A DNA stretch of 64,000 nt from Candidatus Tectimicrobiota bacterium (lineage in GTDB: Bacteria > Tectomicrobia > Entotheonellia > Entotheonellales > Entotheonellaceae), in the NCBI GenBank assembly GCA_026005175.1, contig BPKO01000012.1, forward strand, positions 83,935-147,934. Direction: 5' to 3'. The position numbers and the translations under genes are program-made. How positions within the stretch are numbered: the stretch's first letter is position 1; each line of letters opens with the position of its first letter. The notes under the pieces are model-generated. The model had not been told where the DNA came from. It worked only from the letters and a program-made list of their open reading frames with translations, and searched no databases. Positions 1 to 64,000 of this stretch are shown here, piece after piece.

Positions 1-379
1 CAGAGAAAAAAAGACGATCAAGCAAAAAATCGAAAAAAGCAGCGGGGACAAGCTGAACGCTCCATTCCGTCATGCCGAAAATGCGGATGCTAATCGACGT
101 CAGTAACGCTGAAAGTGGCGGATGGGTAATGTAATAGACAAATTCCTCTGGCGCTACACGCCCCGTATTAAGAATCTGTCCCAAACCAAAATCAATGTAT
201 CCATATCTCACAAAGTTTCGTGCTGCAATAGAGTAAACTGCGTTATTGAAGCCGCTGCTTGGAGAAACCTTTCCCGATCCAAGCGTCACCAGAGGCTCAA
301 AAATGTTATACATCCGCAAGACAATTGCGTATATAAAAATCAGAAATATAAAAATACCAAACTTGTTTTTACACATCAT
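1..379 (-). CDS. GT39-type membrane glycosyltransferase, N-terminal part, runs off the left edge
   Basis: The gene starts with ATG at 379, sharing ATGA with the stop of the upstream GtrB-like gene, and leaves the window at base 1. The visible part has a hydrophobic first helix (FGIFIFLIFIYAIVL), then the THPPLSALL and IFGMTEWSVQLVP segments. These match the first periplasmic loop of dolichyl-phosphate-mannose/ArnT-type glycosyltransferases (GT39/PMT), which move sugars from polyprenyl phosphate carriers. As read, the last 15 codons give FFDFLLDRLFFS. Removing one base of the G run at 44-47 gives a perfect membrane helix (LLFSIFCLIVFFSL), so a one-base insertion is likely. The segment is clearly more AT-rich than the neighbouring genes. 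The family call is an inference from a short fragment. Confidence 0.6.
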   Translation of the reverse strand, partial: MMCKNKFGIFIFLIFIYAIVLRMYNIFEPLVTLGSGKVSPSSGFNNAVYSIAARNFVRYGYIDFGLGQILNTGRVAPEEFVYYITHPPLSALLTSISIRIFGMTEWSVQLVPAAFFDFLLDRLFFS

Positions 380-1374
380 GGCTCGCCTATCTGTGATTCG
401 ACATAGTCTTTCACGAAATACAACGGCCGTTGTTTGCTCTCGTTGAAGATACGGCCCAGGTATTCCCCGATGATTCCCAAGGTCAGCAGCTGCACTGCGC
501 CGAGAGAGAGAATGGCCACCATCAGCGAAGGATACCCGGCCACCGGCTCGCCCCACACAAGGGTCTTGTATACGACAAACAGGGCGTAGGCGGCGGCCAG
601 GCAGGCGGTCAGCAGGCCCAGATAGCTGGCCACTTTTAGCGGCGCGATGGTAAAGGAGGTGATCCCCTCGATGGCGAGGTTCCACAGGCGCCAGTAGCTC
701 CACTTGGTGGTGCCGGCGTAGCGGGGGTCGCGGCGGTAGGGGACGGCTTTTTGCGGGTAGCCGATCCAGGCAAAGAGCCCTTTCATGAAGCGGTGTTGCT
801 CGCGCAGCTGCCGCAGGGCGTTGACGGCACGGCGGCTGAGCAGCCGGAAGTCGCCGGTGTCTTCGGGCAGGGGCACGCGTGCCAGCTTCTGCAACACGCG
901 GTAAAACGCGTAAGCCGTGGCTTTTTTGAGCCAGGTTTCTCCTTGGCGGGCCACGCGCTTGCCGTAGACGACGTCGTAGCCGGCGCGCCAGTGCTTGACC
1001 AGCTCGGGAATGAGTTCGGGCGGATCTTGCAAGTCGGCATCGAGGACCACCACGGCGTCGCCTTTGGCAAAGTCAAGACCGGCGCTCAGGGCGATTTCCT
1101 TGCCAAAGTTGCGGCTTAAGTCGACAATGGCAATGCGCGGGTCGGCCTCGTGCAGCTGCCGCATAATGGCCAGGCTGTCGTCGCGACTGCCGTCGTTGAC
1201 CAGGACGATTTCGCTGGCCATGGGCAGGGTATCGAGCACGGCCGTCAGCCGCCGCACGCAGGCGGGCAAGGTTTCGGCTTCGTTGTAGACCGGAATGACC
1301 ACCGACAGCAGGCCGCCTTCAGCCTGAGATGCCGGAGGGATGTGCGGTTCTGCGAGCGTCGCTTGGTTTTCCAT
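376..1374 (-). CDS. GtrB/DPM1-type polyprenyl-phosphate glycosyltransferase (GT2)
   Basis: The 332-residue protein begins at ATG 1374 after a GAGG motif. A catalytic GT2 domain fills the N-terminal two thirds: LLSVVIPVYNEAETL, VNDGSRDDS, and the metal-binding VVLDADLQDPP. Two membrane helices follow near the C-terminus (VASYLGLLTACLAAAYALFVV and LGAVQLLTLGIIGEYLGRIF). The layout and length match bactoprenol glucosyltransferase GtrB and dolichol-phosphate-mannose synthase-like enzymes, which charge the lipid carrier on the inner leaflet. The preceding gene encodes a GtrA-type protein and the following gene a GT39 enzyme, so the three could form a sugar-side-branching system: carrier charging, flipping, transfer. 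The sugar is not predictable. The start overlaps the end of the GtrA gene by 56 bases. Confidence 0.88.
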   Translation of the reverse strand: MENQATLAEPHIPPASQAEGGLLSVVIPVYNEAETLPACVRRLTAVLDTLPMASEIVLVNDGSRDDSLAIMRQLHEADPRIAIVDLSRNFGKEIALSAGLDFAKGDAVVVLDADLQDPPELIPELVKHWRAGYDVVYGKRVARQGETWLKKATAYAFYRVLQKLARVPLPEDTGDFRLLSRRAVNALRQLREQHRFMKGLFAWIGYPQKAVPYRRDPRYAGTTKWSYWRLWNLAIEGITSFTIAPLKVASYLGLLTACLAAAYALFVVYKTLVWGEPVAGYPSLMVAILSLGAVQLLTLGIIGEYLGRIFNESKQRPLYFVKDYVESQIGEP

Positions 1375-1762
1375 GGCGTGCCTCGTGAAAGGTCCAGCAG
1401 CGGTTACCGATAAAGCCGACAAGGGACACCGTGGCCGTGGCCGCGACCTGGGCCGCCACGTAATGGAGGTGCAGGTGCCAGATGAGCAGGCCCAGAAGCA
1501 GGGTGTTGAGCCCGAGGCCAAAGAAGGCGACGGCGTAGAACTTCGCTACGGCTTCAAGGTGGGACTTGGTGCTGCGAAAGGTGAGGCGGTAGTTGAGGCC
1601 GTAGTTGACCAAGGCGCCCAGGACAAATCCGATCCCCGAGGCCAGCACCGGGGACAGGCGGGCCAGCGCCACCAGCAGCATTAGCGTGCCGTAATGGACG
1701 GCGGTGCCAACCGCTCCGACGCCGAGAAAACACGCAAACTGCCGCAGCGGCAGCGCCGGCAC
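1319..1762 (-). CDS. GtrA-like membrane protein, putative bactoprenol-linked sugar flippase
   Basis: This 147-residue protein has four predicted membrane helices: FLGVGAVGTAVHYGTLMLLV, PVLASGIGFVLGALVNYGLN, an AVAFFGLGLNTLLLGLLIW helix and a last one through VAATATVSLVGFIGNRCW. It carries the family landmarks YGLNYRLTF and FIGNRCWTF. GtrA proteins are thought to flip undecaprenyl-phosphate-glucose. It sits directly before the GtrB-like gene, which is the normal pairing. The last 18 residues overlap the start of the GtrB gene. The start at 1762 lies 15 bases after the stop of the beta-helix protein gene. Confidence 0.85.
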   Translation of the reverse strand: MPALPLRQFACFLGVGAVGTAVHYGTLMLLVALARLSPVLASGIGFVLGALVNYGLNYRLTFRSTKSHLEAVAKFYAVAFFGLGLNTLLLGLLIWHLHLHYVAAQVAATATVSLVGFIGNRCWTFHEARHGKPSDARRTAHPSGISG

Positions 1763-1777
1763 CCGTCGCTCCCGCGG

Positions 1778-3496
1778 CTAGGGCCTCACCACCACCTGCG
1801 TGGGGGCAGCAGGAGGCATGGTATCGGCACCCGCGGTCGCGCTACGCGGGCCGTAGTGGGGCAAGGGCTTCCCCACCTCATAGGCGCCCAGATCAGGTGC
1901 CGCACCGGTGAAGTCGTCGTTGAGGTTGGCCAGCACGGCGCCGGCATCCACGGCCGCGCAGTCGGCCCTCAGGCTCAGGTGCTGCGGCGGCACCGGCGTG
2001 GGCGGCGGCCCCGGAACGTTAAAGGTCTCGAAGCAGGTCTCCTTGCGGATGCGGATGCCGTGGCGCTCAAGGCCGGTGGCGGCGGCAAAGCTGGCCAGGT
2101 CTGGGTAGCGCACGTTGAGCCACTTGAAGACGTCGCGCGTCCGGTCATGCCAGTCAAAGCCGTCGTAGTCCAGGTCGGTGCGCCAGTCGGGGGCCTCGCC
2201 GCTGTTGCCGTCTTCCCAGAGAAAGGAGGCGCCGGTGATGGAAACCCACAGGTTGTTTCGCGACATCACTTTTCGCAGCTGGCCGGCAAACGGCACCAAG
2301 GGCCGCCCCAGGCCCTCGGCGGTGGCGCCCCAGCCCACAAAGGTGTTGTGCGCCAGCAGCACCCGATCGAGCTTGGCCAGCTTGAGCGGACTCTGGCGGC
2401 TGTTGATGACCTGGTTGCGCAGGATGTACCACGGAGCGCTGTTCATGGGCTGGAAGCTGATGCCGTTGTGCATGGCGTTGTGAATGCGGTTGCCCCAGAT
2501 GCGAATGTTGGCGTAGCCGTAGTCCGGCTCGATGCCGTCATCAGAGGTATCAAAAATATCGTTGCCGTAAATGTCGACGTTCACATGCGGGTACGAAATG
2601 CCGTCGGCCACGTTAGAGATGCGGTTGTAAGCGACGCTGTGGTCGGAGGTGTGGTTGAGCTCGATCCCCTCACCGCTCAGGCTGTCGCTGTCGACCGGCT
2701 CGTCGCCGACGATGACGTTGTCGGCAATGTACCAGGCCCGGCCGCCCCCGTTGAGGTAGATGCAGTAATGGCAATTGAGAAACGTGTTGCGGCTGACGAC
2801 CACGTCCTCTGGCGCCCCGTCGGTGGTAAGGCCGTTGCCCACGTCGCGAATGGTAAGGCCTTCGAACCACAGGTGGCTGGCCGCCACCGCAATCCCGGTA
2901 AACACCGCTTCCCCATCGCCGGCGCCCTTCCAGACGATGTAGCGGCCAGGGACGCCGGGCACGGTAAAGCTGACGCGGCCGCCGTAGTGGCCGGCATGGA
3001 GCAGAAAGACGTCGCCGGGCTGGGCGGCGGCCTGGGCGGCGGCGATGCCGCGGAAGGGATCGGCCGCCGTGCCGCTGCCGCCGCCGCTGCCCGGCACCAC
3101 GTGCCAGGTTCTCCCGCCAACGGGCAGCTGCGGTAAGGGGCGCGTGGCCACGGTTAGCGTGCGGCTGGCCGCGCCGCCGTCGGGATCGGCCAGCTCCAGC
3201 CGCACCTCGTAGGAGGTCCCTGGCTGAAGAAAGAGAATGCTACCGGCAAGCATGTTAAAGCCGTTGAAGTCGACGCGAAACAGCGGCATGGCCTGCCGCC
3301 AGTTCGTCTCCCCCAGCGGCCGATACCACACCTGCGCCACGGCGTCGTGGTCGGTGTCGCCGACAATATCCCACTCGATGCCAATGCTGTGCAGGGTGGC
3401 GTAACTGCGCAGCTCCCCCGGCGTCAGCCCCGAGGCGAAAACGGAGGGCGCCAGGACCAGCAAAGCGGCAAGCGCCGCGCACGCATAAAACCGCAT
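1778..3496 (-). CDS. Secreted right-handed parallel beta-helix protein
   Basis: The 572-residue protein has a clear signal peptide (residues 1 to about 22, MRFYACAALAALLVLAPSVFAS). A short fibronectin-III-like stretch follows (residues 25-120, with GTSYEVRLEL). Then comes a long array of N- and G-rich coils such as VVVSRNTFLNCHYCIYLNG, IADNVIVG, VAYNRISNVADGI, VDIYGNDIFDTSDDGIEPD and IRIWGNRIHNAMHNGI. This is the pattern of pectin-lyase-like beta-helix proteins, which include polysaccharide lyases, epimerases and carbohydrate-binding passengers. Within a polysaccharide locus it may trim, epimerise or bind the exported glycan in the periplasm or outside the cell. The C-terminus is proline-rich with no visible sorting signal. 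No catalytic residues can be assigned, so the enzymatic role is open. Confidence 0.8.
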   Translation of the reverse strand: MRFYACAALAALLVLAPSVFASGLTPGELRSYATLHSIGIEWDIVGDTDHDAVAQVWYRPLGETNWRQAMPLFRVDFNGFNMLAGSILFLQPGTSYEVRLELADPDGGAASRTLTVATRPLPQLPVGGRTWHVVPGSGGGSGTAADPFRGIAAAQAAAQPGDVFLLHAGHYGGRVSFTVPGVPGRYIVWKGAGDGEAVFTGIAVAASHLWFEGLTIRDVGNGLTTDGAPEDVVVSRNTFLNCHYCIYLNGGGRAWYIADNVIVGDEPVDSDSLSGEGIELNHTSDHSVAYNRISNVADGISYPHVNVDIYGNDIFDTSDDGIEPDYGYANIRIWGNRIHNAMHNGISFQPMNSAPWYILRNQVINSRQSPLKLAKLDRVLLAHNTFVGWGATAEGLGRPLVPFAGQLRKVMSRNNLWVSITGASFLWEDGNSGEAPDWRTDLDYDGFDWHDRTRDVFKWLNVRYPDLASFAAATGLERHGIRIRKETCFETFNVPGPPPTPVPPQHLSLRADCAAVDAGAVLANLNDDFTGAAPDLGAYEVGKPLPHYGPRSATAGADTMPPAAPTQVVVRP

Positions 3497-3517
3497 GGTG
3501 TTCTCCTTCTCCGGTGT

Positions 3518-4300
3518 TTACCCGCGTCTTTCCAGGCAGCGGCGCCGGAAAGCCAGCCACACCCGCCTTCCCAGAAGGCGCTTGCCGGCCTGTTTGCCGC
3601 TTTCGACCAGCGCAATGCGCCACAGCGTCGGGCGGCGCCGCGCGACGATGCCGACGAAGTGCCCCAGAGAATCGGTGCGGCGCACGGCAAAGCGCCCGTA
3701 CACCCGAGGAGAGGCTTGCGGGTTGGCGAGGCGGGTCTGCGAGGTGCAGACGGTCTCGAATCCCTCGGCCAGCGCCGCGGCAATGACCTGCCGGTTGACA
3801 AAGCCAAAGGGCACGCTGAACGAGGCCACCGCTTCCCCCAGGCGGTCTTCCAGAGTGCGCTTGGAGCGGCGTAGCTCTTCGGCCATGGCACGCGGGGAAA
3901 GGTCGAGAAAACAGGGGTGGGTGGCGCTGTGCGAGCCGATCTCCATGCCGTAGCGGCGCAGCTCGCGGAGGTGGTGCCACTGCACGTAACCCCGGCGCCC
4001 CACGTAGCTCGTGACCACGTAGAACGTGGCTTTCAGCCCGCGCTTGACCAGCTCTGGAAAGGCCACGGTGTAATCCGACTCGCAGCCATCATCAAAGGTG
4101 AGGCCTACGCCACCGGCGACGTCCTCTCGGGGGAGGTCTCGCACGGCCAGCCCCCGGTACCCGTGGTGCTGCAAGTAGTCCAGCTGGGCGGTAAAAGCGC
4201 GCACGGGCAGGCAGTACGGCCGCTCCTCGGGGGCGGCGGCGCGCAGGTCTGTGTCCTCGGCCACCAAGCGGTGGTAAAGCAGAATCGGCATGCGGGGCAT
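3518..4300 (-). CDS. Polysaccharide deacetylase family protein (CE4)
   Basis: This is a 260-residue NodB-homology protein. It has the metal/catalytic signature GLTFDDGCESDY at about residues 65-76 and the zinc-binding HSATHP motif at about 124-129. It opens with LLYHRL, the usual first strand of this family. It has no signal peptide, so it probably works in the cytoplasm or at the inner membrane on a lipid-linked glycan. The neighbours are a GT2 gene upstream and the beta-helix gene downstream. The start at 4300 has GGAG seven bases upstream. The upstream GT2 reading frame runs 209 bases into this gene, probably because of a one-base insertion in that gene. N-deacetylation of an acetamido sugar is inferred from the family. 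Confidence 0.88.
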   Translation of the reverse strand: MPRMPILLYHRLVAEDTDLRAAAPEERPYCLPVRAFTAQLDYLQHHGYRGLAVRDLPREDVAGGVGLTFDDGCESDYTVAFPELVKRGLKATFYVVTSYVGRRGYVQWHHLRELRRYGMEIGSHSATHPCFLDLSPRAMAEELRRSKRTLEDRLGEAVASFSVPFGFVNRQVIAAALAEGFETVCTSQTRLANPQASPRVYGRFAVRRTDSLGHFVGIVARRRPTLWRIALVESGKQAGKRLLGRRVWLAFRRRCLERRG

Positions 4301-5342
4301 GGCGGCTCCTTACGGGAGTGCCGCGGCGAGGCGGGCCCTGCTTGGCCGCGGCGATTTCGTCGAGGAAGCGCTGCAGCGCTGCCGGCGACTTGGCAATGGG
4401 GGGCGGCGGGCGCAGCGCTTTGTAAAGCCGATTCCCGGCCACCAGCAGCGGGTAGGGCAGGAAACTCCCCACATAGGCACGCCAAACCCGCAGGCTGCAA
4501 CACTGCCGCAAGCTCTCGGCCAGCACCGCTCTGGCGGCACGGCGCTGGCCGTGGCGCAGGTAGTGCCAGCCCAGGTCGTAGAGGCGCTCGGCCAGCAGCG
4601 CGGTGAGAAACGCCACTAGCTCGGCATCCTTCGCCTGCTGGGCGGCGCGCCGGTGCTTCTCGATCACCCCCACCTCGCGGCGCAGTGTCACTTCTTCGCG
4701 CTTGCTGCGACCGCCAGCATGCTCGCGGTAGAGGCAGAGGACTTCGTCGACAAGGGCAACGCGAAAAACCCGGGCAAGGCGCGCCCACATGTCCTGGTCC
4801 TCGATGATGTCCAGGGACTCGTCGAAGCCCCCCACGCGCGCAAAGCAAGCGCGGCGCACCAGCACCGAGGGACTCGGCACCGGGTTGCAGCGCAGGATGT
4901 CCCGGTACACCCACCCGCTTGGCGCCGGCCGCTGGTAGGCTCGCGGCAGCAGCCAAACGCCTTCGGCGTCAAACTTGACGGCCCGCGTATAGACCAGACC
5001 CACTTCGGCCGGCTGCGCCCGCAGGCAGGCCACCTGCTTGGCCAGCTTCTGCGGCAGCCAGAGGTCGTCGGCATCCAGGAAGGCAACGAACTCCCCCCGC
5101 GCCTGGGCAATCCCCAGGTTGCGGGCGCTGGCCGGGCCGCCGTTGCGCTTTCTCACCAGGCGGACTTTGTCCGGATAGCGCTGCTGGTAGCGGCAGGCAA
5201 TGGCCGGCGAGGCATCGGTCGAGCCATCGTCAACCAGCACGACCTCAAAGTCGCCGTAGCTCTGGCAGAGCACCGAGTCGAGGGTCTCGGCCAGAAAGCG
5301 CTCGGCGTTGTAGACAGGGATTACCACGCTGACCGCGACCAC
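4092..5342 (-). CDS. GT2 glycosyltransferase, 3' end probably frameshifted
   Basis: The start is GTG 5342, seven bases after GGAGG; upstream codons in this frame belong to the overlapping neighbour. The GT-A fold is clear: VSVVIPVYNAERFLAETL, VDDGSTDAS, GGPASARNLGI, AFLDADDLW and EDQDMW in the acceptor region. As read, the protein is 416 residues, and its last 70 residues are a meaningless Arg/Pro/Gly-rich string overlapping the deacetylase gene. Removing one base of the GGGCCC stretch at 4333-4338 ends the protein at a TAA at 4310, giving 343 residues. The normal spacing with GGAG before the next start is then restored. The true end is therefore probably 4310. The sugar specificity is unknown. 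Confidence 0.85.
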   Translation of the reverse strand: MVAVSVVIPVYNAERFLAETLDSVLCQSYGDFEVVLVDDGSTDASPAIACRYQQRYPDKVRLVRKRNGGPASARNLGIAQARGEFVAFLDADDLWLPQKLAKQVACLRAQPAEVGLVYTRAVKFDAEGVWLLPRAYQRPAPSGWVYRDILRCNPVPSPSVLVRRACFARVGGFDESLDIIEDQDMWARLARVFRVALVDEVLCLYREHAGGRSKREEVTLRREVGVIEKHRRAAQQAKDAELVAFLTALLAERLYDLGWHYLRHGQRRAARAVLAESLRQCCSLRVWRAYVGSFLPYPLLVAGNRLYKALRPPPPIAKSPAALQRFLDEIAAAKQGPPRRGTPVRSRHAPHADSALPPLGGRGHRPARRRPRGAAVLPARARFYRPAGLLAAPRVPGAGRARPPPRGRRRWRRPHL

Positions 5343-6295
5343 TGCGCCCTCCTTGGCCGGCCTGCGCCTGACCACTGCCGCCAGAGGTGACGGGCCCGCG
5401 CGCGGCAGTAGCCGGCCAGCGTGCCGCACAGGCAGACGACGGTGAACCCGTTGCAGGCCACGTCAAACCACGTGCCGCGGCCCAGGGCTGCCCGCCCGCT
5501 GCGCACCCCCATGCCGGCCAGGTGCTTGCCGATGTCGAAGAGCTTGCGCAGCAGGAAGTACCGGTAATGCTGGCGCGTCTCTTGCATCTCGGGCTCGCAG
5601 GCCCGCAGGAAGCCGTCGTGGGCGTACTTGGCCGAGACGGCAAACAGCTCGCGCAGCGAGCCGCGTGCCCGGTGATAGATGATGGCCCGGGGTTCGTACT
5701 TGGTGCAGTAGCCGAACTGTTTTTCCAGCCGGTAGTGAAACTCGGCGTCTGCCCCCGAGGTAAAGCGCGCCGCGTCGTAGCCCCCGGCACGCAGGAAGAC
5801 GTCGCGCCGCATCACGTTGTTGCCGCCGCCCCAGGGGACAAAGGGGGTGGTGCCGATTTTGCCCTCGATGCAGAAGGGGTCCGAGCGGGCATAGAAGCGC
5901 TGCGCCCAGGTGGTGCCGGGTTCCACCAGGGTGCGCCCCACCACGCAGCCCACCCGCTCGCCGGTGAAGGCCCGCAGCAGGGTATCGAGCCACTGCGGGT
6001 CGGCGGCGCAGTCGGCGTCGATGTTGGCCACGTAGGGGCAGCGGGCGGCGGCAATCCCGGCGTTGCGCGCGGCCGGCCAGCCGCGCTGCGGTTCGTAGAG
6101 GTAGCGGATGCCACCGACGCCCTCGTAGCGCCGCACGATGGCGGCGGTGGCGTCGCGCGAGTTGTTGTCGACGACGAGGATCTCCCGCGCCGGGTGCGCT
6201 AAGGCCAGCAAAGAGCGCAGGCAGCGCTCGAGGGTGGCTTCGGCGTTGTAAGCGGCGATGACAATCGAGACTTGCTCGGGGGTGGGCAGGCTCAT
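5321..6295 (-). CDS. GT2 glycosyltransferase
   Basis: The 324-residue enzyme starts at ATG 6295, which shares ATGA with the stop of the asparagine-synthase-like gene. Motifs of the GT-A fold are VSIVIAAYNAEATLERCL, VVDNNSRDAT, GWPAARNAGI and VANIDADCAADPQW, followed by GGGNNVMRRDVFLRAGGYD in the acceptor half. The last 60 residues are Arg-rich with one hydrophobic stretch (GFTVVCLCGTLAGYC), so it may touch the membrane. It probably adds one residue to the repeat unit on the cytoplasmic face. The last seven codons overlap the start of the next GT2 gene. Donor and acceptor cannot be read from the sequence. Confidence 0.88.
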   Translation of the reverse strand: MSLPTPEQVSIVIAAYNAEATLERCLRSLLALAHPAREILVVDNNSRDATAAIVRRYEGVGGIRYLYEPQRGWPAARNAGIAAARCPYVANIDADCAADPQWLDTLLRAFTGERVGCVVGRTLVEPGTTWAQRFYARSDPFCIEGKIGTTPFVPWGGGNNVMRRDVFLRAGGYDAARFTSGADAEFHYRLEKQFGYCTKYEPRAIIYHRARGSLRELFAVSAKYAHDGFLRACEPEMQETRQHYRYFLLRKLFDIGKHLAGMGVRSGRAALGRGTWFDVACNGFTVVCLCGTLAGYCRARARHLWRQWSGAGRPRRAQWSRSAW

Positions 6296-8166
6296 GGCAC
6301 TCGATCGACAAACTGGCGGTGCCACAGCTCCAGGCACAAGAGGGCCCAGAGCTGGTCGCTGAAGTCGCGGCTCCCGCGGCGGTGCGCCTGCAGCAGGGCT
6401 TCGACGGCCGATGGCCGGAAGTAGCCGCGTCCCCGCGCCCGCGCCGACAGGAGAATATCGGCACAGAAGTCGTAGAGCTCCTGGCGTAGCCAGCGGGCTT
6501 TGGGGATGCTGAAGCCTTTTTTGCGCCGCGTCACGATGGAGGCCGGCAGCAGCTGGCGGGCCAGGGCCTTGAGCAGGTACTTGCCCTGCCCGCCGCGGAC
6601 CTTGTAGCGGTCCGGCAGGCTGGCGGCAAACTCGACCAGACGGTAGTCGAGCAGCGGCGCCCGCGCTTCTAGCGACACCGCCATGCTGGCGCGGTCGACT
6701 TTGGTGAGGATGACGTCGGTGAGGTATGTCTTGAGGTCCACGTACTGCCGCCGCGCCGTGGGGGTCGCCGCGGGCAAGGCGTCAAAGTACGTCTCCAGCC
6801 AGCGCTGTGGTGCCTGCACGTCGAGCTCGGCCTGCAGCTCGGGCGTGTACAGCCATTGCTTGCGTTCCGGGTCGAAGGTCATGAGCTTGGTGGCATAGTA
6901 TGCGGCGGCGCGGTCCGAGGTGTGCAGCAGCCACCGCCGGCCCCTCATCCCTGCCGGCAGCCGCCGCGCCAAGGCGTGCAGCCCTTGCACCCGCAGCGCT
7001 GCCGGCAGGGCCTGAAGCAAGCGCGCCGGCAGCGGGTCAAAGTAGCGCGTGTAGCCGGCAAAGAGCTCGTCGCCGCCGTCGCCCGACAGCACCACCGTCA
7101 CGTATCTGCGCGCCAGCTGCGAAACATAGTACGTAGGAACTGCCGAGGAGTCGGCAAAGGGCTCGTCGAAGTACCACACCAGCTCGGGCAGCAGCTTGGC
7201 CATGTCCGGCTTGACGGTGAGCTCGTAGTGCTGGGTACCCAGAAACGTGGCCACTTCCCGCGCATAGGGCAGCTCGCTGTAGCCCGCCTCGTCAAAGCCA
7301 ATGCTGAAGGTCTTCACCTCGCCCATGCCGAGGTGGGCCATGACGGCCACCACGGTGCTTGAGTCGATGCCGCCGCTCAGAAACGCCCCCAGGGGCACAT
7401 CGCTGATCAGCCGCAGGCGCACGGCATCAAAGAGCAGCGTGCGCAGAGTTTCCAGGTAGGCTGCTTCTCCAGCATCCACCGGTGGCACGGCAAAAGACAC
7501 CTCCCAGTAAGGGAAGCGGCGCGCGCCCTGCGCTGTTACCAGCAGCACGTGGCCTGCCGGGAGCTTGTGTACGCCCTGGAAAATGCACAAGTCGCCGGGC
7601 ACGCAGCCCAGGGTAAGGAAGTAGTCAAGGGCGTGCAGGTTCACCGCGGGGGCAAAGCCGGGCACGCGCAGCAAGGCCTTGAGCTCGGAGGCAAAGAGCC
7701 AGCGGCGGCCGTCGTGGGCGTAGTAGAGGGGCTTTTTCCCTACCCGGTCGCGCGCCAGGACGAGCTGGCGCCGGCGGCTGTCCCACAGGGCAATGGCAAA
7801 CATGCCGTTGAGCCGCGTGAAGCACTCGCTGCCGAGCTCTTCGTAGAGGTGGACGATCACCTCGGTATCGCTCTGGGTGTAGAAGCGGTGGCCGCGGGCT
7901 TGCAAGTCGGCCCGCAGCTCGCGGTAGTTGTAGATCTCGCCGTTGAACACCACCCACAGGGAGCGGTCCTCGTTATGGATGGGCTGGCGGCCGGTACTCA
8001 GGTCGATGATGCTCAGGCGGCGCATGCCCAGCCCCACCGCCCCGTCCACGTAGAGGCCTTCGTCGTCGGGGCCGCGATGAAGAATGGCCTGGCACATCTG
8101 GTGGATCACGTCTTCGCACACGGGCTGCGCCGGTGCGTCGTACTTGATGCCCACGATGCCACACAT
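6292..8166 (-). CDS. AsnB-type glutamine-dependent amidotransferase (asparagine synthase family), copy 1
   Basis: The 624-residue protein begins MCGIVGI, so Cys2 is available as the class II glutamine amidotransferase nucleophile. HRGPDDEG, NGEIYNYREL and SDTEVIVHLYEE follow. The C-terminal synthetase domain carries the ATP pyrophosphatase signature FLSGGIDSSTV (about residues 262-272) and LSGDGGDELFAGYTRY. The usual role is ATP-driven transfer of glutamine nitrogen onto a carboxylate. In surface-polysaccharide loci such proteins often accompany uronic acids and are thought to make uronamides. The uronic-acid-type genes at 22.3-26.1 kb make this plausible here, but it is inference. A second copy lies at 38,277-40,220. 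Confidence 0.9.
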   Translation of the reverse strand: MCGIVGIKYDAPAQPVCEDVIHQMCQAILHRGPDDEGLYVDGAVGLGMRRLSIIDLSTGRQPIHNEDRSLWVVFNGEIYNYRELRADLQARGHRFYTQSDTEVIVHLYEELGSECFTRLNGMFAIALWDSRRRQLVLARDRVGKKPLYYAHDGRRWLFASELKALLRVPGFAPAVNLHALDYFLTLGCVPGDLCIFQGVHKLPAGHVLLVTAQGARRFPYWEVSFAVPPVDAGEAAYLETLRTLLFDAVRLRLISDVPLGAFLSGGIDSSTVVAVMAHLGMGEVKTFSIGFDEAGYSELPYAREVATFLGTQHYELTVKPDMAKLLPELVWYFDEPFADSSAVPTYYVSQLARRYVTVVLSGDGGDELFAGYTRYFDPLPARLLQALPAALRVQGLHALARRLPAGMRGRRWLLHTSDRAAAYYATKLMTFDPERKQWLYTPELQAELDVQAPQRWLETYFDALPAATPTARRQYVDLKTYLTDVILTKVDRASMAVSLEARAPLLDYRLVEFAASLPDRYKVRGGQGKYLLKALARQLLPASIVTRRKKGFSIPKARWLRQELYDFCADILLSARARGRGYFRPSAVEALLQAHRRGSRDFSDQLWALLCLELWHRQFVDRVP

Positions 8167-8168
8167 GA

Positions 8169-9377
8169 TTAGAAGTCCTCTGCGGTCGTGGCATACACAG
8201 GACGCTTCTCCCCTTCCTTTTTGGCTTTGCCAGCCGCACCGCCGGCTACCTCGCGGTAGAGGGCAGCGTAGCGCGCCAGCATGCGCGGCAGGGTGAGGTG
8301 GGCAAGCACGTGCGCGTAGGCAGCCTGCACTTTTGCCTTGCGCCGGGAAGGCTCGCGCGCCACCTCAAGGAGGCGCGCCACCAAAGCACAGGGGTCGTCG
8401 GGAGGAAACAGAAAGCCGCGGCTGCCCGCGCCGAGCGCTTCGGCGTTGCCGGGAATGGCCGAAGCCACCACCGGCACCTGGGCGGCCATGGCTTCGAGCA
8501 CGGCGTTGGGCATGCCTTCGCCGTAAGCCGAGGGCAGCACCAGCACGTCGAAGCAGTTTAGGGCCTCGTTGACCTGCGAGGTGCGGCCGTGGAAGCGCAC
8601 CCGTGCCGCCACCCCGAGGGCTGCTGCCAGGCGCCGCAGCTCCTCTTCCAGCTCTCCTTCGCCCACCAGCGCCAGCTGCGCCTGGGGCAGCTGCGCCAGC
8701 AGCGCCGGCAGGGCACGGATGACCAGAGCAATATTCTTCACCGGCCGCAGGGAGGCCACGATGCCGATGACAAAGGCGTCTTGCCCATAGCCCCACTGCT
8801 GGCGCAGCGCCTGCCGCTGCGCGGCGGGCAGGCGGTAGAACTTCTGCGTGTCAACGCCGTTGGGAATGACCGCGATGGCCGCCGGGTCAAGCCGCAAGCA
8901 GCGAGCCAGAAGATGGCGAAAGTTCTCGGAGTTGGTCAGCAGCCGGTGCGTCAGCGGCCGCAGCAGGCGGCGGGCCAGCAGCTTGGCATGATCGTGGTGG
9001 TAGACATCGGCGGCAATATTGCCGTGGTCGCTGTAGATGACGCGCACGCCGCGCCACAGCCGTGCCACGGCGCAGCCCCACAGGTAGGTGGTGAAATTGC
9101 GGAAGTGTACGACGTCGGGGCGCACAGCAGCCAGGATGCGGGCAAACTTGGCCAGGTTCTCTAGGCGCAGCCCCGGCCGGCGTGCCATGCAATACACGGG
9201 CACGTCGTCGCGCACCTCGTGGCGCCGGGCGCCGTAGGCATCCAGGCACAGCACCGCCGAGGCAAACCGCTGGCGCGGCAGCCCGTTGACCACGTCGAGG
9301 ACGATTTTTTCCGTGCCGCCGTGGTTCAAGGCCAGCACCACGTGCAGGAGGCGAAGGCGGCGAGCCTGGCGGGACAC
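8169..9377 (-). CDS. GT4 glycosyltransferase
   Basis: This 402-residue GT-B protein opens with LLHVVLALNHGGTEKIVLDV, a glycine-rich acceptor loop. The N-terminal domain contains DVVHFRNFTTYLWG. The C-terminal donor domain has VIPNGVDTQKFY, FVIGIVASLRPVKN, LALVGEGELEEEL, VLPSAYGEGMPNAVLEAMA and PVVASAIPGN, including the E-x7-E type nucleotide-sugar motif. The opening resembles sugar transferases described with exosortase-linked exopolysaccharide loci, but no exosortase is present in the window. It lies two bases upstream of the AsnB-like gene. The sugar is not predictable. Confidence 0.88.
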   Translation of the reverse strand: MSRQARRLRLLHVVLALNHGGTEKIVLDVVNGLPRQRFASAVLCLDAYGARRHEVRDDVPVYCMARRPGLRLENLAKFARILAAVRPDVVHFRNFTTYLWGCAVARLWRGVRVIYSDHGNIAADVYHHDHAKLLARRLLRPLTHRLLTNSENFRHLLARCLRLDPAAIAVIPNGVDTQKFYRLPAAQRQALRQQWGYGQDAFVIGIVASLRPVKNIALVIRALPALLAQLPQAQLALVGEGELEEELRRLAAALGVAARVRFHGRTSQVNEALNCFDVLVLPSAYGEGMPNAVLEAMAAQVPVVASAIPGNAEALGAGSRGFLFPPDDPCALVARLLEVAREPSRRKAKVQAAYAHVLAHLTLPRMLARYAALYREVAGGAAGKAKKEGEKRPVYATTAEDF

Positions 9378-9386
9378 GGCCGTCTC

Positions 9387-10748
9387 CTAGAGCCGCAGGC
9401 CGATGTAGGTACAAACGGCAAACAGCAGGGTGCGCAGGCCCACTTGCAGCCACTGGGGGTAGCCAATGTAGCAGGCCGAGCCGCAGGTGGCCTCTGGCGC
9501 TGCCATGGCGGCAGCCCGCTCCTGCTCGGCGATGCGCCGGATCACCGCGCTCAAGGCGACAAAGGTGTACAGCTCGTAGTAGTACCCATAGTTACCAAAG
9601 AGGCCGGCAACGAGGTAGCCGATAAACCCAATGGTGATGGCCAGAAACAACTCGCGCAGCTCCGGATCCCCTCGCGCCAGGCGCAGCGCCCGGCGCAGGT
9701 CCTGAAAGCTCATGGCCATGAGCATGAGCCAGACGCTCAACCCCAGAAGTCCCGTTTCGGCGGCGATTTGCACAATGGTGTTGTGGGCATTGATGCGCTG
9801 GCGGAACCAGTCGCCGCCGGCGCGCCGCTTCTGTTCGGCGGTGGCGTACTTGCCAAAGCTGTTGGGAAACTCCCCTACCCCGACGCCCAGCAGCGGATTG
9901 GCCGTCAGCATGTTCCACCCCGCCCCCCAGGCGGCCAGGCGCTGGCCGCCTGTGCCCCCCTGCTCCAGGTCGAGGCGCACGGTGCTAAACCGCTGCCAGT
10001 GCACGTCAGAGACCCGCGACAGCACCGCCACCACCACCAGCGCTCCCAGCAAGAGGGTGCGCAGGCGCTCCTGGCGAAACGTCAGCAGCGCCGACAGCGC
10101 CAGCACCACCGCCAGGGCCAGGTAGCCGCCGCGCGAATTGGTGCCGGCCACGCCAAACAGGAGAATGGCAAAGTACCCCAGGCCTTCGAGCTGAAGCAGC
10201 TTCTTGGCCCCGGTAAAGGCCAGGAAGCAGGCAAAAGGCACCACCGACACCAGGAGGCCGGCAAAGTCATTGCGGTTCACCCACAAATAGGGAGCCTGGG
10301 TGTCGTGGTAACGCGCCACATAGGCCAGCGTCGCCCCGGCAATCACCAGTACCCAGGCAAAACACTTGAGCTTCTGGCGCGTGTCGATCAAGCTGACGAT
10401 CAGCAGCTGCAGAAATGTCGCCTTCCAGAAGAAATCCATATAGTAATGATCGAAAACCTCGAGGTTATTCGACAATCTCGAAAGACACATAATAAAGAAA
10501 AATATCAACATTAGCCATGTTTGTCTTGGTATATGTATTCTTTCTTTGTAATTCAAGATCATTGAAACGAGCACAAGGACTGAGGTAACAAACGGAATTC
10601 TTAGGGGTCTAAATTCCGAGAAAATGTTCGTGTAGTACAGCTCGGAGTAAAGGTAGAAATACACCAGGCCGATGTAAGGCCGGCCGAAGATCGTAACCAG
10701 CCAGACGACGGCGGTGGCGCTGAGAATGAGAATTTCTTGTTTGCCCAT
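9387..10748 (-). CDS. O-antigen ligase/polymerase family membrane protein (WaaL/Wzy-like)
   Basis: The 453-residue protein starts at ATG 10748 and is almost entirely hydrophobic, with about ten to twelve membrane segments. The large periplasmic loop and Wzy_C landmarks are VNRNDFAGLLVSVVPF, TNSRGGYLALAVV, NPLLGVGVGEFPNSFGKY and INAHNTIVQIAAETGLLGL. Such proteins polymerise repeat units or ligate finished chains to an acceptor in the periplasm; the two cannot be told apart by sequence alone. It is the only Wzy/WaaL-type protein seen in this locus, so polymerase is the more economical guess. The first third (about 10,430-10,660) is AT-rich, with codons such as ATA and AGA that are rare elsewhere here, which hints at foreign origin. 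Confidence 0.85.
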   Translation of the reverse strand: MGKQEILILSATAVVWLVTIFGRPYIGLVYFYLYSELYYTNIFSEFRPLRIPFVTSVLVLVSMILNYKERIHIPRQTWLMLIFFFIMCLSRLSNNLEVFDHYYMDFFWKATFLQLLIVSLIDTRQKLKCFAWVLVIAGATLAYVARYHDTQAPYLWVNRNDFAGLLVSVVPFACFLAFTGAKKLLQLEGLGYFAILLFGVAGTNSRGGYLALAVVLALSALLTFRQERLRTLLLGALVVVAVLSRVSDVHWQRFSTVRLDLEQGGTGGQRLAAWGAGWNMLTANPLLGVGVGEFPNSFGKYATAEQKRRAGGDWFRQRINAHNTIVQIAAETGLLGLSVWLMLMAMSFQDLRRALRLARGDPELRELFLAITIGFIGYLVAGLFGNYGYYYELYTFVALSAVIRRIAEQERAAAMAAPEATCGSACYIGYPQWLQVGLRTLLFAVCTYIGLRL

Positions 10749-10761
10749 GGTGGTGTCCCGT

Positions 10762-11805
10762 TTAAGCTGGCTTGCGGGCCGCAACGAGCATGGCGTCGCT
10801 CCGGTCGCAGAGGCGGGCCAGTGGGTAGAGGCTGCCCACCAGCGCCCAGCAGGCAACGCGCAGCCCCAGGCGCGGCAGCTTGCGCAGGGGATGGGCCGGC
10901 GCGCCGGCTGCTGCGTCTTTCCTGTGGGACGTGGCGGCCAGCGGGGGATGCGGCTTCGGGGAGCGCCGGTGCTTGATGGCCTCGATCACGGCGTTTTCGA
11001 GCTGCAAGGCGGTGTAGGGGGGATAAATGCCAAAGGTGCGCATCGCCACCGGCGGCAAGCCAGCCCGGTCAAGCAGCGCCCTCAGGGTATGCGGCGCGAA
11101 CTGGTACAGGTGCGCCGGTGGCGTGGGGTGTTCCCAGGCGCCGAGGGTGCGGCCTAGGAAGCGATAGGTGCAGCGGGGAAAGAGGCCCTCCACGTTTGGC
11201 GTGGTGATCACGCACAGGCCGCCGGGGCGCAGCACGCGGCGGACTTCGTGCAGGGTGGCCAGAGGTGCGGGCAAGTGTTCGATGGTGTCAAAGAGGGTGA
11301 CGACGTCGAAGGCCGCGTCGGGAAAGGCCAGGCGCGTGCCTTGCTGCAGCTGCACGCGCGGCCCGTACTGCCGCTGCAAAGCGGCGACAAAATGGGGGTT
11401 GACGTCGCTGCCGTAGGGCACCCAGCCCTGGCTGGCCGCCAAGGCCAGAAAGGCGCCGCGGGCGCAGCCCAAGTCAAAGACGTGGCGGGCCTGGGGCTGG
11501 TAGGCGCGGATGAAGGCCACGGCACGCTGGAATTTGCGCATTTTGTAGCGCTCGTGGCCAGGATGGACCGCCTCGCCGGCCACCGCCCCGTGTCCTTCTG
11601 GAGCGGCGTTGTAAAGCACGGCCAAGGCCTCAGCCTGGGGCCGCGGGTTGACGTAGACAAGGCGGCAGCGGCGGCAGCGCACCACGCGAAAGCCTTTTTT
11701 TGTCACCAGCAGCTCTTCGTCGCTCGCGTCGCAGAGCGCACAGAGAACGTGCTCGAGCGGCATCGCTTGCGCTGTGCGGCGGGCCATCAGGATTTCGTTT
11801 CCCAC
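10762..11805 (-). CDS. SAM-dependent methyltransferase with N-terminal zinc-ribbon
   Basis: The protein has 347 residues. A Cys pair (CALC) and a second pair (CRRC) in the first 50 residues form a small zinc-ribbon, as in many sugar C-methyltransferase-like proteins. The Rossmann domain follows with HVFDLGCARGAFLALAA (SAM motif I), VTLFDTIEHLPAPLATL and VLRPGGLCVITTPN. The C-terminal quarter is hydrophobic near AMLVAARKPA and may lie on the membrane. It sits between the ligase gene and a GT4 gene, so it probably methylates a sugar or a lipid-linked intermediate. The exact substrate is unknown. Confidence 0.82.
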   Translation of the reverse strand: MGNEILMARRTAQAMPLEHVLCALCDASDEELLVTKKGFRVVRCRRCRLVYVNPRPQAEALAVLYNAAPEGHGAVAGEAVHPGHERYKMRKFQRAVAFIRAYQPQARHVFDLGCARGAFLALAASQGWVPYGSDVNPHFVAALQRQYGPRVQLQQGTRLAFPDAAFDVVTLFDTIEHLPAPLATLHEVRRVLRPGGLCVITTPNVEGLFPRCTYRFLGRTLGAWEHPTPPAHLYQFAPHTLRALLDRAGLPPVAMRTFGIYPPYTALQLENAVIEAIKHRRSPKPHPPLAATSHRKDAAAGAPAHPLRKLPRLGLRVACWALVGSLYPLARLCDRSDAMLVAARKPA

Positions 11806-11820
11806 GCTTTTCTCCTTTCC

Positions 11821-13020
11821 TCAGCGGCTGGCGGTGGCCACGCACCGCCGGTAGACTTCGACCACCTGCCGGGCGTACCCGGCCGTGCTGTGGGGAAGGG
11901 CGTACTGGCGGATGGTGGCCGCGTCCCACTGCCGCGCCAGAGCCCTCTGCAGCGCCGCGGCCAGGGCTGCCACGTCGCCTGGCGGCACCATTTCGCCCAG
12001 GGCTGGCGCGCAGAGCATCTCCGGAATCCCCCCGACGCGGCTGGCCACCACCGGGCGGCCGCAGGCCATGGCCTCGTAAATCACGTTGGGGCGCCCCTCG
12101 CTATAGCTGGGCAGGCAAAGCACGTCGCTGGCACCCAGCCACAGGGGCACCTCGGCATGCGGCACGTGAGGGCACCACTGCGCGCGCCCATCCAGGGACA
12201 GCGCCCGCAATCGCCGGCAGACCTCGCGCTGCTGCGCGCCGCGGCCGATCAGCACGAGCCGCACTTCGCGCTGCGGCGCCGCGTCGCACACGGCGCGAAA
12301 CGCGCGCAGGAGGTCAAGCACACCCTTGCCTGCTTCCAGGGCGCCCACGTATAGCACCACCTGCGCACTGGCCGGCAGGCCCAGGCGCTGGCGGGCGAGG
12401 GCCTGAGGCAGCGGGCGAAAGCGGGCCAGGTCGACGCCGTTGGGAATGACGCTGACGTTGGCGGGTGCAGCGCCCAGGGCAACGGCTTTGCGCCTAAGGT
12501 CCTCACTGACGGCGATCACGTGGGCCACGGCCCGCAGGGTGTAGCGGATCGCTTGCCGCAATATGGGGTCCTTGGGAAAGCGGTTGAGGTCCGAGCCGCG
12601 CACCGTCAGCACCACCGGGCGGCGCCACTGCCGGCCCAGCAGCGCCACGGCCAGTCCTGCCGGATAGGCAAAGTGCACGTGGAGCACGTCGCAGCGCGCC
12701 GCCCACTGCTGCCGGCGCGCTGCGCGCCGCAGGGCGGCCAGGTACGACAGCCAGTTGAGGTAGACGCTCAGCTTGGGCACCGCAGCGTACGTGCAGTGGT
12801 ATACCGGCGTGCCGTGCCAGCGCGCCACGGCAGTACGGGCGCGCTTTAGCAGCGGGCGCGGCTTGGGAGAGACCACGGCAACGAGGCGGCAGTAGCGCCG
12901 CAGCTGCCGCAGCTGCTCGCGGACGAAAATGCCGCTGGTCGGCTCTGCCGCCGTAGGAAACAGCGACGACACCACCAGCACCCGCGGCGTGGCGGCGCGG
13001 GCCACCGCAGGCGGCGTCAC
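11821..13020 (-). CDS. GT4 glycosyltransferase
   Basis: The start is GTG 13020, overlapping the upstream TGA as GTGA; this gives 399 residues. The GT-B fold is shown by RVLVVSSLFPTAAEPTSGIF, DVLHVHFAYPAGLAVALLG, VVLTVRGSDLNRFP, VIPNGVDLARFRPL, VLYVGALEAGKGVLDLLRAF, VLIGRGAQ, CLPSYSEGRPNVIYEAMACG and PVVASRVGGIPE. The E-G-x-P-N-x3-E-A region is the classic GT4 donor-phosphate site. It follows a deacetylase gene and precedes a methyltransferase gene in the same operon. Confidence 0.9.
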   Translation of the reverse strand: MTPPAVARAATPRVLVVSSLFPTAAEPTSGIFVREQLRQLRRYCRLVAVVSPKPRPLLKRARTAVARWHGTPVYHCTYAAVPKLSVYLNWLSYLAALRRAARRQQWAARCDVLHVHFAYPAGLAVALLGRQWRRPVVLTVRGSDLNRFPKDPILRQAIRYTLRAVAHVIAVSEDLRRKAVALGAAPANVSVIPNGVDLARFRPLPQALARQRLGLPASAQVVLYVGALEAGKGVLDLLRAFRAVCDAAPQREVRLVLIGRGAQQREVCRRLRALSLDGRAQWCPHVPHAEVPLWLGASDVLCLPSYSEGRPNVIYEAMACGRPVVASRVGGIPEMLCAPALGEMVPPGDVAALAAALQRALARQWDAATIRQYALPHSTAGYARQVVEVYRRCVATASR

Positions 13021-14060
13021 AGCAGTCGCCACAACAGCCACCCGAGCAGGCCAAGGCCCGCCGTGCCGGCAGCGCTGCTGCCGGCCAGCAGCAGGTTCCC
13101 CTTGCCGCGGTTGTAGTAGCGGCAAGCACGCACCAGCGAGCGGGCCAGGGTTGACACCGGCAGCACCTCGGTCGGCGTTGCAAACGCCTGCGGCGCCTGC
13201 TGGTAAAGGCGGTACCAGGCCGCCACCGTCAGCACCTCGACGTCGGGCTGCTCGGCAAGAAAGCGCAGGAAACGAGCAAACTTGCGCACCTCCGCGGGGA
13301 TGGGGGTAAACACGCTGCGGTCCTTGCTGCGCTTGAGAAAGCTGAAGCTGTGCATGAGCAGCGTCACCACGGGCAGGCCGGTGGCGCGGGCGGCGCGTAC
13401 CACGAAGCGCAGCTCGCTCAGGGTGTTGGCGTTGATGTCAAAGGGTTTGGTGGGCATGAAGCGTCCCAGCTTAAACTGCGCGAACTGCGTCACCGGCAGC
13501 TCCACGATGCCCTCGGGGGTGAGCTGCACGCCGTTGCGCCATACCTTGTGGGGATCGAGGCGGCAGTAAGGCGAGCCGATATGCGAGCTGTCCACGGGAA
13601 TGCCGACGCTTTTGAGCGCCCGCAGGGTGTGATGATCGGCGCCAAAGCCGCCAGCGCGGTGGGCCAGCGGCGGCCGCCCCACCCAGGCCTGCAGCAGGCG
13701 TTTGCCGTAGTCGAGCAGTTCGACTTGCTGCTCAAGGGGATGCTGCCACATGAAGCGGGCGTTGGTCACCCACTTGGGGTGGGTGTGTAGCTGCACATCG
13801 TGGCCGCGGCGGGCAATCAGCTCGCAAGCTTGCCGCATGCCCGCCTCCCCGAGCACGCGGGCTTCAAAGGGGCTGACGAAGAAGGTGGCGCGATAGCCGT
13901 ACTGCTCGCAGAGGTCCATGATGAGCGGGATGCCGTAGCAGCGGCCGCCGACTTCGCCGTAGACCATCTTGGAGAGGGGAATGACGCGGCCGTTACGGAA
14001 GTCAGCTTCCGTGTCGATGGTAAGAAGAACGTAGAGCTTGCTCACGAGACGCTCCTTCAT
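13017..14060 (-). CDS. Polysaccharide deacetylase-like protein with C-terminal membrane anchor
   Basis: The protein has 347 residues. It starts VSKLYVLLTIDTEADFRNG after MKERL, and carries QLHTHPKWV and LAHRAGGFGADHHTLRAL. This is the NodB-fold variant in which TIDTEAD replaces TFDDG; relatives occur in O-antigen loci (WbmS type). The C-terminal 25 residues (GTAGLGLLGWLLWRLL) form a single membrane helix, so the enzyme is probably tethered to the inner membrane. It is the second of three deacetylase-type genes in the locus. It probably removes an acetyl group from an acetamido sugar, which is a family-level inference. Confidence 0.82.
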   Translation of the reverse strand: MKERLVSKLYVLLTIDTEADFRNGRVIPLSKMVYGEVGGRCYGIPLIMDLCEQYGYRATFFVSPFEARVLGEAGMRQACELIARRGHDVQLHTHPKWVTNARFMWQHPLEQQVELLDYGKRLLQAWVGRPPLAHRAGGFGADHHTLRALKSVGIPVDSSHIGSPYCRLDPHKVWRNGVQLTPEGIVELPVTQFAQFKLGRFMPTKPFDINANTLSELRFVVRAARATGLPVVTLLMHSFSFLKRSKDRSVFTPIPAEVRKFARFLRFLAEQPDVEVLTVAAWYRLYQQAPQAFATPTEVLPVSTLARSLVRACRYYNRGKGNLLLAGSSAAGTAGLGLLGWLLWRLL

Positions 14061-14075
14061 GTCCCGCCACGGGCG

Positions 14076-15131
14076 CTAGGCGTGGGGCTTGTGCACGAGC
14101 ACCTGGTAATCGGTGATGACGTAAAACGCCACGCGGTTGGCAAGCGGCAGGAGCCAGGGACAGGCTTTAATCAAGCGCGCCTTGCGCGAGGTGGCGGGCA
14201 GGCGCGGGTCGAAAAGCGGGCCGCTGATGGCGTAGTGCGTGCCGCAGACCCGGCGCAGCAGGCGGCTGAGCTCCCAGTACGACAGCAAGCGGACACTGGT
14301 GTAGCGCACCCCGCGCCGGCGCCGCACGTAAGCGTCCATGTAGCGGCGCGGCAGAAAGCCGACGAACCACACCTGCACGTGCGGCTCCGGACCAAAGAGG
14401 TTATAGCGGTTAGGGGAGTTGAAGTAGCCAAAGCCGCCGGGGCGCAGCACCCGGTACAGCTGGCGCACGAACGCTTCCTGCCCGTCCACGACGTGCTCGA
14501 TGACGTCGGTGGCATTAACCAGCTCGAACGTCGCCTGGGCAAAGGGCAGGCAAGTGGCATCGGCACACACCAGGCCCAGGTGGGCAATGCCGCGCTCTTC
14601 GAAGAACTTTTTGCCCACCAGCAGGTCCAGCAGCGAGATGTCCACTCCTACCCCGCGGGCGCAGCCGGCCATCAGCCACGGCAGGCTGGTGCCGGTGCCG
14701 CAGCCGATGTCAAGCCAGCGGGCCCCGGGGGGGACCTGCCGCCCCTGGTGGGCCAGCACGCGTTCGATGCGCAGGCGCCGGCCGTGGCCCTTCTCGACGT
14801 ATTGCAGCTCGTGCCGCAGGTGCAGCTGCCAGAGGGGTTCGGGGAGCTGTCCCTTAGAGAACGAAAAGCGCAGGCGCAGCAGCTCCTCGAAGCTGGCATG
14901 CGGGAAGGCGTCCAGGAGTACCGCCAGGCGTTCGCGCTCCGTGGCACTGACGCGAAAGCCGCGCCGGGCGGCGCGAAAATCCGGGATGCCCTGGTAAACG
15001 GGGTAGTCGCTCCCGCAACCCCGGCAGCGGATGTGGGTGGCCGACTGCCAGCGCAGGGACTGCTGGCACGCTGGGCACCGCAGGCCCCAGTCCACAACGG
15101 CGCGGTTCGCTTCCAGGCTGAACTCGATCAT
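14076..15131 (-). CDS. SAM-dependent methyltransferase with zinc-ribbon
   Basis: The 351-residue protein starts at ATG 15131, overlapping the upstream stop as ATGA. Residues 18-40 hold LRCPACQQSL and CRGCGSDYPV, a Trm112-like zinc-ribbon. The methyltransferase core is WLDIGCGTGTSLPWL, VGVDISLLDLLVGKK, VNATDVIEHVVDGQEAF and VLRPGGFGYFNSPNRYNLFG. The neighbours are a GT4 gene and the membrane-anchored deacetylase. It most likely methylates a sugar of the glycan or a lipid-linked precursor. It is one of three methyltransferases in the locus (with 10,762 and 44,200). Confidence 0.85.
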   Translation of the reverse strand: MIEFSLEANRAVVDWGLRCPACQQSLRWQSATHIRCRGCGSDYPVYQGIPDFRAARRGFRVSATERERLAVLLDAFPHASFEELLRLRFSFSKGQLPEPLWQLHLRHELQYVEKGHGRRLRIERVLAHQGRQVPPGARWLDIGCGTGTSLPWLMAGCARGVGVDISLLDLLVGKKFFEERGIAHLGLVCADATCLPFAQATFELVNATDVIEHVVDGQEAFVRQLYRVLRPGGFGYFNSPNRYNLFGPEPHVQVWFVGFLPRRYMDAYVRRRRGVRYTSVRLLSYWELSRLLRRVCGTHYAISGPLFDPRLPATSRKARLIKACPWLLPLANRVAFYVITDYQVLVHKPHA

Positions 15132-16294
15132 ACCAACGCCCTCCAGGCGGCCGGGGACGGGTCAGGAATCAGGGCCAGAAACTTCTCCACCGCTTGCTGC
15201 CAGGAAAAGCGTGCCACCGAGGGGCGGGCCCGGCGCTTGAGCCGCTCGTAGAGCGCCTCGTCTTGCAGGAGGCGAAGCAGCGCTTCCGCCAGCGCCTCGG
15301 GGTCGCCTGGGGGCACCAGCAGCCCGTTGTCGCCGTCGCGCACGGTTTCGACAAGGCCCGAGATGCGCGTCGCCACCACCGGTGTGCCGCTGGCCAGCGC
15401 TTCCAGGGGCACGATGGCATGGCCCTCGCTCAGCGAGGGCAGCACCACCACGTCGGCCTGCGCATAATGGGCACGCAGCTGCGCGTGGGGCAGCCGCCCC
15501 AGCAGCCGCAGGTGGTCGGCAACGCCCAGCTCGCGCGCCAGCCGCAGCACCGCCTCTCCTTCCGGACTTTGGGCCTCGGCGCCGATCATGACGCACACCG
15601 CCTGCGGCAGGGCGCGCACCACCTGCGGCAAAGCGCGCAGGAGGGACTCGATGCCCTTTTCGCGGGCAAAGCGGCCGACAAAGAGGATCTGCCTCTCTTC
15701 CCTGGCGGGCGCTTTCGCCTCGGCCTCAGGCCATGCCTCCAGGTCCAAGGCGTTGGGAAAGAGCAGCAGCCGGTGCGCTTCGGCGCCAAGGCGTGCGAGT
15801 CCCTCGCGGATTTCCTGGCTGATACAGCCGACGCGCCAGGCGTGCCTGGCAATGAAACGGGCGCTCATTTTGTAGATCAAGGTCTGGGACTTGCGGTAGG
15901 CGATCGCACGCCACGGGTTGTATATCCACCCGTGCAGGAAGGGCACCACCGGGACGCGGCAGCGTCTTTCGAACGCATAGGCCCCAAAGTAGGCCTGGGA
16001 ATCGTGCACCTGGACGATGTCGATGCGGTGCCGGCGGTGCCATGCCGACAGCTGCCGCCACAGCCGCGCTGCAAACACAAAGCCACCCAGGTCGAAGCGG
16101 CGCCACCGCGGCGCGGGCACGCGCACAAAAGCCACCGGCGCCGCAGCGGTAGGCTCAACGTCGCTGGCAAAGACGGTCACCCGCGCGCCGTACTTGGCCA
16201 GGGCCTCCACCCAGTTGCGCACGGCGACGGGGATCCCGCCGTCGTGCCAGAAGTAGCGATTGACCACCGCCACGTGCGGGCAAGAAGTCGCCAT
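15128..16294 (-). CDS. GT4 glycosyltransferase
   Basis: This 388-residue GT-B enzyme opens with VAVVNRYFWHDGGIPVAV. Further landmarks are DIVQVHDSQAYFG, VVPFLHGWIYNPW, LLFPNALDLEAWP, ILFVGRFAREKGIESLLRAL, DVVVLPSLSEGHAIVPLEAL and TPVVATRISG. The donor-site E-G-H-A-I-V-P-L-E motif fits GT4. It lies 3 bases after the preceding GT4 gene and overlaps the following methyltransferase gene by four bases, so the three are co-translated. Confidence 0.9.
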   Translation of the reverse strand: MATSCPHVAVVNRYFWHDGGIPVAVRNWVEALAKYGARVTVFASDVEPTAAAPVAFVRVPAPRWRRFDLGGFVFAARLWRQLSAWHRRHRIDIVQVHDSQAYFGAYAFERRCRVPVVPFLHGWIYNPWRAIAYRKSQTLIYKMSARFIARHAWRVGCISQEIREGLARLGAEAHRLLLFPNALDLEAWPEAEAKAPAREERQILFVGRFAREKGIESLLRALPQVVRALPQAVCVMIGAEAQSPEGEAVLRLARELGVADHLRLLGRLPHAQLRAHYAQADVVVLPSLSEGHAIVPLEALASGTPVVATRISGLVETVRDGDNGLLVPPGDPEALAEALLRLLQDEALYERLKRRARPSVARFSWQQAVEKFLALIPDPSPAAWRALV

Positions 16295-16297
16295 CCC

Positions 16298-17479
16298 TCA
16301 TGCCCCATAGCGAAGGCGGTCGGCCAGCAGGCCGGCCCAGCGCACCACATATCGAGCATACCCCGGAAGCGATGCCGTGCCGGCCGCCCGGGCGACGAGG
16401 TCCCCCAAAGGCTGCAAGGTGCGCTCCCAGGTGAAGCGCTGCCGGACGTGCGCGCAGGCCGCAGCTCCCATGCGCTGGAGCCGCAGCGGCTCGGCCAGCA
16501 AGTCACAGAGGCACTTGGCCAGCGCCTCCGGATCGTCCGGCGGACACACGCGTCCCGTCACCCCATCGATGACCGTTTCAGGCAGCCCGCCGTTGTGGGT
16601 GACAACCACCGGACAGCCGCAGGCCTGCGCCTCGAGCGACACCATGCCAAAGCCCTCAAAACACCGCCGTGCCGAAGACGGCACCACGGCAAGCGCCGCC
16701 TGCGAAAACTCCCGTGCCAGTTCCGCCTGTGACAGGCTGCCCCGAAACTGCACCGAGCCATCACCGGGCAGCAACGCAGGATCGGGCCGGTATGCGGTGC
16801 GGCCGTACAGCTCGGCGGCGCCGCATATGACAAGCTCTGCATCGGCAAAGTGGGCTTTGACTTGCCCGAACGCCTGCAGCAGGGTATCGATGCCTTTGAG
16901 CGGCACGAGCGCCCCAGCAAACACCAAGCGGCGCTTCTGCCGTGGCACCGGGTGGGGATAAAACACCCGGGTGTCAACGCCGTTGTGCACCACATGCAGC
17001 TTTTCGGCGCGGACCCCCTGGCTGCGGAGCAGTGCAGCCAGGGCGTTTGACACGCACAGCACGGCGTCGGCAAAGGCGTTCATGCGCCAGATTCGCTGCC
17101 GCGCCACGGCTTCTTCAGGGGTTGCCATGGGCCCGATGTGGACGCTGAGCAATCGCAGGCGCAGCCGCGGCAACCAATACGTCAGCATGAGCACTTTGGG
17201 ACTGGCCACCACCAGGGCGACGTCCCAGCAGGGGTGCTGACGAAAAAACGCCCGCAGTGCCGCGGGACTGTCGCAATGCACGTACTGTACCCCTTGGTAC
17301 GGGCCAGGCGGACAGGCAAGGCGAGCGACAACGGTCACGCTGTGGCCATGCTGCTGCAAGTACGTGGCATGGGCCACGGTGACCCGCCCGGTACCGGCCA
17401 TGATGCCGCCAGGATGAAGGGGCGCGGTGCTGGCCACATCGAGAATCAGGACGCGTTGCCCAAGGGACTCAGAAGACAC
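16298..17479 (-). CDS. GT4 glycosyltransferase
   Basis: The start is GTG 17479, within the last codons of the PIG-L gene; this gives 393 residues beginning VSSESLGQRVLILDV. The glycine-rich loop LHPGGIMAGTGRV and LLSVHIGPMATPEE belong to the acceptor domain. VVHNGVDTRVFYPHP, LVFAGALVPLKGIDTLLQAF, LVICGAAELYG and ARRCFEGFGMVSLEAQACGC form the donor domain. E-G-F-G-M-V-S-L-E is the expected GT4 motif. The gene shares 11 bases with the deacetylase gene before it, which suggests linked translation. Confidence 0.88.
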   Translation of the reverse strand: MSSESLGQRVLILDVASTAPLHPGGIMAGTGRVTVAHATYLQQHGHSVTVVARLACPPGPYQGVQYVHCDSPAALRAFFRQHPCWDVALVVASPKVLMLTYWLPRLRLRLLSVHIGPMATPEEAVARQRIWRMNAFADAVLCVSNALAALLRSQGVRAEKLHVVHNGVDTRVFYPHPVPRQKRRLVFAGALVPLKGIDTLLQAFGQVKAHFADAELVICGAAELYGRTAYRPDPALLPGDGSVQFRGSLSQAELAREFSQAALAVVPSSARRCFEGFGMVSLEAQACGCPVVVTHNGGLPETVIDGVTGRVCPPDDPEALAKCLCDLLAEPLRLQRMGAAACAHVRQRFTWERTLQPLGDLVARAAGTASLPGYARYVVRWAGLLADRLRYGA

Positions 17480-18278
17480 GGCACGTTCCGCCTCGGATAA
17501 ATTCAAAGAGCACAATGGCTCCCCAGCGCCGCAGGCGGGAAACCCGCCCGCCGCAGGGACGGAAGAGCGCCTCGTCTTGCAAAGCCAGCGCGCCGACGCG
17601 GCTGCGGCGCAGCGCCAGTAATGACGCTTGCTCGGGATAAACGAGGGTGAAAATGTGCCACTTCTGCTCGCGCACCCGGCGCACGTCCACATACTCGGCC
17701 CGGTACCCGTGCAGGCGGCGCCAGAGCTGGCGCGCATGGGCGAGCTTGTAGCGAAAGCCCACGTCGAAGCGGCGAAAGTCTCGGATTCTGCTAGGGAAAA
17801 AATAAGGAAACTCCCGATAGTAGGCGAAGCGTTTGCCCCCTATGGGAAGTAGCTGTGCCACAATGGCGTGCTGCGGATGCTCCAGCCCCATGGGCAGCCA
17901 GACTTCCTCGCAGTCGGCAACGTAAGGCCACAGCCGCTCTGCCAAGGCCGCCAGGCTGGATAATCGATTCTGAGCGCAGAAAAGACGCACTGCCTCCTCA
18001 AGGCTACCCCGAAAAGACCACGGGATGCCGCGTAGCCGCAGGGCCACCGTCTCCACATGGGGGACGTACTGCGGCAGGGTCTGCGTGCGGTTGTGGCGGT
18101 TTTTGGCATCTTCGGCGACGGACACGATGCGAAAGCGCTGCTGCGGTCGCAGCAGCATCGTCCCACCAAGATTCACCCAGGCATCGTCGTAGTGAGGCTC
18201 AAGAATGGCAATCGGCCCACGCCCCGCCGGGGCTTCGGAGAGGTGCGCTCTGTGCGGGGCGCCGTTACTGTCCAGCAC
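17469..18278 (-). CDS. PIG-L/LmbE family N-deacetylase
   Basis: The 269-residue protein has the zinc-site motif PHYDDAWVNLGGTML near residue 28. This is a variant of the P-H-P-D-D signature of PIG-L/LmbE/MshB deacetylases, which remove N-acetyl groups from GlcNAc derivatives. Supporting parts are RFRIVSVAEDAKNRHN and EVWLPMGLEHPQHAIVAQL, the last holding the downstream His expected for the zinc site. It overlaps the flippase gene by 14 bases and the next GT4 gene by 11. It is the third deacetylase-type gene of the locus and the only one of this fold. The substrate is probably a lipid- or nucleotide-linked acetamido sugar. Confidence 0.83.
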   Translation of the reverse strand: MLDSNGAPHRAHLSEAPAGRGPIAILEPHYDDAWVNLGGTMLLRPQQRFRIVSVAEDAKNRHNRTQTLPQYVPHVETVALRLRGIPWSFRGSLEEAVRLFCAQNRLSSLAALAERLWPYVADCEEVWLPMGLEHPQHAIVAQLLPIGGKRFAYYREFPYFFPSRIRDFRRFDVGFRYKLAHARQLWRRLHGYRAEYVDVRRVREQKWHIFTLVYPEQASLLALRRSRVGALALQDEALFRPCGGRVSRLRRWGAIVLFEFIRGGTCRVF

Positions 18279-19764
18279 GGACCTCTTCCGCTTCCCGGTG
18301 CCGCCACACCCGCAACGTCGCCCAGCGGCACATCAGCTCCCAGGCCGGCGCGGGCAGCACGCCCAGCAGCTTGAGCACCGCCACGTAGAGCACGAAGTAA
18401 AGCAGACCGGTGCTGCCCAGAAACAGCAGTCGCGACAGCGGCAGCGACGCCAGCGGCACCAGCAGGAGCCCCAGGCCACAGGCCACCCACCACGGGGCGG
18501 CCAGCTGGCGCAGCGGCACCAGGTCGGACCACTTCACGCCCAGGACACGCTTGCTTTGCCACAGCATGAAGCCGGCGCCAGCAAGCTCGCCCAGCACCAT
18601 GGCCAAGGCCGGGCCGCCGAAGCCCAGCAGCCAGTGAAAGGCAACGCTTAGCACCACCGTGGCCCCCAGCGCCACCCAGGTGGCCAGCATGATCGGCCGC
18701 GTGTGGCCCACCCCCTGGAGGATGGCGCGGTACTGCACGATGCGAAACGGCAGCAGGCAGAGGTAAATGCGGAAAATGAGCGTGCTTTCGGCGTAAGCGG
18801 CGGTAAACAGGGCGGTGACGATCTGCTCGGCAAAGAGAAAGCTAAAGACAAAGAGGGGAAAGAACACCAGGGCCACCACGCGCGCTTTTTCTTGCCACAG
18901 GTAGATGATCCTGGCCGTGTCTCCGGCTTTGTGGGCAGCGGCGATTTTGGGAATGAGGAGTCCCCCCAGGGTGTAAGGCAGCACCCGCACCAGCGGCAGC
19001 TCGAAGGCGCCCCGGGCGTAGACGGCGAAGGTTTCCGGCACGTACAGCAGCGAGATGAGAAACTTGTCGGCGTACGAGCGCAGCACGCCGGTCAGCACCG
19101 ACAGCCCCAAAGGCGCGCTGTAGGCCACCTGCTGCCGCAGCACCGGCCAGTCAACGAGCCGCGGCCAGCCGCCTTCCAGACTCAGCAAGATGACGAACTC
19201 GGCAAGCAGCCGCAGGCCGTAGAGCCCGAGCATGGCCAGCAGCACGGCGTAAAGGCTCTGCGTGGCCACCAGGGCCGCCACCACCACGGCAAACTCGCTC
19301 ACCACCGTGGCCAAATTAAGCAAAGCCGCTCCCGTAATGCGCCCTAGGGCGATGAGGGTCTCTTCGGCACACTTGCTGGGCATGAGAAACAGAAAGTACA
19401 GGCACCAGATGCCGGCCACGGCGGGCAAGGCGTCGTTGTGAAACGCCGTACCCAGCGGCTGCCGCAAGAGGTACAGCCCGCCGGCGCCCAGCGCCCCCAG
19501 CAGGCACAGCACGGTGAAGACCTGCAAGGCCAGCTGCTTGCGCGCCTGCGGCGAGGCGGCGCGCGGGATGAAGTACGGCAGGCTCTGCGGAATGCCAATG
19601 GCCACCGTGTTGGAAACCAGCACGCTCAGCAGCATGATCTGGCGGAAGGTGCCGTAGTCGTGCTTGCTCAGGTAGCGCACCATGACCATGCCCATGGCGA
19701 TTTGGAGCACCGAGCCAAGCACCTGGGTGGCGGTGTAGAGCAGGGCTTTATCGGCAAAGCGCAC
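18265..19764 (-). CDS. Wzx-type polysaccharide flippase (oligosaccharide repeat-unit transporter)
   Basis: The 499-residue integral membrane protein has about 12-14 helices. It opens with FADKALLYTATQVLGSVL and VRYLSKHDYGTFRQIML, the usual start of the MOP/Wzx exporter superfamily. Later parts include LPYFIPRA, YADKFLISLLYVPETFAVYARGAFELP and LYLLRQPL. The expected role is to flip undecaprenyl-linked repeat units to the periplasm for the polymerase or ligase. It overlaps the preceding GT4 gene by 17 bases and the following deacetylase by 14. Confidence 0.9.
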   Translation of the reverse strand: MRFADKALLYTATQVLGSVLQIAMGMVMVRYLSKHDYGTFRQIMLLSVLVSNTVAIGIPQSLPYFIPRAASPQARKQLALQVFTVLCLLGALGAGGLYLLRQPLGTAFHNDALPAVAGIWCLYFLFLMPSKCAEETLIALGRITGAALLNLATVVSEFAVVVAALVATQSLYAVLLAMLGLYGLRLLAEFVILLSLEGGWPRLVDWPVLRQQVAYSAPLGLSVLTGVLRSYADKFLISLLYVPETFAVYARGAFELPLVRVLPYTLGGLLIPKIAAAHKAGDTARIIYLWQEKARVVALVFFPLFVFSFLFAEQIVTALFTAAYAESTLIFRIYLCLLPFRIVQYRAILQGVGHTRPIMLATWVALGATVVLSVAFHWLLGFGGPALAMVLGELAGAGFMLWQSKRVLGVKWSDLVPLRQLAAPWWVACGLGLLLVPLASLPLSRLLFLGSTGLLYFVLYVAVLKLLGVLPAPAWELMCRWATLRVWRHREAEEVRAGQ

Positions 19765-20929
19765 GGGAGACGCTCGCAGGGGAAGCGGCCAGCAGGCGGT
19801 CGTAAGCCTTCAGCAGGACCTCTTCGGCCTGCTGCCAGTTGTAAGTGCGACGTGCGGCAAGGTACGCCCGGTGCTGGTAGGCTGCCAGGCGCGTGCGGTC
19901 TTGCAGCCCGCGCAGCGCCTGGCGGACGCTGGCCGCGGTGACTTCCGGCAAGCACACGCCACACTGCTCTTCTGCCACGATGCGGGCGATTTCGCCTACG
20001 CGGCCGGTGAGCACGGCGCGGCCAGCGGCCAGCGCCTCGAAGAGCTTGTTGGGGGCGCTGTACTTGTTGTTGCCATAGTCGCCGCTGAGGCAGTAGTAAA
20101 CGACGTCGGCCGCTGCCGTGTAGCGCGGAATGAGGTGCGGCGCCACGTAGCCGAGAAAAGAAATATTGCGGCAGCCCTCTGCGGCTTGCCGCACGCGCTC
20201 TTCTAAGGTGCCCTTTCCGCCCAAGAGCAGGTGCACGGCCGGCTCGCTCTTAACCGCCGCGATGAGCTCGAAGAGGCCGCGGTCGGGCTCGAAAAAGCCA
20301 AGGTAAGCCACCACCAGGCGCTGCGGGTCGATGCCCAGGGCCTGGCGCGTCCGGGCTACCTCGGCCGGCGGCACCTGGAAGTCTTCGAGTGCCTTCCAGT
20401 TGCCCACCACGCAGGTGTGGCGGGCGCCGCGCCGCCGGTACTCCGCCTCCAGGAGGCGGCCCACGGTGATGAGCAAATCGACGCGCTTGACCAGCCAGCG
20501 TTCGCTCACCGCAATGATCTTCTTGATCAGGGGCGAGACGTTGGCGGCCAGCATCTCGTGATAGCTCTCGTGGGCATCGAAAATGACCGGCTTGCGGCGC
20601 CACTTGGCCAGCAGCCACCCCGGCGGCAGGGTATCGAAGTCGTGACAGTGCACCACGTCCCACGCCCGCTGCCGGGCGGTGCGCACCAGCTGGCGCCAGA
20701 AGCGCAGCAGGCAGGGCAGCTGGGAGGTGCCGCGGCCGTACGACGAGGCAATGGCCAGGCGCTCGACACGGATGCCGTCCACCGTCTCCACCCGCCGCGC
20801 CCGGCCGTGGCGGTCCCAGGCCAGAAGCGTGACTTCATAGCCGGCCTCGACCAGGGAGCGGGCCTCGCGGTGCACCCGCGGGTCGGGGTCAAAGCCGTTG
20901 GCCAGCAGCATCAAGACCCGCTTGGCCAT
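19748..20929 (-). CDS. GT4 glycosyltransferase
   Basis: This 393-residue GT-B protein begins RVLMLLANGFDPDPRVHREA, a start typical of the GT4 group that transfers N-acetylated sugars. Other motifs are DVVHCHDFDTLPPGWLLA, VIFDAHESYHEMLAAN, LVVAYLGFFEPDRGLFELI, HLLLGGKGTLEERV, NKYSAPNKLFEALAAGRAVL and a final YNWQQAEEVLL. The donor site keeps P-N-K-L-F-E-A-L. It lies directly before the flippase gene. The sugar is not predictable. Confidence 0.88.
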   Translation of the reverse strand: MAKRVLMLLANGFDPDPRVHREARSLVEAGYEVTLLAWDRHGRARRVETVDGIRVERLAIASSYGRGTSQLPCLLRFWRQLVRTARQRAWDVVHCHDFDTLPPGWLLAKWRRKPVIFDAHESYHEMLAANVSPLIKKIIAVSERWLVKRVDLLITVGRLLEAEYRRRGARHTCVVGNWKALEDFQVPPAEVARTRQALGIDPQRLVVAYLGFFEPDRGLFELIAAVKSEPAVHLLLGGKGTLEERVRQAAEGCRNISFLGYVAPHLIPRYTAAADVVYYCLSGDYGNNKYSAPNKLFEALAAGRAVLTGRVGEIARIVAEEQCGVCLPEVTAASVRQALRGLQDRTRLAAYQHRAYLAARRTYNWQQAEEVLLKAYDRLLAASPASVSRALCR

Positions 20930-20937
20930 AGCGTGCC

Positions 20938-22305
20938 TTATCCCTTATGCACCGCTTTGTAAGCCGTCTTGCACAGACGATAGGCCAGCGATTCGGGCGG
21001 GAAGCAGGTCCGCACGACATCGGCAGCGCGCCGCTGCAAGGTGGCATGGAGGAAGTGCACGGGGTTGCGGCGCCGGTATTCCCGAAAGTAAGCCTGCAAT
21101 TCTTCGTGGGTCTTGGCCAGCCCGTTGTCGGCATACTTGGCTACGTAAGGGGTGAAATCCTGGCGGAACTGTGGCACCTGCAGCTTGCCGTGCAGGGTGG
21201 TCTTCATGAAGTTGCCAATGAGCAAGTCGTCGAAGATCTCGTACTCGATGGCAGTCATGAAGGACTGCCGCGGGGCCTCGAAGGTAATGCCGCGCTGGTA
21301 GCGCCCGTCGGCCAGCTCCACCACCACCTCTTTGCCGCCGATGCGCACCCGGATGAAGTCGAGAAACGTCTGGAGGTGCTCGATTTGGCGAAAGTAGCGC
21401 TGGATTTTGGGGATATCTTCTTTTTCGAGCGGCTCGGCCCAGGAGTCCCCAAAGGCTTCCGGAGGATAGACCTGGTCTGGGCACGGCGGGGGGTTGAGCT
21501 CGGTGTACTGCTGCCGCAGGCAGTCGTAGCGGATAAACGCCGGCAACAGCTCTCCGGCAGCGGGATCAAAGCCAACGGGGTAATCGGCCAGGGTGGTCAC
21601 GTACTGGTTGGCCCAGACGCTGTCCTGGCGCTGGTAGTGGTGCAGTGAGCTAAACGGGATGGCAAAGCGCGTGCCGAAAAACCGCATCTTCTCGGCCAGG
21701 CTCTTGCCCACCGGAGCGCGCTTGGCGGCGCTGGGCAGAATGTAGTTGCCGTCTTCGTCGTAAAAGTTGATCATGTCGGCATCGCCAAAGCCGGTAAGCG
21801 ACAGCAAGAACGCCACGGGATATTTCTTGACCAGGCGGCGCACCGTCTGCCCCCAGCCGCGCGCCGCGTTGGCATCGTTAAGGTTGACGAGCAGCTGGCC
21901 GCCGATGTCGACGAGCAAGACGGCATCCTGGTTGTAATCGGCAATGCTCATGACGCGAATGCGCGGGGACACCTGGAACCAGGTTTTGTCTTTGAGCACC
22001 GTAACGCGGTAGCCTTCTCCCTGTAGGTAACGAAAGACGCGGCCGCCCACATGGTCGGGCAGCAGGATCTGGGTGTGGCGAAACAGCGGCAGCGACTCGG
22101 GATTGAGATGGTCGGGATGGGCGTGCGAAAACCAGACGTAAGGGCAGGCGCTGACCGCCTCGTACTGCTCGGGCGGGATCTCGTACGCCAGGCGCCAGCT
22201 GCCGAAGTAGGCGCTGCCCGCGATCCAGGGGTCGGTGGCCAGCACCGGCCCACGGTCATAACAGATGAGGGTGGCGTTGCCCACCGTGTCAAACCCCAAC
22301 TCCAT
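20938..22305 (-). CDS. MBL-fold metallo-hydrolase (UlaG/CMP-Neu5Ac-hydroxylase-like domain)
   Basis: The start is ATG 22305, sharing its A with the stop of the 2-epimerase gene (TGATG); this gives 455 residues. The metal-site motif is WFSHAHPDHLNPESL (H-x-H-x-D-H). LLVDIGGQLLVNLNDANA and FLLSLTGFGDADMINFYDED supply further putative ligands. The fold and the VNLNDAN segment resemble UlaG-type lactonases and the catalytic core of CMP-sialic-acid hydroxylase, although no Rieske centre is present. Its tight coupling to UDP-GlcNAc 2-epimerase suggests work on a sugar nucleotide or sugar intermediate. The reaction is unknown. Confidence 0.75.
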   Translation of the reverse strand: MELGFDTVGNATLICYDRGPVLATDPWIAGSAYFGSWRLAYEIPPEQYEAVSACPYVWFSHAHPDHLNPESLPLFRHTQILLPDHVGGRVFRYLQGEGYRVTVLKDKTWFQVSPRIRVMSIADYNQDAVLLVDIGGQLLVNLNDANAARGWGQTVRRLVKKYPVAFLLSLTGFGDADMINFYDEDGNYILPSAAKRAPVGKSLAEKMRFFGTRFAIPFSSLHHYQRQDSVWANQYVTTLADYPVGFDPAAGELLPAFIRYDCLRQQYTELNPPPCPDQVYPPEAFGDSWAEPLEKEDIPKIQRYFRQIEHLQTFLDFIRVRIGGKEVVVELADGRYQRGITFEAPRQSFMTAIEYEIFDDLLIGNFMKTTLHGKLQVPQFRQDFTPYVAKYADNGLAKTHEELQAYFREYRRRNPVHFLHATLQRRAADVVRTCFPPESLAYRLCKTAYKAVHKG

Positions 22306-23405
22306 CACGGCTCTCCTTCTGCAACCGCTCTCTCCCCCTCCCCTCCCCTGGCCAGCAAGGCGGCAATGGCGCGGCTGGCGGCGCCGCGCGGCCACGGCCA
22401 CGGCACCGCTGCCCCGGGGCGAGCAGCACGCACCGCCTCTACGATGCGCGCCACGTCCGTCCCTACCAGCACGTTCCAGCCTGTGTGCACCGTCTCCACC
22501 CACTCGGTCTCTTCGCGCAGGGTGACGCAGGGCACTTGCAGCCAGTAGGCTTCCTTTTGCACGCCACCCGAGTCGGTGAGAATCACCGCCGCGGCAGCTT
22601 CCAGGCGCAGCATGTCCAGGTACGGCAGGGGCGAAAGCAGGTGCAGGCGCGGCCCCGGGCGCCAGTCTAAAGCAGCCAGCTGCTGGCGGGTGCGCGGGTG
22701 GACGGGAAAGACCACCGGGTATCCCTCCTGTGCCAGGCGCTCCAGCGCTACCAGCAGTGCCTTAAGCCGCGCCGGCTGGTCGGTGTTTTCGGCCCGGTGC
22801 ACGGTGGCCACCAAGTAAGCGCGTGGCTCTAAGCCCAGCTGCTCGAGGATGGTAGAGCGGCGCTCGGCCACTTCCAGGTGGTCCCACAGGGCGTCGTACA
22901 TGACGTCGCCCACCAGGTGCACGCCGGCGGTGAGGCCTTCACGGGCCAGGTTGGCCACTGCCGTCTCGGTGGGACACAGCAGCAGGCAAGCCAGGTGATC
23001 GGTCAGCACGCGGTTGATTTCTTCGGGCATGGCGCGGTTGAAGCTGCGCAGGCCGGCTTCCACGTGGGCCACCGGCAGGTGCAGCTTGGCCGCGGCCAGC
23101 GCCCCGGCCAAGGTGGAGTTGGTGTCGCCGTAGACCAGCACCCAGTCGGGCCGCTCTGCCAGCAGCACCGCTTCGATGCGCTTGAGCATCTCGCCTGTCT
23201 GGTAGGCGTGCGACCCCGACCCCACCCCCAGGTGGTAGGCCGGAGGCGGCAGCTCTAGGTCGCGGAAGAAGACCTCACTCATGGCCGCGTCGTAGTGCTG
23301 GCCCGTGTGCACCAGCACCTCGCTGGCCACCGCCCGCAGGGCCCGCGACACCGGAGCGCACTTGATGAACTGGGGCCGTGCCCCGACGATGGAGACCACT
23401 TTCAC
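22305..23405 (-). CDS. UDP-N-acetylglucosamine 2-epimerase, non-hydrolysing type (WecB/WbpI-like)
   Basis: The start is GTG 23405, overlapping the upstream TGA as GTGA; this gives 366 residues. Signatures are VVSIVGARPQFIKCAP, HTGQHYD, VYGDTNSTLAGALAA, HVEAGLRSFNRAMPEEINR, ATVHRAENTD and LTDSGGVQKEAYWL. All belong to the WecB/WbpI family, which converts UDP-GlcNAc-type sugars to the manno epimer. Because it follows WbpE- and WbpB/WbpD-like genes, the WbpI role is the best guess: epimerising UDP-GlcNAc(3NAc)A to UDP-ManNAc(3NAc)A. A plain WecB role is possible. Confidence 0.92.
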   Translation of the reverse strand: MKVVSIVGARPQFIKCAPVSRALRAVASEVLVHTGQHYDAAMSEVFFRDLELPPPAYHLGVGSGSHAYQTGEMLKRIEAVLLAERPDWVLVYGDTNSTLAGALAAAKLHLPVAHVEAGLRSFNRAMPEEINRVLTDHLACLLLCPTETAVANLAREGLTAGVHLVGDVMYDALWDHLEVAERRSTILEQLGLEPRAYLVATVHRAENTDQPARLKALLVALERLAQEGYPVVFPVHPRTRQQLAALDWRPGPRLHLLSPLPYLDMLRLEAAAAVILTDSGGVQKEAYWLQVPCVTLREETEWVETVHTGWNVLVGTDVARIVEAVRAARPGAAVPWPWPRGAASRAIAALLARGGEGERAVAEGEP

Positions 23406-24541
23406 CGGCGGTAAAACTCCCGGATGGTGTCCACCACGTAGGCTTGCTGTTCGGCGCTCAGCGTGGGCCCCATGGGCAGGGCCAGCACTTCCTGGCTGGC
23501 GCGTTCGGCCACGGGGAAAGCGCCGGGCCCGTAGCCCAGGTCGCGGTAGCAAGGTTGCAGGTGCAGCGGCAGCGGGTAGTAAACTGCCGTCTCGATGCCG
23601 CGCTGGTGCAAAAAGGCGCGCAGCGCCTCGCGCTGCGGCACGGCAATGACGAACTGATGGTAGACGTGGTCGTACACCACGCCGCAGGCACGGTAGCGGG
23701 CGGTGGGCAGGCGCAGCCCCACCTGCTCCACCAGGCCACTGGCGGCAAACAACTTCTCGTAGGTCTGGGCGCAGGCGCGGCGCGCTGCGGTCCAGCGGTC
23801 CAGGTGGTGTAGCTTTACCAGCAAGGTGGCCGCCTGCAAGGTATCGAGGCGAAAGTTGCCGCCAATGGTCTGGTGGTAATACTTGGGCTGGCTGCCGTGG
23901 ACGCGCAGCAGGCGCACCCGCTCGGCCAGAGCGGCGTCCTGCGTCACCACCATGCCGCCGTCACCCAGGCCGCCCAGGTTCTTGCTGGGGAAAAACGACA
24001 GGCACCCCAGCGTTCCCATGCTGCCGGCGCGGCGGCCGTCGCTGTAAGCAGCGCCAATGGCCTGCGCCGCATCCTCGATCACCGCCAGGCCGTGGCGGGC
24101 GGCCACCGCCAGGATGGGCGCCATGTCGGCGCACTGCCCGTAGAGGTGCACGGGGATGATGGCCCGCGTGCGGGGGGTGATGGCCGCCTCCAGGTGTGCC
24201 GCATCCAGGGTATAAGTCTGCGGCTCGATGTCGACAAACACCGGCCGCGCCCCCAGGCGGCTGATGCTGCCGGCGGTGGCAAAGAAAGTAAACGGCGTGG
24301 TGATCACCTCATCGCCAGGGCCGATGTCCAGAGCCATGAGCGCCACCAGCAAGGCGTCGGTGCCCGAGGACACCCCGATGCCGTAGGCGGCCTGGCAGTA
24401 AGCCGCTACCTGCGCTTCCAGCTCGGCCACTTCCTCGCCCAGGATAAAGGCGCTGCGCTCGAGCACCCGCGCCATGGCGACCAGCAGCTCCTGCCGCAGC
24501 GGCGCGTGCTGCGCCGCCAAGTCGAGCAAGGGAACCCGCAT
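23402..24541 (-). CDS. DegT/DnrJ/EryC1 sugar aminotransferase (WbpE-like)
   Basis: The 379-residue PLP enzyme begins MRVPLLDLAAQHAPLRQEL. It keeps VSSGTDALLVALMALDIGPG (cofactor-phosphate region), VIEDAAQAIGAAY, and LSFFPSKNLGGLGDGGMV with the Schiff-base lysine. Near the end it has ETAVYYPLPLHLQPCY. The family transfers an amino group from glutamate to a keto-sugar nucleotide. The preceding gene is the WbpB-WbpD fusion and the next is the 2-epimerase, so the 3-amination step of UDP-2,3-diamino-uronic acid synthesis (WbpE) fits best. Confidence 0.92.
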   Translation of the reverse strand: MRVPLLDLAAQHAPLRQELLVAMARVLERSAFILGEEVAELEAQVAAYCQAAYGIGVSSGTDALLVALMALDIGPGDEVITTPFTFFATAGSISRLGARPVFVDIEPQTYTLDAAHLEAAITPRTRAIIPVHLYGQCADMAPILAVAARHGLAVIEDAAQAIGAAYSDGRRAGSMGTLGCLSFFPSKNLGGLGDGGMVVTQDAALAERVRLLRVHGSQPKYYHQTIGGNFRLDTLQAATLLVKLHHLDRWTAARRACAQTYEKLFAASGLVEQVGLRLPTARYRACGVVYDHVYHQFVIAVPQREALRAFLHQRGIETAVYYPLPLHLQPCYRDLGYGPGAFPVAERASQEVLALPMGPTLSAEQQAYVVDTIREFYRR

Positions 24542-24542
24542 C

Positions 24543-26125
24543 TCATTCCTCCCTCAGGGGATGAACCCCACTGGCCGTTTTGACGTAGCGCCGGCCGCAG
24601 CCACAGGTAGCCTGCTCGCCGCTCCAGTGGAGCTTCTCGCCACAAGCGCACACCCAGCCCCGCACGCGCGCCGGCGCCCCCACCACCAGGGCATAGGGGG
24701 GGACATCGCGCGTCACCACCGCCCCGGCAGCCACAAAGGCATACTCGCCGATGGTGACGCCGCACACCACGGTGCAGTTGGCCCCCAGCGAGGCACCGCG
24801 CTTGACGAGAGTAGGACGCAGCTGGTGCCGGCGCGGCACGGCGCTGCGCGGGTTAAGAACGTTGGTAAAGACCATCGAGGGACCGCAGAAGACCTCGTCT
24901 TCCAGAGTCACCCCTTCGTAAACCGAAACGTTGTTCTGAATCTTGACGCGATTGCCGATGGTCACGTTGGGGCCGATCACCACGTTCTGGCCGATATTGC
25001 ACTCCCGGCCCAGGCGCGAGCCGCGCAGGATATGCGACACGTGCCAGATCTTGGTGCCTTCGCCGATGACCACGTCCTCGTCGATAAAGGCCGAGGGATG
25101 GACAAAGTATGCCGCCGCTGGCGAGGGCAGGGCCGGCGGGCGCTGCTCCAAGGTCGCCTGGCACTGCTGCAGCACGGTGAGCACGCGCAGGCCCTCTTCG
25201 CCGTCGGTGCGCGGCTGCTGGCGGGTGCGCACGCAGGTAAGAAAGTGCTCGCATTCCAGGCGCAGCGGCTCGGCGTCGTCGACCGCCACCGGCTGCGCTT
25301 CAGCCCGCTGCGCCACCGGCACCTGCTGCTTCCAAGCAATGGTGTGAGGGTAAAGCACCAGCTTGGGGGTGGCGGTGTCGTTGAACACCGCCATCTGGCG
25401 GTCGCCGACCACCACCAGCTTTTGCTCTTTAAAGGGGTGGAGCCAGGAGACAAAGATGTGCGCCTTGACGCCGCTAGGAAAGGCGAGCAGCGATACGGTG
25501 ACATCGGCAATCTGCGGGTGCAGGTAGTTGCCGCCCTGGGCCCACACCGCCTCGGGCATCTCCCCCAGCAGGCCCAGAATCACCGAGACGTCGTGGGGGG
25601 CAAACGACCAGAGGCTGTTTTCTTCGCGCCGGATGCGCCCCAGGTTGAGGCGGTGGGCATAAATGTACTGGAGGCGGCCCAGGGCTCCGTCGTCGATGAG
25701 CGCTTTTAGCTTGAGGACGGCGGGGGTGGTACCACAGCAGATGGCCCACCATGAGCAGGCGCTGCTGCTGGCGGGCCAGGGCGACGAGTTCGCGGCCCTC
25801 GGCCAGCGACAGGCACAGCGGCTTTTCCACCAGCACGTCTTTGCCTGCCAGCAGCGCCTGGCGCACCAGCGCCGCGTGCGTCTCCGCCGGGGGTGGCAAT
25901 GGCCACTGCGGCCACCGTCTCATCCTGCAGGACGGCCTCGTACGCAGGGGTGGTCAGGCAGCCGGGGTAAGCCTTGCTCACGGCGCGCAGGCGCGCTTCA
26001 TCGCAGTCGCACACCAGGCGCAAGGCTCCCAGGGCGTGGAAATTGCGCACCAGATTCTGGCCCCAGAAGCCGGCACCGACCACTGCCACGCCGGGGGGCG
26101 CCTGGGGGGGCATCGGGCTGGGCAT
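24543..26125 (-). CDS. Fused Gfo/Idh/MocA dehydrogenase - hexapeptide N-acetyltransferase (WbpB-WbpD-like), two frame breaks
   Basis: The start is ATG 26125, nine bases after GGAGG. The N-terminal half is an NAD-binding dehydrogenase: [17 protein letters not shown], then [14 protein letters not shown] and [11 protein letters not shown]. The C-terminal half is a left-handed beta-helix acetyltransferase ([64 protein letters not shown]). The tail is a small zinc-ribbon (CACGEKL, CGCGRRY). As read, the dehydrogenase is broken twice, at G runs 25889-25893 and 25722-25726. Removing one base from each restores A-T-P-A-E-T-H and Y-H-P-A-V-L-K and gives 526 residues. WbpB oxidises C3 of UDP-GlcNAcA and WbpD acetylates the 3-amino product, so fusing both around the WbpE step is logical. 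Confidence 0.85.
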
Positions 26126-26174
26126 AACGGACGGCCTCCTCTGCAAGCGGTTCATACGCGGGACGGCACCGGAC

Positions 26175-27350
26175 TCAGCGGCGAATGGGGGTCCAGACGC
26201 CATCGGGGCGCCCCCCCAGCACTTTGCCCAGCGCCGCCAGGGCGGCCAGGTTGGAAACGCAGAAGTAAAGGGGAACGGACAGCCAGCGGCCGGTGCGCAG
26301 CCGCTGCTGCTCGCTCAGGTAGCCGGCCACCGCACACAAGTAAAACCCCAGCTGCGCGGCCAGCAGTCCCCGGTAAAGCGGCTGGGCGGCAAGCGCCGCG
26401 CTGCTAAACAAGGCGCCCAGCAGCCAGAGAGGTCCCAGCCAGCGCAGGACCTTGTGCGACACCAGCTGCCAGGCGTAGAGAGGAAAGCGCAACGGATTTA
26501 AGACGGCGCGCATGTAAAGCAAGCCGGTGATGGCGCGGGCGATGACCCGGCGGCGCATGCGGAACTCCTCGCGGCAGCCGCCGGCCACCTTCTCGTAGCA
26601 AAGCGCCTCGGACTCCATCACCGCCCGGTACCCGCCTTCGAGGCGCAGGCGCAGCGGAGTGAGAAAGTCGTCGTCCAGGCTCTGGCTCAAGCTGCGCTTT
26701 CCCGGCGGCGTCTCGATCCCCAGAGGACGAAAAAGCGCGCGCCGCAGCGCGTACATGCACCCGGCCATGCCCACCACCGACCCCAGGTCGCTTTCGAGCT
26801 GGCGCAGCCAGCGCTCGTAGCGCCAGTAGAGCGAACCGCCGTTGCCAACCAGCGTCTGCACGTCGTTGGTGTAGATGATATCGCCGCTCACGCAGCCCAC
26901 GCCAGGGTCGGCAAAGCTGCGCACCAGCTTGCGCAAGGCGTCGGCACGGTAGAAGGTAGCGGCATCGGAAAACACCAGGATCTCCCCGCGCGCATGGGGC
27001 ACGGCGGCGTTGAGGGCCGCCGTCTTGCCGCCGCGCTGCGGCAGCCGCACCAGCTGCACGCCACGGGCCGCGTACTCTTGGACGATGGCGTCGGTTTTGT
27101 CGGTGGAGCAGTCTGAGGCCACGATGATTTGCAGCTTTTCCTGAGGATAGTCAAGGCTCAAGGCGTTGTCCAGCTTGGCGCGCATGTCCTTTTCTTCGTT
27201 ATAAGCCGCAATCAGCAGCGACACCGCAGGCGTGATGTCCGCCTTGCGCACGGGCTGCCGGCGCCAGAGGCGCAGGCCGAGCAGCGCCAGGGGGTAGCCA
27301 AAGTAGGCGTAAGCCATGAGCCCGACGCAGAGCCAGAAGAGGACTTCCAT
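26175..27350 (-). CDS. GT2 membrane glycosyltransferase (processive-type layout)
   Basis: The 391-residue protein begins with a membrane helix (VLFWLCVGLMAYAYFGYPLAL). A GT2 domain follows with VSLLIAAYNEEKDMRAKLDN, VASDCSTDKTD, LVFSDAATFYRADAL, DDDFLTPLRLRLEGG and RRRVIARAITG in the Q/R-x-x-R-W position. Three or more C-terminal helices follow (LGPLWLLGALFSSAALAA and later ones). This resembles IcaA/NodC/hyaluronan-synthase-like enzymes, which either polymerise or add single sugars at the membrane. The QxxRW motif appears degenerate, so processivity is uncertain. It stands between the GT39 gene and the WbpB-WbpD fusion gene. Confidence 0.85.
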   Translation of the reverse strand: MEVLFWLCVGLMAYAYFGYPLALLGLRLWRRQPVRKADITPAVSLLIAAYNEEKDMRAKLDNALSLDYPQEKLQIIVASDCSTDKTDAIVQEYAARGVQLVRLPQRGGKTAALNAAVPHARGEILVFSDAATFYRADALRKLVRSFADPGVGCVSGDIIYTNDVQTLVGNGGSLYWRYERWLRQLESDLGSVVGMAGCMYALRRALFRPLGIETPPGKRSLSQSLDDDFLTPLRLRLEGGYRAVMESEALCYEKVAGGCREEFRMRRRVIARAITGLLYMRAVLNPLRFPLYAWQLVSHKVLRWLGPLWLLGALFSSAALAAQPLYRGLLAAQLGFYLCAVAGYLSEQQRLRTGRWLSVPLYFCVSNLAALAALGKVLGGRPDGVWTPIRR

Positions 27351-27359
27351 GGGGCCACC

Positions 27360-29214
27360 TCAGGGCTGCGGGAGGTGCGACACGCTGGCGGTCTTGGGAG
27401 CGTCGCCGATGCGGTAGATGCGGATGGCGTGGCGCCGCGGGTGGGGCGCCAGCGGGCGGAACTCCTTCACCAGCTTCCCCCGCGCCTCAAGCTCGCGGTA
27501 AAAGGCGGCAAACGCGGGGTAGCGGGCGGCAAAGGAAGGCAGGGTGAGCTTGTGCATCATTTTGGTGCTGGTAATGACGTACTCGTAGCCCTGCTCGATG
27601 TAGGCATCCAGCGGCAACACGCCAATGGGCTCCACCGGATTGCCGAAGTTGATGTCCCATTTTGTTTTGGCCAAGCTCATGCCCTCCTCGTAGTAGGCCT
27701 CTCGCCACCAGGGGAAGCGGATCTGGGCGATGTCATAAGACACGCCGCGGTGGGCTGCCAGCAAGTAGCGGTAGTACAGCGGCAGGCGGGCCGTGAACTG
27801 GCCGTTGGGGTCTTCGCGGCGGGCCCGTTCGTAGAGCTCCAAGAGGTTCTTGCGGCTCATGCGCAAATGGGGGGGTGTACTCGTCGAGGACGAGTTTGGT
27901 GCCGTCAGGGATGTGCGTCTCGATCCACGCCTTGGCCAGCGTCCGCGGGTCGGGCTGCAAGATAATGGCCACATCGGTAGCGATGTGCCACGCCGGTACC
28001 GCCACCACCAGCGCCGCCGCGATGGCATACGGGACGACTGCGCTCTGCGGCCAAAGCGGCCACAGGGTCCTGAGCCTCTCCAGGCCGTCCCGCAACAAAA
28101 CGGCACCGCAGAGGGCCAGCAGGGGATAGACCACCAGCTGGTGGCGAGGCTCGCTGTAGTAAGGATTCACGTAGTTGGCCAGCAGGATAAAAAACCACGG
28201 GAAAGCCACCACCACCCAGTACTTTTTGTCACGTACGCCCAATAAGCTGCAATAAAGCAAGCCGGCGAGGGAGAGGAGGCCGATGCTGAGGCCCATGCCC
28301 CGCGGGCTCACCACGGTGCGGCCGTAGTGCCAGAGCGAGCCGAGGAAGACGCGCCAGTTCATTTCTGGCAGTGCCCGGGTGACAATCTCCGGATCGAGAT
28401 GCTTGAGCCCGAGCAGCGTGTGCAAGCGCGGCAGGATGTAATACTGTGCCCAGGTGGGATCGAGGAAATTAAACGGTGAGCCTAAGAAAAACCCGCCCAG
28501 AAAGGCGAAATAGGCCAGCACCAACTTGCCGTCGAGCAACCGCCGCAGCGAGAAACGCCTGGACGCATGCCCTCGCAGGTAGTGGGCAACGGCAAAGGGA
28601 AACAACAGGGCAAGGGAGTAATATTTGGTTGCCATGCCTAGCCCCCCCAGTACCCCAGCCAGCAGGTAGTCCGTTACCCGCCCCTGACGGTAAAGGCGAT
28701 AAACAAACAGCAGCGAAGCCAGAGTAAAGAAAGTAGCCGGCATATCGGCCTTGACTTGGATGGCACTCTCGTAATGACCAAACGTAAAAGCAACTATAAC
28801 AGCAGAAATTATTCCAATATATTCATCATAAAATTCCTTTCCAATACGATAAACAAGGTATATAACTCCAATACCAAATGAAACTGTTGTTAACCTTCCT
28901 ATGAAGTAGAATACTCCTTTGTGGTTTATATAAAAAATCGCATAATCATTTATGTTGTTCCACGAGCCTACCAGTTTTCCAAAAAAGAACAAAAAGATGT
29001 ATTCAAAAAATAGGAGATACATATATAGAGCCGGTTTATTAAACCAGTGTGGGTTGAAATCGCCGTTGCCAAACGCCAGCGATCTTTTCACGAAGTGTTC
29101 TTCATCGGGATAGTACGAAAACGGCAGATCGTGGAAAATGCCGAGAAATCGGATGAGGAAGGCGAGCAGCAGTACAAGTAGCAACACGGTGCGATCTCGG
29201 AAAACCCTAGTCAT
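27360..29214 (-). CDS. GT39-type membrane glycosyltransferase, one frame break
   Basis: The start is ATG 29214, after GGAAGG. The N-terminal part has VLLLVLLLAFLIRFLGIFH, SYYPDEEHFVKRSLAF (the acidic D-E site of GT39 enzymes), FNKPALYMYLL and a series of about ten membrane helices through LVVYPLLALCGAVLL. The C-terminal periplasmic domain ends near 27360. The frame breaks at a run of seven G at 27869-27875. Removing one base joins LVLDEYTPHLRMSRKNLLEL and gives one protein of 617 residues. It probably transfers a sugar from a polyprenyl-phosphate donor in the periplasm. The N-terminal region 28,780-29,110 is AT-rich compared with the rest. Confidence 0.82.
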
Positions 29215-29260
29215 GAAGACGTTCCTTCCGCAGGATCGGGCTTTGGCGGGCGCGGCCGGA

Positions 29261-30250
29261 CTATTCGAGGATGCGGTCGATGTGGTAGTCACTGACTTTG
29301 TCGCTGTGGGTAAAGACGATGATTTCGCCCAGAAAGCCGATGGAGCCCGTCTGCACCCCCAGGACCATGAGCAGGACGCCGAGGATGAGCAGGGGGCGCT
29401 CGGCCAGGGGCATGGCAAAGAAGAGGCGCTGGAGGGCCAGCACCAGGGAGAGGAAAAAGCCGGTGGCAAAGAGTCCCATGCCCAGCAGGCCGAAGAAGCG
29501 CAGCGGCTTTCTGGTGAAGCGGCAAAGAAAGACCAGGGTGAGCAAGTCCAGCAGGCGCCGCAGGTAAACCCCGGGGCTATAGATACGCGGGCGGCCGTTG
29601 GCTGGGTGCTGGGGCACGTCGACTTCCTGCACGCGGAAGCCGCGCTGGTAGGCCAGCACGGGCAAAAAGCGGTGCAGGTCGCCGTAAAGGACGAGCTCCT
29701 GGGCCACCCGCCGCCGCAGCCCCTTGAGGCCGCAGCCCATGTCGCGCAGCTGCACGCCGGTAAGCCACCGCACCAGGCGGTGAAAGAGCCGCGTCTGCAG
29801 GCGGTTCACCCAGGCGTCGCAGCGCGGGAAGCGCCGTGCCACCACCACGTCGGCGCCGGCCTCGAGGCCTTCAAGGACGGCGGCGAGGCCTTCTGGGACG
29901 ACTTGCGCGTAAGGGGGCAAGACGAGGAGCCGGTCGCTGCGGGCGTGTGCAAACCCCACCATGAGCGCCGTGGCCTCCCCCACCCAGCGGGGCAAGAAGA
30001 TCAGGCGCAGCGGTTCGCCCGCCGCGATGAGGGGCTCAAGGGGACGGGCGGCGGCGGCAAAGCCGCCGTCGAGCACTACGAGCCACTCGGCGCGCTGGCC
30101 GAGGCGGCGCAGCACGGCACTGTGCGCGTGGTAGAGGGCGACGAGGTCGTCGTAGCGCTCGCACACCGGCACCACCACCGAGACGGTGGTCGCCGCCGGG
30201 GAGGCGGCTTCGGCCACGGGGGTCGGCCGGGACTGAAGATCGACGGGCAC
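29261..30250 (-). CDS. GT2 glycosyltransferase with C-terminal membrane helices (DPM1-like)
   Basis: The start is GTG 30250, preceded by GGAG; this gives 329 residues. The GT2 core is divergent: VSVVVPVCERYDDLVALYH and WLVVLDGGFAAA, with LPPYAQVVPEGL where a DxD-type motif is expected. VQLRDMGCGLKGLRR and LHRFLPVLAYQRGF are the usual acceptor-side motifs of polyprenyl-phosphate transferases. Two helices follow (FGLLGMGLFATGFFLSLVL and LLILGVLLMVLGV). Loss of the acidic D-x-D suggests altered metal dependence or loss of activity. It lies directly after a canonical homologue (30,267-31,214), so the pair may be a catalytic/partner duplication. Confidence 0.8.
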   Translation of the reverse strand: MPVDLQSRPTPVAEAASPAATTVSVVVPVCERYDDLVALYHAHSAVLRRLGQRAEWLVVLDGGFAAAARPLEPLIAAGEPLRLIFLPRWVGEATALMVGFAHARSDRLLVLPPYAQVVPEGLAAVLEGLEAGADVVVARRFPRCDAWVNRLQTRLFHRLVRWLTGVQLRDMGCGLKGLRRRVAQELVLYGDLHRFLPVLAYQRGFRVQEVDVPQHPANGRPRIYSPGVYLRRLLDLLTLVFLCRFTRKPLRFFGLLGMGLFATGFFLSLVLALQRLFFAMPLAERPLLILGVLLMVLGVQTGSIGFLGEIIVFTHSDKVSDYHIDRILE

Positions 30251-30266
30251 GGTGCTTCTCCTTCTC

Positions 30267-31214
30267 TCACGGCTGCGGCGGGGTGTGGCCGCGTACCACC
30301 AGCACCGCCTCGGGGCGAAAGTCCCCGGTGGCCAGCACCAGCTCGGCAAGCAGCCCCATCACCAGCAAGTGCCCCACCAGCGCTAGGGCCAGAAATGCCA
30401 CGGCAGGAAAAACGATGCTGGCAAAGCGCGACAGGCCCCACCCCACCAAGCTGCCCAGGCTGCCCAGCAGGGGCACCACGGCCAGGGTGGCAAACCACAG
30501 CCGCGGCCGTGCGGCCCAGGCGGTGAGCATCTTGACCACGAAGAGGTCCAAAAAGACCCGCCAGGTGCGCGAGATGCCGTACTTGCTGCGGCCAAAGCGC
30601 CGCGGGTGGTGGCGCACCACCAGCTCGGCAATGCGGGCTCCGGTCAGGGTGGACATGGCCGGAATGAAGCGGTGTAGTTCGGCATAGAGCTGCACCCGCT
30701 TGATCACCTCGGCCCGGTAGGCCTTAAGCGAGCAGCCGTTGTCGTGAATGGGCACGCCGGTGACCTTGCCAATGAGCCAGTTGGCGATCAGCGACGGCAC
30801 GCGGCGCGACAGCAGCTTGTCCTGGCGCGCCTTGCGCCAGCCGCAGACGACGTCGTAGCCTTCTTCGAGCTTGGCCAGCAGCCGCGGAATGTCGGCCGGG
30901 TCGTTTTGCAAGTCGCCGTCCATGCTGACGATGACCTGCCCGCGGGCGTGGCGAAAGCCGGCGGCCATGGCCGCCGTTTGCCCGTAGTTCTTGCGAAAGC
31001 GCAGCACCCGCAGGCGCCCGTCTTGCCGGTGCAGGGCTTCCAGAGTGGCAAAGGTGCTGTCCTGGCTGCCGTCGTCGACAAAGAGCACCTCGTAGGGTAG
31101 CCCCAGAGGCTCGCAGGCCGCGCGCAGGCGCTGCACCAGAGGCTGGAGGCTCTCTTCCTCGTTGTAGACGGGAATCACCACCGACAGCACCGGGGCGGGG
31201 GTCTCAGTGGCCAC
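30267..31214 (-). CDS. DPM1/GtrB-type polyprenyl-phosphate glycosyltransferase (GT2)
   Basis: The start is GTG 31214, eight bases after GGAGG and 11 bases inside the end of carB; this gives 315 residues. The motifs are canonical: LSVVIPVYNEEESLQPLV, VDDGSQDSTFATL, VSMDGDLQNDPADIP and VPIHDNGCSLKAYRAEV, then LHRFIPAMSTLTG. Two C-terminal helices include VVPLLGSLGSLVGWGL. It charges undecaprenyl phosphate with a sugar, possibly the donor for the GT39 enzyme encoded downstream at 27,360-29,214. Overlap with carB means the two are transcribed together. Confidence 0.88.
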   Translation of the reverse strand: MATETPAPVLSVVIPVYNEEESLQPLVQRLRAACEPLGLPYEVLFVDDGSQDSTFATLEALHRQDGRLRVLRFRKNYGQTAAMAAGFRHARGQVIVSMDGDLQNDPADIPRLLAKLEEGYDVVCGWRKARQDKLLSRRVPSLIANWLIGKVTGVPIHDNGCSLKAYRAEVIKRVQLYAELHRFIPAMSTLTGARIAELVVRHHPRRFGRSKYGISRTWRVFLDLFVVKMLTAWAARPRLWFATLAVVPLLGSLGSLVGWGLSRFASIVFPAVAFLALALVGHLLVMGLLAELVLATGDFRPEAVLVVRGHTPPQP

Positions 31215-34200
31215 CGTATGCCCTCCAGGGCTTGACGTGCAGGTCTGCAAAGCGCTTGCGGCTCAGAGCAGCCACCAGGCGCTGGGCCAGCTGCAAATTG
31301 GTGATCAGCGGAATGCCCAAATCGGCAGCGCGCCGGCGGATGAAGTAGTCGTTGGTGAGCTCGTCTTCCTGGTTGTTCTTGGGGATGTTGACCACCAGGT
31401 CGAGCACCTCTGGTCGCAGCACGTCGCGCACGTTGGGCTGGCCGGCCTCAAGGGGCCAGGCCAGGGCCTGCACCGCGATGCCGTGGTCTCGCAAGAAGCG
31501 CGCCGTGCCCGGAGTGGCGTAAAGGGTCACCCCCAAGGCGACGAGCTGCGCGGCACTGGGCAAAAAGGCCGCCTTGCTCGGCAGGGGACCCGTCGACAGC
31601 AGCACCCGCCGCAGGGGCAGGCGGTAGCCCACCGCCAGCAGCGCCTTGAGAAACGCCTCGTCAAAGTCCTCGCCCAGGCAGGCCACCTCGCCGGTAGAAG
31701 CCATCTCCACGCCGGGCGTGGGGTCGACGCCTTCGAGGCGGGTAAAGGAGAACTGCGGCGCCTTGACCCCCACGTAAGGCAAGGCGTGCAGCCGCCGGCG
31801 GGGCGGGCGCACCGCCTGCTCCATGAGCACGCGCGTGGCGAGCTCAATGAAGTTGACCTTGGACACTTTGGAAACGAAAGGAAAGCTGCGCGAGGCGCGC
31901 AGGTTGCACTCGATGACCTGCACCTGGCCGTCTTTGACCAGGAACTGCACGTTGAAAGGGCCGTGGATGCGCAGCGCCCGCGCAATGGCCGCCCCTGCCC
32001 GCCGGATCTGCCGCTGCACCGCCGGCGCCGTATGCCGCGGAGGGAAGACCAGGGTGGCGTCGCCAGAGTGCACGCCGGCGTGTTCCACGTGCTCGGAGAT
32101 GGCCCACACCACGAGCTCGCCGTGGCGTGCCACGGCGTCGAACTCAAGCTCCTGGGCGGCTTCAATAAACTTGCTCACCACCACCGGATGCTGGGGGGAG
32201 ACGTGTGCCGCCACCTGCACGACGCGCGCCAGCTCGGCGTCGTTACAGGCCACACTCATCGCCGCGCCGCTCAGCACGTACGAAGGCCGCACCAGCACCG
32301 GGTAGCCCACTTGCTGGGCAAAGGCCTGGGCGGCAGCCAGCGACTGCAGCTGGCGCCAGGGGGGCTGGGCGATGCCGAGGGTTTCGAGCAGCTGGGCAAA
32401 CTTGTGGCGGTCCTCGGCGCGGTCGATGTCCTCTGGCGCCGTGCCCAGCACCGGCAGCCCCGCGGCGTGGCAGGCCAGGGCCAGGGTGTTGGGAATCTGC
32501 CCGCCCATGCACAGCACCAAGCCCAGGGGCCGCTCCTTGGCGGCAATTTCAAGGAGCGCCTCCAGGCTGAGCTCTTCGAAGTAGAGCCGGTCGCTCTCGT
32601 TGTAGTCGGTGCTGACGGTTTCGGGATTGCAGTTGACCACCACCGTGGGGTAGCCCAGCTGCCGCAGGGTGTGCACGGTGGTCACCCCGCACCAGTCAAA
32701 CTCGACGGAGCTGCCAATGCAGTAAGGCCCGGAGCCCAGCACCAGCACCGGCGGCTGCGCGCTGCCCGCCACGTCGTCTTCCTCGCCGTTGTAGGTGAGG
32801 TACAGGTAGTTGGTCTGGGCCGGATACTCGGCAGCCAGGGTGTCGATTTGCTTCACGCACGGCCGCAGGCCGTAAGCCTGCCGCTGCCGGCGCACCGCTG
32901 CCTCGGTGGTGCCGGTGAGGGCGGCAATCTGGGCATCGGCAAAGCCAAGCTGCTTGGCCCGCTTTAGCAAGTCGTGCGGCAAGGCGTGCGGGGGGGCCTG
33001 ACGCAGCTGTTGTTCCATTTCCACAAGGGTACGGATACGGTAGAGAAACCAGGGATCGATATGCGACAGCTCGTGGATCTTGGCCACCGCGTAGCCCCGT
33101 CGCAGCGCCTCGGCAATGGCAAAGAGGCGCTCGGGGGTAGGCTGGCCCAGGGCGGCGTCGAGGTCGGCAAAGCGCAGGTGGGCGTTGCCCACCAGGCCCT
33201 GCACGCGGATGTTGAGCATGCGCAGCGCTTTTTGCAGGGCCTCTTCGAAGCAGCGGCCGATGGCCATCACCTCACCCACCGACTTCATTCCCGAACCCAG
33301 GCGCTTGTTGGCGTGGCGGAACTTCTTGAGGTCCCAGCGCGGCAGCTTCACCACCACGTAGTCCAGCGCCGGCTCAAAGCAAGCGGTGGTGGCGCCGGTC
33401 ACGGCGTTGGGCAGCGCCGGCAGGCTATAGCCCAGGGCGAGCTTGGCCGCCACGTAAGCCAGCGGATAGCCGGTGGCTTTGGAGGCCAGGGCCGAGCTAC
33501 GCGAAAGCCGGGCGTTGACTTCGATGGCCCGGAAGGCGCCGCTGTGCGGATCGAGGGCAAACTGGATATTGCACTCGCCAATGATGCCCAGGTAGCGCAC
33601 CACGCGGAGGGCCGCCTCGCGCAACTGGTGGTACTCGGCATTGCTCAGCGTCTGGCTGGGGGCAACGACGGCGCTTTCGCCGGTGTGGATGCCCATGGGA
33701 TCGATGTTTTCCATGTTGCACACGGTGATGCAGTTGTCGAAGCGGTCGCGCACCACCTCGTATTCGATTTCCTTCCAGCCGGCGAGGTATTCCTCCACCA
33801 GCAGCTGCGGGCTGTGCGCCAGCGCCCTGGCGGCGCGCTCGCGCACCTCGGCTTCGTGCGTGCACACGCCGGCCCCCAGCCCCCCCAGGGCGTACGCGGC
33901 GCGCAGCATCACCGGGTAGCCCAGCTCGGCAGCGGCCTCTACCGCCGCTGCCACCGACGACACTGCGTGGCTGCGCGGCGTCGGCACACCGATTTCGGCC
34001 AGGCGCGCCGCAAAGCGGGCGCGGTCCTCGGTGTCGCGGATGGCGGCCACCGGGGTACCCAGCACCTGCACCCCGTAGCGCGCCAGCACACCGCGCTCGT
34101 CGAGCGCCACGCCGCAGTTGAGCGCCGTCTGTCCGCCAAAGCTGAGCAGCAGGCCGTCGGGGCGCTCCCTGGCAATCACCTGTGCCACGAAGTCCGGCGT

Positions 34201-34401
34201 CACCGGCAAGAAGTACACCTCGTCGGCCAGGCGCTCGGAGGTCTGAATGGTGGCGATATTGGGGTTGACCAGCACGCAGGCCACCCCTTCGTCTTTTAAG
34301 GCCTTGATGGCCTGCGTGCCCGAGTAGTCGAACTCGCCCGCCTCGCCGATTTTCAAGGCGGCGCTGCCGAGCACCAGAACTTTACGGGGAAGCGCAGTCA
34401 T
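31204..34401 (-). CDS. carB: Carbamoyl-phosphate synthase large subunit
   Basis: The start is ATG 34401, sharing ATGA with carA (an earlier ATG at 34410 is possible); this gives 1065 residues. Two homologous halves, each with an ATP-grasp domain, are visible. The first has VLVLGSAALKIGEAGEFDYS, SFGGQTALNCG and RAAYALGGLGAG. The second has VLVLGSGPYCIGSSVEFDW, CMGGQIPNTLAL and RPSYVLSGAAM. The MGS-like allosteric domain is at the C-terminus (VALGVTLYATPGTARFL, VVNIPKN). It makes carbamoyl phosphate for arginine and pyrimidine synthesis. Its position inside the polysaccharide operon and near a carbamoyltransferase gene is unusual and may link it to glycan carbamoylation. Confidence 0.97.
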   Translation of the reverse strand: MTALPRKVLVLGSAALKIGEAGEFDYSGTQAIKALKDEGVACVLVNPNIATIQTSERLADEVYFLPVTPDFVAQVIARERPDGLLLSFGGQTALNCGVALDERGVLARYGVQVLGTPVAAIRDTEDRARFAARLAEIGVPTPRSHAVSSVAAAVEAAAELGYPVMLRAAYALGGLGAGVCTHEAEVRERAARALAHSPQLLVEEYLAGWKEIEYEVVRDRFDNCITVCNMENIDPMGIHTGESAVVAPSQTLSNAEYHQLREAALRVVRYLGIIGECNIQFALDPHSGAFRAIEVNARLSRSSALASKATGYPLAYVAAKLALGYSLPALPNAVTGATTACFEPALDYVVVKLPRWDLKKFRHANKRLGSGMKSVGEVMAIGRCFEEALQKALRMLNIRVQGLVGNAHLRFADLDAALGQPTPERLFAIAEALRRGYAVAKIHELSHIDPWFLYRIRTLVEMEQQLRQAPPHALPHDLLKRAKQLGFADAQIAALTGTTEAAVRRQRQAYGLRPCVKQIDTLAAEYPAQTNYLYLTYNGEEDDVAGSAQPPVLVLGSGPYCIGSSVEFDWCGVTTVHTLRQLGYPTVVVNCNPETVSTDYNESDRLYFEELSLEALLEIAAKERPLGLVLCMGGQIPNTLALACHAAGLPVLGTAPEDIDRAEDRHKFAQLLETLGIAQPPWRQLQSLAAAQAFAQQVGYPVLVRPSYVLSGAAMSVACNDAELARVVQVAAHVSPQHPVVVSKFIEAAQELEFDAVARHGELVVWAISEHVEHAGVHSGDATLVFPPRHTAPAVQRQIRRAGAAIARALRIHGPFNVQFLVKDGQVQVIECNLRASRSFPFVSKVSKVNFIELATRVLMEQAVRPPRRRLHALPYVGVKAPQFSFTRLEGVDPTPGVEMASTGEVACLGEDFDEAFLKALLAVGYRLPLRRVLLSTGPLPSKAAFLPSAAQLVALGVTLYATPGTARFLRDHGIAVQALAWPLEAGQPNVRDVLRPEVLDLVVNIPKNNQEDELTNDYFIRRRAADLGIPLITNLQLAQRLVAALSRKRFADLHVKPWRAYGGH

Positions 34402-35486
34402 CGGCGGCACAGGCGCAAAAACGTCTCAAACAAGAAGGCCGTATCCAGGGGGCCGGGGGCGGCCTCGGGGTGAAACTGCACGCTCAGAAAGGGGCGGCTG
34501 CGGTGGCGCAGCCCCTCGTTGGTGCCGTCGTTGGCGTTGACGAACCACGGCACCCACTCGGGCGGCAGGGTCTCGGCGGCCACGGCATAGCCGTGGTTTT
34601 GGGCGGTGATGTAGCAGCGCTGGCCACCCGCTTCCAGGCAGGGCTGGTTTTGGCTGCGGTGGCCGAACTTGAGCTTGTACGTCCTGGCGCCGGCGGCGAG
34701 GGCCAGGATCTGGTGCCCCAGGCAGATCCCCAGCAGGGGCACGTCCTGGGCCATGGCGCGGCGCACGTGGGCAATCGTGGCCTGGCACTGCGTGGGATCG
34801 CCCGGGCCGTTGGAGATCACCACGCCGTCGAAGTCCTCCGCAAGGAAGTCGTAGTCCCAGGGCACCCGCAATACTGAAGCCCCGGCTTGCAAGAGGCAGC
34901 GCAGGATGCTGTGCTTGCAGCCGCAGTCCACCACCACCAGGCGCGGCCGGCCGCGGCCGTAGGCCACCGGCTGCTTCACGCTCACCTGCGCCACCAGGTT
35001 TTCGCGGTTGGGATCCCACCAGGGGGGCTCATGGCCGTCCAGGATGAGCTTGCCCAGCATGGTGCCGTGCTTGCGCAAGTGCTTGGTGAGCCGCCGCGTG
35101 TCCACGCCGCTGAGGGCGGGGATCCCCTCGGCGCGCAGCCAGGCATCCAGGCTGCGCGCGGCCTGCCAGTGGCTGTAGTGGGGGGAAGCGTCGGCCACCA
35201 CCAGCCCCTGCACCTGGATGCGATTGGACTCAAAGCCCGCGGCCAGCTGCTCCGGCGCCGGTGCGGGCGGCACGCCGTAGTTGCCAATTAGCGGGTAGGT
35301 CAGCACCAGGATCTGTCCCCGGTAGGAGGGATCGGTCAGCGCCTCGGGGTAGCCCACCATGCCGGTGTTGAAGACCACCTCACCGGCGGCGGAAGTAGGG
35401 GCGCCAAAAGGGACGCCGGCAAAGGTGGTGCCGTCCTCAAGAACCAGCAGGCCCTGAGCAATATCTGAGTCGAACACGCCGATCAT
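34398..35486 (-). CDS. carA: Carbamoyl-phosphate synthase small subunit (glutaminase)
   Basis: The start ATG 35486 gives 362 residues; a longer in-frame open stretch upstream lacks family sequence. The N-terminal domain has LLVLEDGTTFAG, GEVVFNTGMVGYPEALTDPS and QILVLTYPLIGNYGVP. The C-terminal class I amidotransferase domain has LLGICLGHQILALAAG with the nucleophilic Cys, and VQFHPEAAPGPLDT with the His-Glu pair. It supplies ammonia from glutamine to CarB and overlaps carB by four bases. Twenty bases separate it from the AT-rich upstream gene. Confidence 0.97.
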   Translation of the reverse strand: MIGVFDSDIAQGLLVLEDGTTFAGVPFGAPTSAAGEVVFNTGMVGYPEALTDPSYRGQILVLTYPLIGNYGVPPAPAPEQLAAGFESNRIQVQGLVVADASPHYSHWQAARSLDAWLRAEGIPALSGVDTRRLTKHLRKHGTMLGKLILDGHEPPWWDPNRENLVAQVSVKQPVAYGRGRPRLVVVDCGCKHSILRCLLQAGASVLRVPWDYDFLAEDFDGVVISNGPGDPTQCQATIAHVRRAMAQDVPLLGICLGHQILALAAGARTYKLKFGHRSQNQPCLEAGGQRCYITAQNHGYAVAAETLPPEWVPWFVNANDGTNEGLRHRSRPFLSVQFHPEAAPGPLDTAFLFETFLRLCRR

Positions 35487-35506
35487 CGCTGCTAGAAGGC
35501 AAAAGA

Positions 35507-36639
35507 TTACCTGAGGACCAAGGCCTTTGGCGATGCAGGCGGCAGGATATCCGCAGTGGGAGACACCATGAAAGTTCCCCTTACGGTGTTCCACGAATCG
35601 TTGCTTCCTACCCCGGTAAAGACGAGAACAAACTCTTTCCCATCTACACTGAGCCATTTATTGGAGAAATTCCAAAAAAATGTACTCGACTCAATATGAG
35701 GAGAACCAAAATTGTTCATATACGCTACCGTTGTCCATGGCCCCCCATGGTTCGGGAGCGTCAAAGACCCCCATTTTCCCCCTCATACTGGTCTCATGTT
35801 CAGTGATCAAAAAATATCTATTTAGACCTTTATTATAACTTACACTAACGTTCCATCCAACGCCGTTTGGATCCATAAATACTGGAACTCTATTTTTAAT
35901 ATCGTTTGTCCACAATGGATTTCCGCCCCCATCGAATCCGGAAAAAAATTGGTATGCCGATCTATCCATAATCGAATTCTTATGAACACGAATTAATGCT
36001 ATTTCTCCTGGTTTCTGAACCTTCAAAGAGCTGCTATCTTTCAAATGGTTTGCATATATGTAAACAAACTCGTCGCGTGCTCCCTGATATCCCTTACCAA
36101 ACTGCAAAAACGTGGGTAAGATGAGGCCATCGTTTTTGGAAAAGGCCCAACTGGCTCCGCTCCACGAAGCGCCGCCGTCCGTGGAACGATAAAGTCTTGC
36201 TTCTTCATAGTTTTGCGTGTTGGAACCAGGGCTTACCCACATATACAGGGTATTGCCAAGAGCCAGGATGCCGTATGATTTGCCTCCAAACGTCGCCGGG
36301 TAGAGGCTGTTTTTGCCTCCCCAGACGTTGATCCCGACATAGGACGTCGCGTCTCCTTCGACGCGGGCAACGCCAAGTGAGACCCTCCCGTCGGTGTTCG
36401 TTCCGCCAAACCCCCCGCCATCGCCCCAAGAGGTGTACTGATGGTTATCATTTGCCCAAGTAACGGGGCCAGTTGTCACTCCCTAGAGCATGCCGCTCAT
36501 GGGTAGAGAAATCAAAGCTAATTCCTGTAACTACAGGACTTTCTGGGTACGGTAAGATCTGTGCTTCTGCGGTGCAGATTCCGCTTAAAAACCATAATGC
36601 TATAGAAACTGCAGAAAATTTTTTCTTTCGATTCATCAT
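35507..36639 (-). CDS. Secreted DUF4185/sialidase-like beta-propeller protein, two frame breaks, AT-rich
   Basis: The start is ATG 36639 (or 36636), seven bases after GGAG. A signal peptide is clear (KKKFSAVSIALWFLSGICTAEA). The mature protein has SPVVTGISFDFS, WANDNHQYTSWGDGGGF, ARLYRSTDGGASWSG and YNKGLNRYFLITEHET. These repeat blades look like the DUF4185/exo-sialidase-like propeller fold. It is broken at G run 36465-36468 and C run 35741-35746. Removing one base from each restores N-W-P-V-T-W and P-E-P-W-G-P-W-T-T, giving 376 residues. The gene is distinctly AT-rich against its neighbours, which points to recent transfer. The substrate is unknown; binding or cleaving the exported glycan is a guess. 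Confidence 0.7.
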
Positions 36640-36652
36640 TTAAAAACTCCTT

Positions 36653-37552
36653 CTATCTCACAGAATAAATATCCCTTCCCATAAACCATATCCCCGGAAG
36701 CGCCACCAGGAGCTGCATCACGTGGGAGAGGAAAGCCAGCGAAAAGGCCTGTTCAGGGAGGATCCCGATAAGCCCGTACAGTCCGATTGCCGAGGCTTCC
36801 CCTACCCCCCAGCCGTCAGGCGCAATTGGCAAGCGGTAGAGGAGCGTATGGACCGTGGCCACAGAGAGAAACAGCAGCGGATCTGCGACAATGCCGAGCC
36901 CATACGCCATTGCCAAGACGATACAAAGCTGTAGGCCGTGCTCAACCACCGTCAGCATGCCGTTCCACGCCAGGGCTCTGCGGTGTTTGCCGTACTGGAC
37001 ATAGGCCTCAAGGAAACGGCCCGTGCCTTGCGCCAGGCGGGACCGCGATGCCGACAGCCAGCGATGCACGGCAGCGCGGCAGCGCGGGTGCAGCGACAGC
37101 CAGAAGGCCCCGTGCCCGCCTGCCGCCACTGCCAGCAGCCCCCAGGCCCATACGGCGGGAAAAGCAGGGGAGCGGTGAAGAAAGTACGCCATGCCCGCCA
37201 AAGCCCAGCTCACCGCAGAGAGCAGCCCCATTGCCTTCTCGATGGCCAGCGAGGCCACCACCGGGTAGGTGGCGCCTGTTGCACGCACGACCAGATACGC
37301 CCGCAGGGCATCTCCCCCCAGACTGGTGGGCAAAAACGTGCCGGCAAACGTCCCCTGATAGAAGAAGCGGACAAGGGCACTGAACGGCACCTTGAGGCCA
37401 ACGGCCCACAGGAGCACGGCCCACTTCCAGGCCATCAGCAGCCGGTCGAGGGTCATCACAGCGAGGATCAAGGCCAGCCACAGGAGGGAGACGCGCTGTA
37501 GGGTGCGGCCGACGGCGCCAAGGTCGAGCCACAAGGCACAGGCGGCAAACAT
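36653..37552 (-). CDS. AglD/LPG-synthase-TM family membrane protein (flippase-like)
   Basis: The 299-residue protein has about eight membrane helices. The conserved landmarks are FFYQGTFAGTFLPTSLGGDALRAY cut here into FFYQGTFAGTF and PTSLGGDALRAY, then IEKAMGLLSA and LPIAPDGWGVGEASAIGLYG. These match the YbhN/AglD family (lysylphosphatidylglycerol-synthase membrane domain), often linked to lipid-linked sugar transport. The ATG at 37552 begins inside what looks like the first helix (WRWLLAGG lies just upstream in frame). The true start is probably further upstream; an ATG at 37667 would fit if one G were removed near 37590. The start is therefore uncertain, the family call is firm. Confidence 0.75.
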   Translation of the reverse strand: MFAACALWLDLGAVGRTLQRVSLLWLALILAVMTLDRLLMAWKWAVLLWAVGLKVPFSALVRFFYQGTFAGTFLPTSLGGDALRAYLVVRATGATYPVVASLAIEKAMGLLSAVSWALAGMAYFLHRSPAFPAVWAWGLLAVAAGGHGAFWLSLHPRCRAAVHRWLSASRSRLAQGTGRFLEAYVQYGKHRRALAWNGMLTVVEHGLQLCIVLAMAYGLGIVADPLLFLSVATVHTLLYRLPIAPDGWGVGEASAIGLYGLIGILPEQAFSLAFLSHVMQLLVALPGIWFMGRDIYSVR

Positions 37553-37642
37553 GCCTCCGGCCAGCAGCCACCGCCACCCGTGGCGCCGCCACCCTGGCCG
37601 CGCCGATGGCTTTGCCCCGCGCCTCCTGCGCTGCCGCGCCTT

Positions 37643-38275
37643 TTATCCCCGAAGAGGCGATCGACATCCGTCATGCCGGGCGGCGGCCGGGCGCCAAGGG
37701 TGCGGCCGCCGGGGGTAGCGGCCCATCCAGCGCTGCTTCAGCCAGAGCAGGCCGGCAAGCAGCGACCCCAGGACGGCGATTTCGAGGCCGATGGCGCCGA
37801 GATTGACCGGATGCGCCAGGGCCGCAAGCCATGCCCCGGTGGAGGCGGTGGTGGTGGCGGCGTGGTTCACTCCCAAGAAAACGGGCCACGGCGCCAGCAC
37901 ATGGGCGGACATCAAGGGCCATAGCAGGGGAATGCCGTACGGAGGACGGCCGTCGGGACAAAACACATCGATGAGCAAGTGCGACCCGTATGCCAGCAGA
38001 AAGCGTCCCCAGGCCCCTATCCAGGCAGCGTGCCCCCGGTGCAGCAGGAGGGCCACGGCCAGACTCACGCCGCCCGCTACGCCCAGGCTGTGCGAGATGC
38101 CCTGGTGATAGCGCGCCGGCTGTCCTATCAGAAGGCCCGGGAGAAAATCGAAGTCAGGGGCCACGGCCAGCAGCATGCACAGCCACAGCCAGGCACGCCC
38201 TCCCTGCTCGGCCGGCTTGGTGGTCAGCCGGTACACCGCGTAGCCCGCCAGGGCATGCCCGATGGGCGTGGCCAT
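37643..38275 (-). CDS. YdjM-like membrane-bound metal-dependent hydrolase family protein
   Basis: The 210-residue protein begins MATPIGHALAGYAVYRL, then LLAVAPDFDFLPGLLIG, YHQGISHSLGVAGG and YGSHLLIDVFCPDGRPPYG. These H-G-x2-S-H-S and S-H-L-x2-D motifs and four or more helices are typical of the YdjM/DUF457 family. The family is annotated as metal-dependent hydrolase, but its reaction is poorly known. It lies one base after the AsnB-like gene and is read with it. The role in glycan assembly is unclear. Confidence 0.8.
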   Translation of the reverse strand: MATPIGHALAGYAVYRLTTKPAEQGGRAWLWLCMLLAVAPDFDFLPGLLIGQPARYHQGISHSLGVAGGVSLAVALLLHRGHAAWIGAWGRFLLAYGSHLLIDVFCPDGRPPYGIPLLWPLMSAHVLAPWPVFLGVNHAATTTASTGAWLAALAHPVNLGAIGLEIAVLGSLLAGLLWLKQRWMGRYPRRPHPWRPAAARHDGCRSPLRG

Positions 38276-38276
38276 G

Positions 38277-40220
38277 TCACGCCGCCTCCTGCGTGTCCAC
38301 CCCGGCCAGCTCCTCGCTGAGCTGCGCCACCGGCGTTCTCTCGATGAACATCCGGTACCAGACCTCGGCGTTGAGCAGCAGCCACAGGCGGTTGCCGTGG
38401 TCGGCCCGCCGGGAGAGGTGCTCGGTCAAAAGGCGATCCACGACCGCCTGCTGCAGCAGGCCGTCTCGCCCCAGGTGGGCGCTGGCGAGAAAGCGGCGAA
38501 AGAGCACCCGGTACTCCTCGCGCAGCAGGTAGGGCAAGGCGGAGGAAAAGCCCTGCTTGGGCCGCCGCAGCAGGGGGGCGGGCAGGTACTTCTGCGCCAG
38601 GCGCTTTTGCAGGTAGCGCAGCTTCCGCCCGCGCACTTTGAGGTGCACCGGCAGGCGCGCGGCAAATTCCGCCACCTCGTGGTCCATCAAGGGGCTGCGC
38701 GCTTCAAGCCCGTGCGCCATGGTCATGCGGTCCAGAATCATCACCGAGTGATCCGGCAGCCGCACCTGGCTGTCGGCATAGAGCATGCGGTCAAGGGGGG
38801 CTTCGGCCTGCGCCTGCACAAAGGGCTCTCGCAAGGCGGCTTCGGGGTCAAAGTGCGCCAGCACCTCGCGCATCGCCGGCCCGTAGAGCGCTTGGCGCCA
38901 GGCGGGAGGAAAGTAAAAGTAGCTCAGGCTGCGCGCGTAGCGCGCCCCGCCTTGCAGCTCGGCGATGTGGTGCAGCCACTTGAGCCGGTGGGCCAGACTC
39001 TTGTACCAGCGCCCCTCGGGAAGGTGCGCCAGCAGCGGCCCCAGGACCCCGCGGCGCAGCCCCGCAGGCAAGCGCGCGTAGTAATCGGCATACAAGTTTC
39101 CATAGTAGCGATCGTAGCCGCCAAAGAGCTCATCTCCGCCGTCGCCGCCCAGGACGACTTTGACGTGCTCCCGGGCCATCTGGGCGATGAGGTACGTGCA
39201 GAGGGCCAGCGGGTCGGAGGGTTCGTCGAGGTGCCACACCAGGCGCGGCAGAAGGCGCACGAGCGAGGGCGTCACCCGCTTTTCGTGGTGGCGGGTGCCG
39301 TACTGCCGCGCCACCAGCCGCGCATAGGGCGCCTCGTCGTAGGCCTTGTAAGGCAAGCCCATGGAAAACGTCTGCAGGGGCTCCCCTATCCCGTGCTTCA
39401 TTAGCATGGCCACCACCAGGGTGGAATCCAGGCCGCCGCTGAGAAACGCGCCCACCGGCACGTCACTGACCAAGTGCAGCCGCAGGCAGTCGAGCAGGCA
39501 GGCTTCGAGCGCCTCGAGCAGCTCGTCTTCCGTCCCCACCAGCTTGGGCTCGTAGTGCAGGTCCCAGTAGCGCTCGACTTTCACCCCGGCGTCGGGCGTA
39601 AACGTCAGCAGGTGCGCCGGGGGCAGCTTGCGCACGGCGCGAAACATGGTGCGCGGCGGCGCAATGAGCCGCAGGCTCAGGTACTGGTCGAGCGCCTCGC
39701 GGTCGAGCTCGGCCAGGGTGGGGTCGAAGGCGAGCAGAGCCTTGATTTCGGAAGCAAAGAGCAGCTCGCCGCCGCGCTCGACATAAAAGAACGGCTTTTG
39801 CCCCAGGCGGTCGCGCGCCGCCACCAGGCGCCGCTGGCGGCTGTCCCAGAGGGCAAAGGCGAACATGCCGCGCAGGCGCGTGACGCCGTGCGCGCCAAGG
39901 TCTTCGTAGAGGTGCACGAGGACCTCGGTGTCGCTGCGGGTGGCAAAGCGGTGGCCTTTGGCTTCCAGCTCGCGCCGCAGGGCCTGGTAGTTGTAAATCT
40001 CGCCGTTGAAGACCACCCACACTGTGCCGTCTTCGTTGGCCAGGGGCTGGTGGCCGCCCGCGAGGTCGATGATGGCCAGGCGCCGCTGCCCCAGCGCCGC
40101 CTCGGGCGTGCAGTAAAGCCCTTCGTCGTCCGGGCCGCGATGGCGCAGCACCTGCAGCATGCGCCGCACGCGGGCCGCCTCCACGCCCGCCGGGCAAATC
40201 TGACCGGCAATGCCGCACAC
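38277..40220 (-). CDS. AsnB-type glutamine-dependent amidotransferase (asparagine synthase family), copy 2
   Basis: The start is GTG 40220, chosen because it puts Cys directly at position 2 (VCGIAGQI), as the class II amidotransferase mechanism requires; AGG lies upstream. The 647-residue protein has LRHRGPDDEG, VFNGEIYNYQAL, SDTEVLVHLYED, the PPi-synthetase loop FLSGGLDSTLVVAML and LGGDGGDELFGGYDRYYG. It resembles copy 1 at 6,292-8,166 but is clearly divergent, so the two probably amidate different acceptors. It starts five bases after the stop of the carbamoyltransferase gene. Its neighbours suggest decoration of a uronic acid or another carboxyl-bearing sugar. Confidence 0.9.
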   Translation of the reverse strand: MCGIAGQICPAGVEAARVRRMLQVLRHRGPDDEGLYCTPEAALGQRRLAIIDLAGGHQPLANEDGTVWVVFNGEIYNYQALRRELEAKGHRFATRSDTEVLVHLYEDLGAHGVTRLRGMFAFALWDSRQRRLVAARDRLGQKPFFYVERGGELLFASEIKALLAFDPTLAELDREALDQYLSLRLIAPPRTMFRAVRKLPPAHLLTFTPDAGVKVERYWDLHYEPKLVGTEDELLEALEACLLDCLRLHLVSDVPVGAFLSGGLDSTLVVAMLMKHGIGEPLQTFSMGLPYKAYDEAPYARLVARQYGTRHHEKRVTPSLVRLLPRLVWHLDEPSDPLALCTYLIAQMAREHVKVVLGGDGGDELFGGYDRYYGNLYADYYARLPAGLRRGVLGPLLAHLPEGRWYKSLAHRLKWLHHIAELQGGARYARSLSYFYFPPAWRQALYGPAMREVLAHFDPEAALREPFVQAQAEAPLDRMLYADSQVRLPDHSVMILDRMTMAHGLEARSPLMDHEVAEFAARLPVHLKVRGRKLRYLQKRLAQKYLPAPLLRRPKQGFSSALPYLLREEYRVLFRRFLASAHLGRDGLLQQAVVDRLLTEHLSRRADHGNRLWLLLNAEVWYRMFIERTPVAQLSEELAGVDTQEAA

Positions 40221-40225
40221 GGGGC

Positions 40226-41998
40226 TTACCTCGACACCTTGGGCGAGGGGCGCAGGGGCCGCCGCAGGGGGGCGGGGTTGCGCGCCAAGTAGTGGCCGAT
40301 GGCCAGGTAGTCGAGGTGGCCCAGCTGAAAGGCGCGGATGGCGTCGGCCGGGGTGCAGACGATGGGCTCTTCGTGCATGTTGAAGCTGGTGTTGATCACC
40401 GAGGGCAGGCCGGTCAGCCGGTAGTACTCGCGCAGAATGGCGTAAAAGCTGGGGTTGTCTTGCGGGCGCACCAGCTGCGGGCGCGCCGTGCCATCGACGT
40501 GGATCACCCCCGGGCAGTGCGCTCGCATCCAAGGGGTGCAGGCAAAGGTGATGGTCATGAAGCGGGCGGTGTTTTCCGCCCCCTCAAGGTGCAGGTAGCA
40601 ACGGCCGGCCTCTTCGGCCAGCGTCGAGGGGGCAAAGGGCATGAACTCGGTGCGCTGCAGGGCGTGGTTGAGCCAGTCGTTGACGCTGGGATCGGTGGGC
40701 TGGTAGAGGATGGAGCGGTTGCCCAGGGCGCGCGGGCCATACTCCATGCGGCCGTTGAAGCGCGCCACCACGTAGCCCTCGGCCAGCTTGGCCGCGATAA
40801 CGCGCTCAATGTCCGGGTGGTACTCGGCGGCAATACCGGCGCGCGCGAGCTCCTGCCGGATCTCTTCGTCGCTGAATTCCGGCCCCAGGTAGACGTGCTC
40901 CATGCACAGGCGCGGCTTCTCGGGCCGTGTCTCCCCGTGGTCGTAGTAAGCGGCCAGCGCCGCCCCCACCGGCATGCCCTCGTCGGACATGCCCGGATGG
41001 ATGAAGACCTCTTCCACCCCCGGAATCTCGTGCACGCGGCGGTTGACCGCCACGTTGGCAAACAGCCCGCCGGCCAGCGCCACTTTGCTGCGGCCGGAGC
41101 GCTTGAGCCAGTGCTGCACGTACTGCACCACCAGCGCTTCGGTGTGGTGCTGCACGCTGGCCGCCAGGTCGGCGCGGTCGAAATCGGCCGGCAGGCGCCG
41201 CCGCAGCTCGCGCAGCGCGGAGTGGAAAAAGACGTTGCCGATGTTCTTAAATGTGCCGTTTTCGTAGGCGATGAACTGCCGCAAAATGTCGAGGTAGCGC
41301 GGCGTGCCGTGGGCGGCCAGCCCGGTGATCTTGCCTTCGTGGCGGCCGGCCTTGAAGCCGCAGATCTGGGTGATGTAGGAGTAAAACACCCCCAGCGAGT
41401 GGTAGCTGGGCACCGTGTGCAGGAGGCGAAAGCGGCCGTCCTGGACGTCGTAAACGCGCGAGGATACCCCGTCGCCGCCGCCGTCGATGGTGACCACCAA
41501 GGCGGCGTCAAAGCCGCTGGAGTAGTAGGCCGAGGTGGCGTGGCAGTAGTGGTGGTCGATGAAGACCACCGGTGCCTGGATGCCAAACTCGTGGCGCAGG
41601 ATGTGGCGCAGCATGCGCCGGCGGTGGGCGTAGAAGGGCTGACGCACCAAGTAGTAGAGTCGGGGTAGGAAGGGGGCATAGGGCACGGCACGGCTGAGCA
41701 CCGAGGCCACGTCGAAGATGGTCTGCTTGACCCGCCCGCGGTCGAGGCCAAACCAGCCGCCGCGGAAGTCGACGTAGCGGTTGATGAGGTGCTGGTTGAT
41801 CGTGGCGATGGCCACGCGGTCAATGTCCTGCGGCCCCAGGCCGCTTAGCTCCATCACCTTGGCGATCGACAGGCGCGGCACGCCAAAGACCATCTTCTCG
41901 CGCACCAGCCGCTCGTCGGTCACCACGGCGGTAAAGACGCCATCGCGCAGGATGGCCGAGCCACAGCTGACGTGGTCGCCAAGGCCCAGAATGTTCAC
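40226..41998 (-). CDS. NodU/CmcH-type carbamoyltransferase
   Basis: The start is GTG 41998, overlapping the GT4 stop as GTGA and preceded by GGAGGAG; this gives 590 residues. The N-terminal Kae1-like domain opens NILGLGDHVSCGSAILRDG. It continues with FIDHHYCHATSAYYSSGF and VVTIDGGGDGVSSRVY, the metal and nucleotide sites. The C-terminal domain has ARFNGRMEYGPRALGNRSIL and PSVINTSFNMHEEPIVCTP. The family transfers carbamoyl from carbamoyl phosphate to sugar hydroxyls (NodU, TobZ). With carAB in the same operon, carbamoylation of the glycan is a strong inference. Confidence 0.93.
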   Translation of the reverse strand: MNILGLGDHVSCGSAILRDGVFTAVVTDERLVREKMVFGVPRLSIAKVMELSGLGPQDIDRVAIATINQHLINRYVDFRGGWFGLDRGRVKQTIFDVASVLSRAVPYAPFLPRLYYLVRQPFYAHRRRMLRHILRHEFGIQAPVVFIDHHYCHATSAYYSSGFDAALVVTIDGGGDGVSSRVYDVQDGRFRLLHTVPSYHSLGVFYSYITQICGFKAGRHEGKITGLAAHGTPRYLDILRQFIAYENGTFKNIGNVFFHSALRELRRRLPADFDRADLAASVQHHTEALVVQYVQHWLKRSGRSKVALAGGLFANVAVNRRVHEIPGVEEVFIHPGMSDEGMPVGAALAAYYDHGETRPEKPRLCMEHVYLGPEFSDEEIRQELARAGIAAEYHPDIERVIAAKLAEGYVVARFNGRMEYGPRALGNRSILYQPTDPSVNDWLNHALQRTEFMPFAPSTLAEEAGRCYLHLEGAENTARFMTITFACTPWMRAHCPGVIHVDGTARPQLVRPQDNPSFYAILREYYRLTGLPSVINTSFNMHEEPIVCTPADAIRAFQLGHLDYLAIGHYLARNPAPLRRPLRPSPKVSR

Positions 41999-43173
41999 GG
42001 CTCTCCTCCTTCCTTGCCTGGCCCGCGCGACGCGGCCAGCGCCCGGTACAGGGCACTGTACTTCTGCGCGCAGCGCTCGATGTAAAATTCCTCGACATAA
42101 GCCCGGTTGAACTGCCCCATCTCGCGGCGCAACGGGGCGTGATCGCACAGCTCTTGCAAGCGGTGGGCAAAGAGGGCGCGGTCGCCCAGGCGCACCAGGA
42201 AGCCCGTTTTGCCGTCGATCAGAAAGTCCACGTGCCCTCCGTGGTCGTAGCTGACAATGGGCAGGCCGCAGGCCATGGCTTCAAGGAACATGAGGCCAAA
42301 GCCCTCGTGCTGGGTGGTCGACACGTAAATGTCGGCCACGCTGAGGACCTGGAACTTCACCTCGTCGCTGACGCTCCCCAGAAACGCCACGCGGTCGCCC
42401 AGACCCTGCTGTGCTGCCTGCTGCTGCAGCCGCGACTTTTCGGGCCCGTCGCCGATGATCAGCAGCTTGAAAGCCACGCCGTGCAGCCGCGCCACGACGT
42501 CCAGAAGCTCGTGCGTGGCCTTGCGCGGCACCAGCCGCCCTACGGTCACCAGCAGGAGCTCCTGGGCCCGGTAGCCCAGGGCTTCCCGGCAGGTGCGGGA
42601 ATAGACGGGGCGCCGGATGCCGTGCGGGATCTTCACGATGTCGCGGGTGATGCCGTAGCGGCTCTGGGCATGGGCGATGATGTCTGTCGACATGCCCACC
42701 ACGGCGTCGGAAGCCCGCAGCAAATGGCGCACCAGAGCCCGCAGCAGCGCGTGGCGGTGAGGAGAAAGGCGCTTGCTGGGGTCGTAAATGTCGCCCCCTA
42801 GAATCGACAGCAGGTGCGGCACGCCGAAGTGCCGCGCCAAAAGGAACCCCGAGGGGGCAGAAGGCACGGCAAACAGCGAGTGGACCACGTCGACGCGCTG
42901 CCGGCGCAGCAGGCGCCAGCCATACCCCAGGCTGCTGGGGAAAAACGACAGCATGGAGCGCAGCGAAGCCACCTGCGGGTCGTGCCGTCCCCACACCGGA
43001 ACGCGTACGATCTCCACCCCCCCACACACCTCGCGCGCCGGCAGCCCGTCGTAGCGCGACGTGAGCAGGGTGATGGCGTGCTCCTGGCTCAGGGCTTCGG
43101 CCAGATCCCGGTTGAGCACGCCGCCGCCGCCGCCCAGGGGAGGATACTCGTAGTTGAGCATGAGAATGCGCAT
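41995..43173 (-). CDS. GT4 glycosyltransferase
   Basis: The start is ATG 43173, giving 392 residues beginning MRILMLNYEYPPLGGGGGVL, a glycine-rich acceptor loop. Also visible are DVVHSLFAVPSAPSGFLLA, LLSILGGDIYDPSKR, IPHGIRRPVYS, LLVTVGRLVPRKATHELLD, LLIIGDGPEKSRLQ, DIYVSTTQHEGFGLMFLEAM and PIVSYDHGGHVDFL. The donor motif E-G-F-G-L-M-F-L-E is standard GT4. The stop overlaps the carbamoyltransferase start. Confidence 0.92.
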   Translation of the reverse strand: MRILMLNYEYPPLGGGGGVLNRDLAEALSQEHAITLLTSRYDGLPAREVCGGVEIVRVPVWGRHDPQVASLRSMLSFFPSSLGYGWRLLRRQRVDVVHSLFAVPSAPSGFLLARHFGVPHLLSILGGDIYDPSKRLSPHRHALLRALVRHLLRASDAVVGMSTDIIAHAQSRYGITRDIVKIPHGIRRPVYSRTCREALGYRAQELLLVTVGRLVPRKATHELLDVVARLHGVAFKLLIIGDGPEKSRLQQQAAQQGLGDRVAFLGSVSDEVKFQVLSVADIYVSTTQHEGFGLMFLEAMACGLPIVSYDHGGHVDFLIDGKTGFLVRLGDRALFAHRLQELCDHAPLRREMGQFNRAYVEEFYIERCAQKYSALYRALAASRGPGKEGGEP

Positions 43174-43190
43174 CGCAGGCTCCTGGCGTG

Positions 43191-44180
43191 TTAAAGCTCG
43201 CCGCGCTCCCGGTACCACTGGGCGGTTTGTTGCATGCCGGCTTTGACGTCCCACTGGGGGAAGAAGCCCAGCACCTCGTTGGCTTTTTGCAGCGAGAACA
43301 CAAAGCTCTTTTTGAAGAAGTCAAGGCGCCGCCGGTGGATCACGGGCTTGATGCCCACGCGTCCCATCACGCTTTCCCCTAGCCAGGCCATGGCGTTGCC
43401 CACCCACAGGGGCAGGTGCCAGCGCGGCACCGGCTTGCCCAGGACGTCGGCGATGCACTGCACCATCTGCCGTGTGGTCAGCCATTCTTTACCGGCCAGC
43501 ACAAAGACCTCGCCGCAGGCTGGCGCCACTTCGGCGGCCCGCCGCAGGCCGGCGAGCAAGTCGTCGATGTAAATCGGGTGGTGCAGGTTGTCGCCTTTGC
43601 CAAAAAAGCAGAACACCCCCTTGTCGATGGCTTTAAACAGCTTGAGCAGGCGGCGATCCCCGGGACCGTAGGTTTCGGCGATGCGGATGACGACCACCGG
43701 CAGCCGGTCGCAGTAGCTCAGGACCAGCCGCTCGCCTTCCAGCTTGGTTACCCCGTAGACGTTGTCCGGCTGCAGCGGGGAGGTCTCGTCTAGGGCGCCC
43801 TGCCGCGCGCTGCCGTAAACGCCAATGGTGCTGCCGTGAACCAGGCGCCCCACCCCGGCCCGCAGGCTCGCCTCCAGCACCGTGCGGGTGCCTTCGACGT
43901 TGACTTGCCAAAAGTGCGCCTGCGGGGCGTGGGCCTCGTGCTGGGCTGCCGCCAGGTGATAGACGCACGCCGCCCCGCGCACCGCTTCGGCAACGCGCGC
44001 CGCATCGGTCACCGAGCCGCAGAGCACGCGCGCCCCTTGCGCCTCGAGCAGGCGGCGGTTGGCGGCTTCCGCAGGGGTGTTTTCTTGCCCCAAGACGGTG
44101 ACTTCCTGGCCCGCGGCCAGGCAGCGCAGCGCCAGGCGCGAGCCAATAAATCCGGTACCGCCGGTGATCGTCACCCGCAT
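43191..44180 (-). CDS. NAD-dependent sugar epimerase/dehydratase (extended SDR)
   Basis: The 329-residue protein begins MRVTITGGTGFIGSRLALR with the Rossmann G-x-x-G-x-x-G. It has YHLAAAQHEAHAP, VHGSTIGVYG, the catalytic Y-G-V-T-K, and IRIAETYGPGDRRLLK. It belongs to the extended SDR family, which epimerises, reduces or dehydrates nucleotide sugars. Which one cannot be decided. It is followed by a GT4 gene and preceded by a methyltransferase gene. A reductase/epimerase acting on a deoxysugar nucleotide is a reasonable guess. Confidence 0.88.
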   Translation of the reverse strand: MRVTITGGTGFIGSRLALRCLAAGQEVTVLGQENTPAEAANRRLLEAQGARVLCGSVTDAARVAEAVRGAACVYHLAAAQHEAHAPQAHFWQVNVEGTRTVLEASLRAGVGRLVHGSTIGVYGSARQGALDETSPLQPDNVYGVTKLEGERLVLSYCDRLPVVVIRIAETYGPGDRRLLKLFKAIDKGVFCFFGKGDNLHHPIYIDDLLAGLRRAAEVAPACGEVFVLAGKEWLTTRQMVQCIADVLGKPVPRWHLPLWVGNAMAWLGESVMGRVGIKPVIHRRRLDFFKKSFVFSLQKANEVLGFFPQWDVKAGMQQTAQWYRERGEL

Positions 44181-44199
44181 GGCGTTCTCCTTGCGCCGC

Positions 44200-44925
44200 T
44201 TACTTCTGGCAGATGGCGGCGATTTTCTTGGTAAACAGCCGGTTGGACTTGCCGTAGAGCCGGAAGCTGAAGCGGAAAAAGGCGGTGTAGAGCCAGGAAA
44301 GAACGAGCAGCACGTAGTTCAAGGGATTGGTGTAAAACACATAAAGATTGAGCGGGATGACGCGGATGTGGCGAAAGCCGCTGTACTCGAGCACCTGGCG
44401 CAGCGAGTACTCGGTGAAGGTGTTGTAGTGGTCAAAATTCTGCGCCAGCGCTTCGGCGCCGGTGATGGGGTTGGCGCCGTTGAGCACGTGCACGATGAGC
44501 GTGCCCCCTTCTTTGAGGCTGTCGCGGCAGAGGGCCAGGAAGGCCAGGATCTCGTCTTTGGTGAGGTGGTTGAGCTCTTGCTCGCAGAAAATGAGATCGT
44601 ACGCCTGCGGGTGTGCGGCCAGGAAGTCAAAAGCGCGCGCCACCTGGCAGGGCAGCCCCCGGCGCTGGGCGTAAGCGACTTTGTCGGCACAGGAATCAAT
44701 GCCCAGCACCTGCCGGTAGCCGTGGCGCTGCAGGGTGTGCACGAAGTAGCCCGGGCCGCAGCTCACGGCCAGGATGCGGGCATCGCGATCGGCCGGCACG
44801 TACTTGAGGTAGTTGTGGCGGTAAAAGGCGTAAAAAGTCGTGTAGCCCCTTTCGAGGTCTGCCGGGGCTTCCCAGAAGGAATCAAAGGGCTCGATTTTGG
44901 CGGTGAGCCGGGTCTCGACGGCCAT
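44200..44925 (-). CDS. SAM-dependent methyltransferase
   Basis: The protein has 241 residues and a class I Rossmann fold: ILAVSCGPGYFVHTLQRHG (motif I), VLGIDSCADKVAYAQ (motif II), YDLIFCEQELNHLTKDEI and LKEGGTLIVHVLNG. The C-terminal part is hydrophobic (VLLVLSWLYTAFFRF), which suggests a membrane-bound acceptor. The sugar or lipid acceptor is unknown. The gene begins 13 bases after the stop of the FAD-oxidoreductase gene and is part of the operon. Confidence 0.85.
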   Translation of the reverse strand: MAVETRLTAKIEPFDSFWEAPADLERGYTTFYAFYRHNYLKYVPADRDARILAVSCGPGYFVHTLQRHGYRQVLGIDSCADKVAYAQRRGLPCQVARAFDFLAAHPQAYDLIFCEQELNHLTKDEILAFLALCRDSLKEGGTLIVHVLNGANPITGAEALAQNFDHYNTFTEYSLRQVLEYSGFRHIRVIPLNLYVFYTNPLNYVLLVLSWLYTAFFRFSFRLYGKSNRLFTKKIAAICQK

Positions 44926-44938
44926 AGGCGTTCCTTCT

Positions 44939-46660
44939 TTAAAAACTGACCACCACCTGCTCCGAAGCGGGGGTGCGCCGGCGCAGCGCCTCGCGCACCT
45001 CGTCGAGTTCCTGCTGCTGCCGCTGCGGGCTCCACCCCAGCTCGCGCGCCATAAGGGCGGCGCAGGCCTGCAGGGCGGCTTCCTGGGGCCAGGCGCCGGT
45101 ACCCAAGTCGGTGCGGCGAAAGACCACGTCGCTCAGCTTGCAGGCCATCTCCTCGCGCACCGCGTGGATGACCTCGGCGCGCAGGACCGTGGCGCCGGGC
45201 AGGGGTTCGGCCCACGTGGGGTCTTCCTGGCAGTAGCGCAGCACACCCTCGTATGCCGTGCCGTAGTTGCGCAGCAGGGCCTGACGCGCCGCCGGCGGCA
45301 CCGAGGCGGGAAAGCGCGACCAGGCCTGGGCCTGGAAGGCGGCCACATCGGCGATGTCGCCGCCATAAAGAGGGGTGGTGGCGGTGGGTGCCGGCCCCAG
45401 GCGCCGGCCTAGCTGCTCGCCCACCAGGGCGATGGCTTTTTGCGCCATGTGCCGCGCCACGGTGGCGCGCACGCCGATGAGGGTGAGCAGGCCGGCAAGG
45501 CCGTGGGTATGGCGGTGGTCGATGAGGCGCGAGCGCTTGCCGTAGCGCAGATCCGTTGCCCCTGGGGGATTGTCGCCAAAGAGCACCAGTCCCGCCTGCC
45601 ACAGGGCGACGTCGTCCAGGGTGAGAGAAAGTCCAGGACAGCCCTGCCGCACCTCGGCGATAAAGTCTTCGAGTTCTGCGTCACTCACCGTAAAGGCGTC
45701 GGGGGCCCCGCGGTGCACCACGTGCCAGACGCCCACCAAGGTGTAGTCCCGCCAGGGCACCAGGAAGAGGTGGCGCTGCTTGCGGCTGAGCACCGCGTCG
45801 GGGTCGCGGGTGCGTCCCGGCACGGCCAGGGCGCAGTCGCCGGCCAGCAGCCGCCGCCCCACCACGAAGCAGGCATCGCGGGAAAACGTCGGGGGCGGCT
45901 GCAAGGGCAGCCCCAGCCACTGCTGCAGCAGCGCAGGGGCCCAGGGGCCGGTGGCGTTGAGCACCACCCGGGCGCGGAGGGCAAAGGTGTCGCCGCTGAG
46001 CACGTCGCGTACCTGCACGCCGCAGACGCGCCGGCCCTCGCAGAGTAGGCCGGTGGCTTCCAGGTAGTTGCCAAGCTGCGCGCCGCGGGCTGCCGCTGCC
46101 CGCAAAAAGGCCAGCACCAGGCGCGGTGGGTTGTACATCTGGCCGTCGTACACCACCACGGCACCGGTCAGCCCGCGGGCTTCCAGCTGCGGAAAGCGCC
46201 GCAAGCATTCCTGCCGCGACAGCACGTGGCCCCAGGGTACCCGCCGCAGCGGGTCGCGCAGGCCGCGGTTGCGCCCCCAGGCCAGGCCGTTGTACAGGGT
46301 AAGCCCGGCCAGCAGCGCCGCTTTGCCTTGCAGCCCGTGTCCGTAGGTGGGAATGGCAATGGGCAAAGGGTGTACCAGATGGGGAGCGATGCGCAGCAGG
46401 ACGTTACGCTCGCGGCTCGATTCGCGCAGGCGCGGCAGGTCGAGGTGCTGCAAGTAACGGATGCCGCCGTGCACGATTTTAAAGTGGTTAGCAGAAGTGG
46501 CCTGGCAGAAATCGCCGCGCTCCACCAGGGCCACCGACAGCCCGCGCAGGGCCGCGTCCCAGGCGGCACAGGCGCCAAAGATGCCCCCCCCGACGACCAC
46601 CACGTCAAAGGGGTGGGCAGCCAGCGTGTGCAGGTCGCGCTGCAGGGCGCTGGCAGGCAT
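44939..46660 (-). CDS. FAD-dependent glycerol-3-phosphate dehydrogenase family protein (GlpD/GlpA-like)
   Basis: The ATG 46660 shares its A with the stop of the kinase gene (TGATG); a GTG at 46663 is also possible. The 573-residue protein has the FAD-binding start FDVVVVGGGIFGACAAWDAA, then FKIVHGGIRYLQHLD, NATGPWAPALLQQW, RKQRHLFLVPWRDYTLVGVW and TLIGVRATVARHMAQKA. A C-terminal helical domain like that of GlpA/GlpD follows. GlpD oxidises glycerol-3-phosphate at the membrane. Inside a polysaccharide operon it may feed a glycerol-linked decoration or balance G3P, which is speculative. This enzyme is unusual for such a locus. Confidence 0.86.
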   Translation of the reverse strand: MPASALQRDLHTLAAHPFDVVVVGGGIFGACAAWDAALRGLSVALVERGDFCQATSANHFKIVHGGIRYLQHLDLPRLRESSRERNVLLRIAPHLVHPLPIAIPTYGHGLQGKAALLAGLTLYNGLAWGRNRGLRDPLRRVPWGHVLSRQECLRRFPQLEARGLTGAVVVYDGQMYNPPRLVLAFLRAAAARGAQLGNYLEATGLLCEGRRVCGVQVRDVLSGDTFALRARVVLNATGPWAPALLQQWLGLPLQPPPTFSRDACFVVGRRLLAGDCALAVPGRTRDPDAVLSRKQRHLFLVPWRDYTLVGVWHVVHRGAPDAFTVSDAELEDFIAEVRQGCPGLSLTLDDVALWQAGLVLFGDNPPGATDLRYGKRSRLIDHRHTHGLAGLLTLIGVRATVARHMAQKAIALVGEQLGRRLGPAPTATTPLYGGDIADVAAFQAQAWSRFPASVPPAARQALLRNYGTAYEGVLRYCQEDPTWAEPLPGATVLRAEVIHAVREEMACKLSDVVFRRTDLGTGAWPQEAALQACAALMARELGWSPQRQQQELDEVREALRRRTPASEQVVVSF

Positions 46661-48925
46661 CACGCCGCCTCGTAGCTGTAGCGGTAGTAGGGCAGCAGCA
46701 CTGGCTGGCGCACGTCGTTGAGGACAAAGCCCGCGAGCTTGCCTGCCGCCAGCGTCTGCACGGCATCGCTCACCGCCGCCCGCGGCGTTTTTTCCGCCCG
46801 CACCACCAGCACGACCCCGTCGACCACTTCTTCAAAGATGGCCATGTCGGAAAGGGGCAGCACGGGGGCGGCGTCGATGAGGATGTAGTCGTACTGGGTG
46901 CGCAGCACTGCCAGCAAGTCCCGCATTTGCTGCGAGTTGAGCAGGCCCGAGGAGTTGCGCACCCGGCGCACCGCCGGCAGCACGGCGAGGTTGTCGTCGG
47001 CAAACGGGATAACGATGTCGGCAAAGGGCACCAGGCTCGAGCGTGCCGCGGGCTGGTTTACCAAGAGGTCCACCAGCCCTGCCTGCAGCTCGGTTTTGAG
47101 GTAGCGCGTGAGCACCGGCCGCTTGAAGTCACCCTCAAGGAGCAGGGTCTTCTGGCCAAAGTCCCTGGCCATGACCACCGCCAGGTTGAGGGCGGTGACG
47201 GTTTTGCCTTCGCCTTGCACGGCACTGGAGATGGCAAACACCTGGTGGCCTTTGTCGCGCTTCAAGTCTTCGAGGCGGGCGTAGAGCAGGCGGTACTGCT
47301 CGGTGATGAGGCCCTCGGGGTCGTCTACTGCCACCAGGCGGTAGCCCTTGCGCATGCACCGGGCGCGGGGAATGGCAGCCAACACGGGCGCCTCGGCCAC
47401 GCGCTGCAAGTCGCCGGGCTTGCGCAGCCGGGGCCGGAGCTGCTCGAGCACGATGATGAACGCCGCCCCCAGGCCGCCGCTGAGCAGGCTGCCCAGCAAG
47501 CACGATGCGGGGCCGATCCGGCCAGTAGGGGCGGGTGGGCAGGTTGGCCGGGTCGAGGATGCGAAACTGCTCGCCTTTTTGGCGCTTTTCCAGGCTCTCG
47601 GCCAGCTTGGCGTTGAGCCGCTTGGCCAGCAGCGTCTCGTAGTTCTTCTGAGAAATGGCGTAGTTGCGCGTAAGCGTCAGCAGCTTCAGCTCGTTGTCGG
47701 GGGTTTCCTCGACGCGCCGCTCGTACTCGCGGATGAGCGCCTGCACCTGCTGGCGCCGCGCGGTAAGGGCGGCAATGTCAGAGCGCAGGGCGTGCAGTTG
47801 CAATTCGAGCTGCTGCGCGCCGCGTGGAGAACTCGCCGCTGGCGCTGGCTCGCCGCCAGAAGGGGCTTCCGGCACCGTGCCTCGCTGCGCTTCCAGCTCG
47901 GCGATGCGGCGCTTGAGAATGAGGATATCGGGGTAGTTGTCGTTGAACTGCGCTTGCAGCAGCGCCAGCTGTCCTCTGAGCTGTTGCAGCTCGCGCTCCA
48001 GCGGCACCGCCGGCGCTTCTGGGGCCGAGGCCTGTGGGGTCTCGGCCTGCTGCAGCTCGGCCAGCTGCCGCTCTAGCAAGAGGGCTTGCTCCTCGGCGGT
48101 TCGCAGGGCCTCGTTGAGGCTCTGGAGTTCCTGTTGCAGCCGGTCAAGGGTACGCAGGTTGGCATCGAGCTGCTCGGGCAAGGCGCCCCGGTGCCGCTCT
48201 TTGAACTCCTTGAGGGCCTGCTCCTGGCGCTGCAAGTCGCGTGCTGCCTCGCGCAGCTGGCTTTCCAGAAATTCGGCGGTGCCTTCGGCCTGGCGCTCCC
48301 GCACCTTGAGGTTCTCTTCGATAAACAAAGAGGCCAGGGCGTTGGTCACCTGCATCACCGTCTGCGGATTCTCGCCGCGGAAGGAGATGGTAAAGGCGTT
48401 GTGGCCGCTGCGCCGGCCGCCGAGGACCTCGACCTCGATGCTGCTGCGCATGCGCGCGATGACTTCTTCTGGAATGTGCCCGCGCTCGGGCACCACCGTG
48501 GGCGGCTCCCGGTAGAGGCCCAACGACTGGAGCAAGCGCTTCGCTTTGGTACGCACGCGCCCCATCAGCCCGCGCGACACCGGCTGCGCCTGGGGCTCGC
48601 GGTAGAGGCCGAACTCCCGGATGATCTTCTCCAGGTTGGTGCGGCTCATCACCTGCTGCCGGATGGTGGCCAGGCGCTCTTCGACCGACGAGGTGACCAG
48701 CGAGCTGACGTAGGACGGCGGCACTTCTTGCGGCTCAACGAGGATGAGGGTGGAAGAGCGGTAAAGCGGCGGCAAGGTGTAGCTGTACACGACGGCGATG
48801 ACCGTCCCCAGCAGCAGGGGGACGACGAGCCACCACTTGCGGCGCCAGAAGATCTCCAGGTAGTCCTGGATGCCAAAAGTGCTTTGCTGCAGCGGGAGGG
48901 CGAGGGCTTTGCCGTTGGGGTTCAT
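46660..48925 (-). CDS. Wzc/ExoP-type polysaccharide copolymerase fused to BY-kinase, one frame break
   Basis: The start is ATG 48925. The N-terminal Wzz domain has WWLVVPLLLGTVIAVVYSY, a long coiled-coil (residues about 200-420, rich in Q, E, L and R) with DNYPDILILKRRIAELEAQ, and a second membrane helix. The C-terminal kinase has AVQGEGKTVTALNL (Walker A), LLLEGDFKRP (Walker A') and YILIDAAPVLPLSD (Walker B). It ends in a Tyr-rich tail (PYYRYSYEAA) for autophosphorylation. The frame breaks at the AA pair 47498-47499; removing one base gives RIVLLGSLLSGGLGA and 754 residues. It controls chain length and export with Wza. Confidence 0.88.
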
Positions 48926-48946
48926 GGTGTAGCCGTCCTCAGGAAG

Positions 48947-49561
48947 TTACTGGACAATAAGGGTGTCGCCCGGCATGAGCACGATGTTGTCTTGCACCCC
49001 GGCCACCACGTCGCGGTAGCGCAGGATCATCGCCGCTTCTTGGTCCTTGGCGATGCGGCGGCGCAGCACGATGTGGTTCGTGGAAGCAAACTCTGTAAAC
49101 CCGCCCGCCAGGGCCACTGCCTGCAAGAAGGTGGTACCGGTTTTCACCACGTGCTTGCCGGGGTTGCGCACCTCGCCGATGACGTAAATGGCGTAGCTGT
49201 TGACTTGCTGCAAGACAACAGAGACCTGCGGCGGCTCTTTGTAATAGGCCTTGAGCAGCTCGGTAATTTCCTGGGCCAGCTGCGGCGCCGTCTTTCCCGC
49301 CGCCGCCACGTCCCCGATAAGGGGCAGAGAGATCTTGCCGTCAGGGCGCACGGTGACCACCCGCGACAAGTCGGGGTTCTTCCACACCGTGACTTCGACC
49401 ACGTCTTCAGGCCCAATGCGGTACTCTTCGGACACCACCGCCGTCTGCTCCGGCAGCGGCGGCAGCTGCACATGCGGCTGTCCACAGGCCGCCAGCAGCC
49501 CCAGCACCGCGGCGCAAACGGCCACTATCCCGTACCTTCCCTTCGTGCCCACGTTCCACAT
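48947..49561 (-). CDS. Polysaccharide export outer-membrane lipoprotein (Wza-like)
   Basis: The 204-residue protein starts at ATG 49561 and has a lipoprotein signal peptide with the lipobox LLAAC near residue 26. It continues with EYRIGPEDVVEVTVW and VTVRPDGKISLPLIGDVAA (poly_export domain), then IYVIGEVRNPGKHVV and FLQAVALAGGFTEFA (SLBB-type domain). It is shorter than E. coli Wza, with one SLBB domain, like EpsA-type proteins. It should form the outer-membrane channel that works with the Wzc-type protein encoded 21 bases further on. Confidence 0.93.
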   Translation of the reverse strand: MWNVGTKGRYGIVAVCAAVLGLLAACGQPHVQLPPLPEQTAVVSEEYRIGPEDVVEVTVWKNPDLSRVVTVRPDGKISLPLIGDVAAAGKTAPQLAQEITELLKAYYKEPPQVSVVLQQVNSYAIYVIGEVRNPGKHVVKTGTTFLQAVALAGGFTEFASTNHIVLRRRIAKDQEAAMILRYRDVVAGVQDNIVLMPGDTLIVQ

Positions 49562-49573
49562 ACTCCCTCTCCT

Positions 49574-51073
49574 CTACGAGCTCAGCCGCTGGTCGAGCGA
49601 CGGCGCCACCTGCATGCCAGCCCACGCCGCTTCGTCGCCGGTGGCGGCGGGTAGCGGCGGGCGTGCCGGCGGCGTCGGCACTGCCACCCGGGCAAAGAGC
49701 ACTTTGTGGATGGTGCTGAGCAGCACCAGCAAATCGAGGAAGAACGACATGTTCTTGATGTAGTAGAGGTCGTACTGCAGCTTCTCTACCGCGTCTTCCA
49801 GGGTGGCGCCGTAGCCGTAGCGCACCTGGGCCCAGCCGGTGATGCCCGGCTTGACGGTGAGGCGCTGTGCGTAGTAGGGGATTTTTTCTTGCAGCTCGGC
49901 GACGAAGTGAGGGCGCTCGGGCCGCGGCCCCACAAAGCTCATGTCGCCTTTGAGCACGTTGAAAAGCTGGGGCAGCTCGTCCATGCCGGTGCGCCGCAGC
50001 AGGCGCCCCAGCCGCGTGACGCGCGGATCGTGCTGCTGCGCCCACACCGGTCCGGTCTCTTTCTCGGCGTCGACCACCATGGTGCGGAACTTGTAAAGGG
50101 TGAAGATTTTGCCGTTTTCCCCCACCCGCTCCTGGCGGAAAAACACCGGCCCTGCCGAGTCGAGCTTGGTGAGCAGCGCGATGAGGCCGATGAGAGGCAA
50201 GGAGACGGTCAGTCCGAAAGTCGCCAGAGTAACGTCGGTGAGGCGCTTCAGGGTGCGGGTCAGCTTGGTGCGGGTAAAGCCGTCGGCAAAAATGAGCCAG
50301 CTGGGGCGCAAGGCGTGTACCAGGATCTTGCCGGTGAGCTTTTCGTAAAACGAAGGCCAATCCTCAACGCGTACGCCTTGCAGCTTGCACTGCAGGATCT
50401 GCTTGGTGGGAAACGCCCCTCGCCGCTCGGTCAGCGCCACCACCAGCACGTCGGGCTTGCGCTCGCGCACGAGGCGCTCGAGCTCGTCGATCCGACCCAA
50501 TACCCGAACCCCGGGAAGGAGGTGGCGCGGCGCCTGCGGCGTCACCACCCCCAGCACCTCAACGCCGGGATGGGTTTCATGGTGCAGCTCGGCCAGCAGC
50601 CGCTGCGCCACCTCGCTGTCGCCGACAATCAGCACTTTTTCTCGCAGCTGCCGCGTGTTGATCAGCCAGTAGTAAAGCAGCCGGAAGCCCACCACCGCCG
50701 GCAACGAAACGGCCAGGGAGACCAGGTAAGCGGTGCGGCTCAGGCGCAGCGGGGGTACCAGAAAGCTCAGCGCTGCCACCACGCCGGCAATGACTGCGAA
50801 GCAGGCCACCAGGGTAAGCAGCAACTCGCGCTTGCGCCGGTACAGGCGGAGGTCATAGAGATTGGCCACGTAGAAGGTGAGCCAGGAAACAAGCGTCAAC
50901 AGCAGGGCCTTGGGGTAGATGGGTTCAAACCCGAGCCAAAGCTCGGGGCCTCCCAGATAGCCCAGCGCTGCCCCGGCGTAAACAGAGGCAAACAGGATGG
51001 CGCCCTCGGCCACCACCAATACTAGCAATTTCCAGGGAATGTAATGCTTGCAGATGCGCACCGTGTTCCCCAC
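49574..51073 (-). CDS. Undecaprenyl-phosphate sugar phosphotransferase (WcaJ/EpsB-like initiating enzyme)
   Basis: The start is GTG 51073, directly after the NusG-like stop; this gives 499 residues. Four or five N-terminal helices are followed by a nucleotide-binding-like domain (EKVLIVGDSEVAQRLL). The C-terminal bacterial sugar transferase domain follows: KRLTDVTLATFGLTVSLPLI, GPVFFRQERVGENGKIF, LYKFRTMVVDAEK, DELPQLFNVLKGDMSFVGPR and KPGITGWAQVRY. It should attach the first sugar phosphate to undecaprenyl phosphate. It resembles the group described with PEP-CTERM/exosortase exopolysaccharide systems. The 14 C-terminal residues are unremarkable. Confidence 0.93.
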   Translation of the reverse strand: MGNTVRICKHYIPWKLLVLVVAEGAILFASVYAGAALGYLGGPELWLGFEPIYPKALLLTLVSWLTFYVANLYDLRLYRRKRELLLTLVACFAVIAGVVAALSFLVPPLRLSRTAYLVSLAVSLPAVVGFRLLYYWLINTRQLREKVLIVGDSEVAQRLLAELHHETHPGVEVLGVVTPQAPRHLLPGVRVLGRIDELERLVRERKPDVLVVALTERRGAFPTKQILQCKLQGVRVEDWPSFYEKLTGKILVHALRPSWLIFADGFTRTKLTRTLKRLTDVTLATFGLTVSLPLIGLIALLTKLDSAGPVFFRQERVGENGKIFTLYKFRTMVVDAEKETGPVWAQQHDPRVTRLGRLLRRTGMDELPQLFNVLKGDMSFVGPRPERPHFVAELQEKIPYYAQRLTVKPGITGWAQVRYGYGATLEDAVEKLQYDLYYIKNMSFFLDLLVLLSTIHKVLFARVAVPTPPARPPLPAATGDEAAWAGMQVAPSLDQRLSS

Positions 51074-51667
51074 TCAAGCCGCCACCACCAGGGTGCAGTC
51101 GACTTCCACCGCCACGCTGCGCTGCAGCAAGTCGACGGAGATGACCACCAACCCCTTGTCTGGCTTATCCTGCACGAAAATGCCCTCGACCTCGGCCAGG
51201 GGGCCGCCGGTAATGCGCACCCGCTGTCCGGCGCGCAAGTACGGGAAATGCCGCGCCGGCAAGTGGGCGTGCATCACCCGCCGCAGGGTGTCGATTTCTT
51301 CCTCGGAGACCACTGCCAGGCGATCCCAGCGCTCGCCGAGCACGCGCACCAGCCCCCGCGCCTTGACCACCTCGATGTAGCTCAGCTTGTCCATGGCGTG
51401 GTGCAAAAAGAGGTAGCCGGGAAGCATGGGCACCCAGATGCGGTGGCGCTTGCCGCCGCGGCGCGACCAGACCTCGATCTTGGGCAAAAAGAGGCGAAAC
51501 CCTTTGGCGGCCAGCTGGTCGTGTACCAGCTGCTCGCAGTGGCTGCGCGTATAGAGCGCATACCAGTGCGCTTCCGTTGCCATCCCCTCGGGTTCGCCGG
51601 GTTGCTTGCCGTCTGTTGCCAAGGCTCCGCCCCCTTCGGTTGCCCCTTCTTGGGTGGCAACCGACAC
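51074..51667 (-). CDS. NusG paralog (RfaH/UpxY-type transcription antiterminator)
   Basis: The protein has 197 residues from GTG 51667, or 169 from ATG 51583; neither has a strong ribosome-binding site, and the family sequence begins near HWYALYTRSHCEQ. The NGN domain covers WYALYTRSHCEQLVHDQL, PKIEVWSRRGGKR and PMLPGYLFLHHAM. The C-terminal KOW domain has AGQRVRITGGPLAEVEGIF. NusG paralogs of this kind head long surface-polysaccharide operons and suppress early termination. It is the first gene of a co-directional run of about 51 kb. Two perfect hairpins lie in its leader (51,692-51,712 and 51,777-51,795), where RfaH-like factors usually load. Confidence 0.9.
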   Translation of the reverse strand: MSVATQEGATEGGGALATDGKQPGEPEGMATEAHWYALYTRSHCEQLVHDQLAAKGFRLFLPKIEVWSRRGGKRHRIWVPMLPGYLFLHHAMDKLSYIEVVKARGLVRVLGERWDRLAVVSEEEIDTLRRVMHAHLPARHFPYLRAGQRVRITGGPLAEVEGIFVQDKPDKGLVVISVDLLQRSVAVEVDCTLVVAA

Positions 51668-51691
51668 GCACCATAGACCCTGACTCGCCGG

Positions 51692-51712
51692 CGGTGCAGG
51701 CTCACTGCACCG
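51692..51712 (-). promoter_or_regulatory. Perfect hairpin in the leader of the polysaccharide operon
   Basis: The two arms CGGTGCAG and CTGCACCG are perfectly complementary (8 bp) with a 5-base loop. The hairpin lies 24 bases before the GTG start of the NusG-like gene. Its position and shape suit a pause or loading element (ops-like) or a translation switch, but the sequence does not match the E. coli ops consensus. The function is inferred from place only. Confidence 0.5.
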
Positions 51713-51776
51713 TCACGCCGAGCTGCTGGACGTTCCCGCTTGGACGGCAGGGAAACACAGTGCCGCGAACAGGCTC

Positions 51777-51795
51777 GCTTACTTTATCGGTAAGC
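51777..51795 (-). promoter_or_regulatory. Second perfect inverted repeat in the operon leader
   Basis: The arms GCTTAC and GTAAGC (6 bp) enclose a 7-base AT-rich loop. The repeat lies about 110 bases upstream of the NusG-like start, between that gene and the SRP RNA gene. It may be an operator overlapping the operon promoter or another RNA hairpin. No convincing -35/-10 pair was found nearby. Confidence 0.35.
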
Positions 51796-51877
51796 CCCAC
51801 GGAGAACTTTACGGCGGCCAGATTGCGTGCTTCCCTTCCGCTGCGGTCCCGCTTGCTGCCAGGAAAAAAAAGCAAGG

Positions 51878-51971
51878 GGTGTGCCAGCCTGGCGGGCCGG
51901 AGCAAAGTCCTGGCAACACAGGCCCTTAGGGAAGCAGGCCAAGGTGGCGGGCGGTCTCAACCCTGCACACC
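51878..51971 (+). ncRNA. ffs: Bacterial signal recognition particle RNA (4.5S type)
   Basis: The core matches the universal SRP domain IV: CAGGCCC, a TTAG tetraloop, then GGAAGCAG and CCAAGG. It lines up base for base with the E. coli 4.5S core, with TTAG in place of the GGAA tetraloop. The ends close in a perfect 7-bp stem: GGTGTGC at 51878-51884 with GCACACC at 51965-51971. The size of about 94 bases is the short Gram-negative form without an Alu domain. It is encoded opposite to the polysaccharide operon, in the gap between the NusG-like and NUDIX genes. A terminator-like hairpin and T-run follow. The exact ends may be a few bases wider. Confidence 0.82.
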
Positions 51972-51982
51972 GAAGCGATCGG

Positions 51983-52023
51983 CGTCTCAGGCGTGAGACC
52001 TGCCCAGACGGTGTCGGTTTTTT
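51983..52023 (+). terminator. Intrinsic terminator after the SRP RNA
   Basis: A nested hairpin is formed by CGTCT-CAGG and CCTG-AGACG, with three unpaired C on the 3' side. Seven bases later comes a run of six T (52018-52023). An alternative pairing of ACACCG (51967-51972) with CGGTGT (52009-52014) would compete with the closing stem of the SRP RNA. It would end the plus-strand SRP transcript just before the convergent NUDIX gene. Confidence 0.55.
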
Positions 52024-52050
52024 GACTGCGCGGCAGCGCCAGAGAACCCC

Positions 52051-52572
52051 TCAGGCCTGGCCTTCTTCTTGGCGCAGGCGGGCGAGCACCAGCCGATCGG
52101 TGGGAAAAGCAAGGGGCTCTGGCAGGCGGTGCAGCGGCACGTAAGCCACCTGGTCGACGTCGTCGCCAGGGCGCAGGGTGCCGCCAAGCACCGTGCCGCG
52201 AAACCAGAGGCCCACGGTGTGCTGCGCGGGGTCGTGGAAGTTAGCGTGCACGGCGTAGAGGTCGCCCACGTGCACCAGCAGGCCGGTTTCTTCCTGAAAC
52301 TCCCGCTGCGCGGCGGCCCGCACGTCTTCGCCGTGCTCGACATAGCCACAGGGAATGCACCACGCCCCCCGGTAAGGCCCGCGGGCGCGGCGGGCCAGCA
52401 GCACCTGGCCCTTTTCGGTCACGATCACCGCCACCCCGACCACCGGGTTGCGCCAGTGAACAAAGCCACATGCCGGGCACGCTTGCCGCCATCGCCCGTG
52501 CACGTAGCGGGTGGTAAGAGCGGTTGCACAGTACGGACAGAACTGGTACGGTGCCGCCATCGGCGTTTGCAC
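52051..52572 (-). CDS. NUDIX hydrolase with N-terminal zinc-ribbon
   Basis: The protein has 173 residues. It has FCPYCATAL and CPACGFVHWRNP at the N-terminus, a zinc-ribbon like that of NudC-type proteins. The Nudix box is GYVEHGEDVRAAAQREFQEE continued by TGLLV, with the R-E-x2-E-E metal site intact. It is 30-40% shorter than NudC itself. Such enzymes hydrolyse nucleoside diphosphates linked to another group (NADH, ADP-ribose, capped RNA); the substrate is unknown. It is transcribed towards the SRP RNA gene. A divergent partner gene starts 58 bases away on the other strand. Confidence 0.9.
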   Translation of the reverse strand: MQTPMAAPYQFCPYCATALTTRYVHGRWRQACPACGFVHWRNPVVGVAVIVTEKGQVLLARRARGPYRGAWCIPCGYVEHGEDVRAAAQREFQEETGLLVHVGDLYAVHANFHDPAQHTVGLWFRGTVLGGTLRPGDDVDQVAYVPLHRLPEPLAFPTDRLVLARLRQEEGQA

Positions 52573-52582
52573 CTCTTCTGGT

Positions 52583-52603
52583 GCGCCAGGCGGCGCCTGG
52601 CGC
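52583..52603. repeat. Perfect inverted repeat between two divergent genes
   Basis: GCGCCAGG and CCTGGCGC are perfect 8-bp arms around a 5-base spacer. They sit in the 57-base gap between the NUDIX gene (minus) and the EthD-domain gene (plus). The position suits an operator shared by both genes, or a hairpin in both 5' leaders. No repressor gene is adjacent. Confidence 0.45.
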
Positions 52604-52629
52604 CTTAACCCCTGCGTGGAGCATCCGCT

Positions 52630-52953
52630 ATGGTGTACCTAATCGCCAGTTTCAACTTCAACCTCGACCACTTCCCCTCGCTGGCAGCAGCGGAGGAACA
52701 CTACCGGACGTACCACGTGCCCCTGGCCCGCCGCCTGCCTGGCCTGCGCCGCTACCTCATCGGCCAGGCCATCAGCCTGGGGCCGCTGGCTGCCCCGCGG
52801 CACCGCGCGGCGATTCTGGCCTTTGACAGCGCCGAGGCCCTGCGCGCCGCCTACCGCTCGGAGGTGGGCCGCGCCTTGCGCGAAGACGAAAAGCGCCTCA
52901 TCGCCGACGCCTTCGTCACCCTCATCGAGGGCGAGGAAATCGTCGGTCCCTGA
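52630..52953 (+). CDS. EthD-domain dimeric alpha/beta-barrel protein
   Basis: The 107-residue protein begins VYLIASFNFNLDHFPSLAAA. It contains HYRTYHVPLARRLPGLRRYL, the conserved H-V-P-L-x-x-x-L-P-G-L-R-x-Y of the EthD family. EthD helps ethyl-tert-butyl-ether degradation, but most members are uncharacterised small-molecule-binding or detoxifying proteins. The gene stands alone between the divergent NUDIX gene and the dynamin-like gene. An imperfect GC-rich inverted repeat follows its stop (52,954-52,979), but without a T-run. Function unknown. Confidence 0.85.
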   Translation: MVYLIASFNFNLDHFPSLAAAEEHYRTYHVPLARRLPGLRRYLIGQAISLGPLAAPRHRAAILAFDSAEALRAAYRSEVGRALREDEKRLIADAFVTLIEGEEIVGP

Positions 52954-53053
52954 AGGCCCGGCGGGCGCGCCCGGGGCCTCGCTGGCATTTGCGCGAGCCT
53001 CTTGGTACCATTGGGCAGAAGGCGGAGGCCCGTTTGGACTGAGGATAGAGACC

Positions 53054-54580
53054 ATGAAGAAGTGCTCGCCGCTGGAGACGCGGCTGCGTAGCCTCGAAGC
53101 GCACCTGGCCGTCGAAAACCCTATCTTGCAGCAAGCGGTGCAGAGCTTTCGCAAGCTCGACCGGGTGGCGCGGCGCCTGGGCCTGCTCGAGCGCGAGGCC
53201 TCTTACGCCACGCGCGTCTCCTGGTGGCCGATTATTGCCGTACTGGGGACGTACTCGGCAGGCAAATCGACGTTCATCAACTACTACTTGGGCTACAAGC
53301 TGCAGCGCACTGGCAACCAAGCCGTCGACGACAAGTTCACCGTTATCTGCTACAGCCGCGACCAGACGGTGCGCGTGCTGCCCGGGCTGGCGCTGGACGC
53401 CGACCCGCGCTTTCCGTTTTACCAGATCAGCCGCGCCATCGACGAGCTCGCGCCCGGGGAGGGCAGCCGCATCGACGCTTACTTGCAGCTCAAGACCTGC
53501 CCGAGCGAGCGCTTGCGCGGCAAGATTCTGATCGATTCTCCGGGCTTTGACGCCGATGCCCAGCGCACCGCGACCCTGCGCCTCACCAACCACATCATTG
53601 ACCTCTCGGACTTGGTGCTGGTCTTTTTCGACGCCCGCCACCCCGAACCCGGCACCATGCAAGACACTCTGGAGCACCTGGTGGCCCAGACCATTCGCCG
53701 CCCCGATGCCAGCAAGTTTCTCTACATTCTTAACCAGATCGATACCACAGCCGGCGAGGACAACCCCGAGGACGTGGTGGCTGCCTGGCAGCGGGCCCTC
53801 GCCCAGAAGGGGCTGCTGGCCGGGCGTTTCTACCGCATTTACAACCCGGAAGTGGCGGTGCCCATTGCCGACGCCAGCCTGCGGGCGCGCTTTGAGGCCA
53901 AACGCGACGCCGACCTGGCGGAGATCTTTGGCCGCATGCACCAAGTGGAAATCGAGCGCGCGTACCGCGTCGTTGCCCTTCTCGACCAGCACGCCCGCGC
54001 CATCGAGGCCGACTTCGTGCCCCGGCTACAGGCGCTTTTGGCCCGCTGGCGCCGGCGGGTGTTGTGGGCCGACGGCCTGCTTCTGGGCAGTGCGGCGGTT
54101 GCCGTGGGGCTGTGGACGGCGCTGAGCGGAGAGTGGACGGGCCTGCGGCTTTCGCACCCGCTGTGGACCACGCTGGCGCAGGCTCCGCTGTGGCGCGGCC
54201 TGGTGCTGGCCGCCGCGGCAGGGCTGGGACTGTACACGCACTTTACGGTGCGCAAGCTGAGCGCCAGGGCCCTGTGTCGGCGCTTGCAGCGCGAGGAAAA
54301 GCAGGCTCCCGACGGCGAGCGCTGGGCACAGCTGGTGCGCGCTTTCCAGCACAACACCCGCTGGTGGCGCAGCGTGCTGCGCAGGCGGCCGGCTGGCTGG
54401 GGACGGCGCAGCCAGCGCTTGCTGCACGAGGTGCTGATGGAGGCCAAAGCTTACGTGCAGCAGCTCAACGACCGCTTCACCCACCCGGCAGGCGCCGAGG
54501 CCAGCCCGCAGCTGGCGCAAGCCGCCTCGGCGCCAGAGACCCCGGCTGCCGCTAAGGCCGACGCCGCACCAGTTCCTTGA
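53054..54580 (+). CDS. Dynamin-like large GTPase with C-terminal membrane segments
   Basis: The start is ATG 53054, giving 508 residues. The G1 loop is GTYSAGKST (residues 65-73). The switch/G3 motif is DSPGFD near 160 and the G4 motif is NQID near 230. A helical stalk-like region follows, with FGRMHQVEIERAYRVVALL. Two hydrophobic segments (LLLGSAAVAVGLWTALS and LVLAAAAGLGLYTHF) lie near residues 335-395. The tail is basic, then Ala/Pro-rich. Bacterial dynamin-like proteins remodel or protect membranes. It ends convergently 29 bases over the CoxE-like gene. The membrane target is unknown. Confidence 0.8.
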   Translation: MKKCSPLETRLRSLEAHLAVENPILQQAVQSFRKLDRVARRLGLLEREASYATRVSWWPIIAVLGTYSAGKSTFINYYLGYKLQRTGNQAVDDKFTVICYSRDQTVRVLPGLALDADPRFPFYQISRAIDELAPGEGSRIDAYLQLKTCPSERLRGKILIDSPGFDADAQRTATLRLTNHIIDLSDLVLVFFDARHPEPGTMQDTLEHLVAQTIRRPDASKFLYILNQIDTTAGEDNPEDVVAAWQRALAQKGLLAGRFYRIYNPEVAVPIADASLRARFEAKRDADLAEIFGRMHQVEIERAYRVVALLDQHARAIEADFVPRLQALLARWRRRVLWADGLLLGSAAVAVGLWTALSGEWTGLRLSHPLWTTLAQAPLWRGLVLAAAAGLGLYTHFTVRKLSARALCRRLQREEKQAPDGERWAQLVRAFQHNTRWWRSVLRRRPAGWGRRSQRLLHEVLMEAKAYVQQLNDRFTHPAGAEASPQLAQAASAPETPAAAKADAAPVP

Positions 54581-55709
54581 TGCCCGCTTCCAGCCCCTGC
54601 AGGGTGAGCTCGTACATGGGGAAAAGCTGGCGAATGCGCGCAATGGTAGGGTGGTGCCACGCCTGGGCCGGCATGGGGTTGAGCCAGACAGCGGCGTGGA
54701 AGTGCTGGCGCAGGCGCTGCAGCCACGCCAGGCCAGGCGTGGCGTTGGGCTCGAAGGCGTAAAGGGCGCCGCCGGGCTCAAGAAGCTCCTCGGGCGCCAT
54801 GTAGGCATCGCCAACGAGAAGGAGCTTGTAGTCGGCGCCGCAAGCCCGCAGCACCGCCGCCGTCGCCACCCGCTGGCGCCGGGCCATGTCGCGGTAAAGC
54901 CAGTCGTAGACGCAGTTGTGGAAATAGTAGTACTGGAAGGCGCGGAAATGCCGCGCCTGATGCGCGGCGGAAAAGAGCCGCTCTACCAGCGGCGTGTAAG
55001 GGCTCATCGAGCCGCCGGCATCCATGAGCAGGAGCACTTTGGCGCTGTTGCGCCGCGGCGGGCGAAAGACGAGCTCGATCTCGCCACCGCGGCGGCAGGT
55101 CTCCGCCACCGTCTCCTCCAGGGCCAGTTCTTCCTGCGCCCCCAGGCGCTGCAGGTGGCGCAGTTTCTTAAGGGCCACTTGCAACTGGCGCACGTCAAGG
55201 GTGCGGTCGTGGCGGTAGTTCTCGAAGCGGCGCGCTGCCGCCACCTGCACCGCGCTGCCCTGCCCCCCTTCCCCGCCCAGGCGCACGCCCCTGGCGTGCT
55301 GCCCGCCATGGCCCAGGGGCGCCGTTCCCCCTGAACCTAGCAGGCGCTCGCCACCCCCGGGTTGTTCTCTTTGCCGGCGCGCCGCCAGGAGCTGCCGCAG
55401 CTGGGCCAGCGCCGCCGCGGCGCTGCCAGGCGGCGCGAGGGCTGCCGCATGCGGCGCGTCTAACCAGGCCAGCAGTGCCTCCAGAAGCGGGGCGGGCGTT
55501 TCAATGCCCTGAAAGGTCTCGCGAAAAGCAAGGTCGTAGGCGTCGTAGTAGCCGACGTCTTTTACCAGGATGGCGCGCGCCAAGGTGTAAAAGCGCGCCA
55601 GCGAGGCCTGCGCCAGCCCTTGCTGCAAGGCCTGCATCAGGGTCAGCCATTCCGTGGGAGATACCGGCACCCGGTGCCGGCGCAGGGCATAGAAAAAGTC
55701 AAGGAACAC
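54552..55709 (-). CDS. VWA-domain protein, CoxE/ViaA-like
   Basis: The protein has 385 residues. The N-terminal part (FLDFFYALRRHRVPVSPTEW, FYTLARAILVKDVGYYDAYD) is typical of CoxE-like proteins. A glycine-rich linker (about 115-155) precedes the von Willebrand A domain, whose MIDAS is LMDAGGSMSPYTPLV (D-x-G-x-S-x-S altered to D-A-G-G-S). The domain goes on through VGDAYMAPEELLEPGG. It works with the MoxR-type ATPase encoded just upstream; the pair inserts metals or remodels client enzymes in known systems such as CoxD/CoxE and RavA/ViaA. The client here is unknown. Confidence 0.85.
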   Translation of the reverse strand: MFLDFFYALRRHRVPVSPTEWLTLMQALQQGLAQASLARFYTLARAILVKDVGYYDAYDLAFRETFQGIETPAPLLEALLAWLDAPHAAALAPPGSAAAALAQLRQLLAARRQREQPGGGERLLGSGGTAPLGHGGQHARGVRLGGEGGQGSAVQVAAARRFENYRHDRTLDVRQLQVALKKLRHLQRLGAQEELALEETVAETCRRGGEIELVFRPPRRNSAKVLLLMDAGGSMSPYTPLVERLFSAAHQARHFRAFQYYYFHNCVYDWLYRDMARRQRVATAAVLRACGADYKLLLVGDAYMAPEELLEPGGALYAFEPNATPGLAWLQRLRQHFHAAVWLNPMPAQAWHHPTIARIRQLFPMYELTLQGLEAGIKELVRRRP

Positions 55710-56544
55710 GCCGTCCTCCTGCGCCGTTGTCCTTGGCCACCAGCGCCAGGTCGTGCTCGTTTTTCAGCAGCACGCCGAGAAAAGGCAGCCCTGCTTGCAG
55801 CTGTGCTGGGGTCACCCCGCCGACAATAAGGGCCTGTAGCCAGTCGAGCAGCTCGGACGTCGAGGGCTTTTTGCGCAGGGCGTCGAGGCGGCGCAGGGCG
55901 TAGAAGCGCTCGAGCGCCTCGGCCAGCAGCGCCTCGGCCAGGGTGGGAAAGTGCACGCGCACGATCGCCGCCATGAGTTCGGGGCCGGGAAAGTCGATGT
56001 AGTGGAAAATGCAGCGGCGCAAAAAGGCGTCGGGAAGCTCCTTTTCGGCATTGGAAGTGATCACCACGATGGGGCGGTGCCGGGCCACCACCCACTCGTC
56101 GGTTTCCAGGATGTAAAAGCGCATCTCGTCGAGCTCGTTGAGCAAGTCGTTGGGAAACTCGAGGTCGGCCTTGTCGATCTCGTCGATGAGCAGCACCACT
56201 TGCTCCTCGGCCACAAACGCCTGGCCGAGGCAGCCAAGGCGGATGTAGCGCTTGATGTCCGACACGTCGCCGTCGCCAAAGCGGGCGTCGTTGAGCCGCT
56301 GCACGGTATCGTACACGTAAAGCCCGTCGCGGGCTTTGGTGGTCGACTTGACGTGCCAGACGAGCAGCGGCTTGCTCAGGGCACGCGCAATGCTATAGGC
56401 CAGCATGGTCTTTCCCGTGCCCGGCTCGCCACGCACGAGCAAGGGGCGCTGCAAGGCGATGGCCACGTTGACGGCGTCGCGGAGCTCGGGAGAAAGCACG
56501 TAGGTGTCGCTACCGGCAAACTGCGTGAAGGGGGCAGAACGCAT
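55699..56544 (-). CDS. MoxR-family AAA+ ATPase (CoxD-like)
   Basis: The protein has 281 residues. Walker A is GEPGTGKT near residue 40, Walker B is LLIDEIDKADLEFPN, and sensor 1 and arginine finger regions are VVITSNAEKELPDAFLRRC and IFHYIDFPGPE. The C-terminal lid domain has LDALRKKPSTSELLDWLQAL. It overlaps the CoxE-like gene by 11 bases, so the two are made together. MoxR ATPases with VWA partners act as chaperones for maturing metalloenzymes. A promoter with TTGACC and TATGCT lies upstream. Confidence 0.92.
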   Translation of the reverse strand: MRSAPFTQFAGSDTYVLSPELRDAVNVAIALQRPLLVRGEPGTGKTMLAYSIARALSKPLLVWHVKSTTKARDGLYVYDTVQRLNDARFGDGDVSDIKRYIRLGCLGQAFVAEEQVVLLIDEIDKADLEFPNDLLNELDEMRFYILETDEWVVARHRPIVVITSNAEKELPDAFLRRCIFHYIDFPGPELMAAIVRVHFPTLAEALLAEALERFYALRRLDALRKKPSTSELLDWLQALIVGGVTPAQLQAGLPFLGVLLKNEHDLALVAKDNGAGGRRVP

Positions 56545-56571
56545 CTTCTCTCCTCAGCCAGAGACGGCAGC

Positions 56572-56600
56572 AGCATAGCGGGTGTGACGCCTGCGGTCAA
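56572..56600 (-). promoter_or_regulatory. Sigma70-type promoter of the MoxR/CoxE pair
   Basis: On the minus strand TTGACC (56600-56595) and TATGCT (56577-56572) are 17 bases apart. The -10 end lies 28 bases before the moxR-like start, so a short leader follows. The match to the E. coli consensus is 5/6 and 4/6. Confidence 0.55.
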
Positions 56601-56608
56601 GGCCTCCG

Positions 56609-56637
56609 TTGCCTCCTGGCGCCAGCAGCGCTATAGT
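56609..56637 (+). promoter_or_regulatory. Sigma70-type promoter of the JAMM peptidase gene
   Basis: TTGCCT (56609-56614) and TATAGT (56632-56637) are exactly 17 bases apart, and the gene starts 43 bases further on. It is back-to-back with the promoter of the MoxR gene, so the 135-base gap is a divergent promoter region. Confidence 0.55.
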
Positions 56638-56679
56638 CCTGAAGGCTTTGCTCACCCTGGCAAGAGAAGGAGAGTGCCC

Positions 56680-57201
56680 ATGGCCCGTGAGGACGCACGC
56701 AACGCCTGGTCTGCGGCAATTCCGGTGGTGCCGGCCGAGGTGCTGGCCGACATTTACGCCCATGCCCGTGAGACCTATCCCGAAGAGTGTTGCGGCTTCC
56801 TTCTTGGCCCCCGGGACGAGGCCAGGGTCGACGAAGTGCGGCGCTGCGTGAACGAGCAAAACCGCTACCATGCCCTTGACCCCGAGCGCTTCCCGCGCAC
56901 GGCGCGCGAAGCGTACTATCTGGGGGGAAAGGACTTGCGCTTTCTGGTTGAGAGCTTCCAGGGCCCGCGCCCGGTCAAAATCATCTACCACTCCCATCCC
57001 GACGTGGGCGCATACTTTTCTGCCGAAGACACGCGGGCGGCGCTGGGCCGCGAGCCTGACGACACCGCCGAGCCGCTTTATCCCGTTGACTACTTGGTCA
57101 TCGACGCCCAGGCCGACCACATCGGGGGGGCCAAGCTGTTTCGCTGGCAGCCGCAGCAGCGGGCCTTCGTGCAGGTGGCGGAATACCCCGGCGAGCGCTG
57201 A
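56680..57201 (+). CDS. JAMM/MPN+ (M67 family) metallopeptidase
   Basis: The start is ATG 56680, six to eight bases after AAGGAGAG; this gives 173 residues. The JAMM metal site is intact: ECCGFLLGP with the catalytic Glu, then HSHPDVGAYFSAED (H-x-H-x7-S-x2-D). Bacterial members cleave the C-terminus of ubiquitin-like sulfur carriers (Mec/CysO type) or modify siderophore pathways. No ThiF, MoaD or cysteine-synthase gene is adjacent, so the partner must be elsewhere. The stop abuts that of fumC on the opposite strand. Confidence 0.9.
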   Translation: MAREDARNAWSAAIPVVPAEVLADIYAHARETYPEECCGFLLGPRDEARVDEVRRCVNEQNRYHALDPERFPRTAREAYYLGGKDLRFLVESFQGPRPVKIIYHSHPDVGAYFSAEDTRAALGREPDDTAEPLYPVDYLVIDAQADHIGGAKLFRWQPQQRAFVQVAEYPGER

Positions 57202-58593
<1,392 letters not shown>

Positions 58594-58639
58594 CTTCTTC
58601 CTCCTGTCGCACTTTGGGTCGCCGCCCACCCACGAAACG

Positions 58640-58653
58640 GGTACAATTGTACC
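58640..58653. promoter_or_regulatory. 14-bp perfect palindrome in the fumC / LOG divergent promoter region
   Basis: GGTACAATTGTACC is a perfect palindrome in the 110-base gap between fumC (minus) and the LOG-family gene (plus). It contains TACAAT, a good -10 hexamer, on both strands, so it could be a shared core promoter, an operator, or both. No convincing -35 element is found 16-18 bases away on either strand, which would fit activator dependence. Confidence 0.5.
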
Positions 58654-58703
58654 GCCCCCTGCGGGTAGCGACGTGCCACCTTCCACGACATGCTGGACGC
58701 CTG

Positions 58704-59735
58704 ATGCAGAGACGACCCATGTCCGGCCCACCCTTGCTCACCCCGCCGCAGCTGCGCATGGAGATTCGCCGCCTTATTGCTGCGGCCGGGGGATCGGCCG
58801 AGGCCGAGCTTCTCGAAGGCCTGATGGAGGCGGTGCTGCGCTGCCGCCACCTGGAGCGCGGCGACCTGAAGATCCTGCACCGCACGGTGCGCGAGCTGCG
58901 CTACGCCTTCCGCGTTTTCGAGCGCTACCGGGGCGTGCGCAAGGTCACCGTCTTTGGCTCGGCACGCACCCAGCCCACCGCGCCGACCTACCGGGCGGCT
59001 TGCGCCTTTGCCCGCCGCATCGTGGAAGCCGGCTTCATGGTCATCACCGGCGCCGGCGACGGCATTATGAAAGCCGCCCAGGAAGGCGCCGGGCGCGAGC
59101 ACAGCTTTGGCCTCAACATCCTGCTGCCCTTTGAGCAGGAGCCCAACGAGATCATTGTCAACGATGCCAAGCTGATCTACTTCAAGTACTTTTTCACCCG
59201 CAAGCTGATTTTCGTCAAGGAAACCCATGCCTTTGCCCTCTTCCCGGGCGGCTTTGGCACCCACGACGAGGCCTACGAGGCCCTCACCCTGCTGCAGACC
59301 GGCAAGAGCCCGATGATGCCCGTGGTGTTTCTCGATGCCCCAGGCGGCACTTTCTGGCGCGACTGGTATGCGTTTATTGAGAACCACATGGTGGCCCAGG
59401 GCCTGATTTCCCCTGCCGATTTGCACCTTTTCAAAGTCACCGACGACGTCGACGAGGCGGTGGCGGAGATCACCTCTTTTTACCGCAACTACCACTCGGC
59501 GCGCTACGTGGACGGGGAGCTGGTCATCCGCGTGCAGCACCCCATCAGCGACGCCCTGCTGGCGCGGCTCAACCGCGACTTCCGGGACATCCTCACCCAG
59601 GGGGAAATCACTGCCAGTGGCCCCATCGGCGACGACGCCGAGGAGGTGCCCGAGCTGCCCCGCTTGCGCCTGTGGTTCGACCGCGCCAGCTACGGGCGGC
59701 TGCGGCAGATGATCGACGTCATCAACCAGTACTGA
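58704..59735 (+). CDS. LOG-family (lysine-decarboxylase-like) Rossmann protein
   Basis: The start is ATG 58704 (ATG 58719 is possible); this gives 343 residues. The core has [48 protein letters not shown] and the LOG motif [20 protein letters not shown] (P-G-G-x-G-T-x2-E). It is longer than typical LOG nucleosidases, with N-terminal helical and C-terminal extensions. LOG proteins release cytokinin bases or hydrolyse nucleoside 5'-monophosphates (YgdH/PpnN type). The length points to the PpnN-like group. The ribosome-binding site is weak. Confidence 0.85.
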
Positions 59736-59750
59736 GGCTGCCGCCGGCTC

Positions 59751-59779
59751 TTGACAGGCTTTTCCCTCCCTGTTACCCT
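59751..59779 (+). promoter_or_regulatory. Sigma70-type promoter of the aromatic-degradation operon
   Basis: A consensus TTGACA (59751-59756) is followed after 17 bases by TACCCT (59774-59779). The first gene starts 29 bases downstream with a strong AGGGAGGA site. This is the only visible promoter for the four-gene operon to 63,515. Confidence 0.6.
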
Positions 59780-59808
59780 GCGCGGGCGCAGAGCAGGGAG
59801 GAAGCCCC

Positions 59809-61102
59809 ATGCACCCTGAAGCCCTTGCCCACCTCATCGTGGACAACCGCGCCGAGGGCCTGTTTCGCGTGCACCGGCGCGTCTTTACCGATTCGCACTT
59901 GCTGGAGCTCGAGCACGAGCGCATTTTTGCGCAGTGCTGGCTGTACGTAGGCCACGAAAGCGAGGTGCCGCAGCCAGGCGACTTTCTGACGCGCTGCGTC
60001 GCCGGGCGGCCGCTGCTGGTGGTGCGCGGCACCGACGGCGTGCTGCGCGTCTTTTGCAACACCTGCACCCACCGCGGCGCCCAGGTGTGCCGCGAGCCGC
60101 GCGGCAATGCCCGCAGCTTCCAGTGCTTCTACCACGCCTGGACCTTCAACACGCAGGGGGAGCTCATCGGCGTGCCCGGTGAGGACGCCTACAGCCCCGC
60201 CTTTGACCGCCGCCAGCTGGCCCTGGCTTCGCCGGCGCGCACCGACGTCTACCGCGGCTTTATTTTTGTCAGCTTCAATCCAGAGGTGATGGACCTCGTC
60301 GACTACCTGGCCGGAGCGCGCGACTACCTCGACCTCATCTGCGACCAGGCCGAAGCCGGCATGGAGATCGTGCCGGGCACGCAGGCCTACAGCATGCGCG
60401 CCAACTGGAAGCTGCTGGTAGAAAACAGCATCGACGGCTATCACGCCCGCAGCACGCACCGCCGCTACTTCGACTACCTGCTGCGCACCGGTGTCGACCC
60501 ACGCCTGGTGCAGCGCCGCCGCGGCGGCATCAGCAAAAACCTGGGCAACGGCCACGCCGTCATCCAGAGCGAGCCGCCCTGGGGACGCCCCATTGCCCGC
60601 TGGACGCCGGCCTTTGGCGAAGCCAAACGCGCCGCCCTGGAGGCCGTGCGACGCCGGCTCGAAGCGCGCTTTGGGGCCGAGCGCGCTTACCTGATGACGC
60701 AGACCAGCCGCAACCTGCTCATTTTCCCCAACCTCATCATCAATGACATCATGGCCATTACCGTGCGCACCTTTTATCCCACCGCCGTCGACTACACGGT
60801 GATCAACGCCTGGGCGCTGGCGCCTCGCGAGGAAAGCCCCGAAGACCGCGCCCTGCGCCTGAGCAACTTTCCTCACTTTCCTGGGCCCCGGGGGCTTTGC
60901 CACTCCTGACGACGTGGAAGCCCTGGAAGCCTGCCAGCAGGGCTTTGCCAACCGCGAGGTGCAGTGGTCGGACCTGTCGCGCGGCATGAAGCGCGAGGCG
61001 CCGATGATCGACGACGAGCTGCAAATGCGCGTTTTCTGGCGCCAGTGGCACGGTCTTATGACCTGCTCCCAGCGCCTGGCCGCTGCGGCGGCTCCCGCAT
61101 GA
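59809..61102 (+). CDS. Aromatic ring-hydroxylating dioxygenase alpha subunit, 3' end frameshifted
   Basis: The N-terminal Rieske domain has C86-T-H88 and C106-F-Y-H109, a complete 2Fe-2S site. The catalytic mononuclear iron site begins with [13 protein letters not shown] (about 205-217). As read, the frame ends at 60909. The homologous C-terminus ([18 protein letters not shown] and on to TGA at 61100-61102) is one frame away. Removing one base between 60868 and 60894, for example in the CCCCGGGGG run at 60886-60894, restores about 430 residues. The broken part contains the Asp expected to be the third iron ligand. The alpha/beta pair oxidises an aromatic ring; the substrate is unknown. Reductase and ferredoxin genes are not seen. 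Confidence 0.85.
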
Positions 61103-61115
61103 AGGAGAGCGCCCC

Positions 61116-61607
61116 GTGGTGGCCAGTTCTCCGATCAGCCGCGCCGCCGTCGAAGACTTCCTCTACCACGAGGCGGCCTTGCTCGACGCCTGGCAGCTGC
61201 GCCAGTGGCTAGAGTTGCTCACCGAGGACGTCGTTTACGAGATCCCGGCAACCGACTGCCCCGAGGGCACCCCGCAGGACACGCTGTTTCTTATTGCCGA
61301 CGACGCGGCGCGGTTGCGGGCCCGCGTCGACCAGCTGCTGGGCAAGGCGGCCTGGGCCGAGCGGCCACCCTCGCGGACCCGGCGCTTGCTGAGCAATGTG
61401 CGTATTCTGGCCGTCGAGGGCGACACCCTGCACGTGACCGCCAACTTCGTCGTCTATCGCCTGCGGCTTGAGCAAGTCGACACCTACGTCGGGCGCTACG
61501 AGTACACCCTGGTGCGGCACCAAGATACCTTTAAGATCCGGCGCCGACGCGTCATTTTGGACTTAGAGGCCCTGCGCCCACACGGCAAAATCAGCATCCT
61601 CCTGTAA
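61116..61607 (+). CDS. Aromatic ring-hydroxylating dioxygenase beta subunit
   Basis: The start is GTG 61116, eight bases after GGAG; this gives 163 residues. The NTF2-like fold is shown by VEDFLYHEAALLDAWQLRQW, LLTEDVVYEIPATDC, RRLLSNVRILAVEGDTLHV and VGRYEYTLVRHQD. The beta subunit is structural and shapes the substrate pocket. It follows the alpha gene by 13 bases when that gene is read through its frame break, so the two form a normal alpha-beta unit. Confidence 0.88.
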   Translation: MVASSPISRAAVEDFLYHEAALLDAWQLRQWLELLTEDVVYEIPATDCPEGTPQDTLFLIADDAARLRARVDQLLGKAAWAERPPSRTRRLLSNVRILAVEGDTLHVTANFVVYRLRLEQVDTYVGRYEYTLVRHQDTFKIRRRRVILDLEALRPHGKISILL

Positions 61608-61623
61608 ACGAAGGAGCCCGCCC

Positions 61624-62694
61624 ATGGGAACCATCCTTGGCCTCGGCATGACCCATTACCCGCCTCTGGCCGGCCACGACGCGCACATGGCCGATATCCT
61701 GCGCCGCGTCCTGCGCGATCCCGGCCTCCCTCCTGCCTACCGCCAGCCAGAGGGGTGGCCGGCGGCCATGCGCCAGGAGTATGGCGACGACGGCGGCACG
61801 CGTGCCGCCGCCCAGCACCGTCACGCCCTGGTGACGCAGTTTCGCAAGGCGCGCCAGCTGCTCGACGCCTTTGCCCCCGACCTGGTGCTCATCTGGGGCG
61901 ACGACCAGTACGAGAACTTCCTCGAAGACGTCATCCCGGCTTTCTGCGTGCTCGCTTACGACACCCTCTGCGTGCAGCCTTGGGCAAGTCGGGGATTTGT
62001 GCGCGACAACGTGTGGGGGGAAAGCAAAGACACCACGTTCACTTTCCGCGGCCACCGCGCGGCGGCCAAAGCCCTGACCGCTTTCTTGCTCGAGGCCGGC
62101 TTCGACGTGGCCTATGCCTACCGGCCGCTGCACCACCCGCTGGGCCACGCCTTTCTCAACACCTTGCTGTTTCTCGACTACGACCGCCAGGGCTTCCCCT
62201 ATCCCGTGCTGCCCTTCCAAGTCAACTGCTACGGCCGCCGCGTCGTCGCCCAGCACGGCGGCATGGGCAGCTTGGCCCAGCCGGTGGCCGAAGCCGAGCT
62301 TGACCCGCCTTCGCCGATGCCCTGGCGCTGCTTTGATCTGGGCGCTGCCTGCGCCCGCTTCTTCCGCGATCGCCCCTGGCGCGTCGCCCTGATTGCCTCC
62401 TCGAGCTGGTCCCACGCCTTTCTCACCGCCAAGCACTACTACCTCTACCCCGATATCGAGGCCGACCGTGCCCTCTTTGCCGCCTTGCAGCGCGGCGACT
62501 ATGCCACCTGGCGCCAGCGGCCACTGGCAGCTATCGAGGAAAGCGGCCAGCAAGAAGTCCTCAACTGGATGTGTCTCGTCGGGGCAATGGCCGAGCTGGG
62601 GCGCCGGCCGCAGGAAGCGACGCTCATCGAGAGCTACATTTTCAACTCCAACAAGTGCTTTGCATTCTTTCTCCCCGAGGGGGAAGCACGGTGA
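61624..62694 (+). CDS. Class III extradiol ring-cleavage dioxygenase family protein (LigB-like)
   Basis: The protein has 356 residues and is preceded by AGGAG. It begins GTILGLGMTHYPPLAGHDAH with the first iron-binding His. It has DLVLIWGDDQYENFLED, YRPLHHPLGHAFLNTLLFL, CYGRRVVAQHGG and LIASSSWSHAFL, which supply further metal and catalytic histidines of the LigB fold. Such enzymes open catechol-type rings. Its place after a ring-hydroxylating dioxygenase supports a role in ring cleavage. It overlaps the dehydrogenase gene by four bases (GTGA). Confidence 0.87.
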   Translation: MGTILGLGMTHYPPLAGHDAHMADILRRVLRDPGLPPAYRQPEGWPAAMRQEYGDDGGTRAAAQHRHALVTQFRKARQLLDAFAPDLVLIWGDDQYENFLEDVIPAFCVLAYDTLCVQPWASRGFVRDNVWGESKDTTFTFRGHRAAAKALTAFLLEAGFDVAYAYRPLHHPLGHAFLNTLLFLDYDRQGFPYPVLPFQVNCYGRRVVAQHGGMGSLAQPVAEAELDPPSPMPWRCFDLGAACARFFRDRPWRVALIASSSWSHAFLTAKHYYLYPDIEADRALFAALQRGDYATWRQRPLAAIEESGQQEVLNWMCLVGAMAELGRRPQEATLIESYIFNSNKCFAFFLPEGEAR

Positions 62695-63515
62695 GACTGC
62701 AGGGCAAAGTGGCCTTGATTACCGGTACCAGCCCCAACATCGGCGGCGGCATTGCTCTAGGGATGGCCGCAGAGGGCGCGCGGGTGGCGTGCGTCGATCG
62801 CCACCCGCCTTATGCCCATGCCTGTGCTGCCGACATCCAGGCGCGGGGCGGCGAAGCGTGCGGTATCGTGTGCGACGTCACCGACGAGGCGCAAGTGCGC
62901 GCAGCGGTAGAAGAAGCGCGCCGGCGCTTTGGCGGCATCGACATTCTGGTCAACAACGCCGTGCTGTTCAACGCCAAAGGAGTGCTCGACATGCCCCTGG
63001 CCGAGTGGCGCCAGCAGCTCGACGTCATCCTCACCGGCGCCTTTCTCTGCACCAAGTACGTGGCGCAGCTGATGCGCGCCCAGGGGCGCAAGGGGAGCAT
63101 CATCAACGTCATCTCCACCGCCGGGCATCAGGGCGAGCCGTGGAACGTGGGCTACTGCACCGCCAAGGCCGGCCTGCTCAACTTCACCCGCTCGGTGGCC
63201 ATGGAGCTCGCTGCCGACGGCATTCGCGTCAACAGCCTCACCCCTACTGCCACCGACGCCGCCGAGGCCCAGCAGCGGGCGGCTTCCTGGGGAGTGGCCT
63301 GGCCGCCGCCGCGGCAGGCCAGCCCGCAGCGCCGCGGCTTTCTTGCCGAGCCGCAGCGGGGGGTGCCGCTGCAGCGGCTGCCCAGCCCCTGGCACTACGC
63401 CCGTGCCGCGGTGTTCCTCGCTTCTGACGAGGCGGCGATGATCACGGGCATCGATCTGCGCGTTGACGCCGGGGCGGTGGCTCGCTACTGGCGCTGGGAT
63501 CCGGCGATGGCGTAG
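62691..63515 (+). CDS. Short-chain dehydrogenase/reductase (possible cis-dihydrodiol dehydrogenase)
   Basis: The start is GTG 62691, overlapping the previous TGA; this gives 274 residues. The cofactor loop is ITGTSPNIGGGIAL, with CDVTD, the Asn-Asn motif ILVNNAV, and the catalytic Ser (NVISTAG) and Y-C-T-A-K pair. The C-terminus has AMITGIDLRVDAG. The region SWGVAWPPPRQASPQ is a long insertion before the last helix. After a dioxygenase forms a cis-dihydrodiol, an SDR usually makes the catechol, which the LigB-like enzyme could then cleave. The precise substrate is inferred only. Confidence 0.87.
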   Translation: MRLQGKVALITGTSPNIGGGIALGMAAEGARVACVDRHPPYAHACAADIQARGGEACGIVCDVTDEAQVRAAVEEARRRFGGIDILVNNAVLFNAKGVLDMPLAEWRQQLDVILTGAFLCTKYVAQLMRAQGRKGSIINVISTAGHQGEPWNVGYCTAKAGLLNFTRSVAMELAADGIRVNSLTPTATDAAEAQQRAASWGVAWPPPRQASPQRRGFLAEPQRGVPLQRLPSPWHYARAAVFLASDEAAMITGIDLRVDAGAVARYWRWDPAMA

Positions 63516-63711
63516 CGGGCACTGCCTGCACGCGCACGTCGACGTCTAGGCGCAGCGCCGCAAAATGCCGCTGCACGGCCGCCAGGGCGGCTTCACGGGT
63601 GCCAAAGTGGTACGGCTCCCCCGAAGGCCGCCGCACCGTGCGCCAGCCCTCGCTGCCCACCCCGTGACGGGCCCGAACCTGAATGACGTACTCTCTCGCC
63701 TTTTCGGCCAT
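63442..63711 (-). CDS. Small hypothetical protein
   Basis: The 89-residue protein starts at ATG 63711. It has a plausible folded core, EYVIQVRARHGVGSEGW and REAALAAVQRHFAALRLDVD, followed by a Pro/Ser/Arg-rich tail. The tail overlaps the end of the dehydrogenase gene by 74 bases on the opposite strand. The family is not recognised; the beta-alpha-beta pattern suggests a small binding domain. The start lies 73 bases from that of the divergent sigma-factor gene. Confidence 0.55.
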   Translation of the reverse strand: MAEKAREYVIQVRARHGVGSEGWRTVRRPSGEPYHFGTREAALAAVQRHFAALRLDVDVRVQAVPATPSPDPSASSEPPPRRQRADRCP

Positions 63712-63784
63712 CGCGTCCACCCTTTCGCCGCTCGTCCAGCGTACTTTAAAACAGACGGTGAAGGCAACCGCCGGGAGGTCCTGC

Positions 63785-64000
63785 ATGGCAGACGGCGACG
63801 AAACCCTCTTTGGCCGCGTGCAGCAAGGCGACACGCAGGCCTTTGCCCAGCTGGTGGCGCGCTACCAGGCGCGCGTGTACAGCATCGCCCTGCGGACGCT
63901 GCACCACGTGCACGACGCGCAGGATGCTGCCCAGCAGGCCTTCCTCCAAGTGTGGCACAAGCGCCACACCTACAACCCGCGCTGGCCGTTTCGCCTCTGG
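63785..64000 (+). CDS. ECF-type RNA polymerase sigma factor, N-terminal part
   Basis: The start is ATG 63785, seven bases after GGGAGG; 72 codons are visible before the right edge. FGRVQQGDTQAFAQLVARYQ and YSIALRTLHHVHDAQDAAQQ form the sigma-2 region of ECF (sigma-24/RpoE-like) factors, ending in AFLQVWHK. ECF factors switch on stress or envelope genes, usually with an anti-sigma factor encoded next. The rest of the gene and any anti-sigma gene are outside the window. Confidence 0.9.
   Translation, partial: MADGDETLFGRVQQGDTQAFAQLVARYQARVYSIALRTLHHVHDAQDAAQQAFLQVWHKRHTYNPRWPFRLW

Follow-up and report, generated by a model that had tools for sequence, protein, structure and literature searches.

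A conserved leader hairpin and 18-nt element accompany a UpxY-like NusG paralog at the head of exopolysaccharide operons in soil bacteria of several phyla

The leader of the nusG and exopolysaccharide operon in our window (the whole 64,000-nucleotide stretch of DNA analysed here) carries a hairpin followed by the sequence RAAGGGGGCGAAGCC, and both the position and the sequence of this module are kept across several phyla. The module co-occurs with one clade of NusG paralogs only. It is a previously undescribed signal that accompanies its NusG paralog in soil bacteria of several phyla, and the element itself was found in uncultured soil and groundwater bacteria. A search of the open-access literature for the element sequence gave no match. 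Comparison of the sequences leads us to think it likely that the hairpin and RAAGGGGGCGAAGCC together are a cis-acting recruitment signal for the clade-specific, UpxY-like paralog. The features discussed below are collected in Table 1.

Table 1. Features of the leader and of the operon behind it, with window coordinates.
Feature	Position	Strand	Basis
Conserved leader hairpin TCGGTTGCC-loop-GGCAACCGA, adjoining the element	51636..51664	minus	Folding, position, compensatory changes
Conserved 18-nt element ACCGAAGGGGGCGGAGCC	51623..51640	minus	Alignments, covariance model R1 match, genome-wide specificity
8-bp hairpin of the initial annotation, dG -14.0	51692..51712	minus	Not conserved
6-bp hairpin of the initial annotation, dG -6.5	51777..51795	minus	Not conserved
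Sigma-54 type -24/-12 promoter TGGCACACCCCTTGCT	51871..51886	minus	Perfect TGGCACN5TTGCW match
UpxY-like NusG paralog, NGN + KOW	51074..51622	minus	PF02357, NF033644; AlphaFold2 model
Likely TTG start codon of the NusG paralog	51620..51622	minus	Directly behind the 18-nt element
Polyprenyl glycosylphosphotransferase, XrtA/PEP-CTERM-type (EpsB_2)	49574..51073	minus	TIGR03013, 472 bits, cut-off 393
Polysaccharide export protein (Wza/EpsY-like)	48947..49561	minus	TIGR03027, PF02563
Chain length determinant, XrtA type; ORF overlaps the kinase ORF	47135..48925	minus	TIGR03007, PF02706
XrtA-associated tyrosine autokinase	46660..47499	minus	TIGR01007 over cut-off, TIGR03018
Remaining co-directional exopolysaccharide gene train	376..46663	minus	Family matches, gene spacing

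The paralog lies in a NusG-type open reading frame at 51074-51667 on the minus strand. Its start codon is likely the TTG at 51622, giving a protein of 182 aa, or else the ATG at 51583, giving 169 aa. The initial annotation had drawn this reading frame correctly but had placed its start at 51667, upstream of both. It had also called the gene a specialised NusG/RfaH/UpxY-type factor, and we agree, as the protein scored 108.8 bits against the NCBIfam model for the UpxY family antiterminator (NF033644), above the curated cut-off of 100. The paralog did not reach the cut-offs of the RfaH equivalog models (78.0 vs. 144.5 bits for TIGR01955, 52.3 vs. 124 for PRK09014), of the LoaP family (NF033641, 74.1 vs. 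125 bits) or of the NCBIfam model for NusG itself. AlphaFold2 predicted an NGN domain and a beta-barrel KOW domain with a mean pLDDT of 92.7. The nearest solved folds to this model are NusG, the NusG-RNA complex 8f5g (among the best two-domain matches) and RfaH, and no single NusG subfamily ranked clearly above the others in the fold searches. The same genome encodes a second UpxY-like paralog (41% identity; L001, G000:C2:7025-7495) that lacks the element. A family member (G001) likewise encodes such a second UpxY-like paralog with no element (L007). A NusG above the nusG equivalog cut-off was not found in this genome, which is a MAG that is 77% complete.

Behind the paralog come 43 further minus-strand genes that reach down to position 376, in good agreement with the earlier count of about 42 co-directional genes with almost no gaps and the NusG paralog first. 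Most of these genes overlap or are separated by a few bases, and just four gaps exceed 30 nt: 33 nt, 173 nt (36480-36652), 90 nt (37553-37642) and 256 nt (1522-1777). The gene train is an exopolysaccharide locus of the XrtA/PEP-CTERM type, roughly 50 kb long. The second gene, following the paralog, encodes EpsB_2, and no UpxZ family was among the families found in the neighbours. The long remainder of the train consists mostly of glycosyltransferases, amidotransferases, a flippase and an O-ligase. We infer processive antitermination across the whole 51 kb. An XrtA/PEP-CTERM-type amidotransferase of the asparagine synthase family occurs twice in the locus (6292-8166 and 38277-40532, both minus). 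The carA and carB genes are found mid-train, inside the exopolysaccharide genes (31204-35657, minus); with the 173-nt gap upstream, one gene (DUF4185) before carA, carAB could be a separate transcription unit.

The initial annotation had proposed that two other hairpins in this leader, an 8-bp and a 6-bp stem, form a new loading or pausing element that does not match ops. Both hairpins exist as described. However, neither has a counterpart in homologous leaders: folding z-scores over 36 distinct leaders of relatives revealed no conserved structure comparable to them at matching distance, which rules them out as the element. The 8-bp hairpin is not special: the window contains 25 perfect inverted repeats of 8 bp with a loop of 3-8 nt, against 8-15 in shuffles. 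What the comparison of homologous operons did uncover is a different hairpin and an adjoining element (51664-51623), which start 28 nt downstream of the nearer of the two and had been missed, as had the sigma-54 site at 51886-51871. Thus the idea of a new leader element before the NusG paralog gains comparative evidence, while the hairpins named for it do not. The contention that the leader signal is unlike the known ops also holds. Searching the window for ops (GGCGGTAGCGTG) with two mismatches gave nine matches where 15 are expected, which is the chance level, and none of them lies in the leader.

A scan of named genomes by paralog alignment yielded ten close relatives (64-72% identity) from MAGs labelled Nitrospirae, Rokubacteria, Deltaproteobacteria, Acidobacteria and Terrabacteria ANGP1, and an order-level search around one Rokubacteria MAG added about thirty more homologs. 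The string GAACCGAAGGGGGCGAAGCC is common to their otherwise diverged leaders, some 50-110 nt before the NGN domain. Among close homologs with 56-72% identity, about 36 distinct leaders had the same layout of hairpin and element; their MAGs are filed under Rokubacteria, Nitrospirae, Deltaproteobacteria and ANGP1. The 18-nt element is almost invariant among these leaders, and a GGC-NNN-GCC mini-stem stands at its end. Directly 5' of it stands the hairpin, which in the window has 9 bp (dG -17.9, z -4.9). Its stem sequence varies by species: the window has CGGTTGCC/GGCAACCG, and other species have GGTCTC/GAGACC, GGTTCG/CGAACC or CGCTTCT/AGAAGCG.

We scanned the folding of 36 distinct leaders in sliding segments of 36 nt. 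The mean z-score was -3.06 for the segment ending with the RAA of the element, where 75% of leaders fell below -2. At 12 of the 13 other offsets it was between -0.45 and +0.60, and at the farthest (n = 15) it was -0.62. Pairing-preserving double changes filled 53 cells of the alignment fitted with the covariance model, against 26.2 +/- 5.2 after shuffling and above every single shuffle, and the covariation score was 0.202 against 0.118 for shuffles, although this alignment is biased towards the structure it was fitted to. Slid structures scored 0.05-0.10, about half of the true value or less. An unfitted alignment went in the same direction (35 vs. 19.7 +/- 4.2 double-change cells), with a slide by -1 coming near the true structure on the covariation score. 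A test for contiguous stems against mononucleotide shuffles was uninformative because the stems carry bulges, and we replaced it with these z-scores and covariation counts. RNAalifold run on the MAFFT alignment showed the mini-stem only, since MAFFT shifts the 5' arm. The covariation of the stem speaks for RNA structure playing a part, and the 18-mer, which is nearly invariant, is compatible with recognition as RNA or as DNA.

Covariance model R1 matches the window copy at 51675-51617 with 41.8 bits. Across 52 genomes, the covariance model gave 45 matches, which covered 28 of the 31 genomes with the paralog clade and none of the 21 without it (Fisher p = 1e-11). In two of the three unmatched paralog genomes, a contig end truncates nusG or its leader (L214, and L069, where the contig starts within the element). 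The element is absent from the homolog L209 and from a mid-operon homolog, L232. A pattern search for the element returned 44 matches against 1 for the control. Since the 52 genomes had partly been picked via the paralog, we added a blind scan of 438 genomes (395 from one phylum, 43 from a second) with the bare pattern ACCRAAGGGGGCNNAGCC. It gave five matches, two of them known and three new, and no match to the reversed pattern. All three new matches directly precede previously unseen members of the NusG clade (52, 58 and 67% identity), so the element can be used to locate the gene for the factor. The 18-mer is nearly unique in each genome and does not occur in genomes that lack the paralog. 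Among more distant homologs, the covariance model found nothing convincing in 76 loci, and distant UpxY-like homologs (36-46% identity) lack the element. The element-bearing NusG clade was monophyletic (40/40, support 0.84) in a tree that included distant homologs.

Several other matches were judged to be chance or artefact: a 33-bit match at G133:C70 that is antisense to a coding frame, one at G118:C181:409 that is an inverted repeat in a short contig, and those at L174, L185, L310 and L311. In the 4-kb contig of L276, the element recurs unchanged in the opposite orientation about 900 nt away, probably through an assembly inversion. A Syntrophaceae subgroup of UpxY-like loci (L122, L125, L103, L112, L133, L119, L123 and L083) has short leaders of about 80 nt in which another strong hairpin immediately precedes the start; it may be a recruitment signal of its own. 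The sequence CACCATTGAAAAA, common to Syntrophaceae leaders, is promoter-like and distinct from the 18-nt element.

The next same-strand gene upstream encodes a Nudix protein and ends at 52051, 384 nt from the paralog's reading frame. Between the two is the only perfect match to TGGCAC-N5-TTGCW in the window. Such sigma-54 sites number 27 genome-wide, against 1 for the reversed pattern. One of them lies before a protein whose PEP-CTERM motif passes the Pfam cut-off (L056), and another (L060) precedes a protein with a weak PEP-CTERM match. A sigma-54 promoter upstream of nusG was not seen in the leaders of relatives, and a sigma-54 DNA-binding domain was not found in the 77% complete genome.

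The element is closely coupled to the start of nusG. An in-frame start codon stands behind it in 40 of 41 nusG leaders, either a TTG at 0 nt (28 leaders, with a 1-nt spacing in one case) or an ATG at 6 nt (12 leaders). This spacing makes it very likely that the element is also a Shine-Dalgarno region, with AAGGGGG probably serving nusG in that role, and it means that selection on translation initiation contributes to the conservation of the element. An ops-like pause signature, with a pyrimidine at -1 and G at +1, is present where TTG follows and is lost in the ATG class.

The same coupling is what one would expect if the hairpin and Shine-Dalgarno were simply an mRNA operator for nusG translation, with no loading onto polymerase. 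That the covarying hairpin points to RNA, and that AAGGGGG can act as a Shine-Dalgarno, also agree with translational autoregulation of this kind. However, some copies of the element are decoupled from the nusG start. At L278 and L279, the element is 56-86 nt before a response-regulator gene, and nusG follows 650-700 nt further on. A second copy at L065 has no start codon for 126 nt. At L275, the element is 38 nt before a Wzc-type kinase and export gene (Wzc-Wza), with no nusG in cis. Up to three copies (L273, L275 and L277) head operons other than that of nusG, and copies at the heads of other operons are not what translational control by itself would lead one to expect. The copy at L277 precedes a chain length determinant. 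The one at L273 (G099:C19) precedes an operon for a luciferase-like monooxygenase, an acyl-CoA ligase, a carrier protein and KASIII, possibly a metabolite cluster under control of the paralog in trans. The 18-mers at L273 and L275 are exact, but the hairpin is absent or weak at both (L275 scores only 26.6 bits with the covariance model), which makes these trans targets weaker than the nusG leaders. Given the decoupled copies, we regard a purely translational operator, bound by the NusG paralog or by another RNA-binding protein, as unlikely.

Riboswitch-like elements and attenuators are common before exopolysaccharide operons, and the mini-loop of the window copy contains a GGA. The module might be a factor-independent attenuator or a site for another regulator (an Rsm/Csr-type protein or a small ligand, for example) and accompany nusG only incidentally. 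We find this improbable. An Rfam search of the leader at strict and loose thresholds gave no match to a riboswitch or RNA family, the GGA is not conserved (most other leaders have GAA), no U-run follows the hairpin, and the link with one NusG clade is strict. The least probable account is that of an extended Shine-Dalgarno or initiation signal with a stabilising 5' hairpin, kept only for good nusG expression: its location beside the start codon fits, but the conservation far exceeds the 6-9 nt of a Shine-Dalgarno, an 18-mer that is nearly unique per genome and missing without the paralog is unlike a general initiation signal, and this specificity and the decoupled copies rule out a plain Shine-Dalgarno as the whole story.

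If the module recruits the paralog, as we prefer to read it, events in the leader might run as follows. The nascent hairpin would fold behind the polymerase, which would pause. At the pause, the hairpin would be at the RNA exit, while bubble and hybrid would contain the G-rich element. A hairpin at the RNA exit with the downstream sequence in the hybrid is the usual geometry of hairpin-stabilised pauses. The paralog could then recognise the element in the nontemplate DNA, in the RNA, or in both, and would stay on the polymerase in place of housekeeping NusG, carrying it through the long operon. It may also act in trans at other operons where the element occurs. Since the element provides the paralog's Shine-Dalgarno as well, the factor and the first ribosome would load at the same site, and the operon would be subject to autoregulation. 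The element suggests that antitermination and the start of translation could be set at a single place, and it provides an entry point for expressing the very long exopolysaccharide and metabolite clusters of these lineages.

In the literature that we compared (PMC7819879, PMC12691694, PMC7593976), a defined recruitment signal is given for RfaH (ops DNA) and LoaP (the dfn RNA hairpin) only. RfaH is recruited at ops, where the paused polymerase exposes a small hairpin in the nontemplate DNA (PMC7819879). The JUMPstart stem-loop has also been described (PMC2864571), and E. coli JUMPstart/ops is Rfam family RF01707. As in JUMPstart/ops, the signal is placed in the leader where polysaccharide operons begin and would act with a NusG paralog, and in both a small hairpin adjoins a G-rich element (CUCUGGU...GCCAGGG next to GGCGGTAGCGTG in E. 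coli). In register, GGCGGAGCCTTG of the window matches ops at 8 of 12 positions, a mildly unusual resemblance (P about 0.07 given GGC). However, the Rfam JUMPstart model found no match in the window leader, and R1 found none in E. coli JUMPstart. With the layout shared but no cross-match by Rfam JUMPstart, ops or R1, the module probably works like JUMPstart/ops, with common descent unsupported. Here, unlike JUMPstart/ops, the element coincides with the nusG start site and the paralog is encoded within the operon; the paralog is also far below the RfaH cut-off. Exosortase loci paired with RfaH were not found in the open-access literature.

LoaP binds a leader RNA hairpin that is required for antitermination in the dfn/mln leader (PMC12691694). 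Our system resembles it in having a NusG paralog, a leader RNA hairpin and long operons. However, the LoaP hairpin has a UNCG loop, whereas TNCG occurs in just 4 of 37 hairpins here, and strict conservation is found in the flanking 18-mer rather than in the loop. The module may represent a third, composite class of recruitment signal, in which a LoaP-like RNA hairpin and a strictly conserved G-rich element, perhaps read as nontemplate DNA as ops is by RfaH, are joined to the paralog's own ribosome-binding site, but we offer this class tentatively. We are similarly cautious about its corollary, namely that a single module of 50 nt serves to load the antiterminator together with the first ribosome and also labels targets in trans, among them perhaps a secondary-metabolite operon.

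UpxY of Bacteroides capsule operons is similar to our paralog in that the UpxY family model is over its cut-off and the gene is the first of its own polysaccharide operon. It differs in that its relatives found in this analysis lie outside Bacteroidota and in that the families found here include no UpxZ-like second gene; UpxZ is likewise missing for two UpxY of B. fragilis (PMC7593976). UpxY is reported to keep transcription from terminating prematurely in its leader, with no defined sequence element given (PMC7819879, PMC7593976). That literature does not explain how factors of the UpxY type locate their operons, and the element reported here provides a short, testable candidate sequence for a UpxY-like factor.
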